This document shows, piece by piece, positions 1 to 64,000 of a stretch of 64,000 nt of DNA (positions are counted from its first letter, which is position 1; every line of letters starts with the position of its first letter). This stretch comes from Cladocopium goreaui (taxonomy: Eukaryota; Sar; Dinophyceae; Suessiales; Symbiodiniaceae). The position numbers and the translations under genes were made by a program. The notes beneath the pieces are model-generated. The model did not search any database. It saw only the letters and a list, made by a program, of their open reading frames with translations, and was not told where the DNA came from. The stretch covers positions 110,001 through 174,000 of the forward strand of contig CAMXCT020006645.1 of assembly GCA_947184155.2 (NCBI GenBank). Direction: 5' to 3'.

Positions 1-990
1 CTATCTGTCCATCCATGCATCCATCCATGCATCTATTTATCCATCTATCTACCTACCTAGCTATCTGTCCGTCCATCCATCCATCCATACACCCATCCGT
101 CCATCCATCCATCCATCCATCCATATATTCATCTATCTACGTACAATCCTAGCTATCTGTCCATCCATCCATCCATCCATCCATCCACCCGCCCACCCAC
201 CCATCCATCCATCCATCTGCCCATCCATCTTTCCATCTATCTATCTACTTACCTAGCTATCTGTCCATCCATCCATCCATCCATCCATCCATCCAAGTAT
301 CTATCCATCTATCTACCTACCTAGTTATCTGTCCATCCATCCATCCATCCTTCCATCCATCTATCTACCTACCTGGCTGTCTGTCCAACCATCCATCTAT
401 CTATCTATCCATCTATCTGTCTACCTACCTATCTATCTACCTACCTAGCTATCTATTCATCCATCCATCTTTCTATCTATCCATCCATCCATCTATCTAT
501 CTACCTACCTACCTACCTGTCCATCCATCCATCTATCGATCTATCCATCTACCTATCTTCCTACCTAGCTATCTGTCCACCCATCCATCCATCCATCTAT
601 CCATCCATCTATCCATCCATTCATCCATCCATCCATCTATCCATCCATCCATCCATATATCTATCTGTCCATCTATCTATCTACCTACCTATCTGTCCAT
701 CCATCCATCCATCTATCCATCTACCTATCTACCTACCTAGCTATCTGTCCATCCATCAATTCATCCATCTATCTACCTACCTAGCTATCTGTCCACCCAT
801 CCATCCATCCATCTATCCATCCATCCATCCATCCATCTTTCCATCCATCCATCCATCCATCTATCCATCCATCTATCCATCCATCCATCCATCGATCCAT
901 CCATCCATCCATCCATTTATGCATCCATCCATCCATCCGTCCGTCCGTCCGTCCGTCCGTCCGTCCATCCATCCATCCATCCATCCATCT
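1..990. repeat. CCAT/CTAT tetranucleotide array
   Basis: The first 990 bases are almost pure tetranucleotide repeat (ccat, ctat, cctac, gtcc variants), with a short GTCC run near 940-965. A 67-residue open frame on the minus strand (Met-Asp-Gly-Trp repeats) is a by-product of the repeat and not a gene. The array is cut by the window edge. Confidence 0.97.
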
Positions 991-1849
991 AATTACACCT
1001 AATCTAATATAGCTACATCCGTACCCATTTCTCTCTACGGTATATCAGGGCACATTTATATTACAGAATGTAATGGGGATACAGTGAGGATATGAGGGGA
1101 ATATGATGAGAGATAGCTGCAGCCATACCCACATGCAGTTTCCCGGCAGCCTATTGCATCCGATGGGAATGGGATAACGCATGCGGCCTGGCCGATATCA
1201 GGGAACCAAACAGCTGCTCAATGGATCCTTGTTGATGTTCGTCTTGGATGGCATTCATTCATGTCAACCCCGCATTCATAGACCATCCTAAACCCCTAGG
1301 CTGTTGAATTGGGGGTATGAACCAGGAACCGCTCCACCCCACAGCTTTGGCCTTCTTCCAGCCACTGCCAAGCAACACCCTGAGGACCGTGGCAACTGGG
1401 CTTCAAGGCTCGACATTTCCGCTCGGTAAACGCATGTAAAAATGGATCAAGACACACACAAGTACTCGCAAACATTACACATGACCCACAAAGTTGCCAA
1501 TCTTCAACCAGAAGCATCATCAACGGTCAGTAGCTTGGGTTTTCAGCTTCAACCCACGCCTTGTGCTTCGTTAAGGCACTCAATGGCAGAGGTCGTGGAG
1601 CGGATACTCCCGGCGCTCCCTGGAAGATGTTTTGGTAAGACCACAGGCTGTCTTCTGATTCACTCAACCAAGGTTCTTGCTGTTGGTCAAATGTCCCTCT
1701 ATTGTTGATAAACACTGCTCAATAATCGATGGCAAACAGCCTGATCACGATCACCTCCCCTTCAAAAACCCACAAAATATCTTATCGAAGCCCAAAAAAG
1801 TGACGCCACAGCTGCCCTTTCAACCAGCCAAAAAAAAAGACTCCGTCAG
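991..1849. other. No recognisable gene
   Basis: Short open frames on both strands show no recognisable domain and no coherent exon chain. It is probably intergenic or downstream untranslated DNA. Confidence 0.5.
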
Positions 1850-2961
1850 TCACATGTTTTGATGGTCCATCCCTCCAGGCATTCCTTTGGAAAACCAAGG
1901 GTTACCCATAGCCGCCATAGCCATGGCCTCGATGAGTCCGTTCACAACCTTCAGTAGCTTCTCATCGCTCATGGCCTGACGTCGCTTCTTGGCTTTTGCC
2001 GCTTCGCGCGCCGCCGCTGCAGCCTGCAAGGTGCTGGCTGCAAGTTGGTGTGCTTATGAGTCAACTCACGAACAAAACCTACAATCCCTAGCCCAGTGAC
2101 TAGTTCCGTATTGAGTAGCCCCTTGGCTACACAAAATCTGTGCAAGAATCGACCATCAACTGACTGGGGCGGTAGCTGTCTGCGAGTCAATCCGCACGTG
2201 GCAATGGCTGACCAATGCACCAAAAGGGTGAGAAAAAAAACACCGGGAGCGAGGTGGAAGAAGTAGTGGCAATACACACTACAGCTGCCTTGGGGCGGTC
2301 CCCAGGGCCGATGTCTCTCCTTTGGTGCACTCTTTTCCCTTAAAATAAACCTTCATCCATGAGAGCCTCCCATACTTTCCATGACCCCCTGGATGAGATA
2401 TATATCAATGACCCAAAGGTATCATGACCATCTTCCAGTTGTGCAGAAAACACCAGGCCTCTTTCTTCGCACTTGCTCGTTGCTCCTTTGGAGACGAGCG
2501 AAAACCAGGGACCATGGTGAGGTCTCGCTGTCGATAGGATCTACCATTAGACGCTGTTTCACCAGAAATATCCAGAAATCATCCCAAATGGCTGGGGTCC
2601 ATGGTCATTCCCGGAGGGACCTTGCTGGCTTTCGCCACGCTTTTGCTATTGCTCGCTGCCTGCCCCACATGCGGAACCCTAGCTGCCCTAGCGGCCCAGA
2701 CGATGGTCTGCTGAGGTAATTTGCCACCAGAGTCACGCTAGACTCAGGTCCATATCTGTACATAATTGTTTTGGATCAAACGGATCTGAAATATCACATG
2801 TTACTGATGTTTGCGCATATCATTGCATATACATCTTGACGTACCGTAAGGAAATCATGGATCTTTTACTGGCCTCCAACCAGCTTCCCCACTGCAAGCC
2901 GAGCCTTCTTGCTACTTCGCAATGTCTTCTCGTTGGCCATGTTGTTTCTGCCCTTGCAGCA
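1850..2961 (-). CDS. Putative exons of a small Lys/Ala-rich protein
   Basis: I do not recognise this protein. The last exon (about 2023 to 1850) follows a CAG acceptor and reads an Ala/Lys/Arg-rich segment (AAAAAREAAKAKKRRQAMSD), then a helical and Met/Gly-rich tail ending in TGA. A segment at about 2700-2600 reads open with an Ala/Ser/Lys-rich composition, and one at about 2955-2870 reads MANEKTLRSSKKARLAVGKL before a GT donor. These could be one small basic protein starting at the ATG near 2941, or 3' exons of the Pumilio gene just upstream, whose last PUM exon also has a possible GT donor before its stop. Exon phases between the pieces were not resolved. Composition and splice signals are visible; the joining is inference. 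Confidence 0.33.
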
Positions 2962-4528
2962 ATGGTATCTTTTTTGGGGGGTGGTAAATCTCCCCAGAAA
3001 TGTCGATATAACAAATGGTCTTTGGGATCAGATGGACGAAAGATGGAAAAGATTTGAAATTAAGCCAGGTACTTGAAAAAGTGGACAAACAACTAACGAA
3101 AATAAAACGGGGGAAAAAGTGGAAACGTTGCCAAATCATTGGGAAGAACAGGAAAACAATTGGAAGCAATAGAAAAAGGGAAGAAATTTCAAAGACCGTC
3201 AGAAAAGATGGGACAATAAGAAACTGGAAAGCCATGGCGACCCAACATTTCTTGATGTACCATTTAGAAACTGTTCCCACGGCCGGCCACGGCCCATCAA
3301 TTCTGGCCTAATCGTCTCTCAAACAGCCTGCATGGCCAACTGGCAATACCTTTTTCCCAACCAAAGTTGGGACAGTTGCTGCGTTCAAGTCCTGGAAAAA
3401 TCCTCAAAAGCTCAGGTTTGATGTGACTGGTGAATTTCATCTGCTGCAATAGCTAGCTGATATACAAGTCCTACGATGTTCTGAAGGTGCATGTGGTGCG
3501 GTCTGCTCTGGTTTCGTCTTGAAGGGCCTTCCATGGAACTGCTTGAAAGGTTATCCAGAACTAGGCATCCCACAAATGGCCAGCGGAAATTGCCAGTTGG
3601 ATGCGATTCCACCTGCATCGCCTGCATCCCTTCCAAGCCATGTTTCTCTGTTCGAGGCCATGCTTGGACTTCTCATGTCTCAACTGCAAGGCACTGGATC
3701 AAATCGCGGCCTCATTTTTTCTCACAGGCGATCCTGAAAGAATGGGATCTGAAACTTGAAATGAACTATCTGACTATATCTGACTATAAGATCCACGAAG
3801 ATCCGAGCTTTGTACATCATCCTATTCTCAGTGGATGCTTTGGAGCACAAGGCCACCGTACCAATACAATCCAATTAATGCAACTGCAACTGCAGTTGAA
3901 TGCCGTGGCTACAATTGAAAACAAACCATATTCAAAATCATCTGTAGATCATCCATGATTCAAGCCTTCCAAAAACGAAACGAAAAACAGCTACTGTATG
4001 TTGCGCACATGTGGCCGCGCCACCGTTGGCATTGGCATCCCCCGTTCCTAAAATTATCATCGCCAGCACCGCGAATTTCCGCTGGCGTCATATGTACACG
4101 CATCGATCTCCCTCTCGGGCGCTAAAAGCTGGGTGAGGGCCTTGAGGCCTTGATCTTTCTCAAAAGCAAACACCAGGGCTGGGACATCCCAACTCCACTA
4201 AGGAACTTAAGATTGATCAGCAAATGTGTGTGTGTGTGTTGCACCTGATGACTTGGACATTTCATGGCTACAACATGCTACAACCTATGTACAAACCATT
4301 TGATAACATTGACGACCACTGATAACCTAGTAACCTAGTATACTTCCAGGAGAAAAGGTACAAGACCAACAGGTAAAACATTTCCAGGAGAAAAAGCATC
4401 TTCCAACTCCCATCCAAAATTGGTTCAACATCTTGGTCTCCAGTGGTTCGTAGCTTCAGAGGGGACACAGCCCTTAGACCCTGGCCACCACCAAGCTTAG
4501 CTTGCGGCACCAAACCCCCGGGCGGCGG
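2962..4528. other. No recognisable gene
   Basis: Open frames of up to 155 codons on the plus strand have no recognisable domain. A short GT-dinucleotide run lies near 4226-4240. I see nothing else I can name. Confidence 0.5.
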
Positions 4529-7027
4529 TCAATCTTTCACCCCGGCTTGTGCCCGCTCCATCGCAGAAATGATGTGTTTGCCGTACCTGGAGGCCATGGC
4601 AGGGTGCAAAGTGGCTGGTGGAACATGTGGAACTAAAAACCTGAACCAAAGAATCATACCTGTAGGAATGCAAGCATACAACCATGTGAAACCTGGGTGC
4701 ATGTGCTCCCTGCATCTCTTCCCATGCCCTATCAACCAACATCAACCAACCATATCAGTTTTTTGAGGTTGAAACTCCATGGATCTCAAATGATCTTAAA
4801 ACATCTCGACCCTGGGTATGTGTCAAAACCCTTCATGTTCTATTCATGTTCCATTCATGTTTTGCAAGGCTAAAAGCCAGGACTTCACCAGGTGATCCAT
4901 CGAAGATCACCACCGCGGCAAGGCGCGTGTTGGACTTCTTGAGCACCGGCATATGCTCCCGCAGCTTCCAAAACAGCATGTCGCGCTGTGGAAGCTGCGC
5001 TAGCGCGATCACGCGTTGCACTATGTAGTTGCCAAACCTGCCGGCAACCGTGGCAACGCATGGTATGGGGCGATGTATCGGAGATAGCCAAAAAGGGGGT
5101 GCATCAGGTGGAATGACGAGAATACGATCTATGATCCGATTTAATTTTTGAAAAAAAAACGTTTGAAAGATGTGCCAGAAAATTCTCTGCATGAAAGGAA
5201 GGGCCGCCTTTTCCCCTGCAATTGGGCTTGACAACTCACTTTCATGCACACCATGGGACATGTGATGATTGTGACCCCAACTCACACCCTTCCGCCTGTC
5301 ACGCATCATCACCAGCAGGGGCGGATGCGGATCGTTTTGCTGTCCACAAATCGCCTAGCGCCAGGTTTGGCAGCAGCACTTTGGATGGGTGCCTCAAACT
5401 GCGATTTGGATGGCCCTTGTAGTGAGGTACCCCTTGGGGTTGAAATCCTCAACGTGAAATTGGACACCCTGGCCACTGTCCCTCAAGTTGCTTGGTTCTT
5501 CCACATGTTGGCTAGTTGTAGCCCTACTAATCACCTCAAACAATAAACCAAGTACCATGTCTAGGTCTAGATGATATCCCCGTGTTTAGATACTTTAGGC
5601 GCTTAAACCCCCGTTGTCAACGGTTAACCTTCCATGACACAACCATCAACTCCACCACCCCACCACGTTCCTAACCCACAGGCCTCCACCAGGAGCGCGC
5701 GCTCCTCAGGCGTGGCACATTGCAAGGCCTTCTCGATCACATTGCTGGCGTACTTGTGACCTGTCAGCACTCGACAGCCCAGCAGCGACAAAACTGGGGA
5801 GCGCCCATTGCTATCCAGCCATATCCAGCCCCCCAAAAAAGCGAGTTTGGGAAACACACACCTTTAAGGCCCTACGGCCAACAAGGCCAACAATCGTTGG
5901 GGTAACGGAGGTCGCCAAGGTGAAGTTTTTCCAGGATCACCAGGGTTTCTAGACCACGAACGAGTAGGGTATGCAGCTATTGGGAAAATGATGATTTAAG
6001 GCGAACCATGTCGGCATCACGGTTCTTCTTCGGTGGCTTCTTGGTGTTTAATGGCTTTGATGTTTCTCCTCTCTTGGGACAAAATCTTGCAGTTCAGTAT
6101 GATCAGCCAAGCTCGGCAGCCGGACAGGACAAAGACAGAATGTTCTTCCGGATGATGTTCATGACATGCTGACGATCACCAGGTCGACTGCTATGCTCCA
6201 TCACATGTTGCACCACCTGAGTCCCAAGTGCATCTCTCTGTCCATCATGTTTCTGTCCAGTTTCACCCCTCCTAACATGGGTGTTTCATTGTATTCCCCC
6301 ACACTGCGACAATGTGTCTATGAGCGTATATATTTGCATATATATATATATACATACACATATATGTATTGGAACATGTGTAAATAATAATAATAATAAT
6401 AATAATGATGATGATGATGATAACAATGATAACAACAATAATGATAACAATAATAATACTAATAATAGTATATGATAATGATAATGATAAAAAAAAATAA
6501 TAGTAATAGTATATATATCTAATAATATATAATAACAATAAAAAAAACAATAATAATGAGAATGATAACAACAATAATAATAACAATAATAATGATAATG
6601 ATAACAATAAAAATAATAACAATAATAATGATAATGATAACAACAATAATAATAACAATAATAATGATAATGAGAAAAATCAGAATAATAACAAGAATAA
6701 TGGTAATGAAAACAATTACTAATAACAACAATAACAATGACAATGAAAACAATAATAATAACAATAATAATAACGATAATGATAATGATAATAATAATGA
6801 TAACAATAATAATAAGAATGATAATAATGATAATGAAAAGAATCATAGTAATAGTAATAATAATGATAATGATAACAATAATAATAATTTTGATAACAAT
6901 AATTAAAAAGTAAAAATAATAATAATTATTATTATTGTTATATATGAGTTCTACCTTGGCAGCAGGGCTTCTCCATGATGGGTCCAAGGTACATAGTTTC
7001 CATACTGATCCGTGGCCAGCTCCATAC
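4529..7027 (-). CDS. Pumilio gene: exons for PUM repeats 6 to 8
   Basis: The 35-bp exon 7027-6993 reads MELATDQYGNY. Exon 6216-6126 follows with VVQHVMEHSSRPGDRQHVMN. Exon 5760-5684 reads HKYASNVIEKALQCATPEER (repeat 7, S-N-E). Exon 5354-5296 ends PPLLVMMRD. Exon 5037-4927 reads FGNYIVQRVIALAQLPQRDM (repeat 8, N-Y-Q), and exon 4586-4529 ends YGKHIISAMERAQAGVKD then TGA. GC donors occur at 5683, 5295 and 4926, and the phases agree at all joins. Confidence 0.85.
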
Positions 7028-10000
7028 CTGGATCGGATGCAGATGGGGTTGCTCCTAGTTGTGCTGCACATATACTCCCCGGCACTTTGACATAGCCATG
7101 GAAAATGATGTAAAATGGCCCATTTATAAATGATTTACCCTATGTAACGCCTGTACACTATTTAAAATGGGGATTCACCACAGCTATGTCAAATTACCGG
7201 AGGGTAACCATCATATATTCACCCCGCTTCGCGTGGGGTGGCCCACACCGCAGGTTTATTTCGGTCCGTGAGAGGGAATTTTCACTTTTCCCCCGTGAAG
7301 CTTCCCAAGCTAAGAATTTTCACTTTCCCCCCCCGTGGGGGCTCCCCAAGCTAGGGAATTTTCACTTTTCCCCCCCGTGGGGGCTTCCCAAGCTAGGGAA
7401 TTTTCACTTTTCCCCGCCGTGACAGCTTCCCAAGCTATGGAATTTTCACTTTTCCCTCCCTTGGAGGCTCTCCAAGCTGCGGAATTTCAAATAGCTAGAC
7501 AACGACGCCTAGATAGTCCCCCAAATCCCGTGTTCTTTGAATGTGTTTCCATGTTTTTGCAATGGTTTCCTTCAAAGCACGGTACTTTACACTTTTGTCG
7601 CCATAAAACCGGTCGAAAACATCATGTTCGACAATGCTTCCAATTCCCTTATCTCCCCAACCGTTGAAAATACCGCTATTTACAGTGTTTTCTTCAATTT
7701 TTCCATGTTCCAATGCCGGTAGCCAACTCCAACATATATATATATAAGAAATCCTTCCAAAACATTGTTTTTGACAGTGTTTTTCCAATGTTTCCAGTCA
7801 AACAGACGGTAATTTACACGTTTTTTGCCATAAAGGCAGTAAATCCTTCCAAAACATTGCTTTTGACAGTGTTTTTGTAATGTTTCCAGTCAAGCATACG
7901 GTAATTTACACGTTTTTTGCTATAACGTCAGTCCAAAACACTTGTTTTTGCAGTGTTTTCAATGCTCTGGCATCCAAAAACCCTGCAAAATCTTGCTATG
8001 TACAATGTTTTTTTCATTTTTGGCCGTTTTTCCATTGCCGGAAAGCTACCAAAATGACCCAAAATTCCATTTCAATACCCTCTTGCGCTCAGACACCCAA
8101 AAATCCTCGAAAAATGTCGAAAACACTACCTAATTCTGGTCTCGGTGCGAAACCGTTTTTGGCCCCCCCCCAGCTAAAGCTGATATAGCGACTGCTATAT
8201 TAACAAATGTGATTGAGCATTTAGTGTAGCTGTTTCCCCCCAATAAGCACGCCTTCACCGCCAAAGCGGTGTGGGCGGATTTCATTAAATTTCAACCAAT
8301 CCCGGGAAATCCCATTGAATCCTCATTAAATCACCCTGTCAATTCCCATTCAATCACTTAGACTAATGAAGATGCCGAGCGACAACACTGAAGGACCTCA
8401 TCCAGCAGCGCAGAGATCTGCACCGAAGCGCAGTATTCGATGAGTCGTTGGATCACACGGCAGCCGTAGCCTCGGCCGGGTCATGGGATTCCTGGAGGGC
8501 CATGGGATGGGATGCCATGAGAGATTTTTCTTGGTGCGTTTCTAGGATTTTTTTACTGGGAAATCCATGTCATTTGGATTTTTTCCCTGGGGAAATGAGG
8601 CATTGAGCATGGGATTTTGGGATTTCTCCAGTTTGAGGCAACCCCCATGCGGGAGTTGCTAAGCACGTGTTCAAGGACTTTGGAGGAGAAACCAAGATTT
8701 TGTTGCGGTTGGATATGATGACTTGGACGCAATTCACTAGTTGGTGAGTTTGAAGGGGAGGATGATTGTTCTTCAACAGTGCTAAATTGCAGTTGAAGAA
8801 CAATGCTTGGCCATGCGCGCTGCTTGACCTCAGCATGGCTTGCATGATATCATGTCCATCATCACTCCTATGGACTGGAACAAAGGTTGCCCCCCTGGGT
8901 GCCCAAACCAAGGAAGGAATCCACGATGAAACCAATGCGATCCGTCGGAAGTCGCTCAATGCCTTGGGCGAGGGTGCCAATGATGAGGGGAACATGAGTT
9001 GTGCAGGAAAACTGCGCAGAGCCTTCCTGCCCACATCGCCAAGTTGCACTTCTGAATGACATGGTTCCCATGCTGGTCTTCAATGCACTTCAGGACCTCA
9101 AAAGTCAAACGAATTCTTCCCACATGCTGAGATTGATCAAAATTCACGTAAACCACATCAATATTCGGAAATGTGTTGAAATCTCCAGACTAAAAATGGC
9201 CATGTTTCCATCCACCTTGTCGCCTCCCAAAAAGTCTTCTCGAACCCATCGACGCCAAGCAACATGGCCCTTCAACTCACCGATCAGCAATACCTGCTTC
9301 TCGATGGGAACGGAATCCAGCGCCTCATGGAGGGGAGATGTGAGTGTGCTGGTTGGTGCTCAACCCCATCCCCAGAATATGCTAGTGAGTTCGAAGTTGA
9401 TCTCCTTCCATGACCAAAAAAAATTACCTATATACAAATTGGAAGGGAAGGGCAATAAAAGGATTTATTACATTTAAAATTTTTAAAAACCACTAACCCT
9501 AACCGCTAACCCTCCATAAAGCCTCTGGGTCGTTGATGTTCTTTCTAGCCATGTTTCCGTTGAATTCTCTGACCTACCAATCAGGTCACCCCTGCCCAAC
9601 CAGGCCCTTCCCTTTGGCACCTTCTGAACCACTCGGCACCTCAGTTGGAGCCCCGAACTTCTGGTGGAAGGGACACTAAGGAGGCGAATTTAGATGTGGA
9701 CTCTATACATCTTCCAAGTGGCACTTGGACATTCCAAGATTTTAACTCTACTTCTTCTAACATCCTTCCATTATATAACCGTTGGGAACTATACATATAC
9801 CACCAGCCCCTCAACACGCCGCCTCCACCTCCATCCGAGAATCGTCTCTAAAAAACTGCATCCAAGGCGCCCGTACATCTGGAGGGAAAGTTTCAAGACT
9901 TGTCCCACCAGCTGCTCCGCCAAGATGCGGCGTTGATCCGCATTGCCATACCTATGGGGTGCAAATGGGGTCAGGCATGGCGCTTCGGACGTGAAACACC

Positions 10001-13000
10001 GTATACAGTAAGACAAAAGAAGTAACTCCACCTAGAACTTGAAATGTGTGCTGTGCTGGGATGATGAGCTCGGACCCTTCAACACCCCTTTGAAGCTGTC
10101 AAGATGCTCGAAAAACTTCTGGATGACATAGTTGCCAAAGACGTCCGTGGTCAACTGGTTCATCCTCATTCGGGACACCAAGCATGAGTAGTAAAGCACT
10201 AAGCCACACTAAACATCATAAAGCCTCTTGATCTCCAAGACGCTAAAACCCTGGCTTATGAACATTTCAATGAAGTTAGATAGTTGATCTTGGAGTGCTC
10301 TCGCCCAGATGAAGCAACAAGATGCTGAAATATTTCATTATCCATAAGAAACTTCGCCAAGGGTCTTTTGGAGAACCTGTTTGAAGGCTTGCTGTTTCTG
10401 TTCTTCGGTGGCCACCTCCAACTTTTGCTGGATCAGCCTGGCTTATAGACACAAAAAAAAACTATTTAATGTGTTACAACTTTACCCTGTCATTGTTCCA
10501 TGAATCTCAAGCCAAACAGCAAACAAACAGCAAACCCCCAAAATTGGGATGCCAAAGAAGTCTTTGACGTAATGTCATGCGCTGTTGATAAATTGACGTA
10601 GTTACCGACATAGTTCGTGTTCAAGGCGGATTCCAGAACCTTCCATTTCTCTTTGGTCAAAATTGCCATCACTGATCCCTCCAAATCAACTGACAATGAA
10701 AAATGCCAACTCCCCGGCAGCTAAAACATGCTAACACCGACTAACACCTTCTAAAATCCTCCCAGGCCTGGAGCCATATTGATCCTGCGCGATCTCGCTG
10801 ATGTGCATCGACAGCTCGGCTAAGTCCACGACTCTCTCACGCGCCTGGCGGTGGTGGAGGTCATGTGTCGGCCTGCGATGTTTCTCCAAAACCAAGCCAA
10901 TGAAGGTTTGAAGTAATGGAAGTCCCTTCAAGTGATGAAATACAAATTTGTAAAGATATGCAGTTATATACATATACACATACATATACATTTACATATG
11001 CATATATATACATTGCGGCATATTTGATTATATTCATGGCATCATTTTTCCCCACCTGCCAGGTGAGGGTTGTTAGATTTTATGTCAGTTGCCTGCTCCT
11101 CCTCTCCTCTCCTCCTCCTCTCCTCCTCCTCTCCTCCTCCTCTCCTCCTCCTCCTCGTCGTCCTCCTCGTCCTCCTCGTCCTCCTGCTCAACTGCGACCC
11201 GCGATCCACAGTGTTCTCTGTCGGACCTCAACCACGACCATCCATGCTCAGTGTTCCCCGCCGGACCTCAACCACGCCATCCACGCCCAGTGTTCCCTGC
11301 CGGACCTCAACCACGACCATCCACGCCAAGTGTTCCCTGCCGGACCTCAACCACGACCATCCCCGCCCAGTGTTCCCTGCCGGACCTCAACCACGACCAT
11401 CCACGCCCAGTGTTCCCTGCCGGACCTCAACCGCGAGTATCCACGCCAAGTGTTCCCTGCCGGACCTCATGTAGGAAGATATGGGACAAAGAATGTGCAG
11501 AAGAAAGTTAGAAAGAATGTCAGAAAGAATGCCAGAAGATATGCCAGAAGATATGCCAGAAGATATGCCAGAAGATATGTCAGAATATATGCCAGAAGAT
11601 ATGCCAGATAGAATGCCAGAAGATATGCCAGAAGATATGCCAGATAGAATAGAATGCCAGAAGATATGTCAGATAGAATGCCAGAAGATATGCCAGATAG
11701 AATGCCAGAAGATTTGCCAGATAGAATGCCAGAAGATATGCCAGAAGATATGCCAGATCATATGCCAGAAGATATGCCAGATAGAATGCCAAATAGAATG
11801 TCAGAAGATATGTCAGATAGAATGCCAGAAGATTTGCCAGTAAGAAAATGTATAAATGTCATGGTGGGGATCACACGAAGTAAAGTAATTTTGATTTTAA
11901 GATTCTGATGTGTGGTGCCCATTGGTGCCCCATCTCTCATATCGGCAATGTGGCGCCCCTGAGCCACCTTAAGATGCTCGATCAAAGGGCTGCTGGACTG
12001 TGGTCTCGGCTTGCCGACTCGGGACTCCTCGCCGGCCTGGCTGCCAGTGGAATCGGGGTCTGCACCAATGGGCCAATGGGATCCAATGGACTCAGAAAAT
12101 TGCTTCTTCTTGGTAAGTACCCTCTGGTAAACTAACATAACTATGGAAAATCACCATTTTTAATGGGAAAATCCACTATAAATGGTCATTTTCAATAGGT
12201 ACGTTAAATTACCAGAGGGTATCACCTAAAAATCATGAAAACCCTCCTATTCTTGCAGTAAGATTGGAGCCAAATAGCCATATCGTCAGCAGCTGCCCGG
12301 GCGCCATGGGACCCAAGACCCACATCTTTCTGCTGCACCTCTGTGTGTCCACCTCGCCGCCGGCGGTCGCCCTTGCCTGAGGAAAGAACATGAAAAAAAT
12401 TAAAGATTGTGTAAATTGTGTATGTATGTGAGTATTGTTACTAGGGAGTGAATAGATGAAATTGTGAATAGATTGTGACTAGATTGTGAATACATTGATG
12501 ATCCAAACTGCTCTGAGATTGTGAATCCTTGGGCGAAAAAATGATGGATGACAGAACCTCCGGACAGGAAACTGTTTAACTATCCGAGAAAAACTTCAAG
12601 TCATGCAAGCACAAGGTTGAAGTACCGCTTTATGTCATTGATGATCTAGCTTTGATCTAAGTTTGGTCTTCGTTTTTCATCCCTGTTCGGATGTTTTCTC
12701 TGCATCCCCTTTATGCAATCACACCATCCGGAAGAGATTTGGAGAGATATCTAAACCACTTAGATCCACTTAGCCAAAACATAACTTGCAACAAGCCCAT
12801 GGCCCAAGCCATCCCAAACCCTTCACCCCTTCACCCCTTCACCCCATCACCCCGGTGGTGTGGTGCCTCCACCCTTCTCTGCAGCTCGGGTGTTGAGGCT
12901 GGCGGAACCAGGTGCAATGGCACCCGGCTCGTGCTGCTGGGGCAGGGGAGCCTTCGGAGTTTCCTTCTCCTACCGCCATTGGGACAGTGGGGGACCAAAC

Positions 13001-13966
13001 ATCTGAAATTTTGATCACTCCAGGTCAAGATTCAGAAGCTTTGGCCTGGAAAAAAGTATGAGAAGTAACAGGGGTGTGTTAGATTTGTTGAATGGTGAAA
13101 GTGAAGGTGCAATTTAACAGATAAGCATAGCCCCAACATGCATCAACCATCTGCAAAATCAACCAAAGCCTCCCTTCCTCCAGTCCAACAATGTCAATAA
13201 GTTTGGCATGGGGAAATAAGCTCAGTCTGCAAATGTTGTATACCAAAGACAAACACAAAAGAGACTGAAGCAAAAAGAATTCGAAGTCCTTTCGTTGCTT
13301 CCCCTTCTTGTTCTCATTTTGACTTCTCGGCGGCTGTGGCCCTGGAGGCAACGCCTGACTGGGGCTCAACTCCCTTTGAGAGGCAAACTCCGGCTCCGGC
13401 GCCCGCACGAACCGTGGCGGCGGCATGCTAGGGAAGTTGCTGGGTCCCGTGGCGGCTGCCCCCGGTGGCTGGTTCTGTAGCGCCATCATCATTGACAGCA
13501 CCCCCGGGTCCACTGGCACCGGGCCAGCCGGGCTCATTGGCGGCTTGGGTTCCGGCTTCACTGGCGTCAGGCCTGGGGAGCTGCTCTCATTGTGCAGCAC
13601 CATGTTGACGAAGCCTGACTGGTTGCCCCCCCAGACTGCCTGGGAGCCGCTGTACCCGGCGAAGCCGGCACCGCCACGGGAGCTGCTGGAGCTGGTGGCA
13701 GGGATGGGATCCTCCGAGCCGAAGCCCTGTGGCCGTGGGCCGCCGTATTGGTACACGGGGGACGGCGAGGGCGTGCGGGCGATGTCCATCCGCTGGTGGG
13801 CTGGACGACCTCGACTTTCATCCAAGAAGAAGTTCGGAGGCCCCAAGGTCGAATCGAATAAAGGATGCGGCAAGCCGGGCAAATCAGCCCGGGCCGGTGC
13901 CGTGTTCTGATCTAGCAAGATGCTGCTTGCCAGTTCACCCTCATAGGCATCTCCATGGGAATGCAT
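4529..13966 (-). CDS. Pumilio-family (PUF) RNA-binding protein, multi-exon
   Basis: This gene encodes a sequence-specific mRNA-binding protein of the Pumilio/PUF family, which typically binds 3' UTRs to repress translation or trigger decay. All eight PUM repeats can be read across exons that keep phase. My exon set for the domain is about 10865-10768, 10437-10353, 10154-10084, 9951-9871, 9639-9621, 9323-9264, 9096-9048, 8962-8909, 8867-8844, 8470-8387, 7027-6993, 6216-6126, 5760-5684, 5354-5296, 5037-4927 and 4586-4529. Upstream lie a Pro/Ser/Gln-rich N-terminal exon (from an ATG at 13966) and two low-complexity exons. About half of the assigned introns start with GC rather than GT. The C-terminus is either the TGA at 4529 or, if the GTGAAAG before it is used as a donor, further exons downstream. 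N-terminal exon borders are less certain than those of the PUM domain. Confidence 0.9.
6382..6940. repeat. AAT/AAC/GAT trinucleotide array in a Pumilio intron
   Basis: A purine-rich trinucleotide array (aat, aac, gat with interruptions) fills most of the 776-bp intron between the 35-bp exon and the repeat-6 exon. It gives spurious open frames of poly-Asn on one strand and poly-Ile/Leu/Tyr on the other. Confidence 0.95.
7073..7206. mobile_element. MITE-like inverted-repeat element, copy 1
   Basis: A 134-bp element has imperfect terminal inverted repeats: the left end reads TACTCCCCGGCACTTTGACA and the right end, reverse-complemented, reads TACCCTCCGGTAATTTGACA, with similarity continuing inward. 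Both ends carry TA, consistent with a TA target duplication as in Tc1/mariner-like elements. It sits 45 bp upstream of a 35-bp Pumilio exon and resembles the element at 12118. Confidence 0.75.
7275..7482. repeat. 42-bp tandem repeat, about 5 copies
   Basis: About five copies of a unit containing GAATTTTCACTTTTCCCC and TTCCCAAGCTA lie in the large Pumilio intron (8386-7028). Confidence 0.9.
7750..7940. repeat. 92-bp tandem duplication in intron
   Basis: The unit starting AATCCTTCCAAAACATTG at 7750 recurs at 7842, with a third partial copy near 7930. It contains GTTTCCAGTCAA and GGTAATTTACACG. It is intronic. Confidence 0.85.
8387..9096 (-). CDS. Pumilio gene: exons for PUM repeats 4 and 5, including a 24-bp microexon
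   Basis: Exon 9096-9048 reads VLKCIEDQHGNHVIQK (N-H-Q) with a GC donor splitting a Cys codon. Exon 8962-8909 reads IERLPTDRIGFIVDSFL. A 41-bp GT-AG intron follows, then a 24-bp exon 8867-8844 (GVMMDMIS) with a GC donor. Exon 8470-8387 reads YGCRVIQRLIEYCASVQISA (C-R-Q). Phase is kept at each junction, and the spacing between repeats matches the family. Confidence 0.8.
9264..9951 (-). CDS. Pumilio gene: exons for PUM repeat 3, including a 19-bp microexon
   Basis: Exon 9951-9871 reads GNADQRRILAEQLVGQVLKL and ends in QMYG with a GC donor. The 19-bp exon 9639-9621 supplies C-R-V-V-Q-K, the recognition helix of repeat 3 (C-R-Q). Exon 9323-9264 is exactly 20 codons, reading ALDSVPIEKQVLLIGELKGH. 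All three junctions keep phase (GG + G, then 0 and 0), which is strong support for the microexon. Confidence 0.82.
10084..10865 (-). CDS. Pumilio gene: exons for PUM repeats 1 and 2
   Basis: Three exons are seen. The first ends ISEIAQDQYGS with a GC donor at 10767. The second (10437-10353) reads LIQQKLEVATEEQKQQAF, completing repeat 1 with base-recognition residues S-R-Q. The third (10154-10084) reads LTTDVFGNYVIQKFFEHLDS, with N-Y-Q. The phase 2 junction (AG + G) at the first intron and the phase 0 junction at the second keep the repeat register exact. The start of the first exon (10865, after GGTTTTGGAG) is a guess. Confidence 0.8.
11095..11190. repeat. CTC-rich microsatellite
   Basis: A CTC/CCT-rich run that turns into TCG/TCC lies in the Pumilio intron between the exon at about 11912 and the first PUM exon. 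It gives poly-Ser or poly-Leu frames that are not genes. Confidence 0.9.
11211..11475. repeat. 40-bp tandem repeat, about 6 to 7 copies
   Basis: The unit contains TGTTCCCTGCCGGACCTCAA and then CCACGACCATCCACGCCCAG, repeated with small changes. It directly follows the CTC run in the same intron. Plus-strand open frames through it are by-products. Confidence 0.93.
11505..11845. repeat. AGAATGCCAGAAGATATGCC-type tandem repeat
   Basis: Short units built from AGAAGATATGCC and AGATAGAATGCC are repeated many times. Read on the plus strand they give Met-Pro-Glu-Asp-Met-Pro repeats, which I treat as a repeat artefact. The array ends about 65 bp before a Pumilio exon. Confidence 0.93.
11912..12108 (-). 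CDS. Pumilio gene: internal exon before the PUM domain
   Basis: This reads KKQFSESIGSHWPIGADPDS and continues through a Ser/Pro-rich stretch to RHIADMRDGAPMG. The acceptor CAAG is at 12111-12109. The 3' border is uncertain: a GC donor after ...MRDG would join in phase 0 to the first PUM exon near 10865. The segment is likely a disordered linker. Confidence 0.55.
12118..12221. mobile_element. MITE-like inverted-repeat element, copy 2, forming most of an intron
   Basis: A 104-bp element has perfect 13-bp terminal inverted repeats (TACCCTCTGGTAA ... TTACCAGAGGGTA) and further internal complementarity (CCATTTTTAATGG, CATTTATAGTGG). It makes up about 78% of the 134-bp intron 12109-12242 and ends only 9 bp from the 3' splice site. 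It is related to the element at 7073-7206. This fits an introner, an intron created by insertion of a small DNA transposon. Confidence 0.8.
12243..12376 (-). CDS. Pumilio gene: internal exon, Arg/Gly-rich
   Basis: The exon follows a pyrimidine-rich tract and CAG acceptor at 12377 and reads GKGDRRRRGGHTEVQQKDVG and on to KNRR. The donor GT lies at 12242-12241, so the next exon at 12108 joins in phase 0. The following intron is only 134 bp and is mostly an inverted-repeat element. There is no recognisable domain. Confidence 0.6.
13290..13966 (-). CDS. Pumilio gene: N-terminal low-complexity exon
   Basis: A long open segment begins MHSHGDAYEGELASS and is rich in Pro, Ser, Gly and Gln, with several SP/TP dipeptides, as is usual for the disordered N-terminal regions of PUF proteins. 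The open frame continues upstream to 14032 without an ATG, so 13966 is the first plausible start, though a further upstream exon is possible. The exon probably ends near 13290, where the sequence turns Lys-rich (NENKKGKQRK) before losing coding character. No domain is expected here. Confidence 0.65.
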
Positions 13967-15230
13967 GGCGTGCCGTGACCAAAGACGTCCCGAAGCCGTC
14001 TTGCGGTTAAAAATCGCACTGTCATGCCACACAACATGGGAGCCAAAGGCTGCGGCGATAAAATGAATTCAGATCCATCAAGTCCAAAACAAACAACTTC
14101 ACACTGTATGGCCAGCAAATTATGCAATGATTCGGTATGAGAGTGATCCAACTCTTTCGTCAATGCACAGGGAATACGGCTGAAGAATTGGAGGTTCTAT
14201 GGGAATCTGGCACCAGACATATCAGTGACTGTCAAGTGTTAAGAAGTGTTAACAAAGCACATGTCATGCTCAGCTTTGGATGTGAGGGTCACCCCATCTT
14301 TGGCACGAACCGAAACACATTTTTTTGCTCAACGAGGGCGGGCGATGAAACACCCTTGTGGTGCCAATTCAGCCTTCTGGCATTGGCCTTACAGAAAAAC
14401 TGCAGGGAGGAAATTACCAACAAAATGCAACGGATTTGGTTTGCGGGCATGGCACAAGTGAAAGCAAAAACTGGGGGATACTGTTTTTTGCCCGGAATAG
14501 TCTTGGTGTCACCATCTGCTTGCAGGCTGAATTTCGACGGGAGAAAGCACCAGCTGAAAGAAATACTAACAACAGAAGAAGGTCTGCTTTTCACCTACAC
14601 GGCTTCGATGCAGAAAGTGCATCCCAAAAAAGGGAAACATTGCCGCTTCCGCTTTTACACTATGTGCCGCACCCGTTTGTCTTAACAGGTGGAACGGTTG
14701 TGTACAAGGGTTTTTTTAAGGGAAAAAAATGATAAATCAGGCGTTGGAGTGTGGGGTCTGAAATCTCGTGACAAGTCCAGCATCCCCAAATCACCTCGGC
14801 CAACAAAATTCCGGACCGAGGAAGATCAAGTCGATGCACTCTGTTCCTGGGACATGAGCTGAATAGTTTTTGCTAGCAACAAAAACATATCCCCAATTTT
14901 CGTTTAACAGGCTTGAATGAACCGTCCTCAAATTACCGGCGCAAGCAACAGGGTTGTCCAAATGACCCTCTTGAAAATCAAATGATGAAACCAAATTTTG
15001 AGTCTCACAAACAAAATCAAACAAACACATGATGGCAATCAGTTGGACTTCTTTTTCGCACACAGATCGGACTCCCCCTATGAACTATTGAGTTTTTGTT
15101 GGTTCGATCACCAAAGAGTGCTTTACAAAGATGAAGGCTTGGCTGGAGTGACAAGTTAACTGGATTTCTTCGAGGTGAAGCTCTATTTGCTTTAGTGTTT
15201 TTGTTGGGTAAGTTACGTTTTATTTGCATC
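13967..15230. other. No recognisable gene
   Basis: Open frames of up to 182 codons occur on the plus strand, but no domain or exon chain is recognisable. The region may hold the Pumilio promoter and 5' untranslated exons. Confidence 0.45.
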
Positions 15231-15660
15231 CGGTCGATATCAAAGAGAATAGTTTAGCCTGGTTTTCATTTGTTTTCGGCCTTACTTAAATCAAATAAAT
15301 TATGCGCTCCGGAGTGTGCAATTTATTTTAAACAATAGTCAAAACCATTGAATACCAGGCTACACTATCAACTCATATATATTATACCTCATGGAACCCA
15401 TGAAACTTACTGTGCCTTTCGATTTGTTAAACAACAGTTAAACTAAATCACGCGCTCCACAGCGCGCAATTCATTCAAATAAAGTTCAAAGCCATTTAGT
15501 ACCAGCCTAAACCATTGTCTTGTTTATTCACCCCAGGGAAATGAAGCCTACTTTATTCAACAAACATATTAAAGTAAATCACGCGCTCCGGAGCGCATAA
15601 TTCACCACATCAAGTTCAAAGTCATTTAGTACCAGCCTAAGCTATTGTCTTGTTGCGCCA
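15231..15660. repeat. Palindrome-bearing satellite, left arm (inverted relative to right arm)
   Basis: Three degenerate units each carry a GC-rich palindrome (near 15302, 15450 and 15581; best copy ACGCGCTCCGGAGCGCAT) and a segment GTTCAAAG(C/T)CATTTAGTACC. That segment is the reverse complement of the matching segment in the right arm at 17.96-18.69 kb, so the two arms are in opposite orientation on either side of the 43-bp minisatellite. Confidence 0.85.
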
Positions 15661-15679
15661 TTCTTCCTGACGCCGGAGC

Positions 15680-17300
15680 GGCGCGAACCCCATTGTTGAG
15701 TGATTCTTCTTGAACGGGGATTGGCCCGAACCCCACTGTTGAGTGATTCTTCTTGAACGAGGATTGACCCGAACCCCACTGTTGAGTGATTCTTCTTGAA
15801 CGACGATTGGCCCGAACCCTACTATTGAAAGATTCTTCTTGAATGGGGATGGCCGAACCCCATTGTTTACTGGTTCTTCTTGAATGGGGATTGGTCTGAA
15901 CCCCACTGTTGAGTGATTCTTCTTGAACGGGACTTGGCCGAACCCCATTGTCTAGTGGCTCTTCTTGAACGGGGATTGGCCCGAACCCCACTGTTGAGTG
16001 ATTCTTCTTGAACGGGGATTGGCCCGAACCCCACTGTTGAGTGATTCTTCTTGAACGGGGATTGGCCCGAACCCCACTGTTCAGTGATTCTTCTTGAACA
16101 GGGACTGGCCCGAAACCCACTGTTGAGTGATTCTTCTTGAACGGGGATTGGCGGGAACCCCACTGTTCAGTGATTCTTCTTGAACGGGGATTGGCCGAAC
16201 CCCGTTCTTGAGTGATTCCATTTGAACGGGGATTGGCCGGAACCCCACTGTTGAGTGATTCTTCTTGAACGGGGATTGGCCCGAACCCCACTGGTGAGTG
16301 ATTCTTCTTGAATGGGGATGGCCGAACCCCATTGTTTACTGGTTCTTCTTGCAAGGGGATTGGTCTGAACCCCACTGTTGAGTGATTCTTCTTGAACGGG
16401 GATTGGCCGAACCCCATTGTTGAGTGATTCTTCTTGAACGGGGATTGGCCCGAACCCCATTGTTGAGTGATTCTTCTTGAACGGGGATTGGCCCGAACCC
16501 CACTGTTGAGTGATTCTTCTTGAACGGGGATTGGCCGAACCCCACTGTTGAGTGATTCTTCTTGAACGGGGATTGGCCCGAACCCCGTTGTTGAGTGATT
16601 CCTTTTTAACGGGGATTGGCCCGAACCCCATTGTTTACTGTTTCTTCTTGAATGGGGATTGGTCTGAACCCCACTGTTGAGTGATTCTTCTTGAACGGGG
16701 ATTGGCCGAACCCCATTGTTTAGTGGCTCTTCTTGAACGGGGATTGGCCCGAACCCCACTGTTCAGTGATTCTTCTTGAACGGGGATTGGCCCGAACCCC
16801 GCTGTTGAGTGATTCTTCTTGAACGGGGATTGGCCCGAACCCCACTGTTGAGTGATTCTTCTTGAACGGTGATTGGCCGAACCCCACTGTTGAGTGATTC
16901 TTCTTGAACGGGGATTGGCCCGAACCCCACTGTTGAGTGATTCTTCTTGAACGGGGATTGGCCCGAACCTCACTGTTGAGTGATTCTTCTTGAACGGGGA
17001 TTGGCCGAACCCCACTGTTGAGTGATTCTTCTTGAACGGGGATTGGCCCGAACCCCACTGTTGAGTGATTCTTCTTGAACGGGGATTGGCGGGAACCCCA
17101 CTGTTCAGTGATTCTTCTTGAACGGGGATTGGCCGAACCCCGTTGTTGAGTGATTCCTTTTGAACGGGGATTGGCCCGAACCCCACTGTTGAGTGATTCT
17201 TCTTGAACGGGGATTGGCCGAACCCCACTGTTGAGTGATTCTTCTTGAACGGGGATTGGCCCGAACCCCGTTGTTGAGTGATTCTTCTTGAACGGGCATG
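15680..17300. repeat. 43-bp minisatellite, roughly 38 copies
   Basis: The unit contains GATTGGCCCGAACCCCACTG and then TTGAGTGATTCTTCTTGAACGG in overlapping form, repeated about 38 times with 42-bp and other variants. Because 43 is not a multiple of three, a minus-strand frame cycles through three different peptide phrases (for example GPIPVQEESLNSGV, ANPRSRRITQQWG, GQSPFKKNHSTVGF). The unit is open in all three minus-strand frames, giving overlapping open frames of up to 377 codons. I treat these as a repeat property, not genes. Confidence 0.95.
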
Positions 17301-17960
17301 CTAGGCAATGAATGAAATCTACTCAATTAGGTAGTAGGGAAGAATCTAACTCCCTTGTTGAGTGATTTGCGTTGAACGGGTCAATAAAGGAGAGAGGAAA
17401 GCTTAACTCCCTTGTTGGGCAATTCTTCTTGAATTGGTGACATCAATTGCAAAACAAAGGGCTCAATAAGGGAATGCGATGACATGTAACTACCCTCTTG
17501 AGCGATTCAACTTGAATCACTCAACAAGGGAGTGATGTTTTTCCTAACTCCCTTATTGAGTGGATTTGTGTTTTGCCAAGATTCCACCGCCAATCGAAGC
17601 TGATGGCTGATCCAATCCAGCTGCGGAATCATGTGGGGACAACTCCTCCCCTAAATGCAAAACATCACCATCAGCGCCAAACAGGCAATAGAAGGGAGTG
17701 GAGATGGAAGAAAATGGTGAGTCCATGTAACCACACTTAATCGTGACATTATACTGTTTTCATTTCCCACCAACAAAAAATGATAAATAATTGAAAAAAC
17801 TTACTTAGACAAGTTGATTATATAGTGCTTTCATAAAAGTGAGCATGCACATGCCCACCGTAATGGTAGCATCAAGCTGCGGAATGAATCTGAACATATC
17901 TGAGCCCAAGGGCCCCAACAAAGATGTTGGTATAAGGAGTCCGTAGCCTGATGTTATATG
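17301..17960. other. Degenerate minisatellite edge and AT-rich spacer
   Basis: From 17340 to 17560 there are scattered copies of TTGTTGAGTGATT in both orientations, looking like decayed minisatellite units. The remainder is AT-rich with no recognisable gene. Confidence 0.6.
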
Positions 17961-18690
17961 GTTTTGAATGCCATTTAAAGTAAATTACACCTTCAGTATT
18001 TGAATGTGTTGAACAAAGTACGTTTCATTTAATTACATGGGATCAACATACGAGACAATAGTTTAGGCTTGTAATAAATGGCTTTGAACTTTATTTGAAC
18101 AAATTACGCGCTCCGGAGCGCGTCATTATTACGCGCTCCGGAGCGCGTAATTGACTTTAGTATTTAAATGTATTGAATAAAGTACATTTTTCTTACCTTG
18201 GGTCAATATACGAGACAATACTATAGGCTGGTACTAAATGGCTTTGAACTTTATTTGAACAAATTACGCGCTCCGGAGCGCGTCATTATTACGCGCTCCG
18301 GAGCGCGTAATTGACTTTAGTATTTAAATGTATTGAATAAAGTACATTTTTCTTACCTTGGGTCAATATACGAGACAATACTATAGGCTGGTACTAAATG
18401 GCTTTGAACTTTATTTGAATGGATTACGCGCTCCGGAGCGCGTCATTATTACGCGCTCCGGAGCGCGTAATTGACGTCAGTCTTTACATGTGTTGAAAAA
18501 AGTGCGTTTTATTTAATTTCATGGGATCAGCATACGAGACGATAGTTTAGGCTGGTACTAAATGGCTTTGAACTTTATTTGAATGGATTACGCGCTCCGG
18601 AGCGCGTAATTGACTTTAGTATTTACATGTGTTGAAAAAAGTGCGTTTCATTGGGTCACTATACAAGACAATAGTTTAGGCTGCTACAGA
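17961..18690. repeat. Palindrome-bearing satellite, right arm, about 160-bp unit
   Basis: Units of 160 to 174 bp carry the perfect 18-bp palindrome ACGCGCTCCGGAGCGCGT. It is present in pairs at 18106/18131, 18266/18291 and 18426/18451 and singly at 18600. The rest of the unit (AATGGCTTTGAACTTTATTT, TTAGTATTTAAATGTATTGA) is AT-rich. The palindrome is extremely GC-rich against this background. Confidence 0.93.
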
Positions 18691-19420
18691 AAAATGGAGC
18701 TAAATTCCAACAGCTAAAAGTGATGTTCTGAATGATATCAAATGGAGCTTTTGGACGACCCTGAGCAACGTCACCAATTGAAAACGCCCGAGCGAAGTTG
18801 TGATTGCCACGAATATCGAATGGCAGTCCCTTGCTTTCATGCACGAACCCCATGACACCTACAGGCTGGGGCCAGGGCCCTTTGCAAAATCCATCCGTTG
18901 AATCAAAACGCTGCTTCATATATAGTTGTTTGATGTTTGTTGGTGGTTTAATTGATGTAGGTGACCATTATAAAAATGATAATTCGACCATTAACTAACG
19001 ATGGTAGAAAATGTCAAGACTTTCAGTGCAGCCCAGTCCACCTCTGCATGGATTTCACCACGAATCCCATGTCACCTGGCGCGAGGACTGCAGGGACTCA
19101 GGAAAGAACATGATATTCATCAGGAAAGACTACAACAACCCCTAAATAGAAAAGGAATCCAGCACTATTTCAGTAGGATGTTACTCTTAGATCTTTTTGG
19201 GGTTGCTATACGGCACGAGGCTGCGGAAGCATATGAGCTTTCAATTTTCACAAGTGATGTCTGTCTTCCCAATGATCTTGAAATATGTCCACGTTCTCAC
19301 CACCTCAGGCAGTGAGTCTAAACTCTCTATGTACATCTCCCACCCTTCCAAGGATCAAGAAGCCTAATCATCCGAACTTGGGTTTGTCCAAAAGAATGGC
19401 ACTCCGGGCATCCCAAAATC
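18691..19420. other. No recognisable gene
   Basis: Short open frames only. Probably the intergenic region downstream of the F-box/ankyrin gene. Confidence 0.5.
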
Positions 19421-22332
19421 CTAATCATCTTCAAAATCTTCCTCCTCATCTTCTTCCCAATCCAACAGGCTCCCCTCATCCGAGGAAGCATCTATCATTT
19501 GCTCATCTGCAGCCGTAGGGCCAGATGGAGGCATCAACAACTTCTCCAACTCGTCACCATCGTGTTCCATAGCAATGAGGCCGAAGCATCCATTGAAATC
19601 CCTCACCTGGTGGCATGGGAAGGGACCCACCATTTTTTGGATGACTTCTTTGTAAACCATCCAAGTTTGGGAGTTCAACTGTGAGTTTCATACCCATCGT
19701 ACCCGATTCTTTGTTAGGTAGTCTGAACCATCCAAACCAACTTCATTCATGTTGGCTTTGTCGCTGCTTCTGGAAACATGATTGGACCAGCCACCTTGAG
19801 AAATCAACAATTCGGGCCTGTGCCAAAAACAGGAGGGACACCCAAATTGCAATTTGATGTGAAATAAATCATGATAATCCACAGATATCCACAGGACTTG
19901 GGGTTCAACCCCATGTGACGACCCCATTTTGCGACGACCCCCTGCCTCCCTCAGCGCCTTTCGAAGGTGTCCCAGCGCTGTAAGTCCGGCAGCATCCACT
20001 GCGGAGACATCAGCCCTCGCCTCAATGAGTCTTGCACAGACCTCCGTGGGCACAGATAACCTGGTTGAGCCGCCCATCAAAGAAGGATTGACCAACTGGA
20101 TGTCACAATGTCCAGGTCCAGGGGTCTCAAAATAAATGCTTAAATAGAGGTCCATCCCAATTCCAGGGGTGAAAACTGGAAAAAATGAAGAAAGTACATT
20201 AAATGAGCCGTGCTTTTTTGTTGCTAAAGGCTAAAGGCCTATGCACTGATGGCGGGGCTTCGCTAATGGCTAGGCAATGCATGGATTTGTGCAAAGGTTG
20301 GCTTCGTGCGGCTTCGCGGAACACTTTTGCCTTCGCGAACTGGCTTCGCGGGGGCTCTTGTCTAGCAAGAGCAAGATACCATGTCTCAGCAGGTGGAAGA
20401 AAGGAAGGTGAGGTTTTGAGCCTCAGATGCGGAGGCGAGAGGGTGATGGCAGGAAATTGGTCCACGGAAGCTTCGCGTGGGCTTCGCGGGGGCTTCGCGG
20501 GGGCTTCGCCGGGCTTCGCAAAACAGGGCCTGGAATTCTAGGAAGGCATGCGTCTGGTGAGACGTTTCAAGACCTTTGAGGCGACGTTTGAGCGGCGTTT
20601 GAAGCCAGAAACAGAGAGCTATAACCATCGTGTATATCTAACATTATCTTTTTATCTGCGTTCGCGAAATGCCTTCGCATGTGTCAAATCTAGAAGCTTA
20701 CGCCGAGAAGCTTCGCAAGCCTTCGCGGATTGACAGGTATCACACAAATGCCTTCGCGGTCATATGTTGAGTTCCATCGTCATACAAAATCCATCATTAA
20801 AAAAAACACTGCTCAAATGGTGAAAGGAATGAAAAGCACCACCCAGTAGCGTATCTCTTGACAGACTGCCACAAGCACCCTTCGCAGCCAACATGAGCGG
20901 CAACAGGCTGCAGCCATCAGGTCGGTTGACAGCTTTTTCCGTCGAAGGGACCAAACGCAGCAGCATCTCTAGCTGCTGCAGGCTGCGGTTGTAGGCGCAG
21001 CAATGGATGGCATAGGAATCTTCGATGGAGGCGCCTTTCTTGAGCAAAGCAGAGATTTGAGCCTCAGCCCCTTCGTTTTTCACGAGCTCCAACAAATCCT
21101 CCGGTGCTTGGGCATCCAATCAGGGCCAAAAAAAATCAAAAAAATATCAAAAAATACTCAAAAGACTAGGTCTAGCTAGTTGCTTGGGGTCATCACCCCA
21201 TACGAACAACAAGTACCAATGTCAGCCAAACCACCAGCCATCTATCTTGCTTCCAGTACGTCATATTCCCAAAGAAACCCCATGTTTTCCACCCAAAGGA
21301 TGGGTGAAAAAAAAGACAACCTACCAACCACCCAGGTCCTGGTTGATCTGTGACAAAGGTTGCAGGTCCTTGGGCTCCAAAATCTCCACCATCTTCGCCT
21401 CGTTGGTCGACTTCATCTGGTGCTCCAAAAAGCTGGGTACCGCGAAGAGGCAAACGATGCGCGGACCCTCCACCGCCAGCTCCCGGGCTTGAACGAAGCC
21501 AGCCTGGAGGAACCACAGCAGCTCCTGATTACAAAACAATGGAAGTGGTGGGGGTCAGGGGACCTGTGTAGCCTATATCCCATGAAATGATATGCACATG
21601 TATGTGTAGATGTGATTAGATGTGTCTATAGGGCGCGCACGCATTTATTCATCAAGCACTCCCAGTATATCCCAATATCTCCCAATGGAAAACTGGATGA
21701 ACCAGCTCCTCTTCACTGGGAATCACCACTGCCAGGCTCCATCTTCCCTTCAAAGTCGTCTCCTGCAGCAGTTTCCTCACCACCACCGGTCCCACCTCGG
21801 GCTGCCGGAAGAGCTTCGAGTTCCCCTCCGCCAGGCGGTCGATGTAGAGAAACCCTCCGGTCATCACCTCGGAGCCACAGGCCTTGACCGAAGCCAAGCG
21901 GACCCGGCCCCGGGCATCGCAGAAGCTGGTGCCCACCACCTCCAGGTCTTGGGATTCCGCGTCGCAGGCTTCATGGAAGTTGTAGCGCAAACCCTTGCGC
22001 CGCTCCAGCAGCACCATGTCGGCATGGCTTCGATGACCTGCCAGGGAAATCCTGGCATTCAACACGTGCACACCATCGTATTCTGCTGCGCCCTTGCGCC
22101 CCAATTCAGTGAAAAACTCCTTCAGGTCAAGAAACTCCATATCCCTGCTCCATTCTTCCCCATCTTTGTTCATCATTTCTTTGGGCGTCACCAATCTCAC
22201 CGCAGCCAGCTGCGGCGTGCGCAGCACCGCATGTCGGAAGGCAACCGAGACTGCCGACGCGACGGCACCGTCGCGCACGGGCAGATGGCTCAGCACTTGC
22301 AGCAGGGTCTCGTCCCCTGCAAGGAGTGCCAT
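19421..22332 (-). CDS. F-box-like, ankyrin-repeat protein, multi-exon
   Basis: The first exon (22332-21703) starts at an ATG and reads MALLAGDETLLQVLSHLPVR, an F-box-like N-terminus that would bind Skp1 in an SCF ubiquitin ligase. About 160 residues of unassigned sequence follow; they may be acetyltransferase-like, but I am not sure. Exon 21524-21332 joins in phase 0 (ELLWFLQAGFVQARELAVEG). Exon 21106 to about 20865 joins in phase 1 and carries ankyrin-type sequence (ISALLKKGASIEDSYAIHCC). Another ankyrin segment is at about 20110-19930 (LIEARADVSAVDAAGLTAL). The C-terminal exon, ending at 19421, has a very acidic tail (DWEEDEEEDFEDD). Borders of the last two exons are approximate. Ankyrin repeats usually bind partner proteins, so a substrate-recognition role is an inference. 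Confidence 0.72.
20200..20760. repeat. GCTTCGCG-rich intronic sequence
   Basis: The intron between the two ankyrin exons is strongly enriched in GCTTCGCG and CTTCGCGGG, with a tight tandem run at about 20468-20518. Open frames on both strands across it are not convincing. Confidence 0.7.
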
Positions 22333-23655
22333 GGCGGCTCCACAACGTGGAAAGGTTTCAAAAAGTCACAGGCTTTCCATGGGGTTTGCAGGCTTGAGGA
22401 TTGTTGTTGCTGATGTAAATAACTGCCGAATTCGTCTAAACCATTCGTCGTGTCTAACTTTTTACTTGACACATATTGTGAAAGCTTGTGTGGCTTCTAC
22501 ATTATGTTGGCAGGGGTGTGATTGTGGAACTGTATACTGTAAAATTAACCCCGAGCTCTTGAGCTCGGAAGAAGACCAAATGATGGACACCGCAAGGAAA
22601 CCAACCAATTTTGCTGCACACAGCTCTGGAATGTCAGCAGGCAAATCGTTTTTGGGGTGTAAACACAGTTTATAATCTCCATTGGCTCGATCTACTGCAA
22701 CTACATGAGACCAAATTTCGGGCTGCGAATGAATAGGAACACATGCAAGCAAAGGATCTCAGAAATTACGTGATTGGAGTCCATTGGGATAGCACAGACT
22801 TCCTCGAACACTTTGTGTTGAGATGAAAACGTTGAGGTGTCAAAAGGAGGAGATGCAAGGAAAGCCGGACTACTATCTTGGACCAACCACTTCAAAATGT
22901 ACATCGCAAATGTTGGTCCCCGGCCACGCTTCAAAAGTTCTGATACACCGATGGAGTGTGGGCCGAAGGAAAGAGAAAACCGTAAAGTTGTTCATTGTGT
23001 GAAGATAAAGGAGTGTTATTGCCACCATGTTACCATCATGCGGCTAGGCACAGCATCAATTTGTTTTTTTCAGAATCTTGGGCCAAAGCAACACAGTTCA
23101 GAAACATCGCTGCATATCATATTGATAGATAGTAGCAGATTGTATCACCTGCAATGCATAAAGATTGCTGGAAAAGCCGAGACCCCTGCTCCTTCGGACA
23201 ACAGCATACAATAACGCAAGCGCATGGAAACCCGCAAGTGTTTGCAAAAATGTTGTTGTGACAACTGGACCTTTCAGCTGGAGTGAAGGTAAATTTCACA
23301 GAAGATTGTTGAATCATTAACTTTGCCAACAATGACTCTGAATTGGCACCTCCTCAAATTTGGCAATTCGTGTTGAAACTTCAATATCGTTTAGCATACC
23401 CATCCAAGTCATGGCACACAGGGGACGCCTCCGACAGCAAACAATCCTCATCCGTGGTGATCTGATTCAAGCGTCCAACAAACCAACTATCGATTTATTG
23501 ATGTTCTTTTGACACACTGGCGGCCTCCATCACCGATGTCTCAAACAAGTAGAGTGGCACCAGGTACTTATGTCTTGACCAGAAGCGGCGGTTCGCACAG
23601 ATCGCATGGTGAATGACCGGATTTAGTTGATTGTTTCAATTTTTTCATGAGCAAT
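22333..23655. other. No recognisable gene
   Basis: Upstream of the F-box/ankyrin gene; likely contains its promoter. Scattered open frames without domains. Confidence 0.45.
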
Positions 23656-24035
23656 ATTGATCCTAAATAATATGTTTGTTGTGGTGGTCCTCTATTGTGT
23701 CCAGCTTTTTTTGGAAGTATTTTTTCCAAAATCATTTTCTCCTTTCCTTTTCCTTTCCTTTGCTAATACTTTTCTCTTTTTTGCGTTCTTAGCTCCATTC
23801 TTTTGGAATTCCAAGAAATGCCCGGTTTCCCATAATATATGATGCCTTATTAAAACCCAATTCAAAATACAGCATCCACGCAATTTTTCAAGGGAGTAGT
23901 CCATGAGCAACCCTGATCCTCAATAGTATGTTTGTTGTGGTGGCCCTCTATTGTGTCCAGTTTTTTTTTAGAAACATTTTTTTCCAAAAAGTATTCTCTC
24001 CTTTCCTTTTCCTTTCCTTTGCTATAGCTTTTGTC
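23656..24035. repeat. Diverged direct repeat, about 115 bp, two copies
   Basis: A segment containing TATGTTTGTTGTGGTGG, CTCTATTGTGTCCAG and CTCCTTTCCTTTTCCTTTCC occurs at about 23668-23780 and again at about 23927-24030. Confidence 0.8.
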
Positions 24036-24099
24036 TCTTACTTAGTTCAATTCTCCTGGCATCCCTCCTTGGTTTGTATGGCGTTTCTAGTGGGTTTTG

Positions 24100-25530
24100 G
24101 CAAAATTTCTATGGAAATTGTATTTAAATTCTATGGGGTTTCTTTGGGATGTACATAATATTTCTCTTGGAATTCTATGATCTTCTATGAGATTACTATG
24201 GGGTTTTAAAAAAAATATTTCTATGATATTTCTAGAAATTTTCTTTGGGAATTCTATGGGGTGTCCATGAAGTTTCTTTGGAATTTCTATGGTGGTTCTA
24301 TGGTATTTCTATGGGATCTCTATTGGATTCCTGTGGGGTTCCCATGGTATGTCTATGGTATGTCTCTGGGACTACTATGGGATTTCTATGGTGTGTCAAT
24401 GGTATTACTATGGGATTCCTATGGGGGTTCAAAAGGATGCCTATGGGATTTCCATTGAATTCCTGTGAGATTTCTTTGGGATTCCATGATATTTCTTGTT
24501 TATTTCTATGGTATTTCTATGGGATTACTATGGGATTTCTATTGAGTTTCTGTATGATTTCTATGATATTTCCATCGTTGTTCTTTGGAATTTCTCTGAT
24601 GTTTCAGAGGTATGCCTATGGAATTTCCATTGGAATTCTATCAGATTTCTATGGGATCTCTATAGTATTTCTATGATTTTTCTGTGGGATTTCTCTGTGA
24701 TTTCTGTGGGGTTTCCATGAAATTTCTATTGGAATTCTATGATATTTCTATGGGTTTACTATGGGGTTCCTGAAGGAATTCTATGAGATTCTTATGGGGT
24801 TTCTTTGTGGTTCCTATGCTATTTCCATGTTATGTCTATTATCTTTCTATGGGATTTCTGAAAGAATCCTATGGGATTTCCATGGTATGCCTATCATATT
24901 TCTAATTGATTCTTATGAAAATTCTATGAGATTCCTATGGGATTTAAAAAAAACTTCTATGGTACTGCTATGATATTTCTAGAACATTTCTTTGGGAATT
25001 CTGTGGGGCTTCCATGATGTTTCTTTGGAATTTCTATGGTGGTTCTATGGTATTTTTATGGGATTTCTATTGGATTCCTGTGGGGTTCCCATGGTATGTG
25101 TATGATATGTCTCTGGGACTACTATGGGATTTCTATGGGGTGTCAATAGTATTTCTACGGGATTCCTATGGGGGTTCAAAGGGATGTCTATGGGATTTCC
25201 ATGATGCTCCTATGATATTTCTAGAAGGTTTCTATCGGATTTCTGAAGGGATGCTATGGGAATTCAATGGTATTCTTATGGGGTTCCCATTGGGCTCCTA
25301 TGAGATTTCTATGGTATTTCTATGAGATTTCTGTGGGATTTCTTTGGGATTCCTATGGGATTCCTATGGCATGCCTATGGGAGTTCCATGATGTTTCTAT
25401 GATATTTCTATGGGATTACTATCGGATTCCTGAAAGAATTCTATGAGATTCTTATGGGTTTCTGTGGGATTCCAATGGCAGTTCCATGATATTTCTATGA
25501 TCTTTCTATGGGATTACTATATGGGATGCC
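24100..25530. repeat. TTCTATGGGATT low-complexity array with a higher-order duplication
   Basis: About 1.4 kb is built from 10 to 15-bp words such as TTCTATGGGATT and TTCTATGGTATT. A block of about 225 bp at 24240-24470 recurs with few changes at 24979-25205, showing a segmental duplication within the array. Plus-strand open frames here are repeat artefacts. Confidence 0.92.
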
Positions 25531-25534
25531 AATT

Positions 25535-25890
25535 GAAGGTAAGTTGAAATCAATAGAAAATAAATTCAAACTAAATTGAAATCAAATGAAAATCCATTGA
25601 AACTAAGTTGACATCAAATGAAAATCAATTGAACGTAAATTGAAATCAATGGAAAGTCAATTGAAAGCAATTTGAGAGCAAATTGAAAATCGATTGAAAG
25701 TAAATTGAAATCAATGGAAAATCAATTGAAAGTAAATTGAAATCAATTGAAAATGAATTGAAATCAATTGAAAGTAAATTGAAATCAATTGAAAATCAAT
25801 TGAAAGTAAAATGAAAATTTAAAATCAATTGGAAGTAAATTGAAATCAAGTGAAAGCAACTTGAAATCAATTGAAATCTATCATTTTTTT
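25535..25890. repeat. ATTGAAATCAATTGAAAGTA array
   Basis: An AT-rich array of 12-bp words (AATTGAAATCAA, AATTGAAAGTAA) directly follows the preceding array. Confidence 0.92.
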
Positions 25891-27200
25891 CATGTCCAGT
25901 TATTCTGACCCTGGTCCCTTGAAATTTCCAAATTAAAGAGACTCAAAGATTTTTTTCGGGGGGGGAGGGGACCCCTCACACTAATCAGGATACTACATTA
26001 ATCCCTTTGGAAATTTAGCGGGAACCATTGTGCCCCTGATTTTATAGCTATAATTTGATGGGTCGCAGCCCCCCGTTAACCTTGCAATCTCCATTAAATC
26101 AAAGTGTCCAGTCCTACACAGGGATGTGCAAAACTATAAAATCTAAAAAGCCTAGATTCCCTCCCAGTACTCCAGAATGCCTATAAATCAAGGGCATGGC
26201 GTTGATAATTTCCCCTTCGAAAGAAAAAATGAATTCCAGCGTATCCCAAAGATCACTAAAAAATCAAATTCTGGGGTGCCTCATTTTGATGGAAACTCTC
26301 TCATAATCCCTTTCCCCCTAATACTAAATCCCTCACCCCCCCCTCCCTATTTTTTATTATTCAGACATATTCATTTTTAGGGAACCAAAGCTGAAGTGAT
26401 GTAAAAAAAAATGTTCTATTTCAAAATCAATTAAATTCCCTTTTAAAATATCATTAAAATATTGCCAAAAATTGGATTTCGAAACTTTCCCCTTGTATTC
26501 AAAACGTTAAATTTAAAAAACGAATTCAAAATTGCTTAATTTCGGGTTTTAAATCTACGTGAAATATTGCCAAAAACTGAATTTCGAAGTTTTCCCCTAA
26601 TAGAAAATTAAAAACCCTACGCTATGCTCACATGACATGAATGTAGTGAAACGTGTCCCCGAAAAAAAAAAAAAAAAACTATTCTCATGTCATCTGCCAG
26701 AGCATTTTTTGACACCAACAAAAAAAAACGCACCGACTCACATGTCATCTGCTTTCGGTGCCGAAAAGCACCATGCCCATTTTTTCGCGATACGGTTGTG
26801 TTACGCCCGCCTTCCGAAACATATGAATTCATGACATACGATCTCTAGCCCATGAAAAAAAAAAACCGATGAAAAACATTGGTTTGCTCTATGACACCTT
26901 TCATTCACGTGATATTCACAAGTCACAAGTATGTCATCACATATACGGTTGCGCACCAACAATACAAAAACAAATGCGCACACACGCAAAACAACGATAA
27001 CATTAGGAAATAGGTCGTGAAACCTAATGACTTCCAATGATAGAATGAAGAAATAGGTGGGGCTGACTGCACCCCCTCTCCCTCCTCCCGTCCCCTCCAC
27101 GGGGTTCCTTTTTGGCAATGTATTGTTTGGTAGTTTGATTGGTTTTACTGGACGGTTTCCAGGCAAGATTCACTCTGAGTTGGGCATTTTGCCCTAAAGT
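25891..27200. other. AT-rich DNA, no recognisable gene
   Basis: Homopolymer runs and short frames only. It may include the decayed 5' end or LTR of the copia element that follows, but I could not identify an LTR pair. Confidence 0.5.
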
Positions 27201-27248
27201 TCCAATCAAAACCCCAATCAATCCTCGAAGAATACGGGTTTGGCTCCA

Positions 27249-27990
27249 ATGGAGATAGATCGGTTTGAAAAGGGTAAGAACAAAGGAAACGCCAAAGGAA
27301 AAAGTAAGGGTAAAGACACCTCCAAGGGTAAAGGGAAGAACAAAAGCGACAAGGGCAAAGGTAAGTCCAACAAGGGCTCCACTTGTACTGCAACTGTCAG
27401 GGACAATGCCGGCACTGCGGCAAATACGGCCACATCAAGCGTGACGGTTGGAAGTTTCATGGACGCAGGTGATCAAAAGAATGTCAACCAAGTTGAATCC
27501 AACTACCAGTGGTGCTGCTAGCTCTTCTGGTGCTTCTAGCTCTGCGCGTCTTTTCACTGGGTTGCATGAGACACCTGGACATATCATGGGGGACTTAGAT
27601 GGGGATGTTGAGATTCGACATCTGACCGTTTATGACTCTTTTGGATTCTTTTGGTGCACGCAACATGTTTTCACAAGTTTTTCCAAGTTGTTCAACTGAA
27701 TGGTTTCTGGACAACTCTGCAGCCGACCGACGGTGTTTACACAGCGTGTTGCGGCCATTTTGACATCTTTTATTCCGACCATGATGGCATTTGGAAATGT
27801 TTTGATGACAACAGTGAACAGTTTGATCAGCTTTGCACTTATGAGCCCAATGACGTTTGCACCACTCAGAGCATTAGGGCGGTTGGATACACCGACCACC
27901 ACAATATGGAGGTGGTAGTTGACTCTGGCACTGATGGATCTGTCCTTCCACTTGCATATGGAGAGGTACGTTATTCTGATGAGTCGGTTG
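27249..27990 (+). pseudogene. Decayed Ty1/copia element: Gag tail and N-half of protease
   Basis: From 27249 the sequence encodes a Lys/Gly-rich stretch (GKNKGNAKGKSKGKDTSKGK). After a frame change comes a zinc knuckle CRHCGKYGHIKRDGW, whose fourth metal ligand is Gly instead of Cys. Further on, after another frame change, the retroviral-type aspartic protease motif appears (VVVDSGTDGSVLPLAYGEV) at about 27913-27970. The protease is then interrupted near 27990 by a LINE fragment and resumes at about 29047. Several frameshifts make this a pseudogene. Confidence 0.8.
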
Positions 27991-27992
27991 AT

Positions 27993-29022
27993 GTTTTTTT
28001 TCTTTCCGCGCACCTTTTTGACCACAGAAAGTCTCGAAGTCTCGATTGGGCTGCTGGACTGTTTTAATACTGGCCAGTCTCCAGACGTGCTGATTGTTTT
28101 TAGGGCTGGGCAGTCTCCAGCGAGGCGAAGGCTGGGGGACTGGGGGGTGCTGGGGAGTTTGGAAGGGTAGGCCTCACCCTCGGCGTGTAAAGTCAAAACA
28201 TCACCGAGGGGGGGGGAGGACCATCCACGTTGGTCGAGGCCGAGGCGGGCAGCATGAGGAGACTGCACGCGAAAGACCTTATGGCAGCGGTGGCGAGGAG
28301 AGCTGTCCAGCGGGAAGTCCAAGCCAGAGCAGCCGATCGACGTAGAGACGGTGGGGTTGATGACGCTTTGTGGTTTGCCATTTTGCCAGAAGCCGGATGA
28401 AAGTCACTGCTTCTTCGCTCCAACGTCCCCCCAGTCTCAATCCCGAGCACTACTAGCCGGGCGCGGCCTGCGCCTGTGAGTTCTGGGTATGTGCGGGTTT
28501 TTGCTCGTCGCGCAATGCGTAATGCTGCTGCTGCTGTGCTGCCCTGATGTCTGCGTGGTTGACCGGCAGCGGTCGATGGGGAAACGAGCGTGGTGTCAAC
28601 TGCTAGCTGACAGCCGTTCCACAGTGGGAGGCCATTTGCAATCACCTCGATGCGTCTGTCGTCGTGCTGTGTGGTGTGGATGTTTAAGTCCCTGACAAGG
28701 ACGTTGGTGCTGACTGTCGCGCCAGCCTCGCGGCAGATGCGGGCTGCTGCCCTTTCTTTCCATTCCCGACGCACGTGTTCTCAGAGCTCCCGATCTGGGG
28801 CAGGCCGCCCTATGGTCCCCCAACGGTTCAAGTGGCTGTCGGCAGCGACATGTTGGAAGCCGGAGACGCCGAAGTAGGAGAACACGGAAGTGACATGGTT
28901 CAAAAGTGAGCTCAGGGCTGGTTGGCAAATTGGTGAAAATTTTCGCTGCCAGCGGTCCCGACTGACAAGCGAGCATGGCTTGAGAAGCTGGGTCCAGGCT
29001 GGCCCGCAGTTCGGCTTGGATG
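27993..29022 (-). mobile_element. 5'-truncated LINE fragment nested in the copia protease
   Basis: On the minus strand two overlapping frames (28193-28774 and part of 28596-29264) carry the 3' part of a non-LTR retrotransposon ORF: FRVLLLRRLRLPTCRCRQPL, then a Cys/His motif ending GDHRAAC, then ICREAGATVSTNVLVRDL and RARLVVLGIETGG. A frameshift near 28770 separates them. A T-run at about 27993-28000 on the plus strand may be the poly-A tail. The ends were placed from where copia coding stops and resumes; I could not define a target duplication. Confidence 0.75.
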
Positions 29023-29046
29023 GTTTGGTCTGTAGTTGGTGGTTCT

Positions 29047-29200
29047 AAGTTCATAGATGCGCAAGGTAAGCCAATACATGTGAAGAGTGTCAGAATTGCT
29101 GAGGTCAAGTTTGGGTCAATAGTTTTTCGAAACCGTTTCATAATAGCTGCACTAACTTCACCTTTGATTTCGATGGGCGGATTGCTGAAGATGGTTGGCT
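29047..29200 (+). pseudogene. Decayed Ty1/copia element: C-half of protease
   Basis: The reading FIDAQGKPIHVKSVRIAEVK and on to LISMGGLLK continues the protease interrupted at 27990. The downstream frame to 29649 is open but has no recognisable domain. Confidence 0.7.
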
Positions 29201-29816
29201 CCCAGAGGCCAATGAGGACGGCAACATTTCTTTGGCGCGCAATTCCAAGCAGATCCCTGCGCACTTCCAGCGCAACTCTCTGTGTGCTGTTGGAGTCATC
29301 CGAATGCTGTCCACAGATGATCCATCACCTTCCACACTTGCAGGACCTGGTGATGTGTTCTGGTTTAGGTGCTGGCCGGGGCAAATTTAGTGATTCTATA
29401 TTTGCCCTCCGGAGCAGTGCAAATCAACATGTTGACACTACTTTGTGCCCCAGTGATTGTTTATTGTGGCTGCGTACAACTCTCATACACCTTGATGATG
29501 ACACTTGGGGGCTCCGTGAATTCTGTCAGAACCTCTCTGATTTGTCAACCATGACTGGTCCATTTGAGGCTAACATACCGGTGACTGAACTATGGATCTC
29601 TCAGCTTGCCACAAACAAACGGCTGGCTGTAGAGGTTTTCCATGTCTAAAAAGTGAGCGCTCCAAGATCAACACATCCTGCAAAGTGATCACGATTGCTC
29701 ACACTGCGCGGGTGCCACCAGGAGGTTTTGGGTTTTACGTTGCATGATGACAACGTTGTGATAACCCCACGTTCTCGCATTTCTCTTCGTGTTTACCACC
29801 TGCTGCTAGGCCTGAT

Positions 29817-30419
29817 ATGGGTGACGCCCCAGCTGAACAACCTGTGCCTGAACGAGGCGCTGAGGTGTACAACAACGAAGTGATCATTGATAAAGTGAAA
29901 TTGGACTCCAATTCTCCTCCCAAAACTTGGGTTGCAGCATGTGAATCACTTGGTGTAACTGGCCGTGGTGGAAAAGCAGAATGCCTTAAGCGTCTCTGGG
30001 ACCACTTGCAAACCCAGGAGTTGATTGCAGCTCCTCTGGCTCAACACCAACTACGTAGAGATCTTGCAAGGCCTGTGTATTTTCAACCAACACCGGCTCA
30101 TTTGGCACATCAACCCTTTGCTCCTAGGTGTGAGCTATGTATTGCAAACAAGTCACAACAAAATAGTCATCCAGCCCGACAAGATGAACCAGCGGGCGCC
30201 CATACATGTGTGAGTCTGGATTTCGGTTTTGCATCAAGAACAGAGCATGAACAAAAGGTTTGTAATTTTTTATTCACGATCATCATTCATGTGTGGTTCC
30301 AACACCTCGGACAGGAGGACGTCATTTACAGTGTCTTTGCAGTGAATTTAATTGGTTCTTGGTTTGGCTTGGGCAGTCCACTATTGCCCTTCGATGTGAT
30401 CGACACTTTCTTTGCTTGA
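29817..30419 (+). pseudogene. Decayed Ty1/copia element: SAP-like motif and integrase N-terminus
   Basis: An open frame of 200 codons contains a SAP-like DNA-binding motif (KTWVAACESLGVTGRGGKAE followed by CLKRLWDHL), then an integrase zinc-binding region (HLAHQPFAPRCELCIANKSQ), then the first part of the catalytic core (VSLDFGF). The core loses its frame after about 30260. A SAP motif just ahead of integrase could help target chromatin or AT-rich DNA; that role is an inference. Confidence 0.72.
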
Positions 30420-30516
30420 AGCTGTGAAAAAAATATGCTGAGCACTTGATATCAGATTCATTGAAAAAACAGTTCTTCCAAGAAGTCATGCTTCGAATGG
30501 TGCTGGCGAAGTTACC

Positions 30517-31134
30517 GTGAAGGTGATCAGAAGGCATGCAACCCTTCTGATCCAGCTGAATGAGAAAAGTTGTGGACTTGGCGAGGTGCTAGGTTGTCAT
30601 CACCCACGTTATCAACGGGTTCTTCTTCACAACTGTAGGCACAACCGTTTCGTTGTGCGCCAAGGCCACACGGCCTATGAGCTATGTGCTGACAGGCCAT
30701 TCACTGGGCGTCTGGCACTTTTTGGTGAGCGCGTACTTGGTTTTCTCAAGTTGTCTACGAAATGTTCCCCAACATGGACAGAAGGCATATGGCTAGGAAA
30801 GACCGCCAGCAACGATGTTCATATCATTCCTGTTCGTGGAAGTCCTCAGTGGTGTGGCACAAGGAGCGTTAGGCGTCTCCCAAAACCGTGGGATATGCGA
30901 ATGGTGGGCGAAGTTGAGGCTTCACCGTGGCCGTTTGGATATGCTTCACTTGGAGCACAACTCATTTTGTCAAAGCGAATCTCTGCGCCTCCCATTTTGT
31001 CGTTGCCACCTGCAAGGCCTAAGGACCTTGATGCTAAAGCTGTGATGGGCGTTCCTCAAACTCCAAATGAAGTTGGTGACGCGGCTCCAAAGCACCTTCA
31101 AGTGCTGCCCCGCTCTGTCAAGACAGGCTCTTGA
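30517..31134 (+). pseudogene. Decayed Ty1/copia element: integrase C-terminal region
   Basis: The frame reads GRLALFGERVLGFLKLSTKC, then WTEGIWLGKTASNDVHIIPV and RSVRRLPKPWDM, which is typical of the region after the copia integrase core. The stop at about 31134 and frame changes on both sides indicate decay. Confidence 0.75.
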
Positions 31135-31474
31135 TGAGCACATGGAAGTGTTATTTAGCTGATGCGGGCAGTTTACCAAAACAAATTGGACCTGGCGCTC
31201 CAAGTACGCCACCTTTAGAGCCAATTCCAACTACGCCTGCTCATGCGCCTTCTATTTCCAGTGTTTCAGGTGTTGGTGATGCTGCTAAGCCCAATGTTGT
31301 TCCACAAGCAACGCATGCCCCTACTGATAAAACTGTTGAAAAACCTGCCAAGCATCCAACAACTTTGGTAATCATGGAACGCGCACATGATACCCACGCA
31401 ACCTATTTCGAAATCATGAGGTTGAAAGTTTCGAAGCCTATGAGTACACCCTGTGCGACGAGGACATAGGACAT

Positions 31475-32200
31475 GTGTTCACACATGATGACACAGAATC
31501 AACCAGTGACTTCTTGCAAAGACTCACAATCCCATATACGGAGCTAGAGCCAGAATTTCCTGTTAAAGATCTCTTGCAACTTGACCTACTAGCCGATGAG
31601 TTTGCGATCGCTATGTTGAAGGCCATGGGAATTTTGATCCTTGCTGAAACCTACGCCTATGGCGAGTTTCCGAAGAAGCTGACCACTAGAATGGTGAAAA
31701 TTTGGCGTGATAAGTTCATCAATGGTGTCCACGTTTGGACACAACGCTCCAGGGGGTCATTTGGATAAGTTCTTTGCGCAATTGACATTGTAGACGCATT
31801 TTTGATGGTGCCCCAAAAGGATTTGACCCAAGTCACGCCACAGGTGACAAGATGGATTTCATGCTTGGAAAATTCCTACCTGGCCAGAGGAATGGCTCGC
31901 AGATGTGGCACGAGGCCTGGTGTTGTTTTCTTAGCTGTAAACTTAAAATCAATGGCTTTTCACCGTACCCCAGTTTGCTTGGGTCAACCCATGGTGAATG
32001 TTTGATGCTGCTGCACGTCGATGATGTCTCGTGTCTGAGTACCAAAAATTACCTTCATGATGCGTTGTTTCATGCATTGAACTCCAAGTATAGGATTTCA
32101 TGCGACATCATGGCCAAGGCAAATGATGAGCTTACGTTTCTGATGAAAAAAAAATATGATAATCATAAGCGAACCAAAACATGTTTAACGTCTTTTTGAT
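31475..32200 (+). pseudogene. Decayed Ty1/copia element: reverse transcriptase remnants
   Basis: Two frames carry RT pieces. The second includes the catalytic box as LLHVDDVSCLS (usual Y replaced by H in Y-V-D-D) and GECLMLLHV. The 5' RT palm motifs are broken up by stops. The enzyme is not expected to be functional. Confidence 0.7.
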
Positions 32201-32470
32201 TTTCTTTGCAACAGTCGACGGTTGAAACCGAAGAAAACTCCAGGACACCCAATGCTGGACGAACTTGACACCGGTGCCAAGCTGAACGCTGGAGATGCGA
32301 GTGTCTATAGGTCATGCATTGCAATTTTCCTGTATATCCCCGGTGACTCAGAAGTTTTTCATCAAGTATGGTTTTATCTTCTGTCCAGGCAATGGTTTGT
32401 GTGAGATACCTGGTTCGGTATCTTCTGGGATGCACTGACCATGCAATGGTTTTGAAGTACGAGGCCCACC

Positions 32471-32580
32471 AAGGACTGCTTCATTACAACCCGTGCAACT
32501 ATACCCTTGAGATATATAGCGATTCAAGGACTGCTTCATTACAACCCGCGTAACTGTACCCTTGAGATATATCCCGATTC
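32471..32580. repeat. About 54-bp tandem duplication inside the RNase H region
   Basis: The segment AGGACTGCTTCATTACAACC ... ACCCTTGAGATATAT occurs twice in tandem with few differences. The second copy carries the usable RNase H frame; the first leads to a stop. Confidence 0.9.
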
Positions 32581-33013
32581 ACATTGGGCAAAACACACAC
32601 AATCTCGATCAGTTTCCTCAAGGTATTTGTTCCTGTTTGGATGCCTTCTTTACACCACATCACCTTCACAGAAAGCACTGGCATTGTCCGCAGCAGAGGC
32701 TGAGACCTATGCATCTGCATCAATTACAAATGATGCAGTCATGTTCCATTGTCTCAGGTTTGCTGTGGGCAGCGATAGTGAAATCCGTTTGCACTTGGCA
32801 ATGGATAATTTTGTTGCACGTTCTTTTCTCTGCCGTGTTGGAGTAGGCCGCAGTTTGAGAATCGTGTGGATTCACATGAAAATCAAAGAAGGTTTCATGA
32901 CTGGTGGAAAAGTATCCACAAAACAAAATGTGTCAGACCTTGGAACCAAACGTCTGCCTCGAGATCGAATGGAATATTTTATGTACCTCCTGAAAAAATT
33001 ATGCCATGGCTGA
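32507..33013 (+). pseudogene. Decayed Ty1/copia element: RNase H
   Basis: The frame reads EIYPDSHWAKHTQSRSVSSR, ALSAAEAETYASA, HLAMDNFVARSFL and NVSDLGTKRLPRDRM, the four acidic blocks of copia RNase H, in one open frame ending at 33013. A short tandem duplication just upstream (32471-32580) disrupts the junction with RT. Confidence 0.78.
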
Positions 33014-33326
33014 ATCACAATTTGTCGGCGCCAGTTTTGCAGACAAGATGGAAGACCAACAAGTGTTGAGGGTTGGAATCGCGTTTTTCAAGCAAATGGG
33101 TTTTAATACCACCACTTCAACGTCTTTGATGCATGTGTTTCTCATCAACGCCTTGGGCAACACGATGGCTTTGGATTCGAAGGTAGTTCCCTCCTCTACT
33201 TTTTCCAGTTCCTTTGGTTTTTTCGGCATGATGATGGCCTTCACCTTCACCATGTTTTGCCTTTTCATCGGCTTTGAACATGGACTTGACCCTTCGGAAA
33301 ATTACTGGGCTTTTGAAGGGACATGA
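33006..33326 (+). pseudogene. Accessory ORF after RNase H with a membrane-like segment
   Basis: A 106-codon frame starts MAESQFVGASFADKMEDQQV, overlapping the end of RNase H. It contains a hydrophobic stretch (GFFGMMMAFTFTMFCLFIGF) that could span a membrane. A frameshift near 33290 would continue it into an acidic, His-rich tail. I do not know its function; it belongs to the element by position. Confidence 0.4.
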
Positions 33327-33399
33327 GAGTGGACATGGCCATGGTGAGATAGCAGACCAAGAAGTTCCAACCACCGACGCTTATGAGTCAGATGAGAAA

Positions 33400-36300
33400 C
33401 ATGTGGAAACTCACCGAGAAAAGCTAGAATGATATCAAAACGCCTCCATCGAGGAGTGCTCTGACGATGAGTTCTGGCGCTTGGTCCACCATGATCCAGT
33501 TTCTTTCCATCGCCAGTGCGCAGATGTTACTTGGAGAATATCATGCGGGAGACAAACCACACACTGGATGGTCGTATGCACAGGTTTCGCCAAGGGTATG
33601 GGGTTGCTGCTGTGCGCAACGACCAGTTGTTCATGGGATGCGCTTGACAGCGAGATGGATGAATGCACCCATCTACGATACTCGATTTGAGCATTTGCTT
33701 GGATATGGAGCTGTCGCTGGCAAGTGTTTGGGCTATTTGATTCTTCGCAAACCAAAGCAAGGGGATTGGATTGAGGCGGGGTCAAGGAAATTTCCGTTCA
33801 TGCAACCCTTGCCACCAGTACATGTACAGCTGTCATGTGCATACCCAGTTGACTTTGCAAAGCACGTTCAATTTGTGCAAGCAGGTTTGTTCAAAATTAC
33901 TAATTCCATTAGCACTGCGATGCTAGTACAGGTTTTCCAATCAAGAGAAAAACAATGAGGTTACCTTTCAAATAAAGACATGGGGGCTCTAGAAATTTAT
34001 ACTGTAAGTTGATTGTTTTGCAGCCGGTTCACCTTGTAGTTTCGACACCAGGCTCCTGGAGCACATGGCATGAGTTCTCAACCAGGAACACCAGTTGCAG
34101 ATAATTGCAGTGCATATCTTTGAAAGAGGTAAAAACATGCCTGTTTGTTTAATTTTTCGTCATCGGAAACGGGAAGAAAAAAAAAACGCGTTCCGGTGGT
34201 TACATGTTCGTTTGGTGAGTTGTAAATGTGGAAAAGCGGCTAGGCAAAACCAGCTAAAACACTAGCAAAACTAACTCAACTATTGAAAATTATTTTATCT
34301 GCCACAACACATTCATAACACATGCAATTTATGTGCGAAACCCATGAAAACACCTTCATTTCCTTAGCTAATATAAAGCCGTTTCTCTATGTACCGCCCA
34401 TACTCACCATTTCCCATTTACTCGTTGTGTTTCCCCGTTGCGGTTACCGGTTGGAGTTTGCTCGCCTGGTGGGACGCATTTTTTCTGAAGGTCATCAACC
34501 TGGACCAGTACAAAATGGTTTTACAAAAATTGTTGAAACATGTGCGCCCTTAATATTTGGGTACCTGGTCTCTGATGTTATAATGGAACTGGTTGAACAA
34601 GATCTTCGTACGAGCTGGACCCGGGTCCTTAGTTTTTTGGAAAGGGTTTTTTTGGGATGGATGAGGTTTCGGGCACCATCAATGTCCATAGTTCGCTGAA
34701 TCAAGTTCAAATTAAAAAAAAAAAAAACGTTAAAACAGAATCAAATTATCAAACAACACGAATGAAAAACCTTTTTACAAAAAAAAACACCACAAAATCA
34801 TTTTTTTATTTTTTTTGATTCAAAACGTAAAATCAAAACACACAATGTTCGTATAAAATCAAAACACACAGTTTCCCCCAACCTGTTATAGCACCGAAAA
34901 ACATATCAAATTTTTGAAATTTGTTCTGTGACCATTTTTGGGCCAGGTCATTGCCACATTTTTTGATTGTAGCAGACGCCAGCACTCCTAATTTCATAGC
35001 TAAGATTTCTAAGGAATTCTTACGTGTTATGTTCTATCTCGTTCCCGGGGTCCCAAAAATTGGGTACGAGTTGGGCGTCAGTACGAGGACATACCGTGGG
35101 TACGTACAGTGGGTACGTACACCGAGTACGGGTACGGTCTGGGTACGGTATGGGTACATATAGTGTTGTATTGGTAGAGCGTGCCCACCGTATCTGTTTT
35201 CAGAAAATGTGGTACTTTACCACCATGGAAATAACACAACATTTTTTGACAAAAAAGGTGTGTGGGTACACTGGACCAGTAGGTCGTACCTACATACCGT
35301 ACCCGCACCCAAAAGAACCCCCCACAGTATCCCTCCGCAATGCCCAGTCAGACAGCACTGCTTTCGTATCTCTTCGAATTTGAAAAAAAAAAGGACGATA
35401 CTACTATATATACTTAGTTTTATGTTTCTATGTATGTGTCACATTCTCGGAAATAGGTTCCCTGGTAGGTCTGGTTGGCCCTCTGTTTCCACATTCCCCC
35501 TTTCGAACCTCGTTCTGTCCTCACTGGGCGTGAATGTCGGGACGCAATTGAAACAAAACTATTTGACAAAAAAATGAACCAAAATTTTGCCGTCGTGGGC
35601 CATTACTTGATCATAGTCTAGCCCATCGTCTTTCCATGCACCGAATGCACGGGTGACAACCATTGGAGCTTCGTAGGTGGTTATTTGGTAAGCATACACA
35701 AACGCGCCGCATTTTTAAAAATTGCAAGTTGGTGACACCAAAGTTGTTTTCATTTTATCCCTTCCACTTTTTTGTTCGCCTACTCTTCGTGCACGACTGT
35801 TGTCAAAACACGCCACGTTGCCTGGGTTGATTTCGTGCAAGAAATCGAAGGGTGCACGGGCATGATGTTGTCAGGGTGGATGGTTCCGTACGTGTTTACT
35901 CTCCATCATCGGGCCCCGTAAAAATTCAATATTTTAACATATTGGCGCCAAACCTATGTTTGCCCATGCCCATAACTCATAACCCATGCACCAAATACCA
36001 ATTACTGTTTAAAGAAACATATTATTCACAACCTCCACAAAAGCACGTTCAACAACGACCAACGGTCGAGTCAAGTACATGAGTCATGCAAAGAAGGATG
36101 GCGAAAACAGGTAGCCGGGTATACTGCCAGCTCTGTCTGGTGGTGGGTGCAAGACGGTTTTTCTGCCCGAGACCGTCCATCCCTCGTGACAACCTGTTCC
36201 CGCTACGCTTTGGCGACGCAAGGAAGGATTGCGGCCTGCTCCTTTCAACCAATTGTGATATCTGGCTGGCTCACCCATAAGTTTAACACTAGCGTTTTCT

Positions 36301-38990
36301 ACTAGCGCAATCACGCTTTCGCGACGGATCAAAACCTCGTCACAACAAATATGTTGAATGGTTTATTAGTTGCCACTTATCTCCATGAGCGTCACCATGA
36401 TAACGATGATATAATGATGGTGGTGATGGTGATGATGATGATGATAGTGGTGCAGATGATCATGATGACGATCATGATCATGGCGCTTTCAGTTGACCTC
36501 CGGCACGGTCAAACGTAGCGTTTGCAGCGATGTTATGATACATTTTTTTCTAGATTGCTACACAATGCTCGATGACGATTCCTGAACAACAAATGTTTCA
36601 CTAGTGATGCACACACTGTTGTTTTCTCTCTTCATCAGCTCTTCGAGTCCTTAACATACTCTCAAAAACAAAATGGGCCAGGTCCAAAACCTACTTGACC
36701 TCAACTCGAGCACAAATATTCGTCGTGCATTTTTACAATTTCCTGTCATGCCAACCCGTCCAGGCCAACAAAAGTGCAGAACAAGACCTTGCTTTAAATT
36801 TGGAATGCTAGGCGTGGGTTCTGTAGTCATGTTGCTAATGTTTCCAAGTACTGACCCCCCCTCCAAGACCCTTCAGCGCAAATAATTTCAAAACTAAAGC
36901 ACAAATTCCAACTCCATCCCCACACTGTCTGCGCAAAAAGGGTCCTTCCCGAATGGTGATGTCCAAAACGATGTGTTGACTACGGAATGAAATGCCAACC
37001 AAATCAAACGAACACATGTTTCAAATCATTTTTTCACAAAATAATTAACACCTTGCCTTGTCCCTCATTACTCGCTTTGGACTCACCCTTTTTATCCCCA
37101 TGCCCAAGCTGACGACAGTTGCAACGACCGAAGGGCAATTCTAAAATCCATGTCTCGCGTCTAACAATACAGGTTCATCTGACGACAGTTTTGCTATGCA
37201 GTGTTTGGTCGGATTCAATGTTTTTTTTTCAAAAAAATGCCTTTAGCCGACCCCACCCGTTCTATCAAGCGCATTCTAAGTCAAGGGGATGGATTTGCAA
37301 TGGTTTGGAAGTTTGAAACACGTCAACAAAAACGAAACGGCTCAAGGAGAACTGCTACACGATAGGTTGCCCAACTTGAAATCTGGACAATGTTTCACCC
37401 TTGGATGCTTAACAAAGACAAAACTAAAACAATCAGGTATTGACTTCCGTCCCTCCCCGGCGAAAATATTATATTAATTTTCTGGTTGCTTCCACAAAGG
37501 TCCTGCAACCCACCTAGCCATGGACACACAACGGTCTGTCAATACCTTGTCGACTTAAGAAGGGAACCTGGACCTTGAGATCTTGCAGATGTCATGGCGG
37601 CAACCATTGCCAACAACCCTTGTTGGATGCGCAATATGGGGGAGCTGATTGCAACGAATGGGCGACGAACGGTTGTACGTATCAGATTTCGTTACCCGTT
37701 TTATCAATTTTTTATCAGTTGATTCTCAAAATCAAATCCAACCAATGCCAAGACGAGAACCATGTAAACACGAAGTCCGTTAATGTCAAGCACGGACCCT
37801 GGTGATATGGCAAGCAATGGTCTGGACTCTAGACAATGGCCCCATTATATTGTTGCAAAATCATTGTGTTGAAGGTTTTCAATGAAAATTGAAATTCGCT
37901 GGCACCAAAACTAGATCGTTTTCGGACCAGCAGGCACCATGTCAAAGTCAAATGATTCCAACGGAAATTCAATACCATGCTTTGTTCATGGAACTCGCCA
38001 TAGGGATATGACATGATTACCGGTGGTGTTTCTTGGAAATCAGCTACCTTTTTCGCGTTTCTGTTGCAAATCTGTGCTACACAACGTCATTGGCTGCACG
38101 GAGGCGTTGACAGGTCAACCCAATACGTTGGCGTTGACAACAGCAACCATACGATGCTGACAAACACAGACTTAGCAACCGATTTCATGATCCAAACAAA
38201 ATTTGAATTGTGATTTGGAACAATCCTCATAGAAACGTATCACCGAACCCAACTTGCCACAGGCAAGTTCCATACGTATGGGCATTTTGGGTGATTTTGG
38301 TCAATGTGTAACTATTTCCGAAACATGCCATGTGCTCAAAAAATGCCGCCAATGAAGCGATTTCACGTGGTGGTTGAAACAACCAACCCATTCAATTCCA
38401 GATGATCAGCCACTGCTGCATCTGCGGGTAGTACATTAGTGAATTGTGCGAATTTTAAGGGATTGGAACCGTCAGAAGAAGCGAATTGGAAATCACGATG
38501 CGCCAATATATAAATAAAAAATTGGATCGTGATTTTCATCGTGCATGCCCGAGACATTTTTTGAAAAACGAGGTTGGTGCATAAAAATTTTAAGTTCATG
38601 TGCCTTGCACGTGGCAATTCGCAAGACATCATGTGGAAACAGTACCGTTATTTCCTGTCAGGCCTCCAAATCCCACTATGAAACATAACGAAAGGTCCTG
38701 GTGAATTTTTGGAACCAGGGGTCGCAAAATTTAGACATAATCAACCTTGCATTTGGACGGTGTCTCGTTCGGGATTCAGACGGGCGGATCAATGACTTTA
38801 GGAATTGCAACATAGTTAAAACTTTACACGTGGTCCTTCCATGACAAAAACCAAAAATATCCGACCAAATTTTCGGAGGAGATGGACATTCAGTTTCAAC
38901 ATTTCATATTTACCAATTTTACGTGTAATTGCCTATCCGTGCCAAATGTTCATCCATCACACGTATCCGCTGAAATTTGGATGAGAAGTG
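33400..38990. other. AT-rich DNA without a recognised gene
   Basis: Open frames of up to 163 codons have no domain I recognise. Visible structure: a GGTAC-rich segment at about 35050-35170 with partly inverted matches at about 35262-35315, a GAT/GGT microsatellite at about 36410-36480, and long A/T runs near 34710-34830. Confidence 0.5.
36405..36485. repeat. GATGGT/GATGAT microsatellite
   Basis: A short run of GATGATGATG and GGTGATGGTGATG words. Confidence 0.8.
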
Positions 38991-38994
38991 TCCA

Positions 38995-39465
38995 TGTTCC
39001 TGGCATTCACCATCACAATAAAAACATTATCTCACAACTCACTTTCACCAGAAACAATTTTTCAAAATTCACAATCAACCAGAGACCACTATGTCACAGT
39101 GTCAAAAAAAACATTCACCACAACCAAATTGTCGCAATTCACTATCACTTCACACCAACGTCTCACAACTCACAAGCGCCACAAACCACAATATCACAGT
39201 TCACTTTCACCACAACCTATGTCACAACCCACAATCAACCACAATGTTACACAATTCACTAGCATCACAAACCAAAATCTCACAACGCACCATCACCACC
39301 ATCACCATGCACCACTTTCTCACAACCAAAATTCACAACAAATTCATTTCACAAATGGTTTCAGAACACACCACCATCTCCAAAACCGTTTTTCAGGACA
39401 AACGCCGATCTCACATTTCACTTTCACGCCAAACCACCATCCCACGACTTCACGCCTGCAACTTG
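38995..39465. repeat. Degenerate CACAACTCACTTTCACCA-rich repeat
   Basis: A roughly 25 to 30-bp degenerate unit with words CACAACTCAC, TTTCACCACAA and AACCACAAT is repeated over about 470 bp. Plus-strand open frames (His/Thr/Asn-rich) follow the repeat and are not taken as genes. Confidence 0.75.
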
Positions 39466-39479
39466 CAGTTTTTGGAGGA

Positions 39480-41116
39480 AACCTGGCATTAGAGATTGCC
39501 TTGAACAACTTACAGCCCGAAGACACGTTTTGAGTTTTGACATTTTCAATATGCAATCTTCGGAAGATGTCTCGCACGAAAGTTTCGTTTTCACATCTTC
39601 AATTTTAACCTGCACTTTTTGGAGGATGCCTCGCGCGAGATTCGTTTTTGTAGGAAAACGGACACACGAAAATCATGCACTTTGCAAAAGAAGACTGCCT
39701 CCAAGCGTGGATGGGTAAGGTCTGCCGCTGTGCAAGGGGTGCGAAACGGTCTCGTGAAGGTCTCGGATCATGCTTGGGTCGGCTCCGCCTTCAGACTCCC
39801 ATTTTTTTTTGCAAACAAATTTCTTGGGTAGTTTGAGGCTCAAGGTTCGCTGCCCTCTTGGAGCGGATGCGTGATGTTGTTTAGCATTGCAATTGCGTAC
39901 GTAATTTTTTGCTGGTTAGCTACTCTTCCAAATGTTGCAGCTGGCGCACTTCTCGGTGTTTTGCGACTTCGCGCTCGCAAATCCTATTGGAGTGGCTACG
40001 TTGGTGGTGTACATGTTGCTCTCAGCTCTCCGGTCTTTTGCAACTTCTGGCAATCGCATTGGGTTCCGTTCAACATTGTTCAATGTTGCCATCAAAACAT
40101 TTCCCATACCATCTCCCAAGCAACAACCTATCTCCGTGTTAGACTGATCAGTTTCTGATGAAGAAACAAAACCTTGATCACACAGCTCTGAGCTCTGCTA
40201 CCGATGAAAATATATGTTCCACCACTTCACAGGACTGTGCAAATTTTCCTGGAACCAAAAGCGCCTCGAACACCATTCACTTACACTGCTCGATTGGCGT
40301 CTTAGTAGACTGCCTTGACAGACACTGGTCGGCTGGTGGGATCGCTGTAGTGCCCCTGTATTCGACACCGACCTCTTAAGTGAAAAAAAGTAACTCCTTT
40401 TTTTTTCCGGAGTGCGGCCGATGTAGCTCTAAGGCTCGGTCCTACAGCTGGATAACTCAAATCACAAAAATAGAGAAATTCATGTCCTCCGGGTATCTGG
40501 TTGTATCTTGCGACGGCCCGTTGTGACGTCTAGTTTCCTGTCTTCACTTTTCCTCATGGCAACAAAGGCTTCGGCCCTGTGTGGGGCTCTGCCCTCTACA
40601 TCATGTTGCGGGTGTCGTTCAGGTGCTTTTCTTTCCTGCACTGAGGTATTCGCCCTCGGGTGATCCGGAACCCCCCTCTGGACACCGTTAGAGCTGCTTT
40701 CTCCTCTCCTGTCCTTTGCTGCCTTCCCCGGCGCCACAAGAAGTGACAATACCCTGCTGCTGCTGGCCTCCGCTTGCTTTCTCCCTTCTCGTCTCTGTTC
40801 ACACTAAGGCTATCATGGCCCGCAACTCAGTCTTTAAGTGGTCGTTTTTTGCTTTCTTCTTAGTGGAAAATAGGCGGCCGGAGCTATGGACTCACAGGTT
40901 CTTGTTCAGGTATTCAGTCCAAGACTAAAAGAAATTGCCGTGTACCGAACGGTGTGTTCATGAGCAAGGAGAGTGTATTGTTGGCGGCCAGATTGCTATT
41001 GTGCCGCCCCCCCCTGCCGATCACTTTTGGCCAGGACCAGTCGTGGTCCGCCACTCAAGTTCGTCTCTGGATAGACATGATACCGTGCCAGGAGGTGCCA
41101 GGAACATGCAAAGACA
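39480..41116 (+). other. Left flank of the DIRS-like element, possible coding pieces
   Basis: Unassigned open frames include one at 40954-41116 reading MSKESVLLAARLLLCRPPLP and on to EVPGTCKD directly up to the element border, where the flanking sequence across the insertion is GACA then GTAAAACA, which resembles a splice donor. This may be an exon of a plus-strand gene that continues at 50.4 kb. I do not recognise the protein. Confidence 0.25.
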
Positions 41117-41433
41117 TTATTTTTCCAAACCCAAAAACCGTGGACATCCTCCAAAGCGCGCGTTAAAAACTACGCAACAGGAAAAACCAAACACCTCAAA
41201 ATACTGAGCTTACTCAAAGCAAAACCAACATATACACCATAGCGTATATGTGAAAGCATGGAATCTGAGAACGTCGTGCATGTGTTTCTCAAATAAAGTT
41301 GCGCATTCGTAAAAACCGTCTTCTCGCCAAATAAAACCAACTGCTCTGAAAATTCGAACACGACATCAATGCCGCATGCGGATCACTCCTTTTTACATCT
41401 TAGGTGATGGGGAATTCAAGCCGCCCGCTTTCG
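41117..41433 (-). repeat. Split direct repeat B2 (right end of element)
   Basis: This 317-bp segment matches 41941-42260 almost exactly, with small indels. It forms the terminal end of the element on the minus strand. Confidence 0.92.
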
Positions 41434-41568
41434 GGGGTATAAAGAAGAGAAGAACACGCATATTTACAGTGGCATTCCTCGCGTATTCTGTGAAACAGAG
41501 TAAACAACACGCTGTCGTGAAAATCATAGAGGTGCTCTCACCAAAGAAAAAATGCAGGGTGGGGGGGG
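41434..41568 (-). other. 135-bp unique spacer between A2 and B2
   Basis: This stretch has no duplicate elsewhere in the element and ends in a G-run at 41561-41570. In simple models A2 and B2 are contiguous, so the spacer is unexpected. Confidence 0.7.
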
Positions 41569-41940
41569 GGCACAAAAGAGAAACTCACCACTATAAAAAG
41601 TGGAACCCACCCTCCCTCCCTTTGGAGGCGCGTACTTGAAACATAAAATGTCACACGAATATAGAATTCAGTGGATAACTGTTAAACTTGTTTGAGATTT
41701 CCTGTATGCTAAGTGTGTGTCATCCTTGCGCAGATCTTGCAAAACTGAACTCTGAAAAACAAACATTGCTCACAATGTAAACTCAAATTTGCAGCACGGA
41801 AGAGTTGCCACAAACCCTGATGCACAGCGCAAGGACGCGGAGGACGCACGCAAACGCAAGAGGAGTCCTACTAGAAGCTGCTCTCAGCTTCTTTTTAGGG
41901 AGAGGAAAAATAAAGTTACATCAGCGCGCTGAGTCGCAAC
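41569..41940 (-). repeat. Split direct repeat A2
   Basis: A 372-bp segment near-identical to 49875-50246, with the same length. It abuts B1 at 41940/41941 without a gap. Confidence 0.95.
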
Positions 41941-42260
41941 TTATTTTTCCAAACCCAAAAACCGTGGACATCCTCCAAAGCGCGCGTTAAAAACTACGCA
42001 ACAGGAAAAACCAAACACCTCAAAACACTGAGCATTACTCAAAGCAAAACCAACATATACACCATAGCGTATATGTGAAAGCATGGAAACTGAGAACGTC
42101 GTGCATGTGTTTCTCAAATAAAGTTGCGCATTCGAAAAAACCGTCTTCTCGCCAAATAAAACCAACTGCTCTGAAAACATTCGAACATGACATCAATGCC
42201 GCATGCGGATCACTCCTTTTTACATCTTAGGTGATGGGGAATTCAAGCCGCCCGCTTTCG
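41941..42260 (-). repeat. Split direct repeat B1
   Basis: A 320-bp copy of the terminal B repeat. It overlaps the last 40 bases of the RT-RNase H ORF, so the C-terminus GGLNSPSPKM is encoded inside the repeat. Confidence 0.93.
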
Positions 42261-45200
42261 CCACGGACCCCACCCTTGTTGAATGTGGCGTCTTTGCCAT
42301 TTCGATGAAACTCATGCTTCCATTGAAAGCATCTCTCAATTCCCCTTCCGGGACTTCCAAGTCTCTTTTTAAAAGAGGGTGATCCATCAATCTCGAAGGA
42401 AAGTCTGCTATGTTTGACGCAGAAGGAACCCTGCTGAACCAAGGCAAAACACAGTAGGTGTCCAGGTAAGTTGCCGCAAGCGTACAAATAGCCGTTATCG
42501 AAGGTGAGCTGGAGTAGCCCTTGATCAAAGAAAATTTGGAGCCTTCATTGTCAATGTAAACCAGGAGAGGCCGCGACCTGAGCAGATCGCACCAAATCAA
42601 AAGCGCCATCGAAACAACCAGTGTCTCCAATTCGCCAATGGCGGTCTGTTGGCCACCTGAAAGAAAAATAGAAAGCTGTTGTATCTCTACCCAAAAACCA
42701 AACCAAGAAATCACTCGCCCATCGCCAGAAACCAGCACTGCACCAAGCCCAGACCCCTTGATCGGATCAAAGCTTGCGTCCGTAAACAAATACATGGGTT
42801 GCAGCAATTCACGATGGAGTCGCCTGGGTTCTCCTCGAAGGACCCTGGCTTCAAGTAACTTCAAAGAATCAATCATGCTATCCGAGAGGTCCGCGCAAAA
42901 AGGCGAAGCATACGCATGCCTGGTTATGTTCTGCAAGGCGATCTTTCCAAGCCTCCCAAAAATAAAGGAGTCACAAAAAGCCAAACGGCCTCTCAAGATC
43001 AGAGCACCCTTTTTGTCCAAAGCACCTGCCGATAAAACACCATTCAGCAGTTCGACTGTCTCCTTGATACGCTTCTCAGTATTGCACACACTAAGGATAC
43101 CGTCTGCACATCCTGAAAGATCAAACTGAACCCCAAGGGCCCTGACCAACTGTGAGAAATCGTCGCTCTTTGGACCCTCCCTGTCAAAGTTCCAACCAAG
43201 TATATCCAACATAAGACACAAGGCAGCTTGAGTGTTGTTGGCCAGGTTTGGAGCTGAGAAGGAAACAAAATCGTCAAAATAACATGATACAGGCAGCCTC
43301 AGGCATCTAGCTGAAACCCATTGAAGGAAACGTGCACACCTGATGAATGCATTGACCGCCGTTCGCGATCCGAAGGGCAAAGCTATTTGACGAAAAAGTT
43401 CCGCTTTCTTGCTTGCCGGTGAAAAAACCGAGAGAAAGGAATGCTTTGAGGAATCGTCTGAGATGGCCAGTTGCCTATATGCCGATGCTAGATCCAGAGA
43501 TCGCCCCATCAAACTTGTACTCTTTCCTGCAGCATGTAGACAACGCATGAAGAAAACACAAAAAGCACTAATGACATCCGGCACATCCACAGTGGCCTGC
43601 TCGAACGAAGTGACAGTGGCATTAACCTGACTTTGTGAAAGGTCATCAATGGGTCTCACCTTTCCCGCCTGATCCAATGGAAAACGTCTTGAAACCGTTG
43701 CATCGTCGGGCAGGCCATCCCAATCCAGTGGGCCTGACAGCCACCCTTTTTCAACTTCCTGTTGTGTCTTGTCCCACAGTTTTTGATCAAGCTCTTCAGA
43801 ACCGCTGCTCCTAGTCATGTACCGTAAGGCCACATTGGCTTTCTTAGCATTTCGAGCAAGATCAACTGTACTCATCGTGGCCGGCAGCAGTTTCTCAGGC
43901 AAGACATGAGAGCGTGGGACCTCCCCCACCAGTGAAAAACCATTTTCCAAATCGGAAGCCAGCTCCGCATCATCATACTTTTCTTCATTAATGATATGCC
44001 TCATCAAACAAAGTCTCTTGCTCTCCAGAATTCGCCTTCTGTCCATAGGCATGGCAGCTTTAATGGCCTCCTCCTCTTTTTGAAAGGATCGCGATAACCG
44101 CAACCACTCGCCAAGCTTGCTGCACCTATTGTTTATTGTGTCAACTTCGTCGCACTCAGCTACCTGTCTGCAAGCATCTCTGACTTCCGCCGGCAAACCT
44201 GAAAAAACTGTAAATGGATGTCCCACACTGACAGCTTGAGCGAGGAACTCTTCCGGTCCCCACCTGATACCAAAAACCCAGTCGCAACAATCACCAACTA
44301 TTTCATCCGATTCTAAATCAAAAGAAATGGGAGCACATTTCCCTTCCTGTTTACCACATTCCCTCAGGCGTGGCTCGCAGCCACCAACGGGAATCTGATT
44401 GGCATCTGCCAGTGATTGCAACGCATGTGTACGCTCAATAGACAGTTTGAAACGACGGCACTCACCCCCTTTTTTGCTGGTCGTTCTAAGCAGCTTGCTC
44501 TGACATGGAACCGTGCAGGACTGGGTGAGCCATGCGATTCTCGTACACTGTCGCAAAGTAGAATTGGCTAACTGAAATGAAAATTGACATGGTAAATTTG
44601 AAATCACAACAACATGAGAGAACTCAGGGACGGTGGATAATTGAAGCGCCTTGGAAGGTTGTTTTGCTGCAGCGATGGCATGAAAATGGGACAACTTGAG
44701 TTTCTTTGCATGTCTTGTAACATGAGGTAACTTATATTCACCTGCAATAGCTTCCAAAATTGCTGTAGCCAGTGCCCTGGCCAAACAAGGTGTGTATTCA
44801 GCTTCCAGAGAGGTATCAAAAACCCCGTTATTGATAGACCAAGGTGCATGCTCATGCTGCCCATCGCACAAAATGTTCAGTGACATCACTGCACTGCTGT
44901 TGGATGCCAGACATGTACGCTTCAATCTCTTTCCACCGAACATGCAATTATGCAACTCACAATAAAACGGATCTGTATTTTTCTCAACGTCCTTCCAATA
45001 TGATGTTTCCCAAAGCAAACTTGTAAATGGATTCTCCACCGTCCAAATAATATTGGCTGCATGCAACTGTTTTATCAGTCTTCGCATGTAGTTGTAAAGG
45101 CGATTGGCCGCCCTCAGTTTCACCGCATGCAGCCCAGTCAGGCCTGGTTTCCCATCTGGGAACCTTGGGGTACGTAAAGGTGGAGGTCCATGAATTTTTC

Positions 45201-45474
45201 GGCTAATGCGCCGAAATCTTGCGCGTGACGCCGTGCCGCAGGGAACTCCAAAATGGACCCAAAGGCACTTTCCAGACAAAGCCCACTGCTCCACCAAGGC
45301 CTGGTGGTCCTCCTTCGTCAAATCCAAACAGATAACTTTGACTTTCTGTTTGCTCACTTTGTGATCAACTCCAAAGCTATCTGGAAAAAAGTGTTTCATT
45401 GCATAGGTCAGGTTTCCTGTACCACAAAATAATTCCAAGCAGAAAAATCCGGGTTCTCCAAGCTGAGGTTTCAC
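42220..45474 (-). CDS. DIRS-like Pol: cytosine-methyltransferase-like domain, reverse transcriptase, RNase H
   Basis: This 1084-codon frame has no ATG near its start and is in the same frame as the upstream Gag-like ORF, separated from it by one TGA and 30 sense codons; it is probably made by readthrough. Residues about 10-240 resemble a C5-cytosine DNA methyltransferase: SAM-binding motif LELFCGTGN (about 13-21), the catalytic-loop Pro-Cys in FGVPCGTASRAR (about 75-86), and an ENP motif (VENPFTSLLW, about 143). RT follows, with DLASAYRQLAI and the catalytic box YFDDF (about 731). RNase H carries the acidic set TDASFD, GELET, YIDNEGS and NIADFPSR (about 895-1025). The frame is intact throughout. 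DIRS-group Pol proteins often carry a methyltransferase, but as I recall of the Dam (adenine) type and after RNase H, so both the type and the position here are notable. Confidence 0.9.
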   Translation of the reverse strand: MKPQLGEPGFFCLELFCGTGNLTYAMKHFFPDSFGVDHKVSKQKVKVICLDLTKEDHQALVEQWALSGKCLWVHFGVPCGTASRARFRRISRKIHGPPPLRTPRFPDGKPGLTGLHAVKLRAANRLYNYMRRLIKQLHAANIIWTVENPFTSLLWETSYWKDVEKNTDPFYCELHNCMFGGKRLKRTCLASNSSAVMSLNILCDGQHEHAPWSINNGVFDTSLEAEYTPCLARALATAILEAIAGEYKLPHVTRHAKKLKLSHFHAIAAAKQPSKALQLSTVPEFSHVVVISNLPCQFSFQLANSTLRQCTRIAWLTQSCTVPCQSKLLRTTSKKGGECRRFKLSIERTHALQSLADANQIPVGGCEPRLRECGKQEGKCAPISFDLESDEIVGDCCDWVFGIRWGPEEFLAQAVSVGHPFTVFSGLPAEVRDACRQVAECDEVDTINNRCSKLGEWLRLSRSFQKEEEAIKAAMPMDRRRILESKRLCLMRHIINEEKYDDAELASDLENGFSLVGEVPRSHVLPEKLLPATMSTVDLARNAKKANVALRYMTRSSGSEELDQKLWDKTQQEVEKGWLSGPLDWDGLPDDATVSRRFPLDQAGKVRPIDDLSQSQVNATVTSFEQATVDVPDVISAFCVFFMRCLHAAGKSTSLMGRSLDLASAYRQLAISDDSSKHSFLSVFSPASKKAELFRQIALPFGSRTAVNAFIRCARFLQWVSARCLRLPVSCYFDDFVSFSAPNLANNTQAALCLMLDILGWNFDREGPKSDDFSQLVRALGVQFDLSGCADGILSVCNTEKRIKETVELLNGVLSAGALDKKGALILRGRLAFCDSFIFGRLGKIALQNITRHAYASPFCADLSDSMIDSLKLLEARVLRGEPRRLHRELLQPMYLFTDASFDPIKGSGLGAVLVSGDGRVISWFGFWVEIQQLSIFLSGGQQTAIGELETLVVSMALLIWCDLLRSRPLLVYIDNEGSKFSLIKGYSSSPSITAICTLAATYLDTYCVLPWFSRVPSASNIADFPSRLMDHPLLKRDLEVPEGELRDAFNGSMSFIEMAKTPHSTRVGSVAKAGGLNSPSPKM

Positions 45475-45564
45475 ACCTGCCGTGCTGCTTTGGCGTTCAA
45501 ATGCCTGAGGTTGGAGCTTCCTTTTTCTGTCTTGCGATGCAGCTCCAATAGGAGTATCCTTTTG

Positions 45565-46797
45565 TCACTGATGCTCCGTCTGTGGGTGGCTCTTGTAACA
45601 GCCTGGCACAGCACAAACATGCTTGCGAGGACATGCTGCACCCTGCTTGCAAGAACCCAGATTGTAGCCAAAGCAAATTTGATCGCCCTGGGGCGTCCTC
45701 GAGTGCATACCTTTCAAGGACTGAGGAACAGGATCTCGCTTCTTGCCTTTGGATCCTTTATTGTTGCCCTTGGATGCACCTTTTTGGTACTTGTTCTGAC
45801 TGTACTGCCCTTTCGCACCTGCTGAAGGCTCCGGGCGCTTCTTGTCCTTGTCCACCTTGTCCGCGCCACCTGACCCTTGGCTATGGCCAGCCGGGATGGG
45901 AAGCATGAAGTATGTCACCGTCATGTCCGACTCCAATCGCTCGATGAGCGGGTCCAATGGCTTCCCAGCCCCCGCAAACGTCTTCAAAGACCCTGTGAAC
46001 TGCTCGCTGATGCGCACAAATGCCTGGCGATCTGCACGTAGCAATTGTGCCTGAGTCACTTTCTGGAAACCAGGCGCCGGTGCCTGAGCATACAAGGCAA
46101 ACAGTCTGTCCACCCACTTCCTCATAACTTCATAGGAAGCCAAGCCCGTCAGGTCCAGCGCCAAGGTGCGCCTTTGGAGCGCCTGGTAAAGCGCCAAGTC
46201 CGAGCTGATGCTGATCTCTGAATTGCTCGCCTGCTCCTTCACCACAAGCGACGTCTTTGTAGCGTCGAGCTGTATCTCTTTCTCAGGCTTGGATCCCATC
46301 AATTCCTGTTGTCTTGATAAGCATCTGTTCGGGTTGATGTAAGACACCTCATTGCGCTCAATCATTGCAGCGCAAAGATCGTATAGGGCATGGGCTGGTT
46401 CCAATGGCCCTTTGATATCCAAACCCCTCAGATGCTCCCTTTGCCTCTCCAATCTTGCGTCTCGCTCAGGCTGAGCCATACGCTTTGGAGTCACATCATC
46501 TCCTTTTGCCGTTGCTTTGAAGCTGTGCATCATCAAGGTCTGACTCTCAAATAAAAGCCGCTTGAAAGCTGAAAGTTCTGCTATGGTTGCTGGGCTATTC
46601 TCACGTAGCGTGCCCAGGAACCTTGTGACCTGCTCATCTGTAGCTGTAACACCTGGACTCGTAACCGCGAAGCTGAGCTTTGCAAACGTCGCCAATGAGT
46701 TGGCCTTGAGGGCTGTCAACCAAGGCTGTGTGAGCCCTGCATCTTCAGCCTGCTGTATGAAGGTGGCTTCAGAATCCAAAATGGATGAAGTAGCCAT
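45565..46797 (-). CDS. DIRS-like Gag-like protein with C-terminal zinc finger
   Basis: The ATG at 46797 gives MATSSILDSEATFIQQAEDA and a 410-residue protein. The body is helical and charged without a named domain. The tail is Lys/Gly/Ser-rich (GASKGNNKGSKGKKRD), then a CCCH-type finger (C-x7-C-x5-C-x3-H in CFGYNLGSCKQGAACPRKH) followed by a second Cys/His cluster (CAVPGCYKSH), suited to nucleic-acid binding. It ends HQ then TGA, and the same frame continues into the methyltransferase-RT-RNase H ORF. Function as the structural (Gag) protein is inferred from position and the zinc finger. Confidence 0.75.
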   Translation of the reverse strand: MATSSILDSEATFIQQAEDAGLTQPWLTALKANSLATFAKLSFAVTSPGVTATDEQVTRFLGTLRENSPATIAELSAFKRLLFESQTLMMHSFKATAKGDDVTPKRMAQPERDARLERQREHLRGLDIKGPLEPAHALYDLCAAMIERNEVSYINPNRCLSRQQELMGSKPEKEIQLDATKTSLVVKEQASNSEISISSDLALYQALQRRTLALDLTGLASYEVMRKWVDRLFALYAQAPAPGFQKVTQAQLLRADRQAFVRISEQFTGSLKTFAGAGKPLDPLIERLESDMTVTYFMLPIPAGHSQGSGGADKVDKDKKRPEPSAGAKGQYSQNKYQKGASKGNNKGSKGKKRDPVPQSLKGMHSRTPQGDQICFGYNLGSCKQGAACPRKHVCAVPGCYKSHPQTEHQ

Positions 46798-47434
46798 CGC
46801 ACAAAGACCCACGACCCGGTTTCGTAAACTTTAAATCAGATTGCAAAGCGAAAATTACCCAGTCAATCCAAATCGACACGATGCAGTGAAGCCCTCATAA
46901 AGCACACGTCTTCTATTCTGACAATTCTTGAAAGTTGTTTTTTTTGAAAACAAAAAGCATATTCATGAGTGTTTCCCTGCTCCACAAGGTGGTTGTCCAA
47001 ACATACCACTGAAAAAATGTGAGATCTCTCCGTGCTTGTGTTCTCCCCCCCCAGCTCAAACGCTGGGTCTGTCTTTAAGCCGGAAACATGCAGTTGCTCT
47101 CAACTCATGTCCGTGTGTTCATGCCTTGCTGCATGCAGCAAGGACACAACAATTTGACTGCTTTCAGTCAAGAGCCTTTGCTTGAATCTGATAAACTCAT
47201 TTCAATCCAGTGCATGCCCTAGACGCTTTCGTCAAAACATCCATGCAACTCACAAGCAAAAATGAAAACACAAGTGTGATCAATGCAGCTGAACCGTCAA
47301 ACGAATCGACAAAGGCAACTCAATCTCACTTTCTGAAAAAACTCACAATCTGAAGTTGCACAAGTCTGGAAATTGATCGACCACTGAGGTCAATGGCTGG
47401 CCTACGCTTTTTCCTTTCTCACGCATGAGCTCTC
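46798..47434 (-). other. 637-bp spacer between recombinase and Gag-like ORFs
   Basis: No convincing ORF. It may contain an internal promoter or a splice acceptor for the downstream Gag-Pol message; nothing specific is visible. Confidence 0.5.
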
Positions 47435-49648
47435 TCAAGCGTTTCTGCTCCTCTTGGCCTTCTGCTGGTCAAGGGCCTCAACTAGCCCCCCAACGCTGGT
47501 GATCACCTCACCACGAAAACATCTGCTGCACCTAGCATTCAAAGTTGAGCACCCTTGTTCCAACAACTCAAAGTTGGCAGCCACAACCAGCCTTCCACAA
47601 GCTGTCTGCTTGCTCACAGTTGAGCACTTGTGGACAACATGACTCCCTTTGTTGCGCCAAACCGGACCAGGGATGTCTACGTTTGAGACTGCCTGATCTT
47701 CCTCATCGCTGCTGTCACTGGAGCTGCCATCAGTTGAAGGAATGCTATCTGAATCTTCATCATCTCCATGCGTTGGAGCCGGTGACATGTGCTCTGTGTT
47801 CAGTGGTGTCGGTTGGTCATACCCGTCATCACTGCCTGCAATCTCAGCCGGCCCAAAGGCAGGTTGTGTCACTGCTGCAACCGGTTCACCTTGTGCATGG
47901 CCCTGCTTCTCCGCCAACTTCATGAGGTCCAACATCCTGCTAGTGCGGGACTCGTCAGGCCTGAAATGGTCTCTTCTGATGTTTGACAGCATGCTGCAGT
48001 ACAATTGTAATGGTCGGGTCAACATGTCCCGGGAATACACCATCATTGACTTTGCGCCTTGAAGCTCATGATGACCCAGTAGTGTACGAGAAGGTTCATC
48101 CAAGCCATAAGCACTGCACCAAACCAATGTTGTATGTTTGAAGCTGTGCGACGAAACTGAGCTCTCTGCATCCGTCTTGAGGAACCTGTTGACAAAGGCT
48201 CCAATTTCCTCTGACGTGCAACTTCTGGCACAGAGACTTCCATCATGTGCAGGTGCCCTGCAAATTGCTCCGAAAGGTTCTGAATCCAAAACAATACCCA
48301 GTTCCTGCATCGCCTGACACCAGTATTTTGACCAATCTGTGTTTGTCACACCAACCAGCGGTGCCACCAACGGCATGTACCTCTGCTTCTTAGCCAAGCT
48401 GGTTGCCGTCTTGTGGAACTTGGTTCTGGCTTCAACAAAGCCAAAAAGCTCACCATTGTATTCAGCCCTCTCTATCCAAAATTGATCAACGTACCTGAGG
48501 TCTGACCACCTGGATCTCGAGAGGACCGCAAAAATGACACCCCCCAGAAGATAGGCATCCCTGACATCCAGACCAGAGCTCATGGCCTTCTCCATAGAAG
48601 CCAATTCCGACGCCTTGAGAGGCCTGGCCGGGTGGTACATGTCTTTGGCAAGCATCAGTCTCTGCGCTCTGCCTCTCAACTGCGGGTCTGCCAACAAATC
48701 CTCTGGAATTGGCAATTGCATGACATACTTTCCAAATCTCAGCGCCTCCAACAGTGTAATGCCCTTTGATGCAGGCCCAGCATGACTACTCACTTGTCCC
48801 AAGTACTGCAAACACATAGATCTGTTCCATGGGTCCCAGTCTGTAAATGTCGATTGCAACCAGCAAAAATAACGCCTCAATGTTTGCGCACGCTTGATGG
48901 CCGTCCTGGGTGACTTGACCCCCAGGGCATCTCGAAGCACCTCGCTCTGTGTAGAGCTTGATCCATCCACCTGCTCGGACAGAAGCGCATGTCCTAACAT
49001 GCCAGGAAAACCCAAAATCTCAAAGACCTGGATCCATTTCTGAATTGCCTTCTCCCACAACAGTGCATCTTCTGCAAACATGTCTCTGTCAGGTACAACT
49101 CGAATTGCAAAAGAATAAAATGGTAAGGCCATGTCTGACTGTACCAGGCTCTTGGCTGAAGGCATCTCTGTTGCGGCCTGTTCCGCCATGTCAGCACTTG
49201 TCGCAGAAACTGGCAATAAACATGCAGGTGGCAAAGGAGGCACAACCCTAGGAAAAATTGATTCATCGTCACTGTCAAAAATCTGTTTCATTATTCCAGA
49301 TTCCCATGGCATCTTCAACTCAACATCGCCCATTGCCGCCATACGTGCATCAAACAAGGCCCTATTGTAGTCTGACCGTGAAACTGCAACGTCTGAGCTT
49401 CGTGCATCTGCATCACCCTGAACCAACCGTGAAGCATCGCAACCCTCCATGTCCACGACACCAGGTTCACTCAAAAAGCCAGCTGGAAAACTTTGTTCCG
49501 GGGCATCGGTTGCAGAAATTGGCATTGAATACACTCCGTTTTGCATGTCAAATGAAATGTCTCCATCCAGGGCCCCGGCAGTCGGCTCCGAAATCAGTGA
49601 CATGAAGCTGTCTTGCTCAGGTGTCTCGCACTGACTGTCTGTATTCAT
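47435..49648 (-). CDS. DIRS-like tyrosine recombinase
   Basis: The open frame extends to 49762 but the first ATG is at 49648 (MNTDSQCETPEQDSF), giving 737 residues. After an acidic, Met/Ser-rich N-terminal region of about 200 residues, a core-binding-like helical region leads to the catalytic domain. Box I Arg lies in AVLSRSRWSDLRY (about 378). Box II reads SHSFKHTTL (about 501), with Lys where His-x-x-Arg is usual. A conserved LLGHH follows (about 525), and the nucleophile Tyr is in MMVYSRD (about 536). A C-terminal Cys-rich tail (HKCSTVSKQTACGR ... CSRCF) may bind metal. This enzyme would integrate the circular DNA intermediate. It is the first ORF of the element rather than the last. Confidence 0.85.
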   Translation of the reverse strand: MNTDSQCETPEQDSFMSLISEPTAGALDGDISFDMQNGVYSMPISATDAPEQSFPAGFLSEPGVVDMEGCDASRLVQGDADARSSDVAVSRSDYNRALFDARMAAMGDVELKMPWESGIMKQIFDSDDESIFPRVVPPLPPACLLPVSATSADMAEQAATEMPSAKSLVQSDMALPFYSFAIRVVPDRDMFAEDALLWEKAIQKWIQVFEILGFPGMLGHALLSEQVDGSSSTQSEVLRDALGVKSPRTAIKRAQTLRRYFCWLQSTFTDWDPWNRSMCLQYLGQVSSHAGPASKGITLLEALRFGKYVMQLPIPEDLLADPQLRGRAQRLMLAKDMYHPARPLKASELASMEKAMSSGLDVRDAYLLGGVIFAVLSRSRWSDLRYVDQFWIERAEYNGELFGFVEARTKFHKTATSLAKKQRYMPLVAPLVGVTNTDWSKYWCQAMQELGIVLDSEPFGAICRAPAHDGSLCARSCTSEEIGAFVNRFLKTDAESSVSSHSFKHTTLVWCSAYGLDEPSRTLLGHHELQGAKSMMVYSRDMLTRPLQLYCSMLSNIRRDHFRPDESRTSRMLDLMKLAEKQGHAQGEPVAAVTQPAFGPAEIAGSDDGYDQPTPLNTEHMSPAPTHGDDEDSDSIPSTDGSSSDSSDEEDQAVSNVDIPGPVWRNKGSHVVHKCSTVSKQTACGRLVVAANFELLEQGCSTLNARCSRCFRGEVITSVGGLVEALDQQKAKRSRNA

Positions 49649-49874
49649 CCAGTCTGTCCCTAATGTCACCGCTGTCCATGTAAATTCCGTAACAAGTCCC
49701 ACAGAGCAACTGCAAATCACCCAGATCCAAAAAAGCAAAACAACGCACTTCAACGTATGCAACCCTTGAAGAATGGTCCCAAATAGACCAGGTCGACAAC
49801 CAAAACTGATGGATACTAAGGTAATCGTACCTCTCAGGATCCCACTGCAACCTGAACATCAATACCCCATGGCT
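49649..49874 (-). other. Leader between A1 and the recombinase ORF
   Basis: This is 5' untranslated sequence of the element. The frame is open without an ATG for the last 114 bases before the start codon. Confidence 0.5.
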
Positions 49875-50246
49875 GGCACAAAAGAGAAACTCACCACTAT
49901 AAAAAGTGGAACCCACCCTCCCTCCCTTTGGAGGCGCGTACTTGAAACATAAAATGCCACAAGAATATAGAATTCAGTGGATAACTGTTAAACTTGTTTG
50001 AGATTTCCTGTATGCTAAGTATGTGTCATCCTTGCGCAGATCTTGCAAAACTGAACTCTGAAAAACAAACATTGCTCACAATGTAAACTCAAATTTGCAG
50101 CACAGAAGAGTTGCCACAAACCCTGATGCACAGCGCAAGGACGCGGAGGACGCACGCAAACGCAAGAGGAGTCCTACTAGAAGCTGCTCTCAGCTTCTTT
50201 TTAGGGAGAGGAAAAATAAAGTTACATCAGCGCGCTGAGTCGCAAC
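49875..50246 (-). repeat. Split direct repeat A1 (left end of element)
   Basis: A 372-bp terminal repeat, near-identical to 41569-41940. On the minus strand it begins GTTGCGACTCAGCGCGCTGA. It should contain the element promoter. Confidence 0.95.
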
Positions 50247-50381
50247 GTAAAACAATGTGTAGCTAACGGCCTGCGGCCGCAACTGTAAAGCAATTTCTCA
50301 AACGTGCACTGTCATAGGGCGCCAAGCTGAAAAATATCTGAACTGTTCAGGTGCTTCCCGAGTGTCTTCGTCTTACCTGCA

Positions 50382-51145
50382 GTGCATTGCAACGTAAAGG
50401 GGTTCAGCCTTGGACAAACTCCACTCACCCAACGAGTGGACCAGCTGGTTGCCATCCAATCCGAAAAAGAAACTCACGATCCATGTGCGCAGACTTTGCT
50501 GCTTACGGGCGCCCCGGACTGTCCAACCACTGGATCGCGCCGCAGTGCAGCCGACTCTGAGAAGCTTAGTGATGCAAGTGCAGCTAATGCATTCTTTTGT
50601 TGTCTGCAGCAACAATGAAGAACGCATGTTTCACCTTACTGGGTGGCAACCAATTCGTTTGGTGCGTAATTTTGAGTTGCGACACGGTGGCTTTATACCA
50701 CTGCGTCCATGGCAAATCTTTGTCGACAGTAAGTTCCTTCGAGCACTGGGCACGGAAGATGTTTTTACTGCACCTCCTCAGACAAGTGCATTGTCACTTA
50801 ACGCAGCAGAAGAATCGGAGAGATGTATTTGCCGAAAACCAAGCCTTCTCCATCCTGCACCAAGCCCAAGAAGGCCGACAAGAGCTCATTAAACAAGATG
50901 TTGGAGAAATGCTAGTGTCTATCGTCCTGGACAGACCGCTTGATGAAGCCAAGGCACTAGTGGAAGATCGGGACAGACTCATCTCGGAAATTACGGTGAT
51001 ACTTGAAAGCCAACAAGCAAACATGCTTAACCAAATGGTAAATCCGGATGTAAGAGATGACATGCTTCATCGCAGCCTCATCGAGAAGATTCGGCCCCCA
51101 AGAAGTACCACACAAGCAGAAGTACCACAAGCTCGGTTTCAGTAG
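50382..51145 (+). CDS. Unrecognised plus-strand coding segment beside the DIRS-like element
   Basis: I do not recognise this protein. Two overlapping frames look coding: one reads MFHLTGWQPIRLVRNFELRH then FIPLRPWQIFVDSKFLRALG, and the next (to 51145) reads NQAFSILHQAQEGRQELIKQ, VLDRPLDEAKALVEDRDRLI and SLIEKIRPPR. The change of frame near 50800 implies an intron or a frameshift. A GT after RPPR would splice in phase 1 to the exon at 52979. The second part is Glu/Leu/Ile-rich and may form a coiled coil. Coding status is an inference from composition and possible splice phase. Confidence 0.38.
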
Positions 51146-51710
51146 CGCGATTGTAGCGGAGATTACCAACGTGGGCACGACTGGCAATACCCGTACACAT
51201 TGTCCATGCTCTCTTTTTTATTTAAAAAAAAGGCCAACATGGGAGACCCATGACTGGCCTGTCGTACCGTGTAACGCGAGCTACGCGCTGGATGGCTTCC
51301 CCCTGCCCCCGTCTCCTCTGTTATGTTTTTGGTTTTCTGTTGGGGGTGGGGGTCTTTTTTTTCCGTGTTTTGTGGCAGTAGACTATAACGTTGTCAAAGT
51401 ATATCTCCCCATGGCACCTGTCGCTGTTATGCTCAATCTGCGCGCTGATGCACTGACAGCAGCTTGCAGCAGGGATTACCAACGTGGGAGACCCACGACT
51501 GGTAGCAAAGCAGCTGTCACCAACTGGTGCTACAATGGGGTCCCCAATACCATGGCCCAAACAGGGGGAAGTGGACCCGAGAGGGTCCGGGGGGACGTTA
51601 AACTGTTGATATAGCGCAGGGGAGTTGCTGAAGGCCCCCGTCCCTAACGAACCGTGAATTAACACGGTACCTTGGTACCCCCTAGTCGGCGTGTGTTGAC
51701 ATGTTGGGTT

Positions 51711-52155
51711 GCTCCTCATGTCACACCCTCGTTTGTGTTTGCGCACATCCTTGGGTGATCGTGTGGTATCTCGGGGTTCTCCCGGACCGATCGGTACACA
51801 CGGGGTACGGGACCGACGGGTCTCACCTTACCTTGTGTCTAGGGTAGCAACACCCAATGATGACACGGGAGAACAGGCAAGGTCGGTGAACCTCTTAGAG
51901 ACTTGGGGCCTTGTCTCGAGGAGGGGTCAACGGGGCAACCCGTTGGCTAACGGTCAATATTCACCGTTGGGTAGCTAAGCTCGCGGTGGACAAGACCGTC
52001 GGTTCCTCCCTAACAGTGTTAGGGGCCTGTTGCAAGACAGGTGTATCCCCTGAAATACATGGGATCGCTAACGACTGGGTCACCGACCGGTTCACTCTCA
52101 TCCTTCGGGGAGAGTGCGCTCAATGTACAGTCTGGCTACAGTAAGGACCTTGTTT
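51711..52155. repeat. About 440-bp GC-rich direct repeat, copy 1
   Basis: It starts GCTCCTCATGTCACACCCTC and ends near GTAAGGACCTTGTTT. It is rich in potential hairpins, for example CCTAACAGTGTTAGG, CCTGTTGCAAGACAGG and a stem capped by CCTTCGGG at about 52093-52116. It is repeated at 52523-52960. No protein domain was recognised in any frame. Confidence 0.9.
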
Positions 52156-52522
52156 TTGGCTCTAACGTCCGAGCTGTGCTCCATAGGGACTGGGGTCACT
52201 GAAAAGGTGACTAAGACTTTCTACTCCTTGCTTGGATCGTCTTCTCCAGTATCTGCTGGAGTCAGGGAACCTATGGGGGCATCATGCGTTGGCTTTACTT
52301 GGGTATGGTGGTGATCATCTTGTGTGGTGACTTTTGGTTTCTGTGTTCCACGTTCCTTGAGGAGTGATCATCTTGGGTGAAATGAATGGTCTCCGTGTCT
52401 GCACGGTTTCCACGCCACTCGGTGAGTCGATCTCCTCGGGAAATGAATGGTCACAGTCTCCTTGTCACCCGGTGAGTGGATCCATTGCCGCGCCAGGATG
52501 CGCCTGGTGCTTGCCGGGGGCC

Positions 52523-52960
52523 GCTCCTCATGTCACACCCTCGTTTGTGTTTGCGCACATCCTTGGGTGATCGTATGGTATCTCGGGGTTCTCCCGGACC
52601 GATCGGTACACACGTGGTACGGGACCGACGGGTCTCACCTTACCTTGTGTCTAGGGTAGCAACACCCAATGATGACACGGGGGAACAGGCAAGGTCGGTG
52701 AACCTCTTAGAGACTTGGGGACTTGTCTCGAGGAGGGGTCAACGGGGCAACCCGTTGGCTAACGGTCAATATTCACCGTTGGGTACTTCATTAAGCTCGC
52801 GGCGGACAAGACCGTCGGTTCCTCTCTAACAGTGTTAGAGGCCTGTCGCAAGACAGGTGTACCCCCCTGGGATACATGGGATCGCTCACGACTGGGTCAC
52901 CGACCGGTTCACTCGAGAGTGGGCTCAATGTACAGTCTGGCCACAGTAAGGACCTTGTTT
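52523..52960. repeat. About 440-bp GC-rich direct repeat, copy 2
   Basis: A near copy of 51711-52155 with few substitutions and indels. The hairpin at 52093-52116 is shortened here to CACTCGAGAGTG, which can still pair. Both copies lie in what may be an intron of a plus-strand gene ending at the CAG near 52978. Confidence 0.9.
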
Positions 52961-53062
52961 CTCTCAGTCTCCTTCCAGGTGACGTTACCATACGAGTGCT
53001 CCCAGGAGACAAAATTTACCAGGCTATGGAAATTGAGCCTGAGTTTATGCAACCAGCTATCT

Positions 53063-53885
53063 TGCGGAAGGCGCCCAGCCTTCGAAACCTACTTGGGTCA
53101 GCGTCCAGGACGTCGTCCTTAACTCACTAAGACCGTCCACGCAACCAAGTCAACCACTCCCAGAGCTCAGCCACTTTTACCAAACACACAAGCACAGAAA
53201 TGTCTGCTCATGTCGCTATGGTTCTTGTTGGTGTGTCACGCCTTGACACAAAAATGATGCGGAGTCGCCAGTCAGCATCTTTCTGCTAACTTTCACAAAA
53301 GCGATCAAAAACACATGTCCTCACAAAAAGTCTTTACATCAAGACATGGTTTGTTTGTTTAAATAAGTTTGAGTGTTTGAAAAACGTTGAAACATTTCAA
53401 GCACCAAAACATGTTCATGATGTCTCCCTCAGATCTGTTAGCAACTCCAGTTCTGAATGCCTTTCAGAACGTTGCTCTCGCTATCATCATTGAGAGACAA
53501 AACAACCTAAACTTCTCCGATCAATGTCAAACAAAGTTCCTTCTTCCGAAGTCACAAAATGAATTCTACGATCTTCTCACGATTCCTTCGTGCACTTCGT
53601 CGACGACAACTAATGCAAAAGGTATGGAAAATAGTTTGATTTTCCATGTCACTATACAAATTCAAATCCTCACGATGTTCTCCGTGCAATCAAAGTACTC
53701 AAAGAAGACGAAAAGTATATCGTTGTTGGGTTTCGTCATCTCCAATAAACGTGCAAAACATGGAACGTGCAAATACGATGTCAACCATCACGGTTGAGCT
53801 CATCATCAAGATGAAAACCAAATTCACTTCTTCCAATGCAGAAAAGACCAATGGATTCATCTCACGGATGTCGGAAATTTTCACA
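53063..53885 (-). repeat. Copia 3' LTR
   Basis: An 823-bp direct repeat of 62514-63344, bounded TG...CA on the minus strand and directly preceded by the polypurine tract. Confidence 0.93.
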
Positions 53886-53896
53886 CCCCCTTTTGA
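53886..53896 (-). promoter_or_regulatory. Polypurine tract for plus-strand priming
   Basis: On the minus strand AAAAGGGGG abuts the TGTG start of the 3' LTR, the usual position and composition of a polypurine tract. Confidence 0.8.
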
Positions 53897-54061
53897 GATG
53901 AACTCCATTCCATAGGTACAAGCTATAACCCATCCAGACTTCAGCACATATCGCTCAAACTCGACAGGTCAATACATATAGTACGAATTGTCCCGTTGTC
54001 CACCATCCAATGAACAACCAGCTCATAGTCTTTCCTCGCCTTTGCACCAATGAAGATACTC

Positions 54062-54643
54062 TCAATCACCCAGCTGCCTCTGCACTGAAGTTCCAGTGAA
54101 GCAACCCTTTGGCTTTCCAACCTTTCCAGAGTCCTCCACAACCTTGCATGCGCAGAGAAAAGAATACCAATCCTTTGCAATTGGACTCGTACTCTTGTTT
54201 CCCAGGTGACACATACTCCATTTGCAATATCCTGCCATCTCATCATCGACATATACCTCACGGTATGTTTTGCCTTCATTGGCAAACTTTCCAAACGCAA
54301 ACTTCGTTCTGCTCCAATCTCGAAAACTCATACCTTCAGGCACCAAATCAGCAGTAAGCTGATCAAGGACCTTGTCGGCAATCCCAGGAAAGATTGGGAT
54401 AGGCATCACAGGCAACTGCGCACTCAAAGGTTCAGCTGCCGAAGAAATCACATCGAATTCATCATCATCCAGAGCCTCACGAAGTCGCTTGCTTCCATCT
54501 GTCATTGCTCCTGGACTCTCCAAAGGAGTCAAAATACTGGATCCGGCTGTATAGCCTGACCCTGAATTCTCACTGTGCCACTTCTTCTGAAGAAGACCAA
54601 GCAAAGCCTTCTCATCTTCATCTGTCCATCCAGACTTGGCCAT
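54062..54643 (-). CDS. Copia accessory ORF, Myb-like N-terminus
   Basis: A 193-residue protein starts at a true ATG (54643), downstream of Pol. Its N-terminus SGWTDEDEKALLGLLQKKWH resembles the first helix of Myb/SANT domains (Trp, acidic cluster, Leu-Leu). The C-terminal half has KFAFGKFANEGKTYREVYVD and GYCKWSM, a pattern (F-G-K ... G-K-T-Y ... Y-x-x-W) that I recall from small dinoflagellate and phage-type proteins but cannot name. A stop at 54062 ends it; a different frame stays open to 53941. It may be a regulatory or DNA-binding protein of the element. Function is unknown. Confidence 0.6.
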   Translation of the reverse strand: MAKSGWTDEDEKALLGLLQKKWHSENSGSGYTAGSSILTPLESPGAMTDGSKRLREALDDDEFDVISSAAEPLSAQLPVMPIPIFPGIADKVLDQLTADLVPEGMSFRDWSRTKFAFGKFANEGKTYREVYVDDEMAGYCKWSMCHLGNKSTSPIAKDWYSFLCACKVVEDSGKVGKPKGCFTGTSVQRQLGD

Positions 54644-54982
54644 GGCTACGAACCAAACCGCGTCCGGTAGTGAAAAAGTACTAGACCGTGGCTAAACTCT
54701 TAGGAGCAATTAACCTAGAACGTGAAACGAAGTGTCGAACCGCCATCACAGTCGTGATAGGATCAGTGACCTTTCAGATTGTTCTGCACTGCGCACACCG
54801 CGTCTTACAGCATCGCGCAACAAAACTCTGCACAAGATGGAACATAGTGAAAACTCCTGTTTGTCTTTGGCAACGTTTGTTTAAAACAACGTGCAAACAG
54901 AAATGAAACGAAATGAAACATGACGTCAACTTCTGTCTCTCTCTCACAATCACAGTCACAGGGCCCCCTTTCAAACGCAAAT

Positions 54983-57900
54983 TCAACTCTTCTTCGAAGC
55001 ATGTTTGACCGCAATCAAAATGTATCTTGCCAACTTGCGGTTGTAAAACGCTGTTTCAGTATAGTTGATTTGATAAAGTTCTGCATGAGTCTGGCATGTA
55101 CATGTAGAAAGTTTGGAGTGAAGATTCAGTGCAAACCAGGCTGAATTGGAAACAAACTTCAATGTCTTTCCAATCGGAATACCATCCTTGTTCTGACATC
55201 CAGTCTTGCACAACCTCACCAAAGCCTCATGCCTCATGTCAAAACTCTGCAAAAGATTCACTGTCTCAGGTCGGGACCAAATGGTATTTCGTTCTGGAAG
55301 CTCAAACGAACATGAGTCTGCATGTTTGAAGTAACCACCAATCGCGTTGATGATCTCATCCCATTCCTGGTCCTTTTCAGTGACCGAGTCCGGATTGAAA
55401 TTGCGAAGTGGACTTCCACTTCCACAAGGAGTCGATGCATGAATATGCACCCAAGGTGGACATGACGAATTCTTCCACTGTCGAATGCAAACAGCTACAC
55501 GACTCAACGTTCCAGAACTCTGCACCTTAGCAACTACACCAATGTATGGGACCTTCGAAACTTCACAGACCTTTCTCAAGTTCGAATGTTCCGAACAACA
55601 CAGTTCCACAATCGCAATGGAAGAACCCTGAGTCAACACTTGTTGCAACACACTCAGCTCACGAAGCTCTGCCAACTCAGCTGTCAAACCATCTGGTACA
55701 ACAATCCCAAGAGCATATCGGTGTTTATAGAAAGCTTTAGCACTCAAGCATTTAGTGAAAAGATCTGCTGGATTTTCAACACCACTCCTGTGTCTCAATT
55801 TCAACAAACCCTCTCTCATCTGCTCTCGTAACCAATGCAATCTTATTTCAATGTGTCGTGAACGTCGTGGCACGTCCATGGATCTCACAAGTTGCAATGC
55901 GGAGCTTGAATCGCTCTCCAACCAAATCACAACTTCTTCTGGCTCATCGATCTCATGAAGTGCAAACAGAAGACGGTGAACCAGTCTTCCAAACGCAACA
56001 CTTTCTTGACACACTGATTGCAAACCATAGAGTTCTGCCTCACATGAACTCAAGCTCAAAGCTTGTTGTTGTCGGCTCAGAGACCTTACCAATGACCTCT
56101 CAAAGAAAACAGCTCCACCGCTAACACCTTTGCGGTTGTTGAAACGATAAGGCGCATGTGAAGCGTCGCTGAAAGAGTGAAGATGGACTGATCTCAGTTG
56201 AGTATCGTCAACCTGACTCATGATGGTCTCATCTCTGCTCGGTAGACACAAGCATGCATGCATGTCAACATACAAGAATCTCAAAACTGCTTTCAATGCT
56301 TGTTCAGTTCCGTGCATCGGTTTCGCTTGCTGTGTTCCAAGAACAGACATCCATGTCTTCAAGTCATGGCACACCTGTGACAACCAAAGCAATTTTCCCA
56401 ACGCCTTTCTGAAGCGTGAGTATGCTTCATCTGACAAAGGTTTCTGAAAGTTGCTATCCGTGAGTGTTTTCTCCAGATGTCCCGAAATGTCAGGAACATT
56501 CTCAGACCCACGAGTAACACCATAATCCAGAAACGTAGAGTCAAGATAATGTGGATCGACACCCAGAGTGATCTCAGAGGAATCTCTTTCTCTTTTGATG
56601 ACACGACCAATAAAGGTCAGGGATCCTCCCTCTTCTCCGATCTCTCCAGTTGTCTTCACAGGCACTACAGACGACAAAGTTGCAACCACATGTTCTTCGG
56701 CTTCCTTAGTGGTCGACAACAACAGAATGTCATCAACGTACACCACACACAAGCAAAATCCAATTTCATGACCATCTTTCACAATCTGTCCACCATACAC
56801 ACATGGTTCCAACGAATCAGACCAAAGGCCTACATGTTCAACCGTAAATGTCAAAAGCTGCAACCATGCCAGTGAAGCATCACGTAACCCGTTCAATGCC
56901 TTTTCAAGCAAATAGTAGGTCGCTTCACCTGATGGAAAGCTAATCGACAACGGCATTTTCAAGACAACATGTACGCCAGTTCCCAATGGGCTATGCATGA
57001 AGGCATGACTCACGTCCAATGCACGCAAAAGCATCTTCCGTGTCGCTGCCATTGCAAGCACCAAATGAACACTCTCAATCGAAGGGGTAGGACTACTAAA
57101 TCCCAAAGATCTAGCTGAGGAGCCACGATTGAAGTCCTTCGCAACAATCCTGGTTCGAACCCTCTCACTGCTTTTGTAAGCTGCAACCCACCTCGACTGG
57201 ATCAAACGAAGGTTCGGAACAGCCTTCTTCATGTCGTCCAGTTCTGACTGGGTGATGATGCGGCCAGTCTTGCAGTGTTCCAAGTTCCTAACCTCCTCTT
57301 GCATACCTTTGAAACCTTGTTCCAAATCAAGCTCTTGCAAACTCTGATCATCTATGATACTGTCCGGTTTCCAAACCAAGACATCTTGACCTCCAAGACG
57401 AATCTTCACAAAATCATGCTCATTGCCTCGATTGAAACAAACAGAATCAAGAGAACCAGAAAACATTTCAGGAGATGTTGCCGGAGCAAAAGACGCTGGA
57501 CCCTCAAGTGTACCCAAACTCGCAACCAACACAGGCTCACCACTACCAACCCAAAACCAATCAAAATCCATGTTTGTTTGAAGCAGTTCCTCAGAATCTT
57601 CACGGATCTCTCTTTCCAACTGTTCTCGGTCGGTCTCAGCTTTCCTTTTAAACCTTCTAGTGTACTCAACCTGTGTTTCCGGCTGTCGCCGAGCGGACTC
57701 AGGTGTTGGTACCAATTCTTCATCATCGACCTCTTCTACTGGCACCTGAACCTGGGGTACGACAACAGGGCTCTCCTGAGAGAGTGCCGGTTCAACACGT
57801 CTTTCCTTTCTCCGTTGTTCCTCAAACTCAGCAAAACGCTTTCTACATTCCTTGTTGTGCCTAATACCAGGTGCTTCCATGCCACTCTCACATGCTGGAC

Positions 57901-59275
57901 ATCGACGAGTCGGTTCAAAACGTGATACGTCAGGTGAAGTTCTTTCAGAACTCTCAGGACTACCAATAGCTACATCTGCAGCATCTGCTGGTGACGTAGG
58001 AGATGGAGTGACAGAAACTCGAGACGGCTCTGCTGGAACTTCCTGTGGAGTCACGACAACGTTCGATCTTGCCAATGGCACTGCTGGCGCCAAACGCAAC
58101 TCACCAGATTTCTTCCTCACACTGCTGGACTCTGGCAAGACAAGTTTGGGCTGTGAAGGTGCCGGCAAACTCTGGCCTTTCAACTTTCGCAACTCTTCAG
58201 GAGGTAGCTGACTCATATCAGCTGGTGCAGTTCCACTGTCATTCACAATTTGGGGTCTACTACCTACAGTCCCAGTATCAAACTGTGTCAAAACACCCTG
58301 TCCCGAATTCAAATCCCATCTCAAAGGTGAAATAGCCCTGATGTTCCTAGCTACAAAACGCATCAACTCAGCTTTGCCATCCACACGAATGAGACCCTGC
58401 ACAACTGGACCTCGTTCCAATCCCATGTGAATGAAAGTACACTCAACATTCCTCGTTGAAAGTGGTGAATGCTGTCGAATTGAATCAGGAATCTCTGCCA
58501 AAACCTGAGCACCAAACAAAGTCGAAACTGGTTTGGATAACTTCCTTCCTGAAACCATTTCCAATGGACTTCTGTCTGAACCTCTCGATGTTGAAAAATG
58601 GTTGTTGCACAAAGCCAAATACGTCAAAACATCATCCAAAATCTCATGTGAAAACGTGACATCCAACCCTTGTGCATTAAGATCAGCCCTTAACACAGAA
58701 AAGGATTCCTTTAATTCCCTAACTGCTCGCTCAGCCGACCCAATCGATCGATGTTGTTGTGGTGCGGCTCTCCGAATAGCGAACGTGCATCGGCCAGTAG
58801 AGGATCCAATGATCTCTCCCACTGCCCTCTCGCTATCGGTGTGGACATCAATGGAGACTGCCTTCGAAGTCAACCCAAAATGTTGAAGCCATACAACAAT
58901 CTGTCTCCTGGCTGCTTCGACATCTTCTCCAACCACCACATAGCCAATGCACCTCGACATCATCTCGGTTAACACAAGGATCTTCACCGAACCTGGGAGT
59001 TCGTCTGTGGCGATCTCGCCTGATGTCTTGAGGAATGCAAAATCGGCCTGAATAGAAACCTCCTTCCTGTCACCTTTGTCTCTTCTGTGCTGAAAAACAG
59101 AACGACCTTTGGCACATTCCAAGCAGTTCGGATTGAATGGAATATGTCCCTGTCTCCGGTGACGTGCCAGTTCACTGTCGTCTCCTCCAGACACAGCTGC
59201 GACAGAAAAGTCATGAGTGTTACTCACAGTCAAGTCAGACCTGTATGCACTACTACTACCAACATCTGGATACAA
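54983..59275 (-). CDS. Copia Pol: integrase, reverse transcriptase, RNase H, methyltransferase-like C-terminus
   Basis: A 1430-codon frame in the same frame as Gag and protease, entered after a TAG and without its own ATG. Integrase has a zinc region (H39, H44, C51, C54) and catalytic D78, D147 and E182 (D-x34-E). RT carries LDVSHAFMHSPLG and YVDDILLL (about 843). RNase H has SFSDASH (about 1034), SSCEAELYGL, WLESDSS and NPADLFTKCL. After RNase H come about 230 extra residues with IAIVELCCSEHSNL (about 1222), HASTPCGSGSPL (about 1280) and FELPERNTIWSRPE (about 1322). These look like the SAM-binding, Pro-Cys and Glu motifs of a cytosine-methyltransferase-like fold, though degenerate. The main catalytic residues of IN, RT and RH all appear present. 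Confidence 0.9.
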   Translation of the reverse strand: MYPDVGSSSAYRSDLTVSNTHDFSVAAVSGGDDSELARHRRQGHIPFNPNCLECAKGRSVFQHRRDKGDRKEVSIQADFAFLKTSGEIATDELPGSVKILVLTEMMSRCIGYVVVGEDVEAARRQIVVWLQHFGLTSKAVSIDVHTDSERAVGEIIGSSTGRCTFAIRRAAPQQHRSIGSAERAVRELKESFSVLRADLNAQGLDVTFSHEILDDVLTYLALCNNHFSTSRGSDRSPLEMVSGRKLSKPVSTLFGAQVLAEIPDSIRQHSPLSTRNVECTFIHMGLERGPVVQGLIRVDGKAELMRFVARNIRAISPLRWDLNSGQGVLTQFDTGTVGSRPQIVNDSGTAPADMSQLPPEELRKLKGQSLPAPSQPKLVLPESSSVRKKSGELRLAPAVPLARSNVVVTPQEVPAEPSRVSVTPSPTSPADAADVAIGSPESSERTSPDVSRFEPTRRCPACESGMEAPGIRHNKECRKRFAEFEEQRRKERRVEPALSQESPVVVPQVQVPVEEVDDEELVPTPESARRQPETQVEYTRRFKRKAETDREQLEREIREDSEELLQTNMDFDWFWVGSGEPVLVASLGTLEGPASFAPATSPEMFSGSLDSVCFNRGNEHDFVKIRLGGQDVLVWKPDSIIDDQSLQELDLEQGFKGMQEEVRNLEHCKTGRIITQSELDDMKKAVPNLRLIQSRWVAAYKSSERVRTRIVAKDFNRGSSARSLGFSSPTPSIESVHLVLAMAATRKMLLRALDVSHAFMHSPLGTGVHVVLKMPLSISFPSGEATYYLLEKALNGLRDASLAWLQLLTFTVEHVGLWSDSLEPCVYGGQIVKDGHEIGFCLCVVYVDDILLLSTTKEAEEHVVATLSSVVPVKTTGEIGEEGGSLTFIGRVIKRERDSSEITLGVDPHYLDSTFLDYGVTRGSENVPDISGHLEKTLTDSNFQKPLSDEAYSRFRKALGKLLWLSQVCHDLKTWMSVLGTQQAKPMHGTEQALKAVLRFLYVDMHACLCLPSRDETIMSQVDDTQLRSVHLHSFSDASHAPYRFNNRKGVSGGAVFFERSLVRSLSRQQQALSLSSCEAELYGLQSVCQESVAFGRLVHRLLFALHEIDEPEEVVIWLESDSSSALQLVRSMDVPRRSRHIEIRLHWLREQMREGLLKLRHRSGVENPADLFTKCLSAKAFYKHRYALGIVVPDGLTAELAELRELSVLQQVLTQGSSIAIVELCCSEHSNLRKVCEVSKVPYIGVVAKVQSSGTLSRVAVCIRQWKNSSCPPWVHIHASTPCGSGSPLRNFNPDSVTEKDQEWDEIINAIGGYFKHADSCSFELPERNTIWSRPETVNLLQSFDMRHEALVRLCKTGCQNKDGIPIGKTLKFVSNSAWFALNLHSKLSTCTCQTHAELYQINYTETAFYNRKLARYILIAVKHASKKS

Positions 59276-59281
59276 ACGAAC

Positions 59282-59707
59282 CTAAGGACAATTGGCAAAA
59301 TAAGCAACATCAAGACAATGCATTCCAAGCTTCTCATGGAACAAATCAAAACCTTTTGGACCTTGTGTGAATCTCCATCCCGAATCTGCCAATGAAGTAA
59401 TTGACAAAATGTTGTGCCGGATGGAACCCACCAAAACATTCAAACGTGCTTTCTTCCAACACCAATCATCACCTGATGTGCCTGACATGTGCATCTGTAC
59501 TCCAATCTCAGCAGTGCCTGACATGTTGACTGAGGATCCATTGGCAGCTTTGTAGCCACCTAACCCCTCACTGTCCTGTAGCACTGACCTGAAGGCTGAC
59601 AAGTTCGACTCAGCCAAAACACTTGTGGATGCACCAGAGTCAAGAAGCCACCAAGAAGCATCGGTGTTGTCAGCGACCTGTGAAAGCAAAGGTCGCAAAA
59701 ACTTCAA
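59282..59707 (-). CDS. Copia aspartic protease segment
   Basis: The frame reads WWLLDSGASTSVLAESNLSA, the D-S-G-A active site of retroviral-type proteases, and continues to ANCP before a TAG at 59284-59282. It has no ATG and lies four codons after the Gag stop in the same frame, so it must be expressed by readthrough from Gag (or after correction of the stop). The expected flap and ILG-like hydrophobic segment are present in outline (HNILSITSLADSGW). Confidence 0.85.
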   Translation of the reverse strand: MKFLRPLLSQVADNTDASWWLLDSGASTSVLAESNLSAFRSVLQDSEGLGGYKAANGSSVNMSGTAEIGVQMHMSGTSGDDWCWKKARLNVLVGSIRHNILSITSLADSGWRFTQGPKGFDLFHEKLGMHCLDVAYFANCP

Positions 59708-59719
59708 GTAAGGTTCAAT

Positions 59720-62425
59720 CTACTGTTCAACTGAAACCTCACTGTGGTCGTCAAACCAATCATGTGCACGCACCAAAACGACTTTCATCGGTACAGTGGC
59801 ACACAAGTCTCGGCTGGGGTCATTAACAAAACATGTCTCCAAGTTGGAACTGTCACCAAGTCCAACCTCATCTCCACACTTCAAACCACAAAACCATGGC
59901 TCATGAGTACAGCTGTCGCAACCTCTTGCCAGCACACAACCCATGTCAGCCACTTCACTTCTGACTACTTCTGACTCACGAGTACAGCTGTCGCAACCTC
60001 TTGCCAGCACACAACCCGTGTCAGTCAGTTCACTTTTGACTACTTCTGACTCACAAGTACAGCTGTCGCAACTCCTTGCCAGCACACAACCTGTGTCAGT
60101 CAGCTCATCTTTCTCTTCTGACTCATGAGTACAGCTGTCGCAACTCCTTGCCAGCACACAACCCATGTCAGCCAGTTCATTTTCTTTTGACTCACGAGTA
60201 CAGCTGTCGCAGCTCCCTGCCAGCACACAACCCGTGTCAGCCAACTCACTTTCAAAGTCTTTGCAATCAACCACAAGCCTATTCTCGGTTTCCATGTCAG
60301 CAACCTCATGCTCATGCACAAACCTAAGACCTCCAGTGGTTTCACATGTCATGTCAAACAACAAAGGATTTATGATCATGCTGCCGACACTGCCAGTCTT
60401 TTGGACATCAGACCTATTGTCGTGACTTGCACTCGGTTCCGCACTTTGGACTGGTCCCTGTTGCCAGGTATACCCATACCCGTCGCAATACCATCCAGAA
60501 CCATCGTCCCACCATGTCTGCGAAACTCCCCATTGACCATCACAGCTCTCCGGCCATTGGTCATGCCACCAATAGTCATCATCGTCCCAACTCTCTGCAG
60601 TCCAGTCGGTCCAATCCTCTGAAACTTCATTCAATTTGCCTTTCTTTCCCTTTCCTTTGCTACCTTTAGAGCCTTTTCCTTTGGAACCTTTCTTGTCCCA
60701 AGTGTCAGTCCTTACACTACCCTTACCTTCTCTGCTCTCAGGGCAGTTGAAGCTGATGTGCCCGTTCTTACCGCATCTAAAGCACCGGATCCTGCTCATG
60801 TCTGCGGTACAAGCTGCTGCCGTGTGTTTCCGACTTCCACACTTCCCGCATCTGCCTTCCATTGCATCTACGAGATCGGCATCAAGAGAATGATGTTCTA
60901 CATTCCCCTCCAGGGAACTCAATCTCTTGCTGTGGCCTGTTGTCTCAAAATCGCTGAACAGGCGCTGTTGCTCTTCCCACCGCATCGCAGCGTTCCTGTA
61001 GGACTCGTAACTGTCTGCGCCGCTGTGGTGGAGAACGTAGTTCTTCACTGTTTCAGGCAAGCTTTTCAACAGAACAACTAGCATGTCAGAATCTGCCAGC
61101 TTCAGTCCTGTGGTATCCACCTGCATAGGGAGAGTTCCTAGCAACCTTGAGAACCTTGCAGCTTCATAGTCAATTCTTCTGATAGTATCACTAACCAAGG
61201 AACTCGGCGATGTCTGTGTCGCCGCCAGGACAAAGGATTTCCCTGCAATCTGCGTCCTTAGTGAGAGCGCTTCGGATCTTGACCTCAGAGAAAATTCAAG
61301 AGTAAGTTGCCTAAGCAGTTCAAACCCATTTGCTTGCTGGTTTACTGCTACTGCTACTCTGTCACTAGATCCTAATGCCACACCCTCACTGAAAGCGTTC
61401 ACCAACGCCACACACCTGGGGTTGTCGTGAAACGCAGCTTTTAAGATGGACATAAGCCTTCGAGACCTTGCCTGTTGTGCTCCACTAAGAGCACTCCATT
61501 TGATGGGACCGGGCCAACGGCTACTATGCTGGATTTCTACAGAAAATTCTAAACTTCCACCAGCTGCCCAGGATGACAACTCATCCAAATAGCCAGCCCA
61601 ACCTAACACCTCTTCTTCTCTTGTCTTCCAAGTTCCTACTGGTGTTGGTGCCTGTGTCAACCATTTTTCGCTTTTGGCGAAGACATCCAATTGCTGTGAA
61701 TTTCCATGATTTGATTGTTGAACACCAAAACCAGGCAAAACATCAAATGGCTGCGGAGTCACAAACGACGAATCAGCTGCCCTACCAAGACCATCACCAA
61801 ACACTTCTGGAACCCCTCTTCTCTGTTGCATAGTTACAAAACGATCTTGCATATGCTGCTGCACTGTCTGTAGCTGTCCCTCACTCATGCTACCTAACAT
61901 GGCCATGACCTCTTGGATCTGCGCCGCCTGAGGCATCAAGCCTCCCAAGCTCGCTCCAACCGGGCCACTCGGCATGTTTCCTTGGCAACTCATTGGGTTC
62001 ACTCCTAAGTTTGGAAAATCTCCAGACCTTGGTCCACCAGGCATACTCGCACAACCATAACTTGGCACACGCGCTTGCGAATTCTGTTGCATAAACGTTT
62101 GTTGTTGGGGAATCCATTGCGCACCAAACCATGCTGGTCCCAGTCCTTGCATTCCGGGGACACTTCCTTGCTGACATCCCTGCACCGGACCTACCTGACC
62201 ACCTGCATCCAGGTTTGTCGTGCTCGCAAATCCCTGTACGTTCTGTGACACATTTGCTTGTTGTTGCTGTGGCTGCTGCTGGGGCATGTTACTTACTTCA
62301 GGTGTTTGTCCATCCATCCCAGATCCACTACCTTGCTGACTAGGCGTTCTTGGCACTGGCGGCAATCCGTCACTACGGTTACAACCACCATTTCCGGTAC
62401 CACTTCCTTCACCTCTTTCAGCCAT
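59720..62425 (-). CDS. Copia Gag with two zinc knuckles and a Cys-rich tandem repeat
   Basis: The ATG at 62425 (MAERGEGSGTGNGG) is preferred; the open frame extends upstream to 62494 without an ATG. The N-terminal third is Gln/Gly/Pro/Met-rich. A helical capsid-like region follows at about residues 250-480. Two zinc-knuckle-like motifs lie side by side (CGKCGSRKHTAAAC and the classic C-x2-C-x4-H-x4-C in CFRCGKNGHISFNC), then a Lys/Gly/Ser-rich stretch (GSKGKGSKGSKGKGKKGK) and a Trp/Asp-rich stretch. Near the C-terminus a Cys-rich unit (GCVLARSCDSCT) is repeated five times. It ends VEQ then TAG, beyond which the protease continues in frame. At about 900 residues it is very long for a copia Gag. 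Confidence 0.85.
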   Translation of the reverse strand: MAERGEGSGTGNGGCNRSDGLPPVPRTPSQQGSGSGMDGQTPEVSNMPQQQPQQQQANVSQNVQGFASTTNLDAGGQVGPVQGCQQGSVPGMQGLGPAWFGAQWIPQQQTFMQQNSQARVPSYGCASMPGGPRSGDFPNLGVNPMSCQGNMPSGPVGASLGGLMPQAAQIQEVMAMLGSMSEGQLQTVQQHMQDRFVTMQQRRGVPEVFGDGLGRAADSSFVTPQPFDVLPGFGVQQSNHGNSQQLDVFAKSEKWLTQAPTPVGTWKTREEEVLGWAGYLDELSSWAAGGSLEFSVEIQHSSRWPGPIKWSALSGAQQARSRRLMSILKAAFHDNPRCVALVNAFSEGVALGSSDRVAVAVNQQANGFELLRQLTLEFSLRSRSEALSLRTQIAGKSFVLAATQTSPSSLVSDTIRRIDYEAARFSRLLGTLPMQVDTTGLKLADSDMLVVLLKSLPETVKNYVLHHSGADSYESYRNAAMRWEEQQRLFSDFETTGHSKRLSSLEGNVEHHSLDADLVDAMEGRCGKCGSRKHTAAACTADMSRIRCFRCGKNGHISFNCPESREGKGSVRTDTWDKKGSKGKGSKGSKGKGKKGKLNEVSEDWTDWTAESWDDDDYWWHDQWPESCDGQWGVSQTWWDDGSGWYCDGYGYTWQQGPVQSAEPSASHDNRSDVQKTGSVGSMIINPLLFDMTCETTGGLRFVHEHEVADMETENRLVVDCKDFESELADTGCVLAGSCDSCTRESKENELADMGCVLARSCDSCTHESEEKDELTDTGCVLARSCDSCTCESEVVKSELTDTGCVLARGCDSCTRESEVVRSEVADMGCVLARGCDSCTHEPWFCGLKCGDEVGLGDSSNLETCFVNDPSRDLCATVPMKVVLVRAHDWFDDHSEVSVEQ
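59895..60262. repeat. Five 69 to 75-bp tandem repeats within Gag
   Basis: The word AGCTGTCGCA recurs at 59911, 59986, 60061, 60133 and 60202, with unit lengths of 75, 75, 72 and 69 bp, all multiples of three. Each unit encodes about 24 residues with three cysteines (GCVLARxCDSCTxES). The frame is kept in every unit, which suggests selection on the protein. Confidence 0.93.
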
Positions 62426-62495
62426 ACCAGGACTAGGACAACCTTGCACACCTTGACTCGCACTCCTGAATCCATTCCTACTTACGCACAGCAAG

Positions 62496-62513
62496 CAGGC
62501 AGCTCCGCTACCA
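62496..62513 (-). promoter_or_regulatory. Primer-binding site, initiator-Met-tRNA-like
   Basis: Directly after the 5' LTR the minus strand reads TGGTAGCGGAGCTGCC, complementary to a tRNA ending GCUCCGCUACCA. The implied acceptor stem starts with A1:U72, a mark of eukaryotic initiator methionine tRNA. The tRNA identity is an inference. Confidence 0.78.
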
Positions 62514-63344
62514 TGCGGAAGGCGCCCAGCCTTCGAAACCTACTTGGGTCAGCGTCCAGGACGTCGTCCTTAACTCACTAAGACCGTCCACGCAACCAAG
62601 TCAACCACTCCCAGAGCTCAGCCACTTTTACCAAACACACAAGCAACAAGGAGAAAGATATCTTGCTCATGTCGCTATGGTTCTTGTTGGTGTGTCACGC
62701 CTTGACACAAAATGATGCGGAGTCGCCAGTCAGCATCTTTCTGCTAACTTCACAAAAGCGATCAAAAACACATGTCCTCACAAAAAGTCTTTACATCAAG
62801 ACATGGTTTATTTGTTTAAATAAGTTTGAGTGTTTGAAAAACGTTGAAACATTTCAAGCACCAAAACATGATTCATGATGTCTCCCTCAGATCTGTTAGC
62901 AACTCCAGTTCTGAATGCCTTTCAGAATGTTGCTCTCGCTATCATCATTGAGAGACAAAACAAACTATACTTCTCCGATCAATGTCAAACAAAGTTCCTT
63001 CTTCCGAAGTCACAAAATGAATTCTACGATCTTCTCACGATTCCTTCGTGCAGTTCGTCGACGACAACTAATGCAAAAGGTATGGAAAATAGTTTGATTT
63101 TCCATGTCACTATACAAATTCAAATCCTCACGATGTTCTCCGTGCAATCAAAGTACTCAAAGAAGACGAAAAGTATATCGTTGTTGGGTTTCGTCATCTC
63201 CAATAAAACGTGCAAAACATGAAACATGCAAATACGATGTCAACCATCACGGTTGAGCTCATCATCAAGATGAAAACCAAATTCACTTCTTCCAATGCAG
63301 AAAAGACCAATGGATTCATCTCACGGATGTCGGAAATTTTCACA
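62514..63344 (-). repeat. Copia 5' LTR
   Basis: An 831-bp direct repeat of 53063-53885. On the minus strand it should carry the promoter and polyadenylation signals; I could not assign them with confidence. Confidence 0.93.
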
Positions 63345-63699
63345 TCTCTTACACGGGTTTGGAACCAGAGCCAAGAAAAGATTACCCGTGCGACTGGCAG
63401 TATTAGCACTATATGGGTGGATGCCGCTTGCAGCAGCACTGTTTGGCACGGTGAAATGGCAGCCGCAATGGTTGCACCACAATTTCCTCCCTGTCATTGG
63501 ATTGCGAGTCCATGCCAAGGTACCGCCTTCATCGCTCACTGATCGACAGCTGGTGGCGCTGGCTGAAGGTAGAGTACTGGGGAGGCCCAGCTGGTGGGCC
63601 CGGTTTTGGCAGCTTGCCCGACTGCTAAAAACGGAGTTGCTGTTACTCGTGATTATCAGGCATCTGCATCTTAGACCATCTCGTAGCAGTGTCTCGTAG

Positions 63700-64000
63700 T
63701 GTTGAGCTAGAAGACTTGTAGTCAATCGTTTGCAAGCTTTTCTTTCCAAGCTTGGGTGGTTCTCGCAGGGCGCATTCTACGTTCTACGCTTTCCTAACAC
63801 GAGTGCTGCCCCTTCAACCTAACTCACAGCAAACAGAAGTGAAAATGCGCGCAGCGCTGTAGAATGCAGTGAAACGGGCACGGCGCTGTAAACGCAGTGA
63901 AACGCACAGTGAAACACAGCACGAAACGCGGTAATGAATAACGTTTCGTGCTTGCGGGAAGAAAAAAAGCTTGGACTTTTTTGAATGCAGCAGCCTTTGC
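63700..64000. other. Right edge, GCAGTGAAAC-rich
   Basis: No gene recognised. At 63855-63935 the words GCAGTGAAAC and GCGCTGTA recur several times as a degenerate short repeat. Confidence 0.55.

What the first reader, a model, noticed from the sequence alone, without database searches (positions are those of the whole stretch)
41117..50246. Complete split-direct-repeat tyrosine-recombinase retroelement with recombinase first
All four repeat copies (A1 372 bp, B1 320 bp, A2 372 bp, B2 317 bp) are present in A1-[ORFs]-B1A2B2 order, and the B1/A2 junction equals the predicted circle junction. All three ORFs look intact. The order tyrosine recombinase, Gag-like, MTase-RT-RH differs from the Gag-RT-recombinase order usually described for DIRS and Ngaro elements. 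This could be a distinct dinoflagellate lineage.
Basis: partly seen in the sequence, partly recalled or inferred. Interest (0 to 1): 0.88.

Follow-up and report, generated by a model that had tools for sequence, protein, structure and literature searches.

The report
Dinoflagellate-type recombinase retrotransposon, order circularly shifted
This is a complete copy of a copy-and-paste mobile element, of a kind known from single-celled algae, that probably inserts as a DNA circle; its genes stand in an order that is the usual one read from a different starting point on that circle, and it carries an unusual methyltransferase-like domain.

Summary
B1 and A2 abut, there is no target-site duplication, and the B/A joint holds the element's strongest inverted repeat. 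ORF 1 has the Cre fold; Pol has a retroviral/Ty3-type RT. It is a split-direct-repeat YR retrotransposon (DIRS order), probably recently active. Recombinase-first order is real here; a second copy (P0002) shows the A repeat before YR. It is not unprecedented: de Mendoza et al. [quoted passage not shown] YR-Gag-Pol is a cyclic permutation of Gag-Pol-YR. What looks new: a methyltransferase-like domain that does not align with a Dnmt-type one and HxxK in the recombinase (88 of 88 ungapped rows). Own-genome copy counts were not obtained: that search did not complete.

The parts
49875..50246 (-). A1, 372-bp left terminal repeat
   Evidence: 98.7% identical to A2 over 375 columns; beyond it the sequence no longer matches the element
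47435..49762 (-). ORF 1: tyrosine recombinase (775 aa; 737 from ATG at 49648)
46813..47434 (-). YR-Gag spacer, 622 bp, no A or B repeat in it
   Evidence: part of it is collinear in relative P0002
45565..46812 (-). ORF 2: Gag-like protein (415 aa; 410 from ATG at 46797) with a Cys/His-rich C-terminus
   Evidence: no Pfam match at E 1; fused upstream of Pol in 10 relatives' protein models
42220..45474 (-). ORF 3: methyltransferase-like - reverse transcriptase - RNase H (1084 aa)
41941..42260 (-). B1, 320-bp internal repeat; overlaps the 3' end of ORF 3
   Evidence: 97.8% identical to B2; alignment
41569..41940 (-). A2, 372-bp internal repeat, abutting B1
41904..41950 (-). Circle-joint inverted repeat across B1/A2 (arms GGAAAAATAAGTTGC / GTAACTTTATTTTTCC, centre CAGCGCGCTG)
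   Evidence: Best inverted repeat of the element: score 13.5, next best place 10.5 among 452 windows; 0 of 300 letter shuffles reach it, largest 12.0
41434..41568 (-). x, 135-bp unique spacer between A2 and B2, C-runs at both edges
   Evidence: apart from itself the best match in the window is 12 bp, E 0.39
41117..41433 (-). B2, 317-bp right terminal repeat
   Evidence: element ends AAATAA, then unrelated flank

Best explanation
A complete, probably recently active split-direct-repeat retrotransposon of the DIRS order (tyrosine-recombinase retrotransposons) in a dinoflagellate-type nuclear genome. Inferred cycle: an RNA that starts inside A1 and ends inside B2 is copied by Pol; the missing ends are restored from the internal B1A2 copy; a double-stranded circle forms whose B/A joint carries an inverted repeat; the recombinase (Cre fold) recombines that joint with the chromosome and leaves no target-site duplication. 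The recombinase-first order is the usual Gag-Pol-YR order of the circle, cut at another point: here the B/A joints lie between Pol and YR instead of between YR and Gag. Shown: anatomy, folds, joint, inverted repeat, absence of duplication. Inferred: RNA ends, circle, integration, activity.
For: Repeats and exact B1|A2 joint. YR fold = Cre; in 92 rows the expected catalytic residues are mostly kept (R418 in 86, K459 in 92, H539 in 83, H565 in 87, Y576 in 82). RT-RNase H fold. The strongest inverted repeat of the element lies across the circle joint; its first 32 of 47 bases occur once in the window at up to 3 mismatches. No target-site duplication. The first 142 bp of A1 and the last 85 bp of B2 are identical to A2 and B1, while all differences lie further in: what templating of the ends from B1A2 predicts, though weak (chance 0.15 and 0.16, limits chosen after looking). 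Relative P0002 (85% identical YR) aligns in one piece through A repeat, leader, YR and YR-Gag spacer. Five of 87 Pol relatives (P0091-P0177) keep the AKAGG tail that here is coded across the start of B1. Gag precedes Pol in all 10 proteins that hold both (8 of 177, 2 of 39). That the circular intermediate exists is shown in print for DIRS-1 (PMC5633606, passages).
Against: P0051 is a protein model with Pol followed by YR, and P0178 one with Gag-Pol-YR-Gag-Pol: either tandem copies or relatives with the classical order, so YR-first may not be fixed in the wider family. A2 and B2 are separated by x, unlike the plain A1-[ORFs]-B1A2B2 scheme. Box II of the recombinase is HxxK, so activity is not certain. 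The element boundary lies 14 bp off the centre of the inverted repeat, so the exact crossover point is not explained. No other full DNA copy was seen; P0002 is a translated model, and only its A-YR side is seen.
Confidence: 0.85

Rival explanations
1. The order is an accident of this locus: a classical Gag-Pol-YR element in tandem or nested copies lost its outer parts, so that YR-Gag-Pol was left between repeats.
For: P0178 (Gag-Pol-YR-Gag-Pol) and P0051 (Pol then YR) show that runs of these genes in cyclic order exist in related genomes.
Against: Both outer ends are clean and precise, the YR-Gag spacer holds no A or B sequence, no other piece of the element lies in the 64 kb by blastn, tblastn or profile search, and P0002 is a second copy with the A repeat directly before YR.
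Confidence: 0.07
2. It is simply a SymbioDIRS-Dnmt3 element as described in 2018, with a Dnmt domain too diverged for Pfam.
For: Same repeat scheme, methyltransferase plus RT in one ORF, separate recombinase, shuffled order reported. RT-RNase H of P0177, which has canonical cytosine-methyltransferase motifs (recalled) and a sub-threshold PF00145 match (E 0.0062), is homologous to ours (probability 99.8). One of 29 aligned relatives matches PF00145 at E 0.043.
Against: The methyltransferase part does not align with that of P0177 (probability 0.0) but does with P0174 (99.7) (both as single sequences, so sensitivity is limited). No PF00145 match in the window protein at E 1, nor for the domain alone at E 10. 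That P0177 is a SymbioDIRS-Dnmt3 protein is my inference.
Confidence: 0.2
3. An old, dead copy kept by chance.
For: A1/A2 and B1/B2 differ by about 1-2%; HxxK in the recombinase; the first in-frame ATG of Pol lies inside the methyltransferase-like domain; the 98% identical relative P0091 breaks off at our Pol residue 864, so at least that copy looks damaged.
Against: Three long open ORFs; K at the HxxK position in 88 of 88 ungapped rows means a family trait, not decay; relatives nearly identical to this element exist (P0001 98.5%, P0091 98.3%), both with longest contig 8477.
Confidence: 0.1

Closest known systems
SymbioDIRS-Dnmt3 (de Mendoza et al. 2018, PMC5890265)
   Same: Symbiodinium host; A-coding region-B-A-B repeats; methyltransferase in the Pol ORF with RT; separate recombinase ORF; two structures with different domain order in Pol and shuffled integrase/Pol order.
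   Different: Their methyltransferase is Dnmt3 (PF00145) and their recombinase is labelled PF00589; neither model matches the window's proteins. Their figure with the exact order is not held.
PAT / TOC / Kangaroo elements
   Same: Split direct repeats and a putative methyltransferase domain (PMC4157794, passages).
   Different: The MT of DIRS-type elements is described as Dam-like (PMC3783388, passages) and, in DIRS1, follows RT-RH (PMC3266345, passages); Kangaroo has an inverted YR; nematode Pat1 and Kangaroo carry the internal repeats between MT and YR.
Ngaro
   Same: A1-[ORFs]-B1A2B2 repeats with YR (PMC8547959, passages).
   Different: No methyltransferase; internal repeats downstream of YR.
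VIPER / TATE of kinetoplastids
   Same: VIPER shows A1 ... B1, A2, B2 repeats (PMC6681497, passages).
   Different: Other hosts; no putative MT; the ORF order Gag, YR, RT/RH is recalled only and would not be a cyclic permutation of this one.
DIRS-1
   Same: Circular cDNA, shown for DIRS-1; integration by YR is the published proposal; an internal region restores the ends (PMC5633606, passages).
   Different: Inverted terminal repeats plus internal complementary region; ORFs Gag, RT-RH-MT, YR with overlap.

Membership tests
DIRS order (tyrosine-recombinase retrotransposons) | Tyrosine recombinase in place of a DDE integrase | tested here: met
   Cre-fold YR. A DDE integrase was not searched for by itself; Pfam scans of the three ORFs gave none.
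DIRS order (tyrosine-recombinase retrotransposons) | RT and RNase H | tested here: met
DIRS order (tyrosine-recombinase retrotransposons) | Split direct (or inverted) repeats with an internal copy of the circle joint | tested here: met
DIRS order (tyrosine-recombinase retrotransposons) | No target-site duplication (recalled) | tested here: met
   No shared 1-15 bp across the ends; empty site not available
DIRS order (tyrosine-recombinase retrotransposons) | Canonical recombinase box II H-x-x-R (recalled) | tested here: not met
   H-x-x-K; K in 88 of 88 ungapped of 92 rows. It is a usual trait of the enzyme rather than one that defines the order, so I keep the filing at order level on fold and repeats, and claim no membership in a named family below it.
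PAT group | Dam-like methyltransferase, placed after RT-RH (placement taken from DIRS1) | tested here: not met
   Domain lies before RT; no PF05869 match
Kangaroo | YR on the opposite strand | tested here: not met
   All three ORFs on the minus strand
Ngaro | No methyltransferase; internal repeats downstream of YR | tested here: not met
   Methyltransferase-like domain in Pol; YR is first, internal repeats follow Pol
SymbioDIRS-Dnmt3 | A-coding-B-A-B repeats and methyltransferase plus RT in one ORF | tested here: met
   description. Methyltransferase-like here, activity untested.
SymbioDIRS-Dnmt3 | Methyltransferase is Dnmt3 (PF00145) | tested here: not met
   1 of 29 aligned members at E 0.043
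SymbioDIRS-Dnmt3 | Integrase/Pol order of one of its two structures | not testable with these tools
   Drawn in a figure that is not held; the text says only 'shuffled'
C5 cytosine methyltransferase (residues 1-260 of ORF 3) | Catalytic Pro-Cys and Glu-Asn motifs (recalled) and fold | tested here: inconclusive
   Cys79 and Glu147 in at least 90%, Asn148 invariant in 29 rows; a PCGTAS-like motif in 54 of the 84 MT-RT proteins; no fold match seen because RT fills the hit lists

The most novel reading that the evidence does not exclude
The gene order arose by a shift of the integration joint on the circle. In nematode Pat1 and Kangaroo the internal joint copy lies between MT and YR while the joined ends lie elsewhere on the circle; if the joint between YR and Gag was lost and the one between Pol and YR was kept and doubled, exactly YR-Gag-Pol results, with x as the remnant between the two joint copies, while the opposite choice gives Ngaro order. 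The lineage also carries a methyltransferase-like domain that does not align with the Dnmt-type one of P0177, and this domain family moves between element classes: before RT in 84 proteins (the window's included), after RT-RH in 3, and perhaps at the end of the neighbouring Ty1/copia element (weak).
Probability: 0.3. Interest if true: 0.6.

Novelty: new variant of a known kind. Interest (0 to 1): 0.42.

Why it matters
If the order is a cyclic permutation, YR retroelements may keep one order on the circle and differ only in where the joint sits, a simple rule that would explain orders now listed as separate types and that can be tested on any genome. A mobile methyltransferase-like domain that current Pfam models do not catch would mean that methyltransferase-bearing retroelements in dinoflagellates are undercounted. 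The HxxK recombinase with its circle-joint inverted repeat is a compact system in which to test recombinase chemistry and site choice.

Tried and rejected
Searches for other DNA copies: viral contigs with the YR, the Pol alignment, the YR alignment and the 22-bp joint and genome contigs with both alignments gave none; these collections hold viral contigs and bacterial and archaeal genomes, so this says nothing about dinoflagellates. The own-genome search with a 384-bp query (41117-41500: B2 and part of x) was sent 19 times and never answered.

Rejected: that the order is unprecedented; that the methyltransferase-like domain is a plain, recognisable Dnmt3; that x derives from another part of the window. 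Left open: that the inverted repeat is the crossover site itself, since the element boundary lies 14 bp from its centre. A spliced-leader relic as a host marker was sought and not found, and Rfam gave no match in the window, so the host rests on relatives only. PDB sequence searches gave nothing for YR at E 1 or for the Pol profile at E 0.1. PHROGs gave only matches with E 0.13 to 0.22. In the fold lists the methyltransferase-like part was barely tested; absence of a match there means nothing. No tree was built: no DIRS, PAT, Ngaro, Kangaroo or VIPER references were fetched.

Counts and what was left out: alignments A1 and A2 hold 28 of the 88 Pol hits and 32 of the 90 YR hits, each plus the window protein. 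Searches scored only the about 8,000 candidates that share most words, so their hit numbers are lower bounds. In one search, 129 of 217 proteins (216 relatives and the window's Pol) were classed by domain order: 84 MT-RT, 27 RT only, 15 MT only, 3 RT-MT; the other 88 are recombinase hits.
Full report
Check of the observation. Repeat finding and blastn of the region against the whole window give two repeat pairs and no further copy: 49875-50249 with 41569-41943 (98.7%) and 41941-42260 with 41117-41433 (97.8%). Read on the minus strand this is A1 (50246..49875, 372 bp), three ORFs, B1 (42260..41941, 320 bp), A2 (41940..41569, 372 bp), a 135-bp unique spacer x (41568..41434) and B2 (41433..41117, 317 bp). 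B1 and A2 abut without a base between. The flanks are ...TTGTTTTAC and TGTCTTTGC..., with no duplication of 1-15 bp.

Repeat differences. A1 and A2 differ at A positions 143, 226, 285 and 290 only; B1 and B2 differ at six places, all before the last 85 bp. So the outer 142 bp of A1 and the outer 85 bp of B2 are identical to their internal copies. This is what end restoration from the internal joint predicts, but with so few differences chance gives it with 0.15 and 0.16, and the limits were chosen after seeing the data.

Circle joint. Across B1|A2 runs GGAAAAATAA|GTTGCGACTCAGCGCGCTGATGTAACTTTATTTTTCC, an inverted repeat with a score of 13.5; the next best place among 452 windows of the element has 10.5, and none of 300 letter shuffles of the 100-bp joint reaches 13.5 (largest 12.0). 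At the A1 end the left arm is replaced by flank, so the repeat is whole only at the joint (its first 32 bases occur once in the window). The element boundary lies 14 bp from its centre, so it is probably the recombinase-binding region, while the exact crossover point stays open.

Pol. The 1084-aa ORF has a sub-threshold RVT_1 match; 27 of 29 aligned members match RVT_1 at E 0.1 or better. Its model (pLDDT 83.8) matches RTs of CaMV, MMLV and Ty3 by Foldseek and of HIV-1 and Ty3 by VIA. In front of RT lies a domain of about 260 residues with LELFCGTGNLT, VPCGTASRAR and VENP motifs; Cys79 and Glu147 are kept in at least 90% and Asn148 in all 29 rows. By these motifs (recalled) it looks like a methyltransferase of the C5 type, but Pfam finds nothing for it alone, and the fold search was filled by RT, so fold and chemistry are unproven.

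Which methyltransferase. P0177 has a canonical motif set (PCQ, ENV) and a sub-threshold PF00145 match (E 0.0062). Its RT-RNase H aligns with ours (probability 99.8); its N-terminal domain does not (0.0), whereas that of P0174 does (99.7) (single sequences on that side). The same domain lies after RT-RH in P0204, P0205 and P0211. So proteins with related RT-RNase H carry methyltransferase parts that do not align, and the same methyltransferase-like family stands on either side of RT. That P0177 belongs to a YR element is not shown. This is the least expected part of the result.

Order in other copies. P0002, a protein model from another contig with 85% identical YR, aligns in one tblastn piece to window 50155..47045, that is through the A repeat, the leader, YR and into the YR-Gag spacer, 74.8% identical over its residues 1-1033. 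So A before YR is found in two copies. At the other end, 5 of 87 Pol relatives (P0092, P0093, P0102, P0119, P0144) keep the AKAGG tail that is coded across the start of B1. Gag stands before Pol in all ten proteins that hold both. Against a fixed order: P0051 has Pol then YR, and P0178 has Gag-Pol-YR-Gag-Pol; protein models lack the repeats, so tandem copies and classical order cannot be told apart. P0090 has YR then the methyltransferase-like domain. Five YR/Pol pairs share the same longest-contig length (8477, 361203, 368848, 394397, 304070), which suggests, but does not show, that they lie together.

Interpretation. On a circle Gag-Pol-YR and YR-Gag-Pol are the same order; they differ in where the B/A joints sit. 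PMC4157794 (passages) states that in nematode Pat1 and in Kangaroo the internal repeats lie between MT and YR, that is, those elements have one joint copy in the interval in which ours has both of its copies. A shift of the joint could then give either order. This is an inference and untested.

Comparison with print. Papers were seen as listings and passages, and section 7 of PMC5890265 in full. That paper reports SymbioDIRS-Dnmt3 with A-coding-B-A-B repeats and shuffled integrase/Pol order, and DIRS elements without DNMT in the same genomes. Searches for the name SymbioDIRS (one paper), for dinoflagellate plus DIRS plus tyrosine recombinase plus retrotransposon (three), for Symbiodiniaceae plus DIRS plus retrotransposon (four, three listed), and for six joint terms since 2018 (two) showed no later description of this element in their listings, within the open-licence library only. 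The joint-shift idea did not appear in the passages read; no search was made for it by name.

Verdict. A real, complete YR retrotransposon of a known kind with a partly known order and two features that look new: a methyltransferase-like domain that does not align with the Dnmt-type one, and HxxK in the recombinase. New variant of a known kind; interest 0.42.

Noticed in passing
window 53056-63344 (minus-strand ORFs 54983-59275 and 59720-62494): A Ty1/copia-type LTR element: direct repeats at 53056-53885 and 62507-63344 (97.3% identical over 840 columns), RVT_2 E 1.3e-18 and a CCHC zinc knuckle (E 8.8e-05).
   Followed up: partly
window 54986-55735, C-terminus of the copia Pol, minus strand: The last 250 residues of the copia Pol resemble part of the methyltransferase-like domain of the YR element (hhalign probability 50.8, score 35.5; 22.1 when the whole ORF is used; the best of 30 letter shuffles by probability has 1.1, score 19.9; hmmsearch gives only 2.5 bits). 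Weak, but it hints that one domain family may sit in two element classes in one window.
   Followed up: partly
window 47435-49762, residue 542 of the recombinase: Box II is H-x-x-K in all 88 ungapped rows of 92.
   Followed up: partly
relatives P0171, P0180, P0183-P0185 and others: A number of distant Pol relatives carry DUF4326 (PF14216).
   Followed up: no
window 51711-52960: Direct repeat of about 450 bp in two copies about 812 bp apart, 92.7% identical.
   Followed up: no
window 1-1001, 6379-6935, 15651-17300, 17991-18687, 24102-25881: Arrays of tandem repeats by window self-comparison (no tandem-repeat program was run); a 377-aa repetitive ORF lies over most of the one at 15651-17300 (15626-16759, minus strand).
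   Followed up: no
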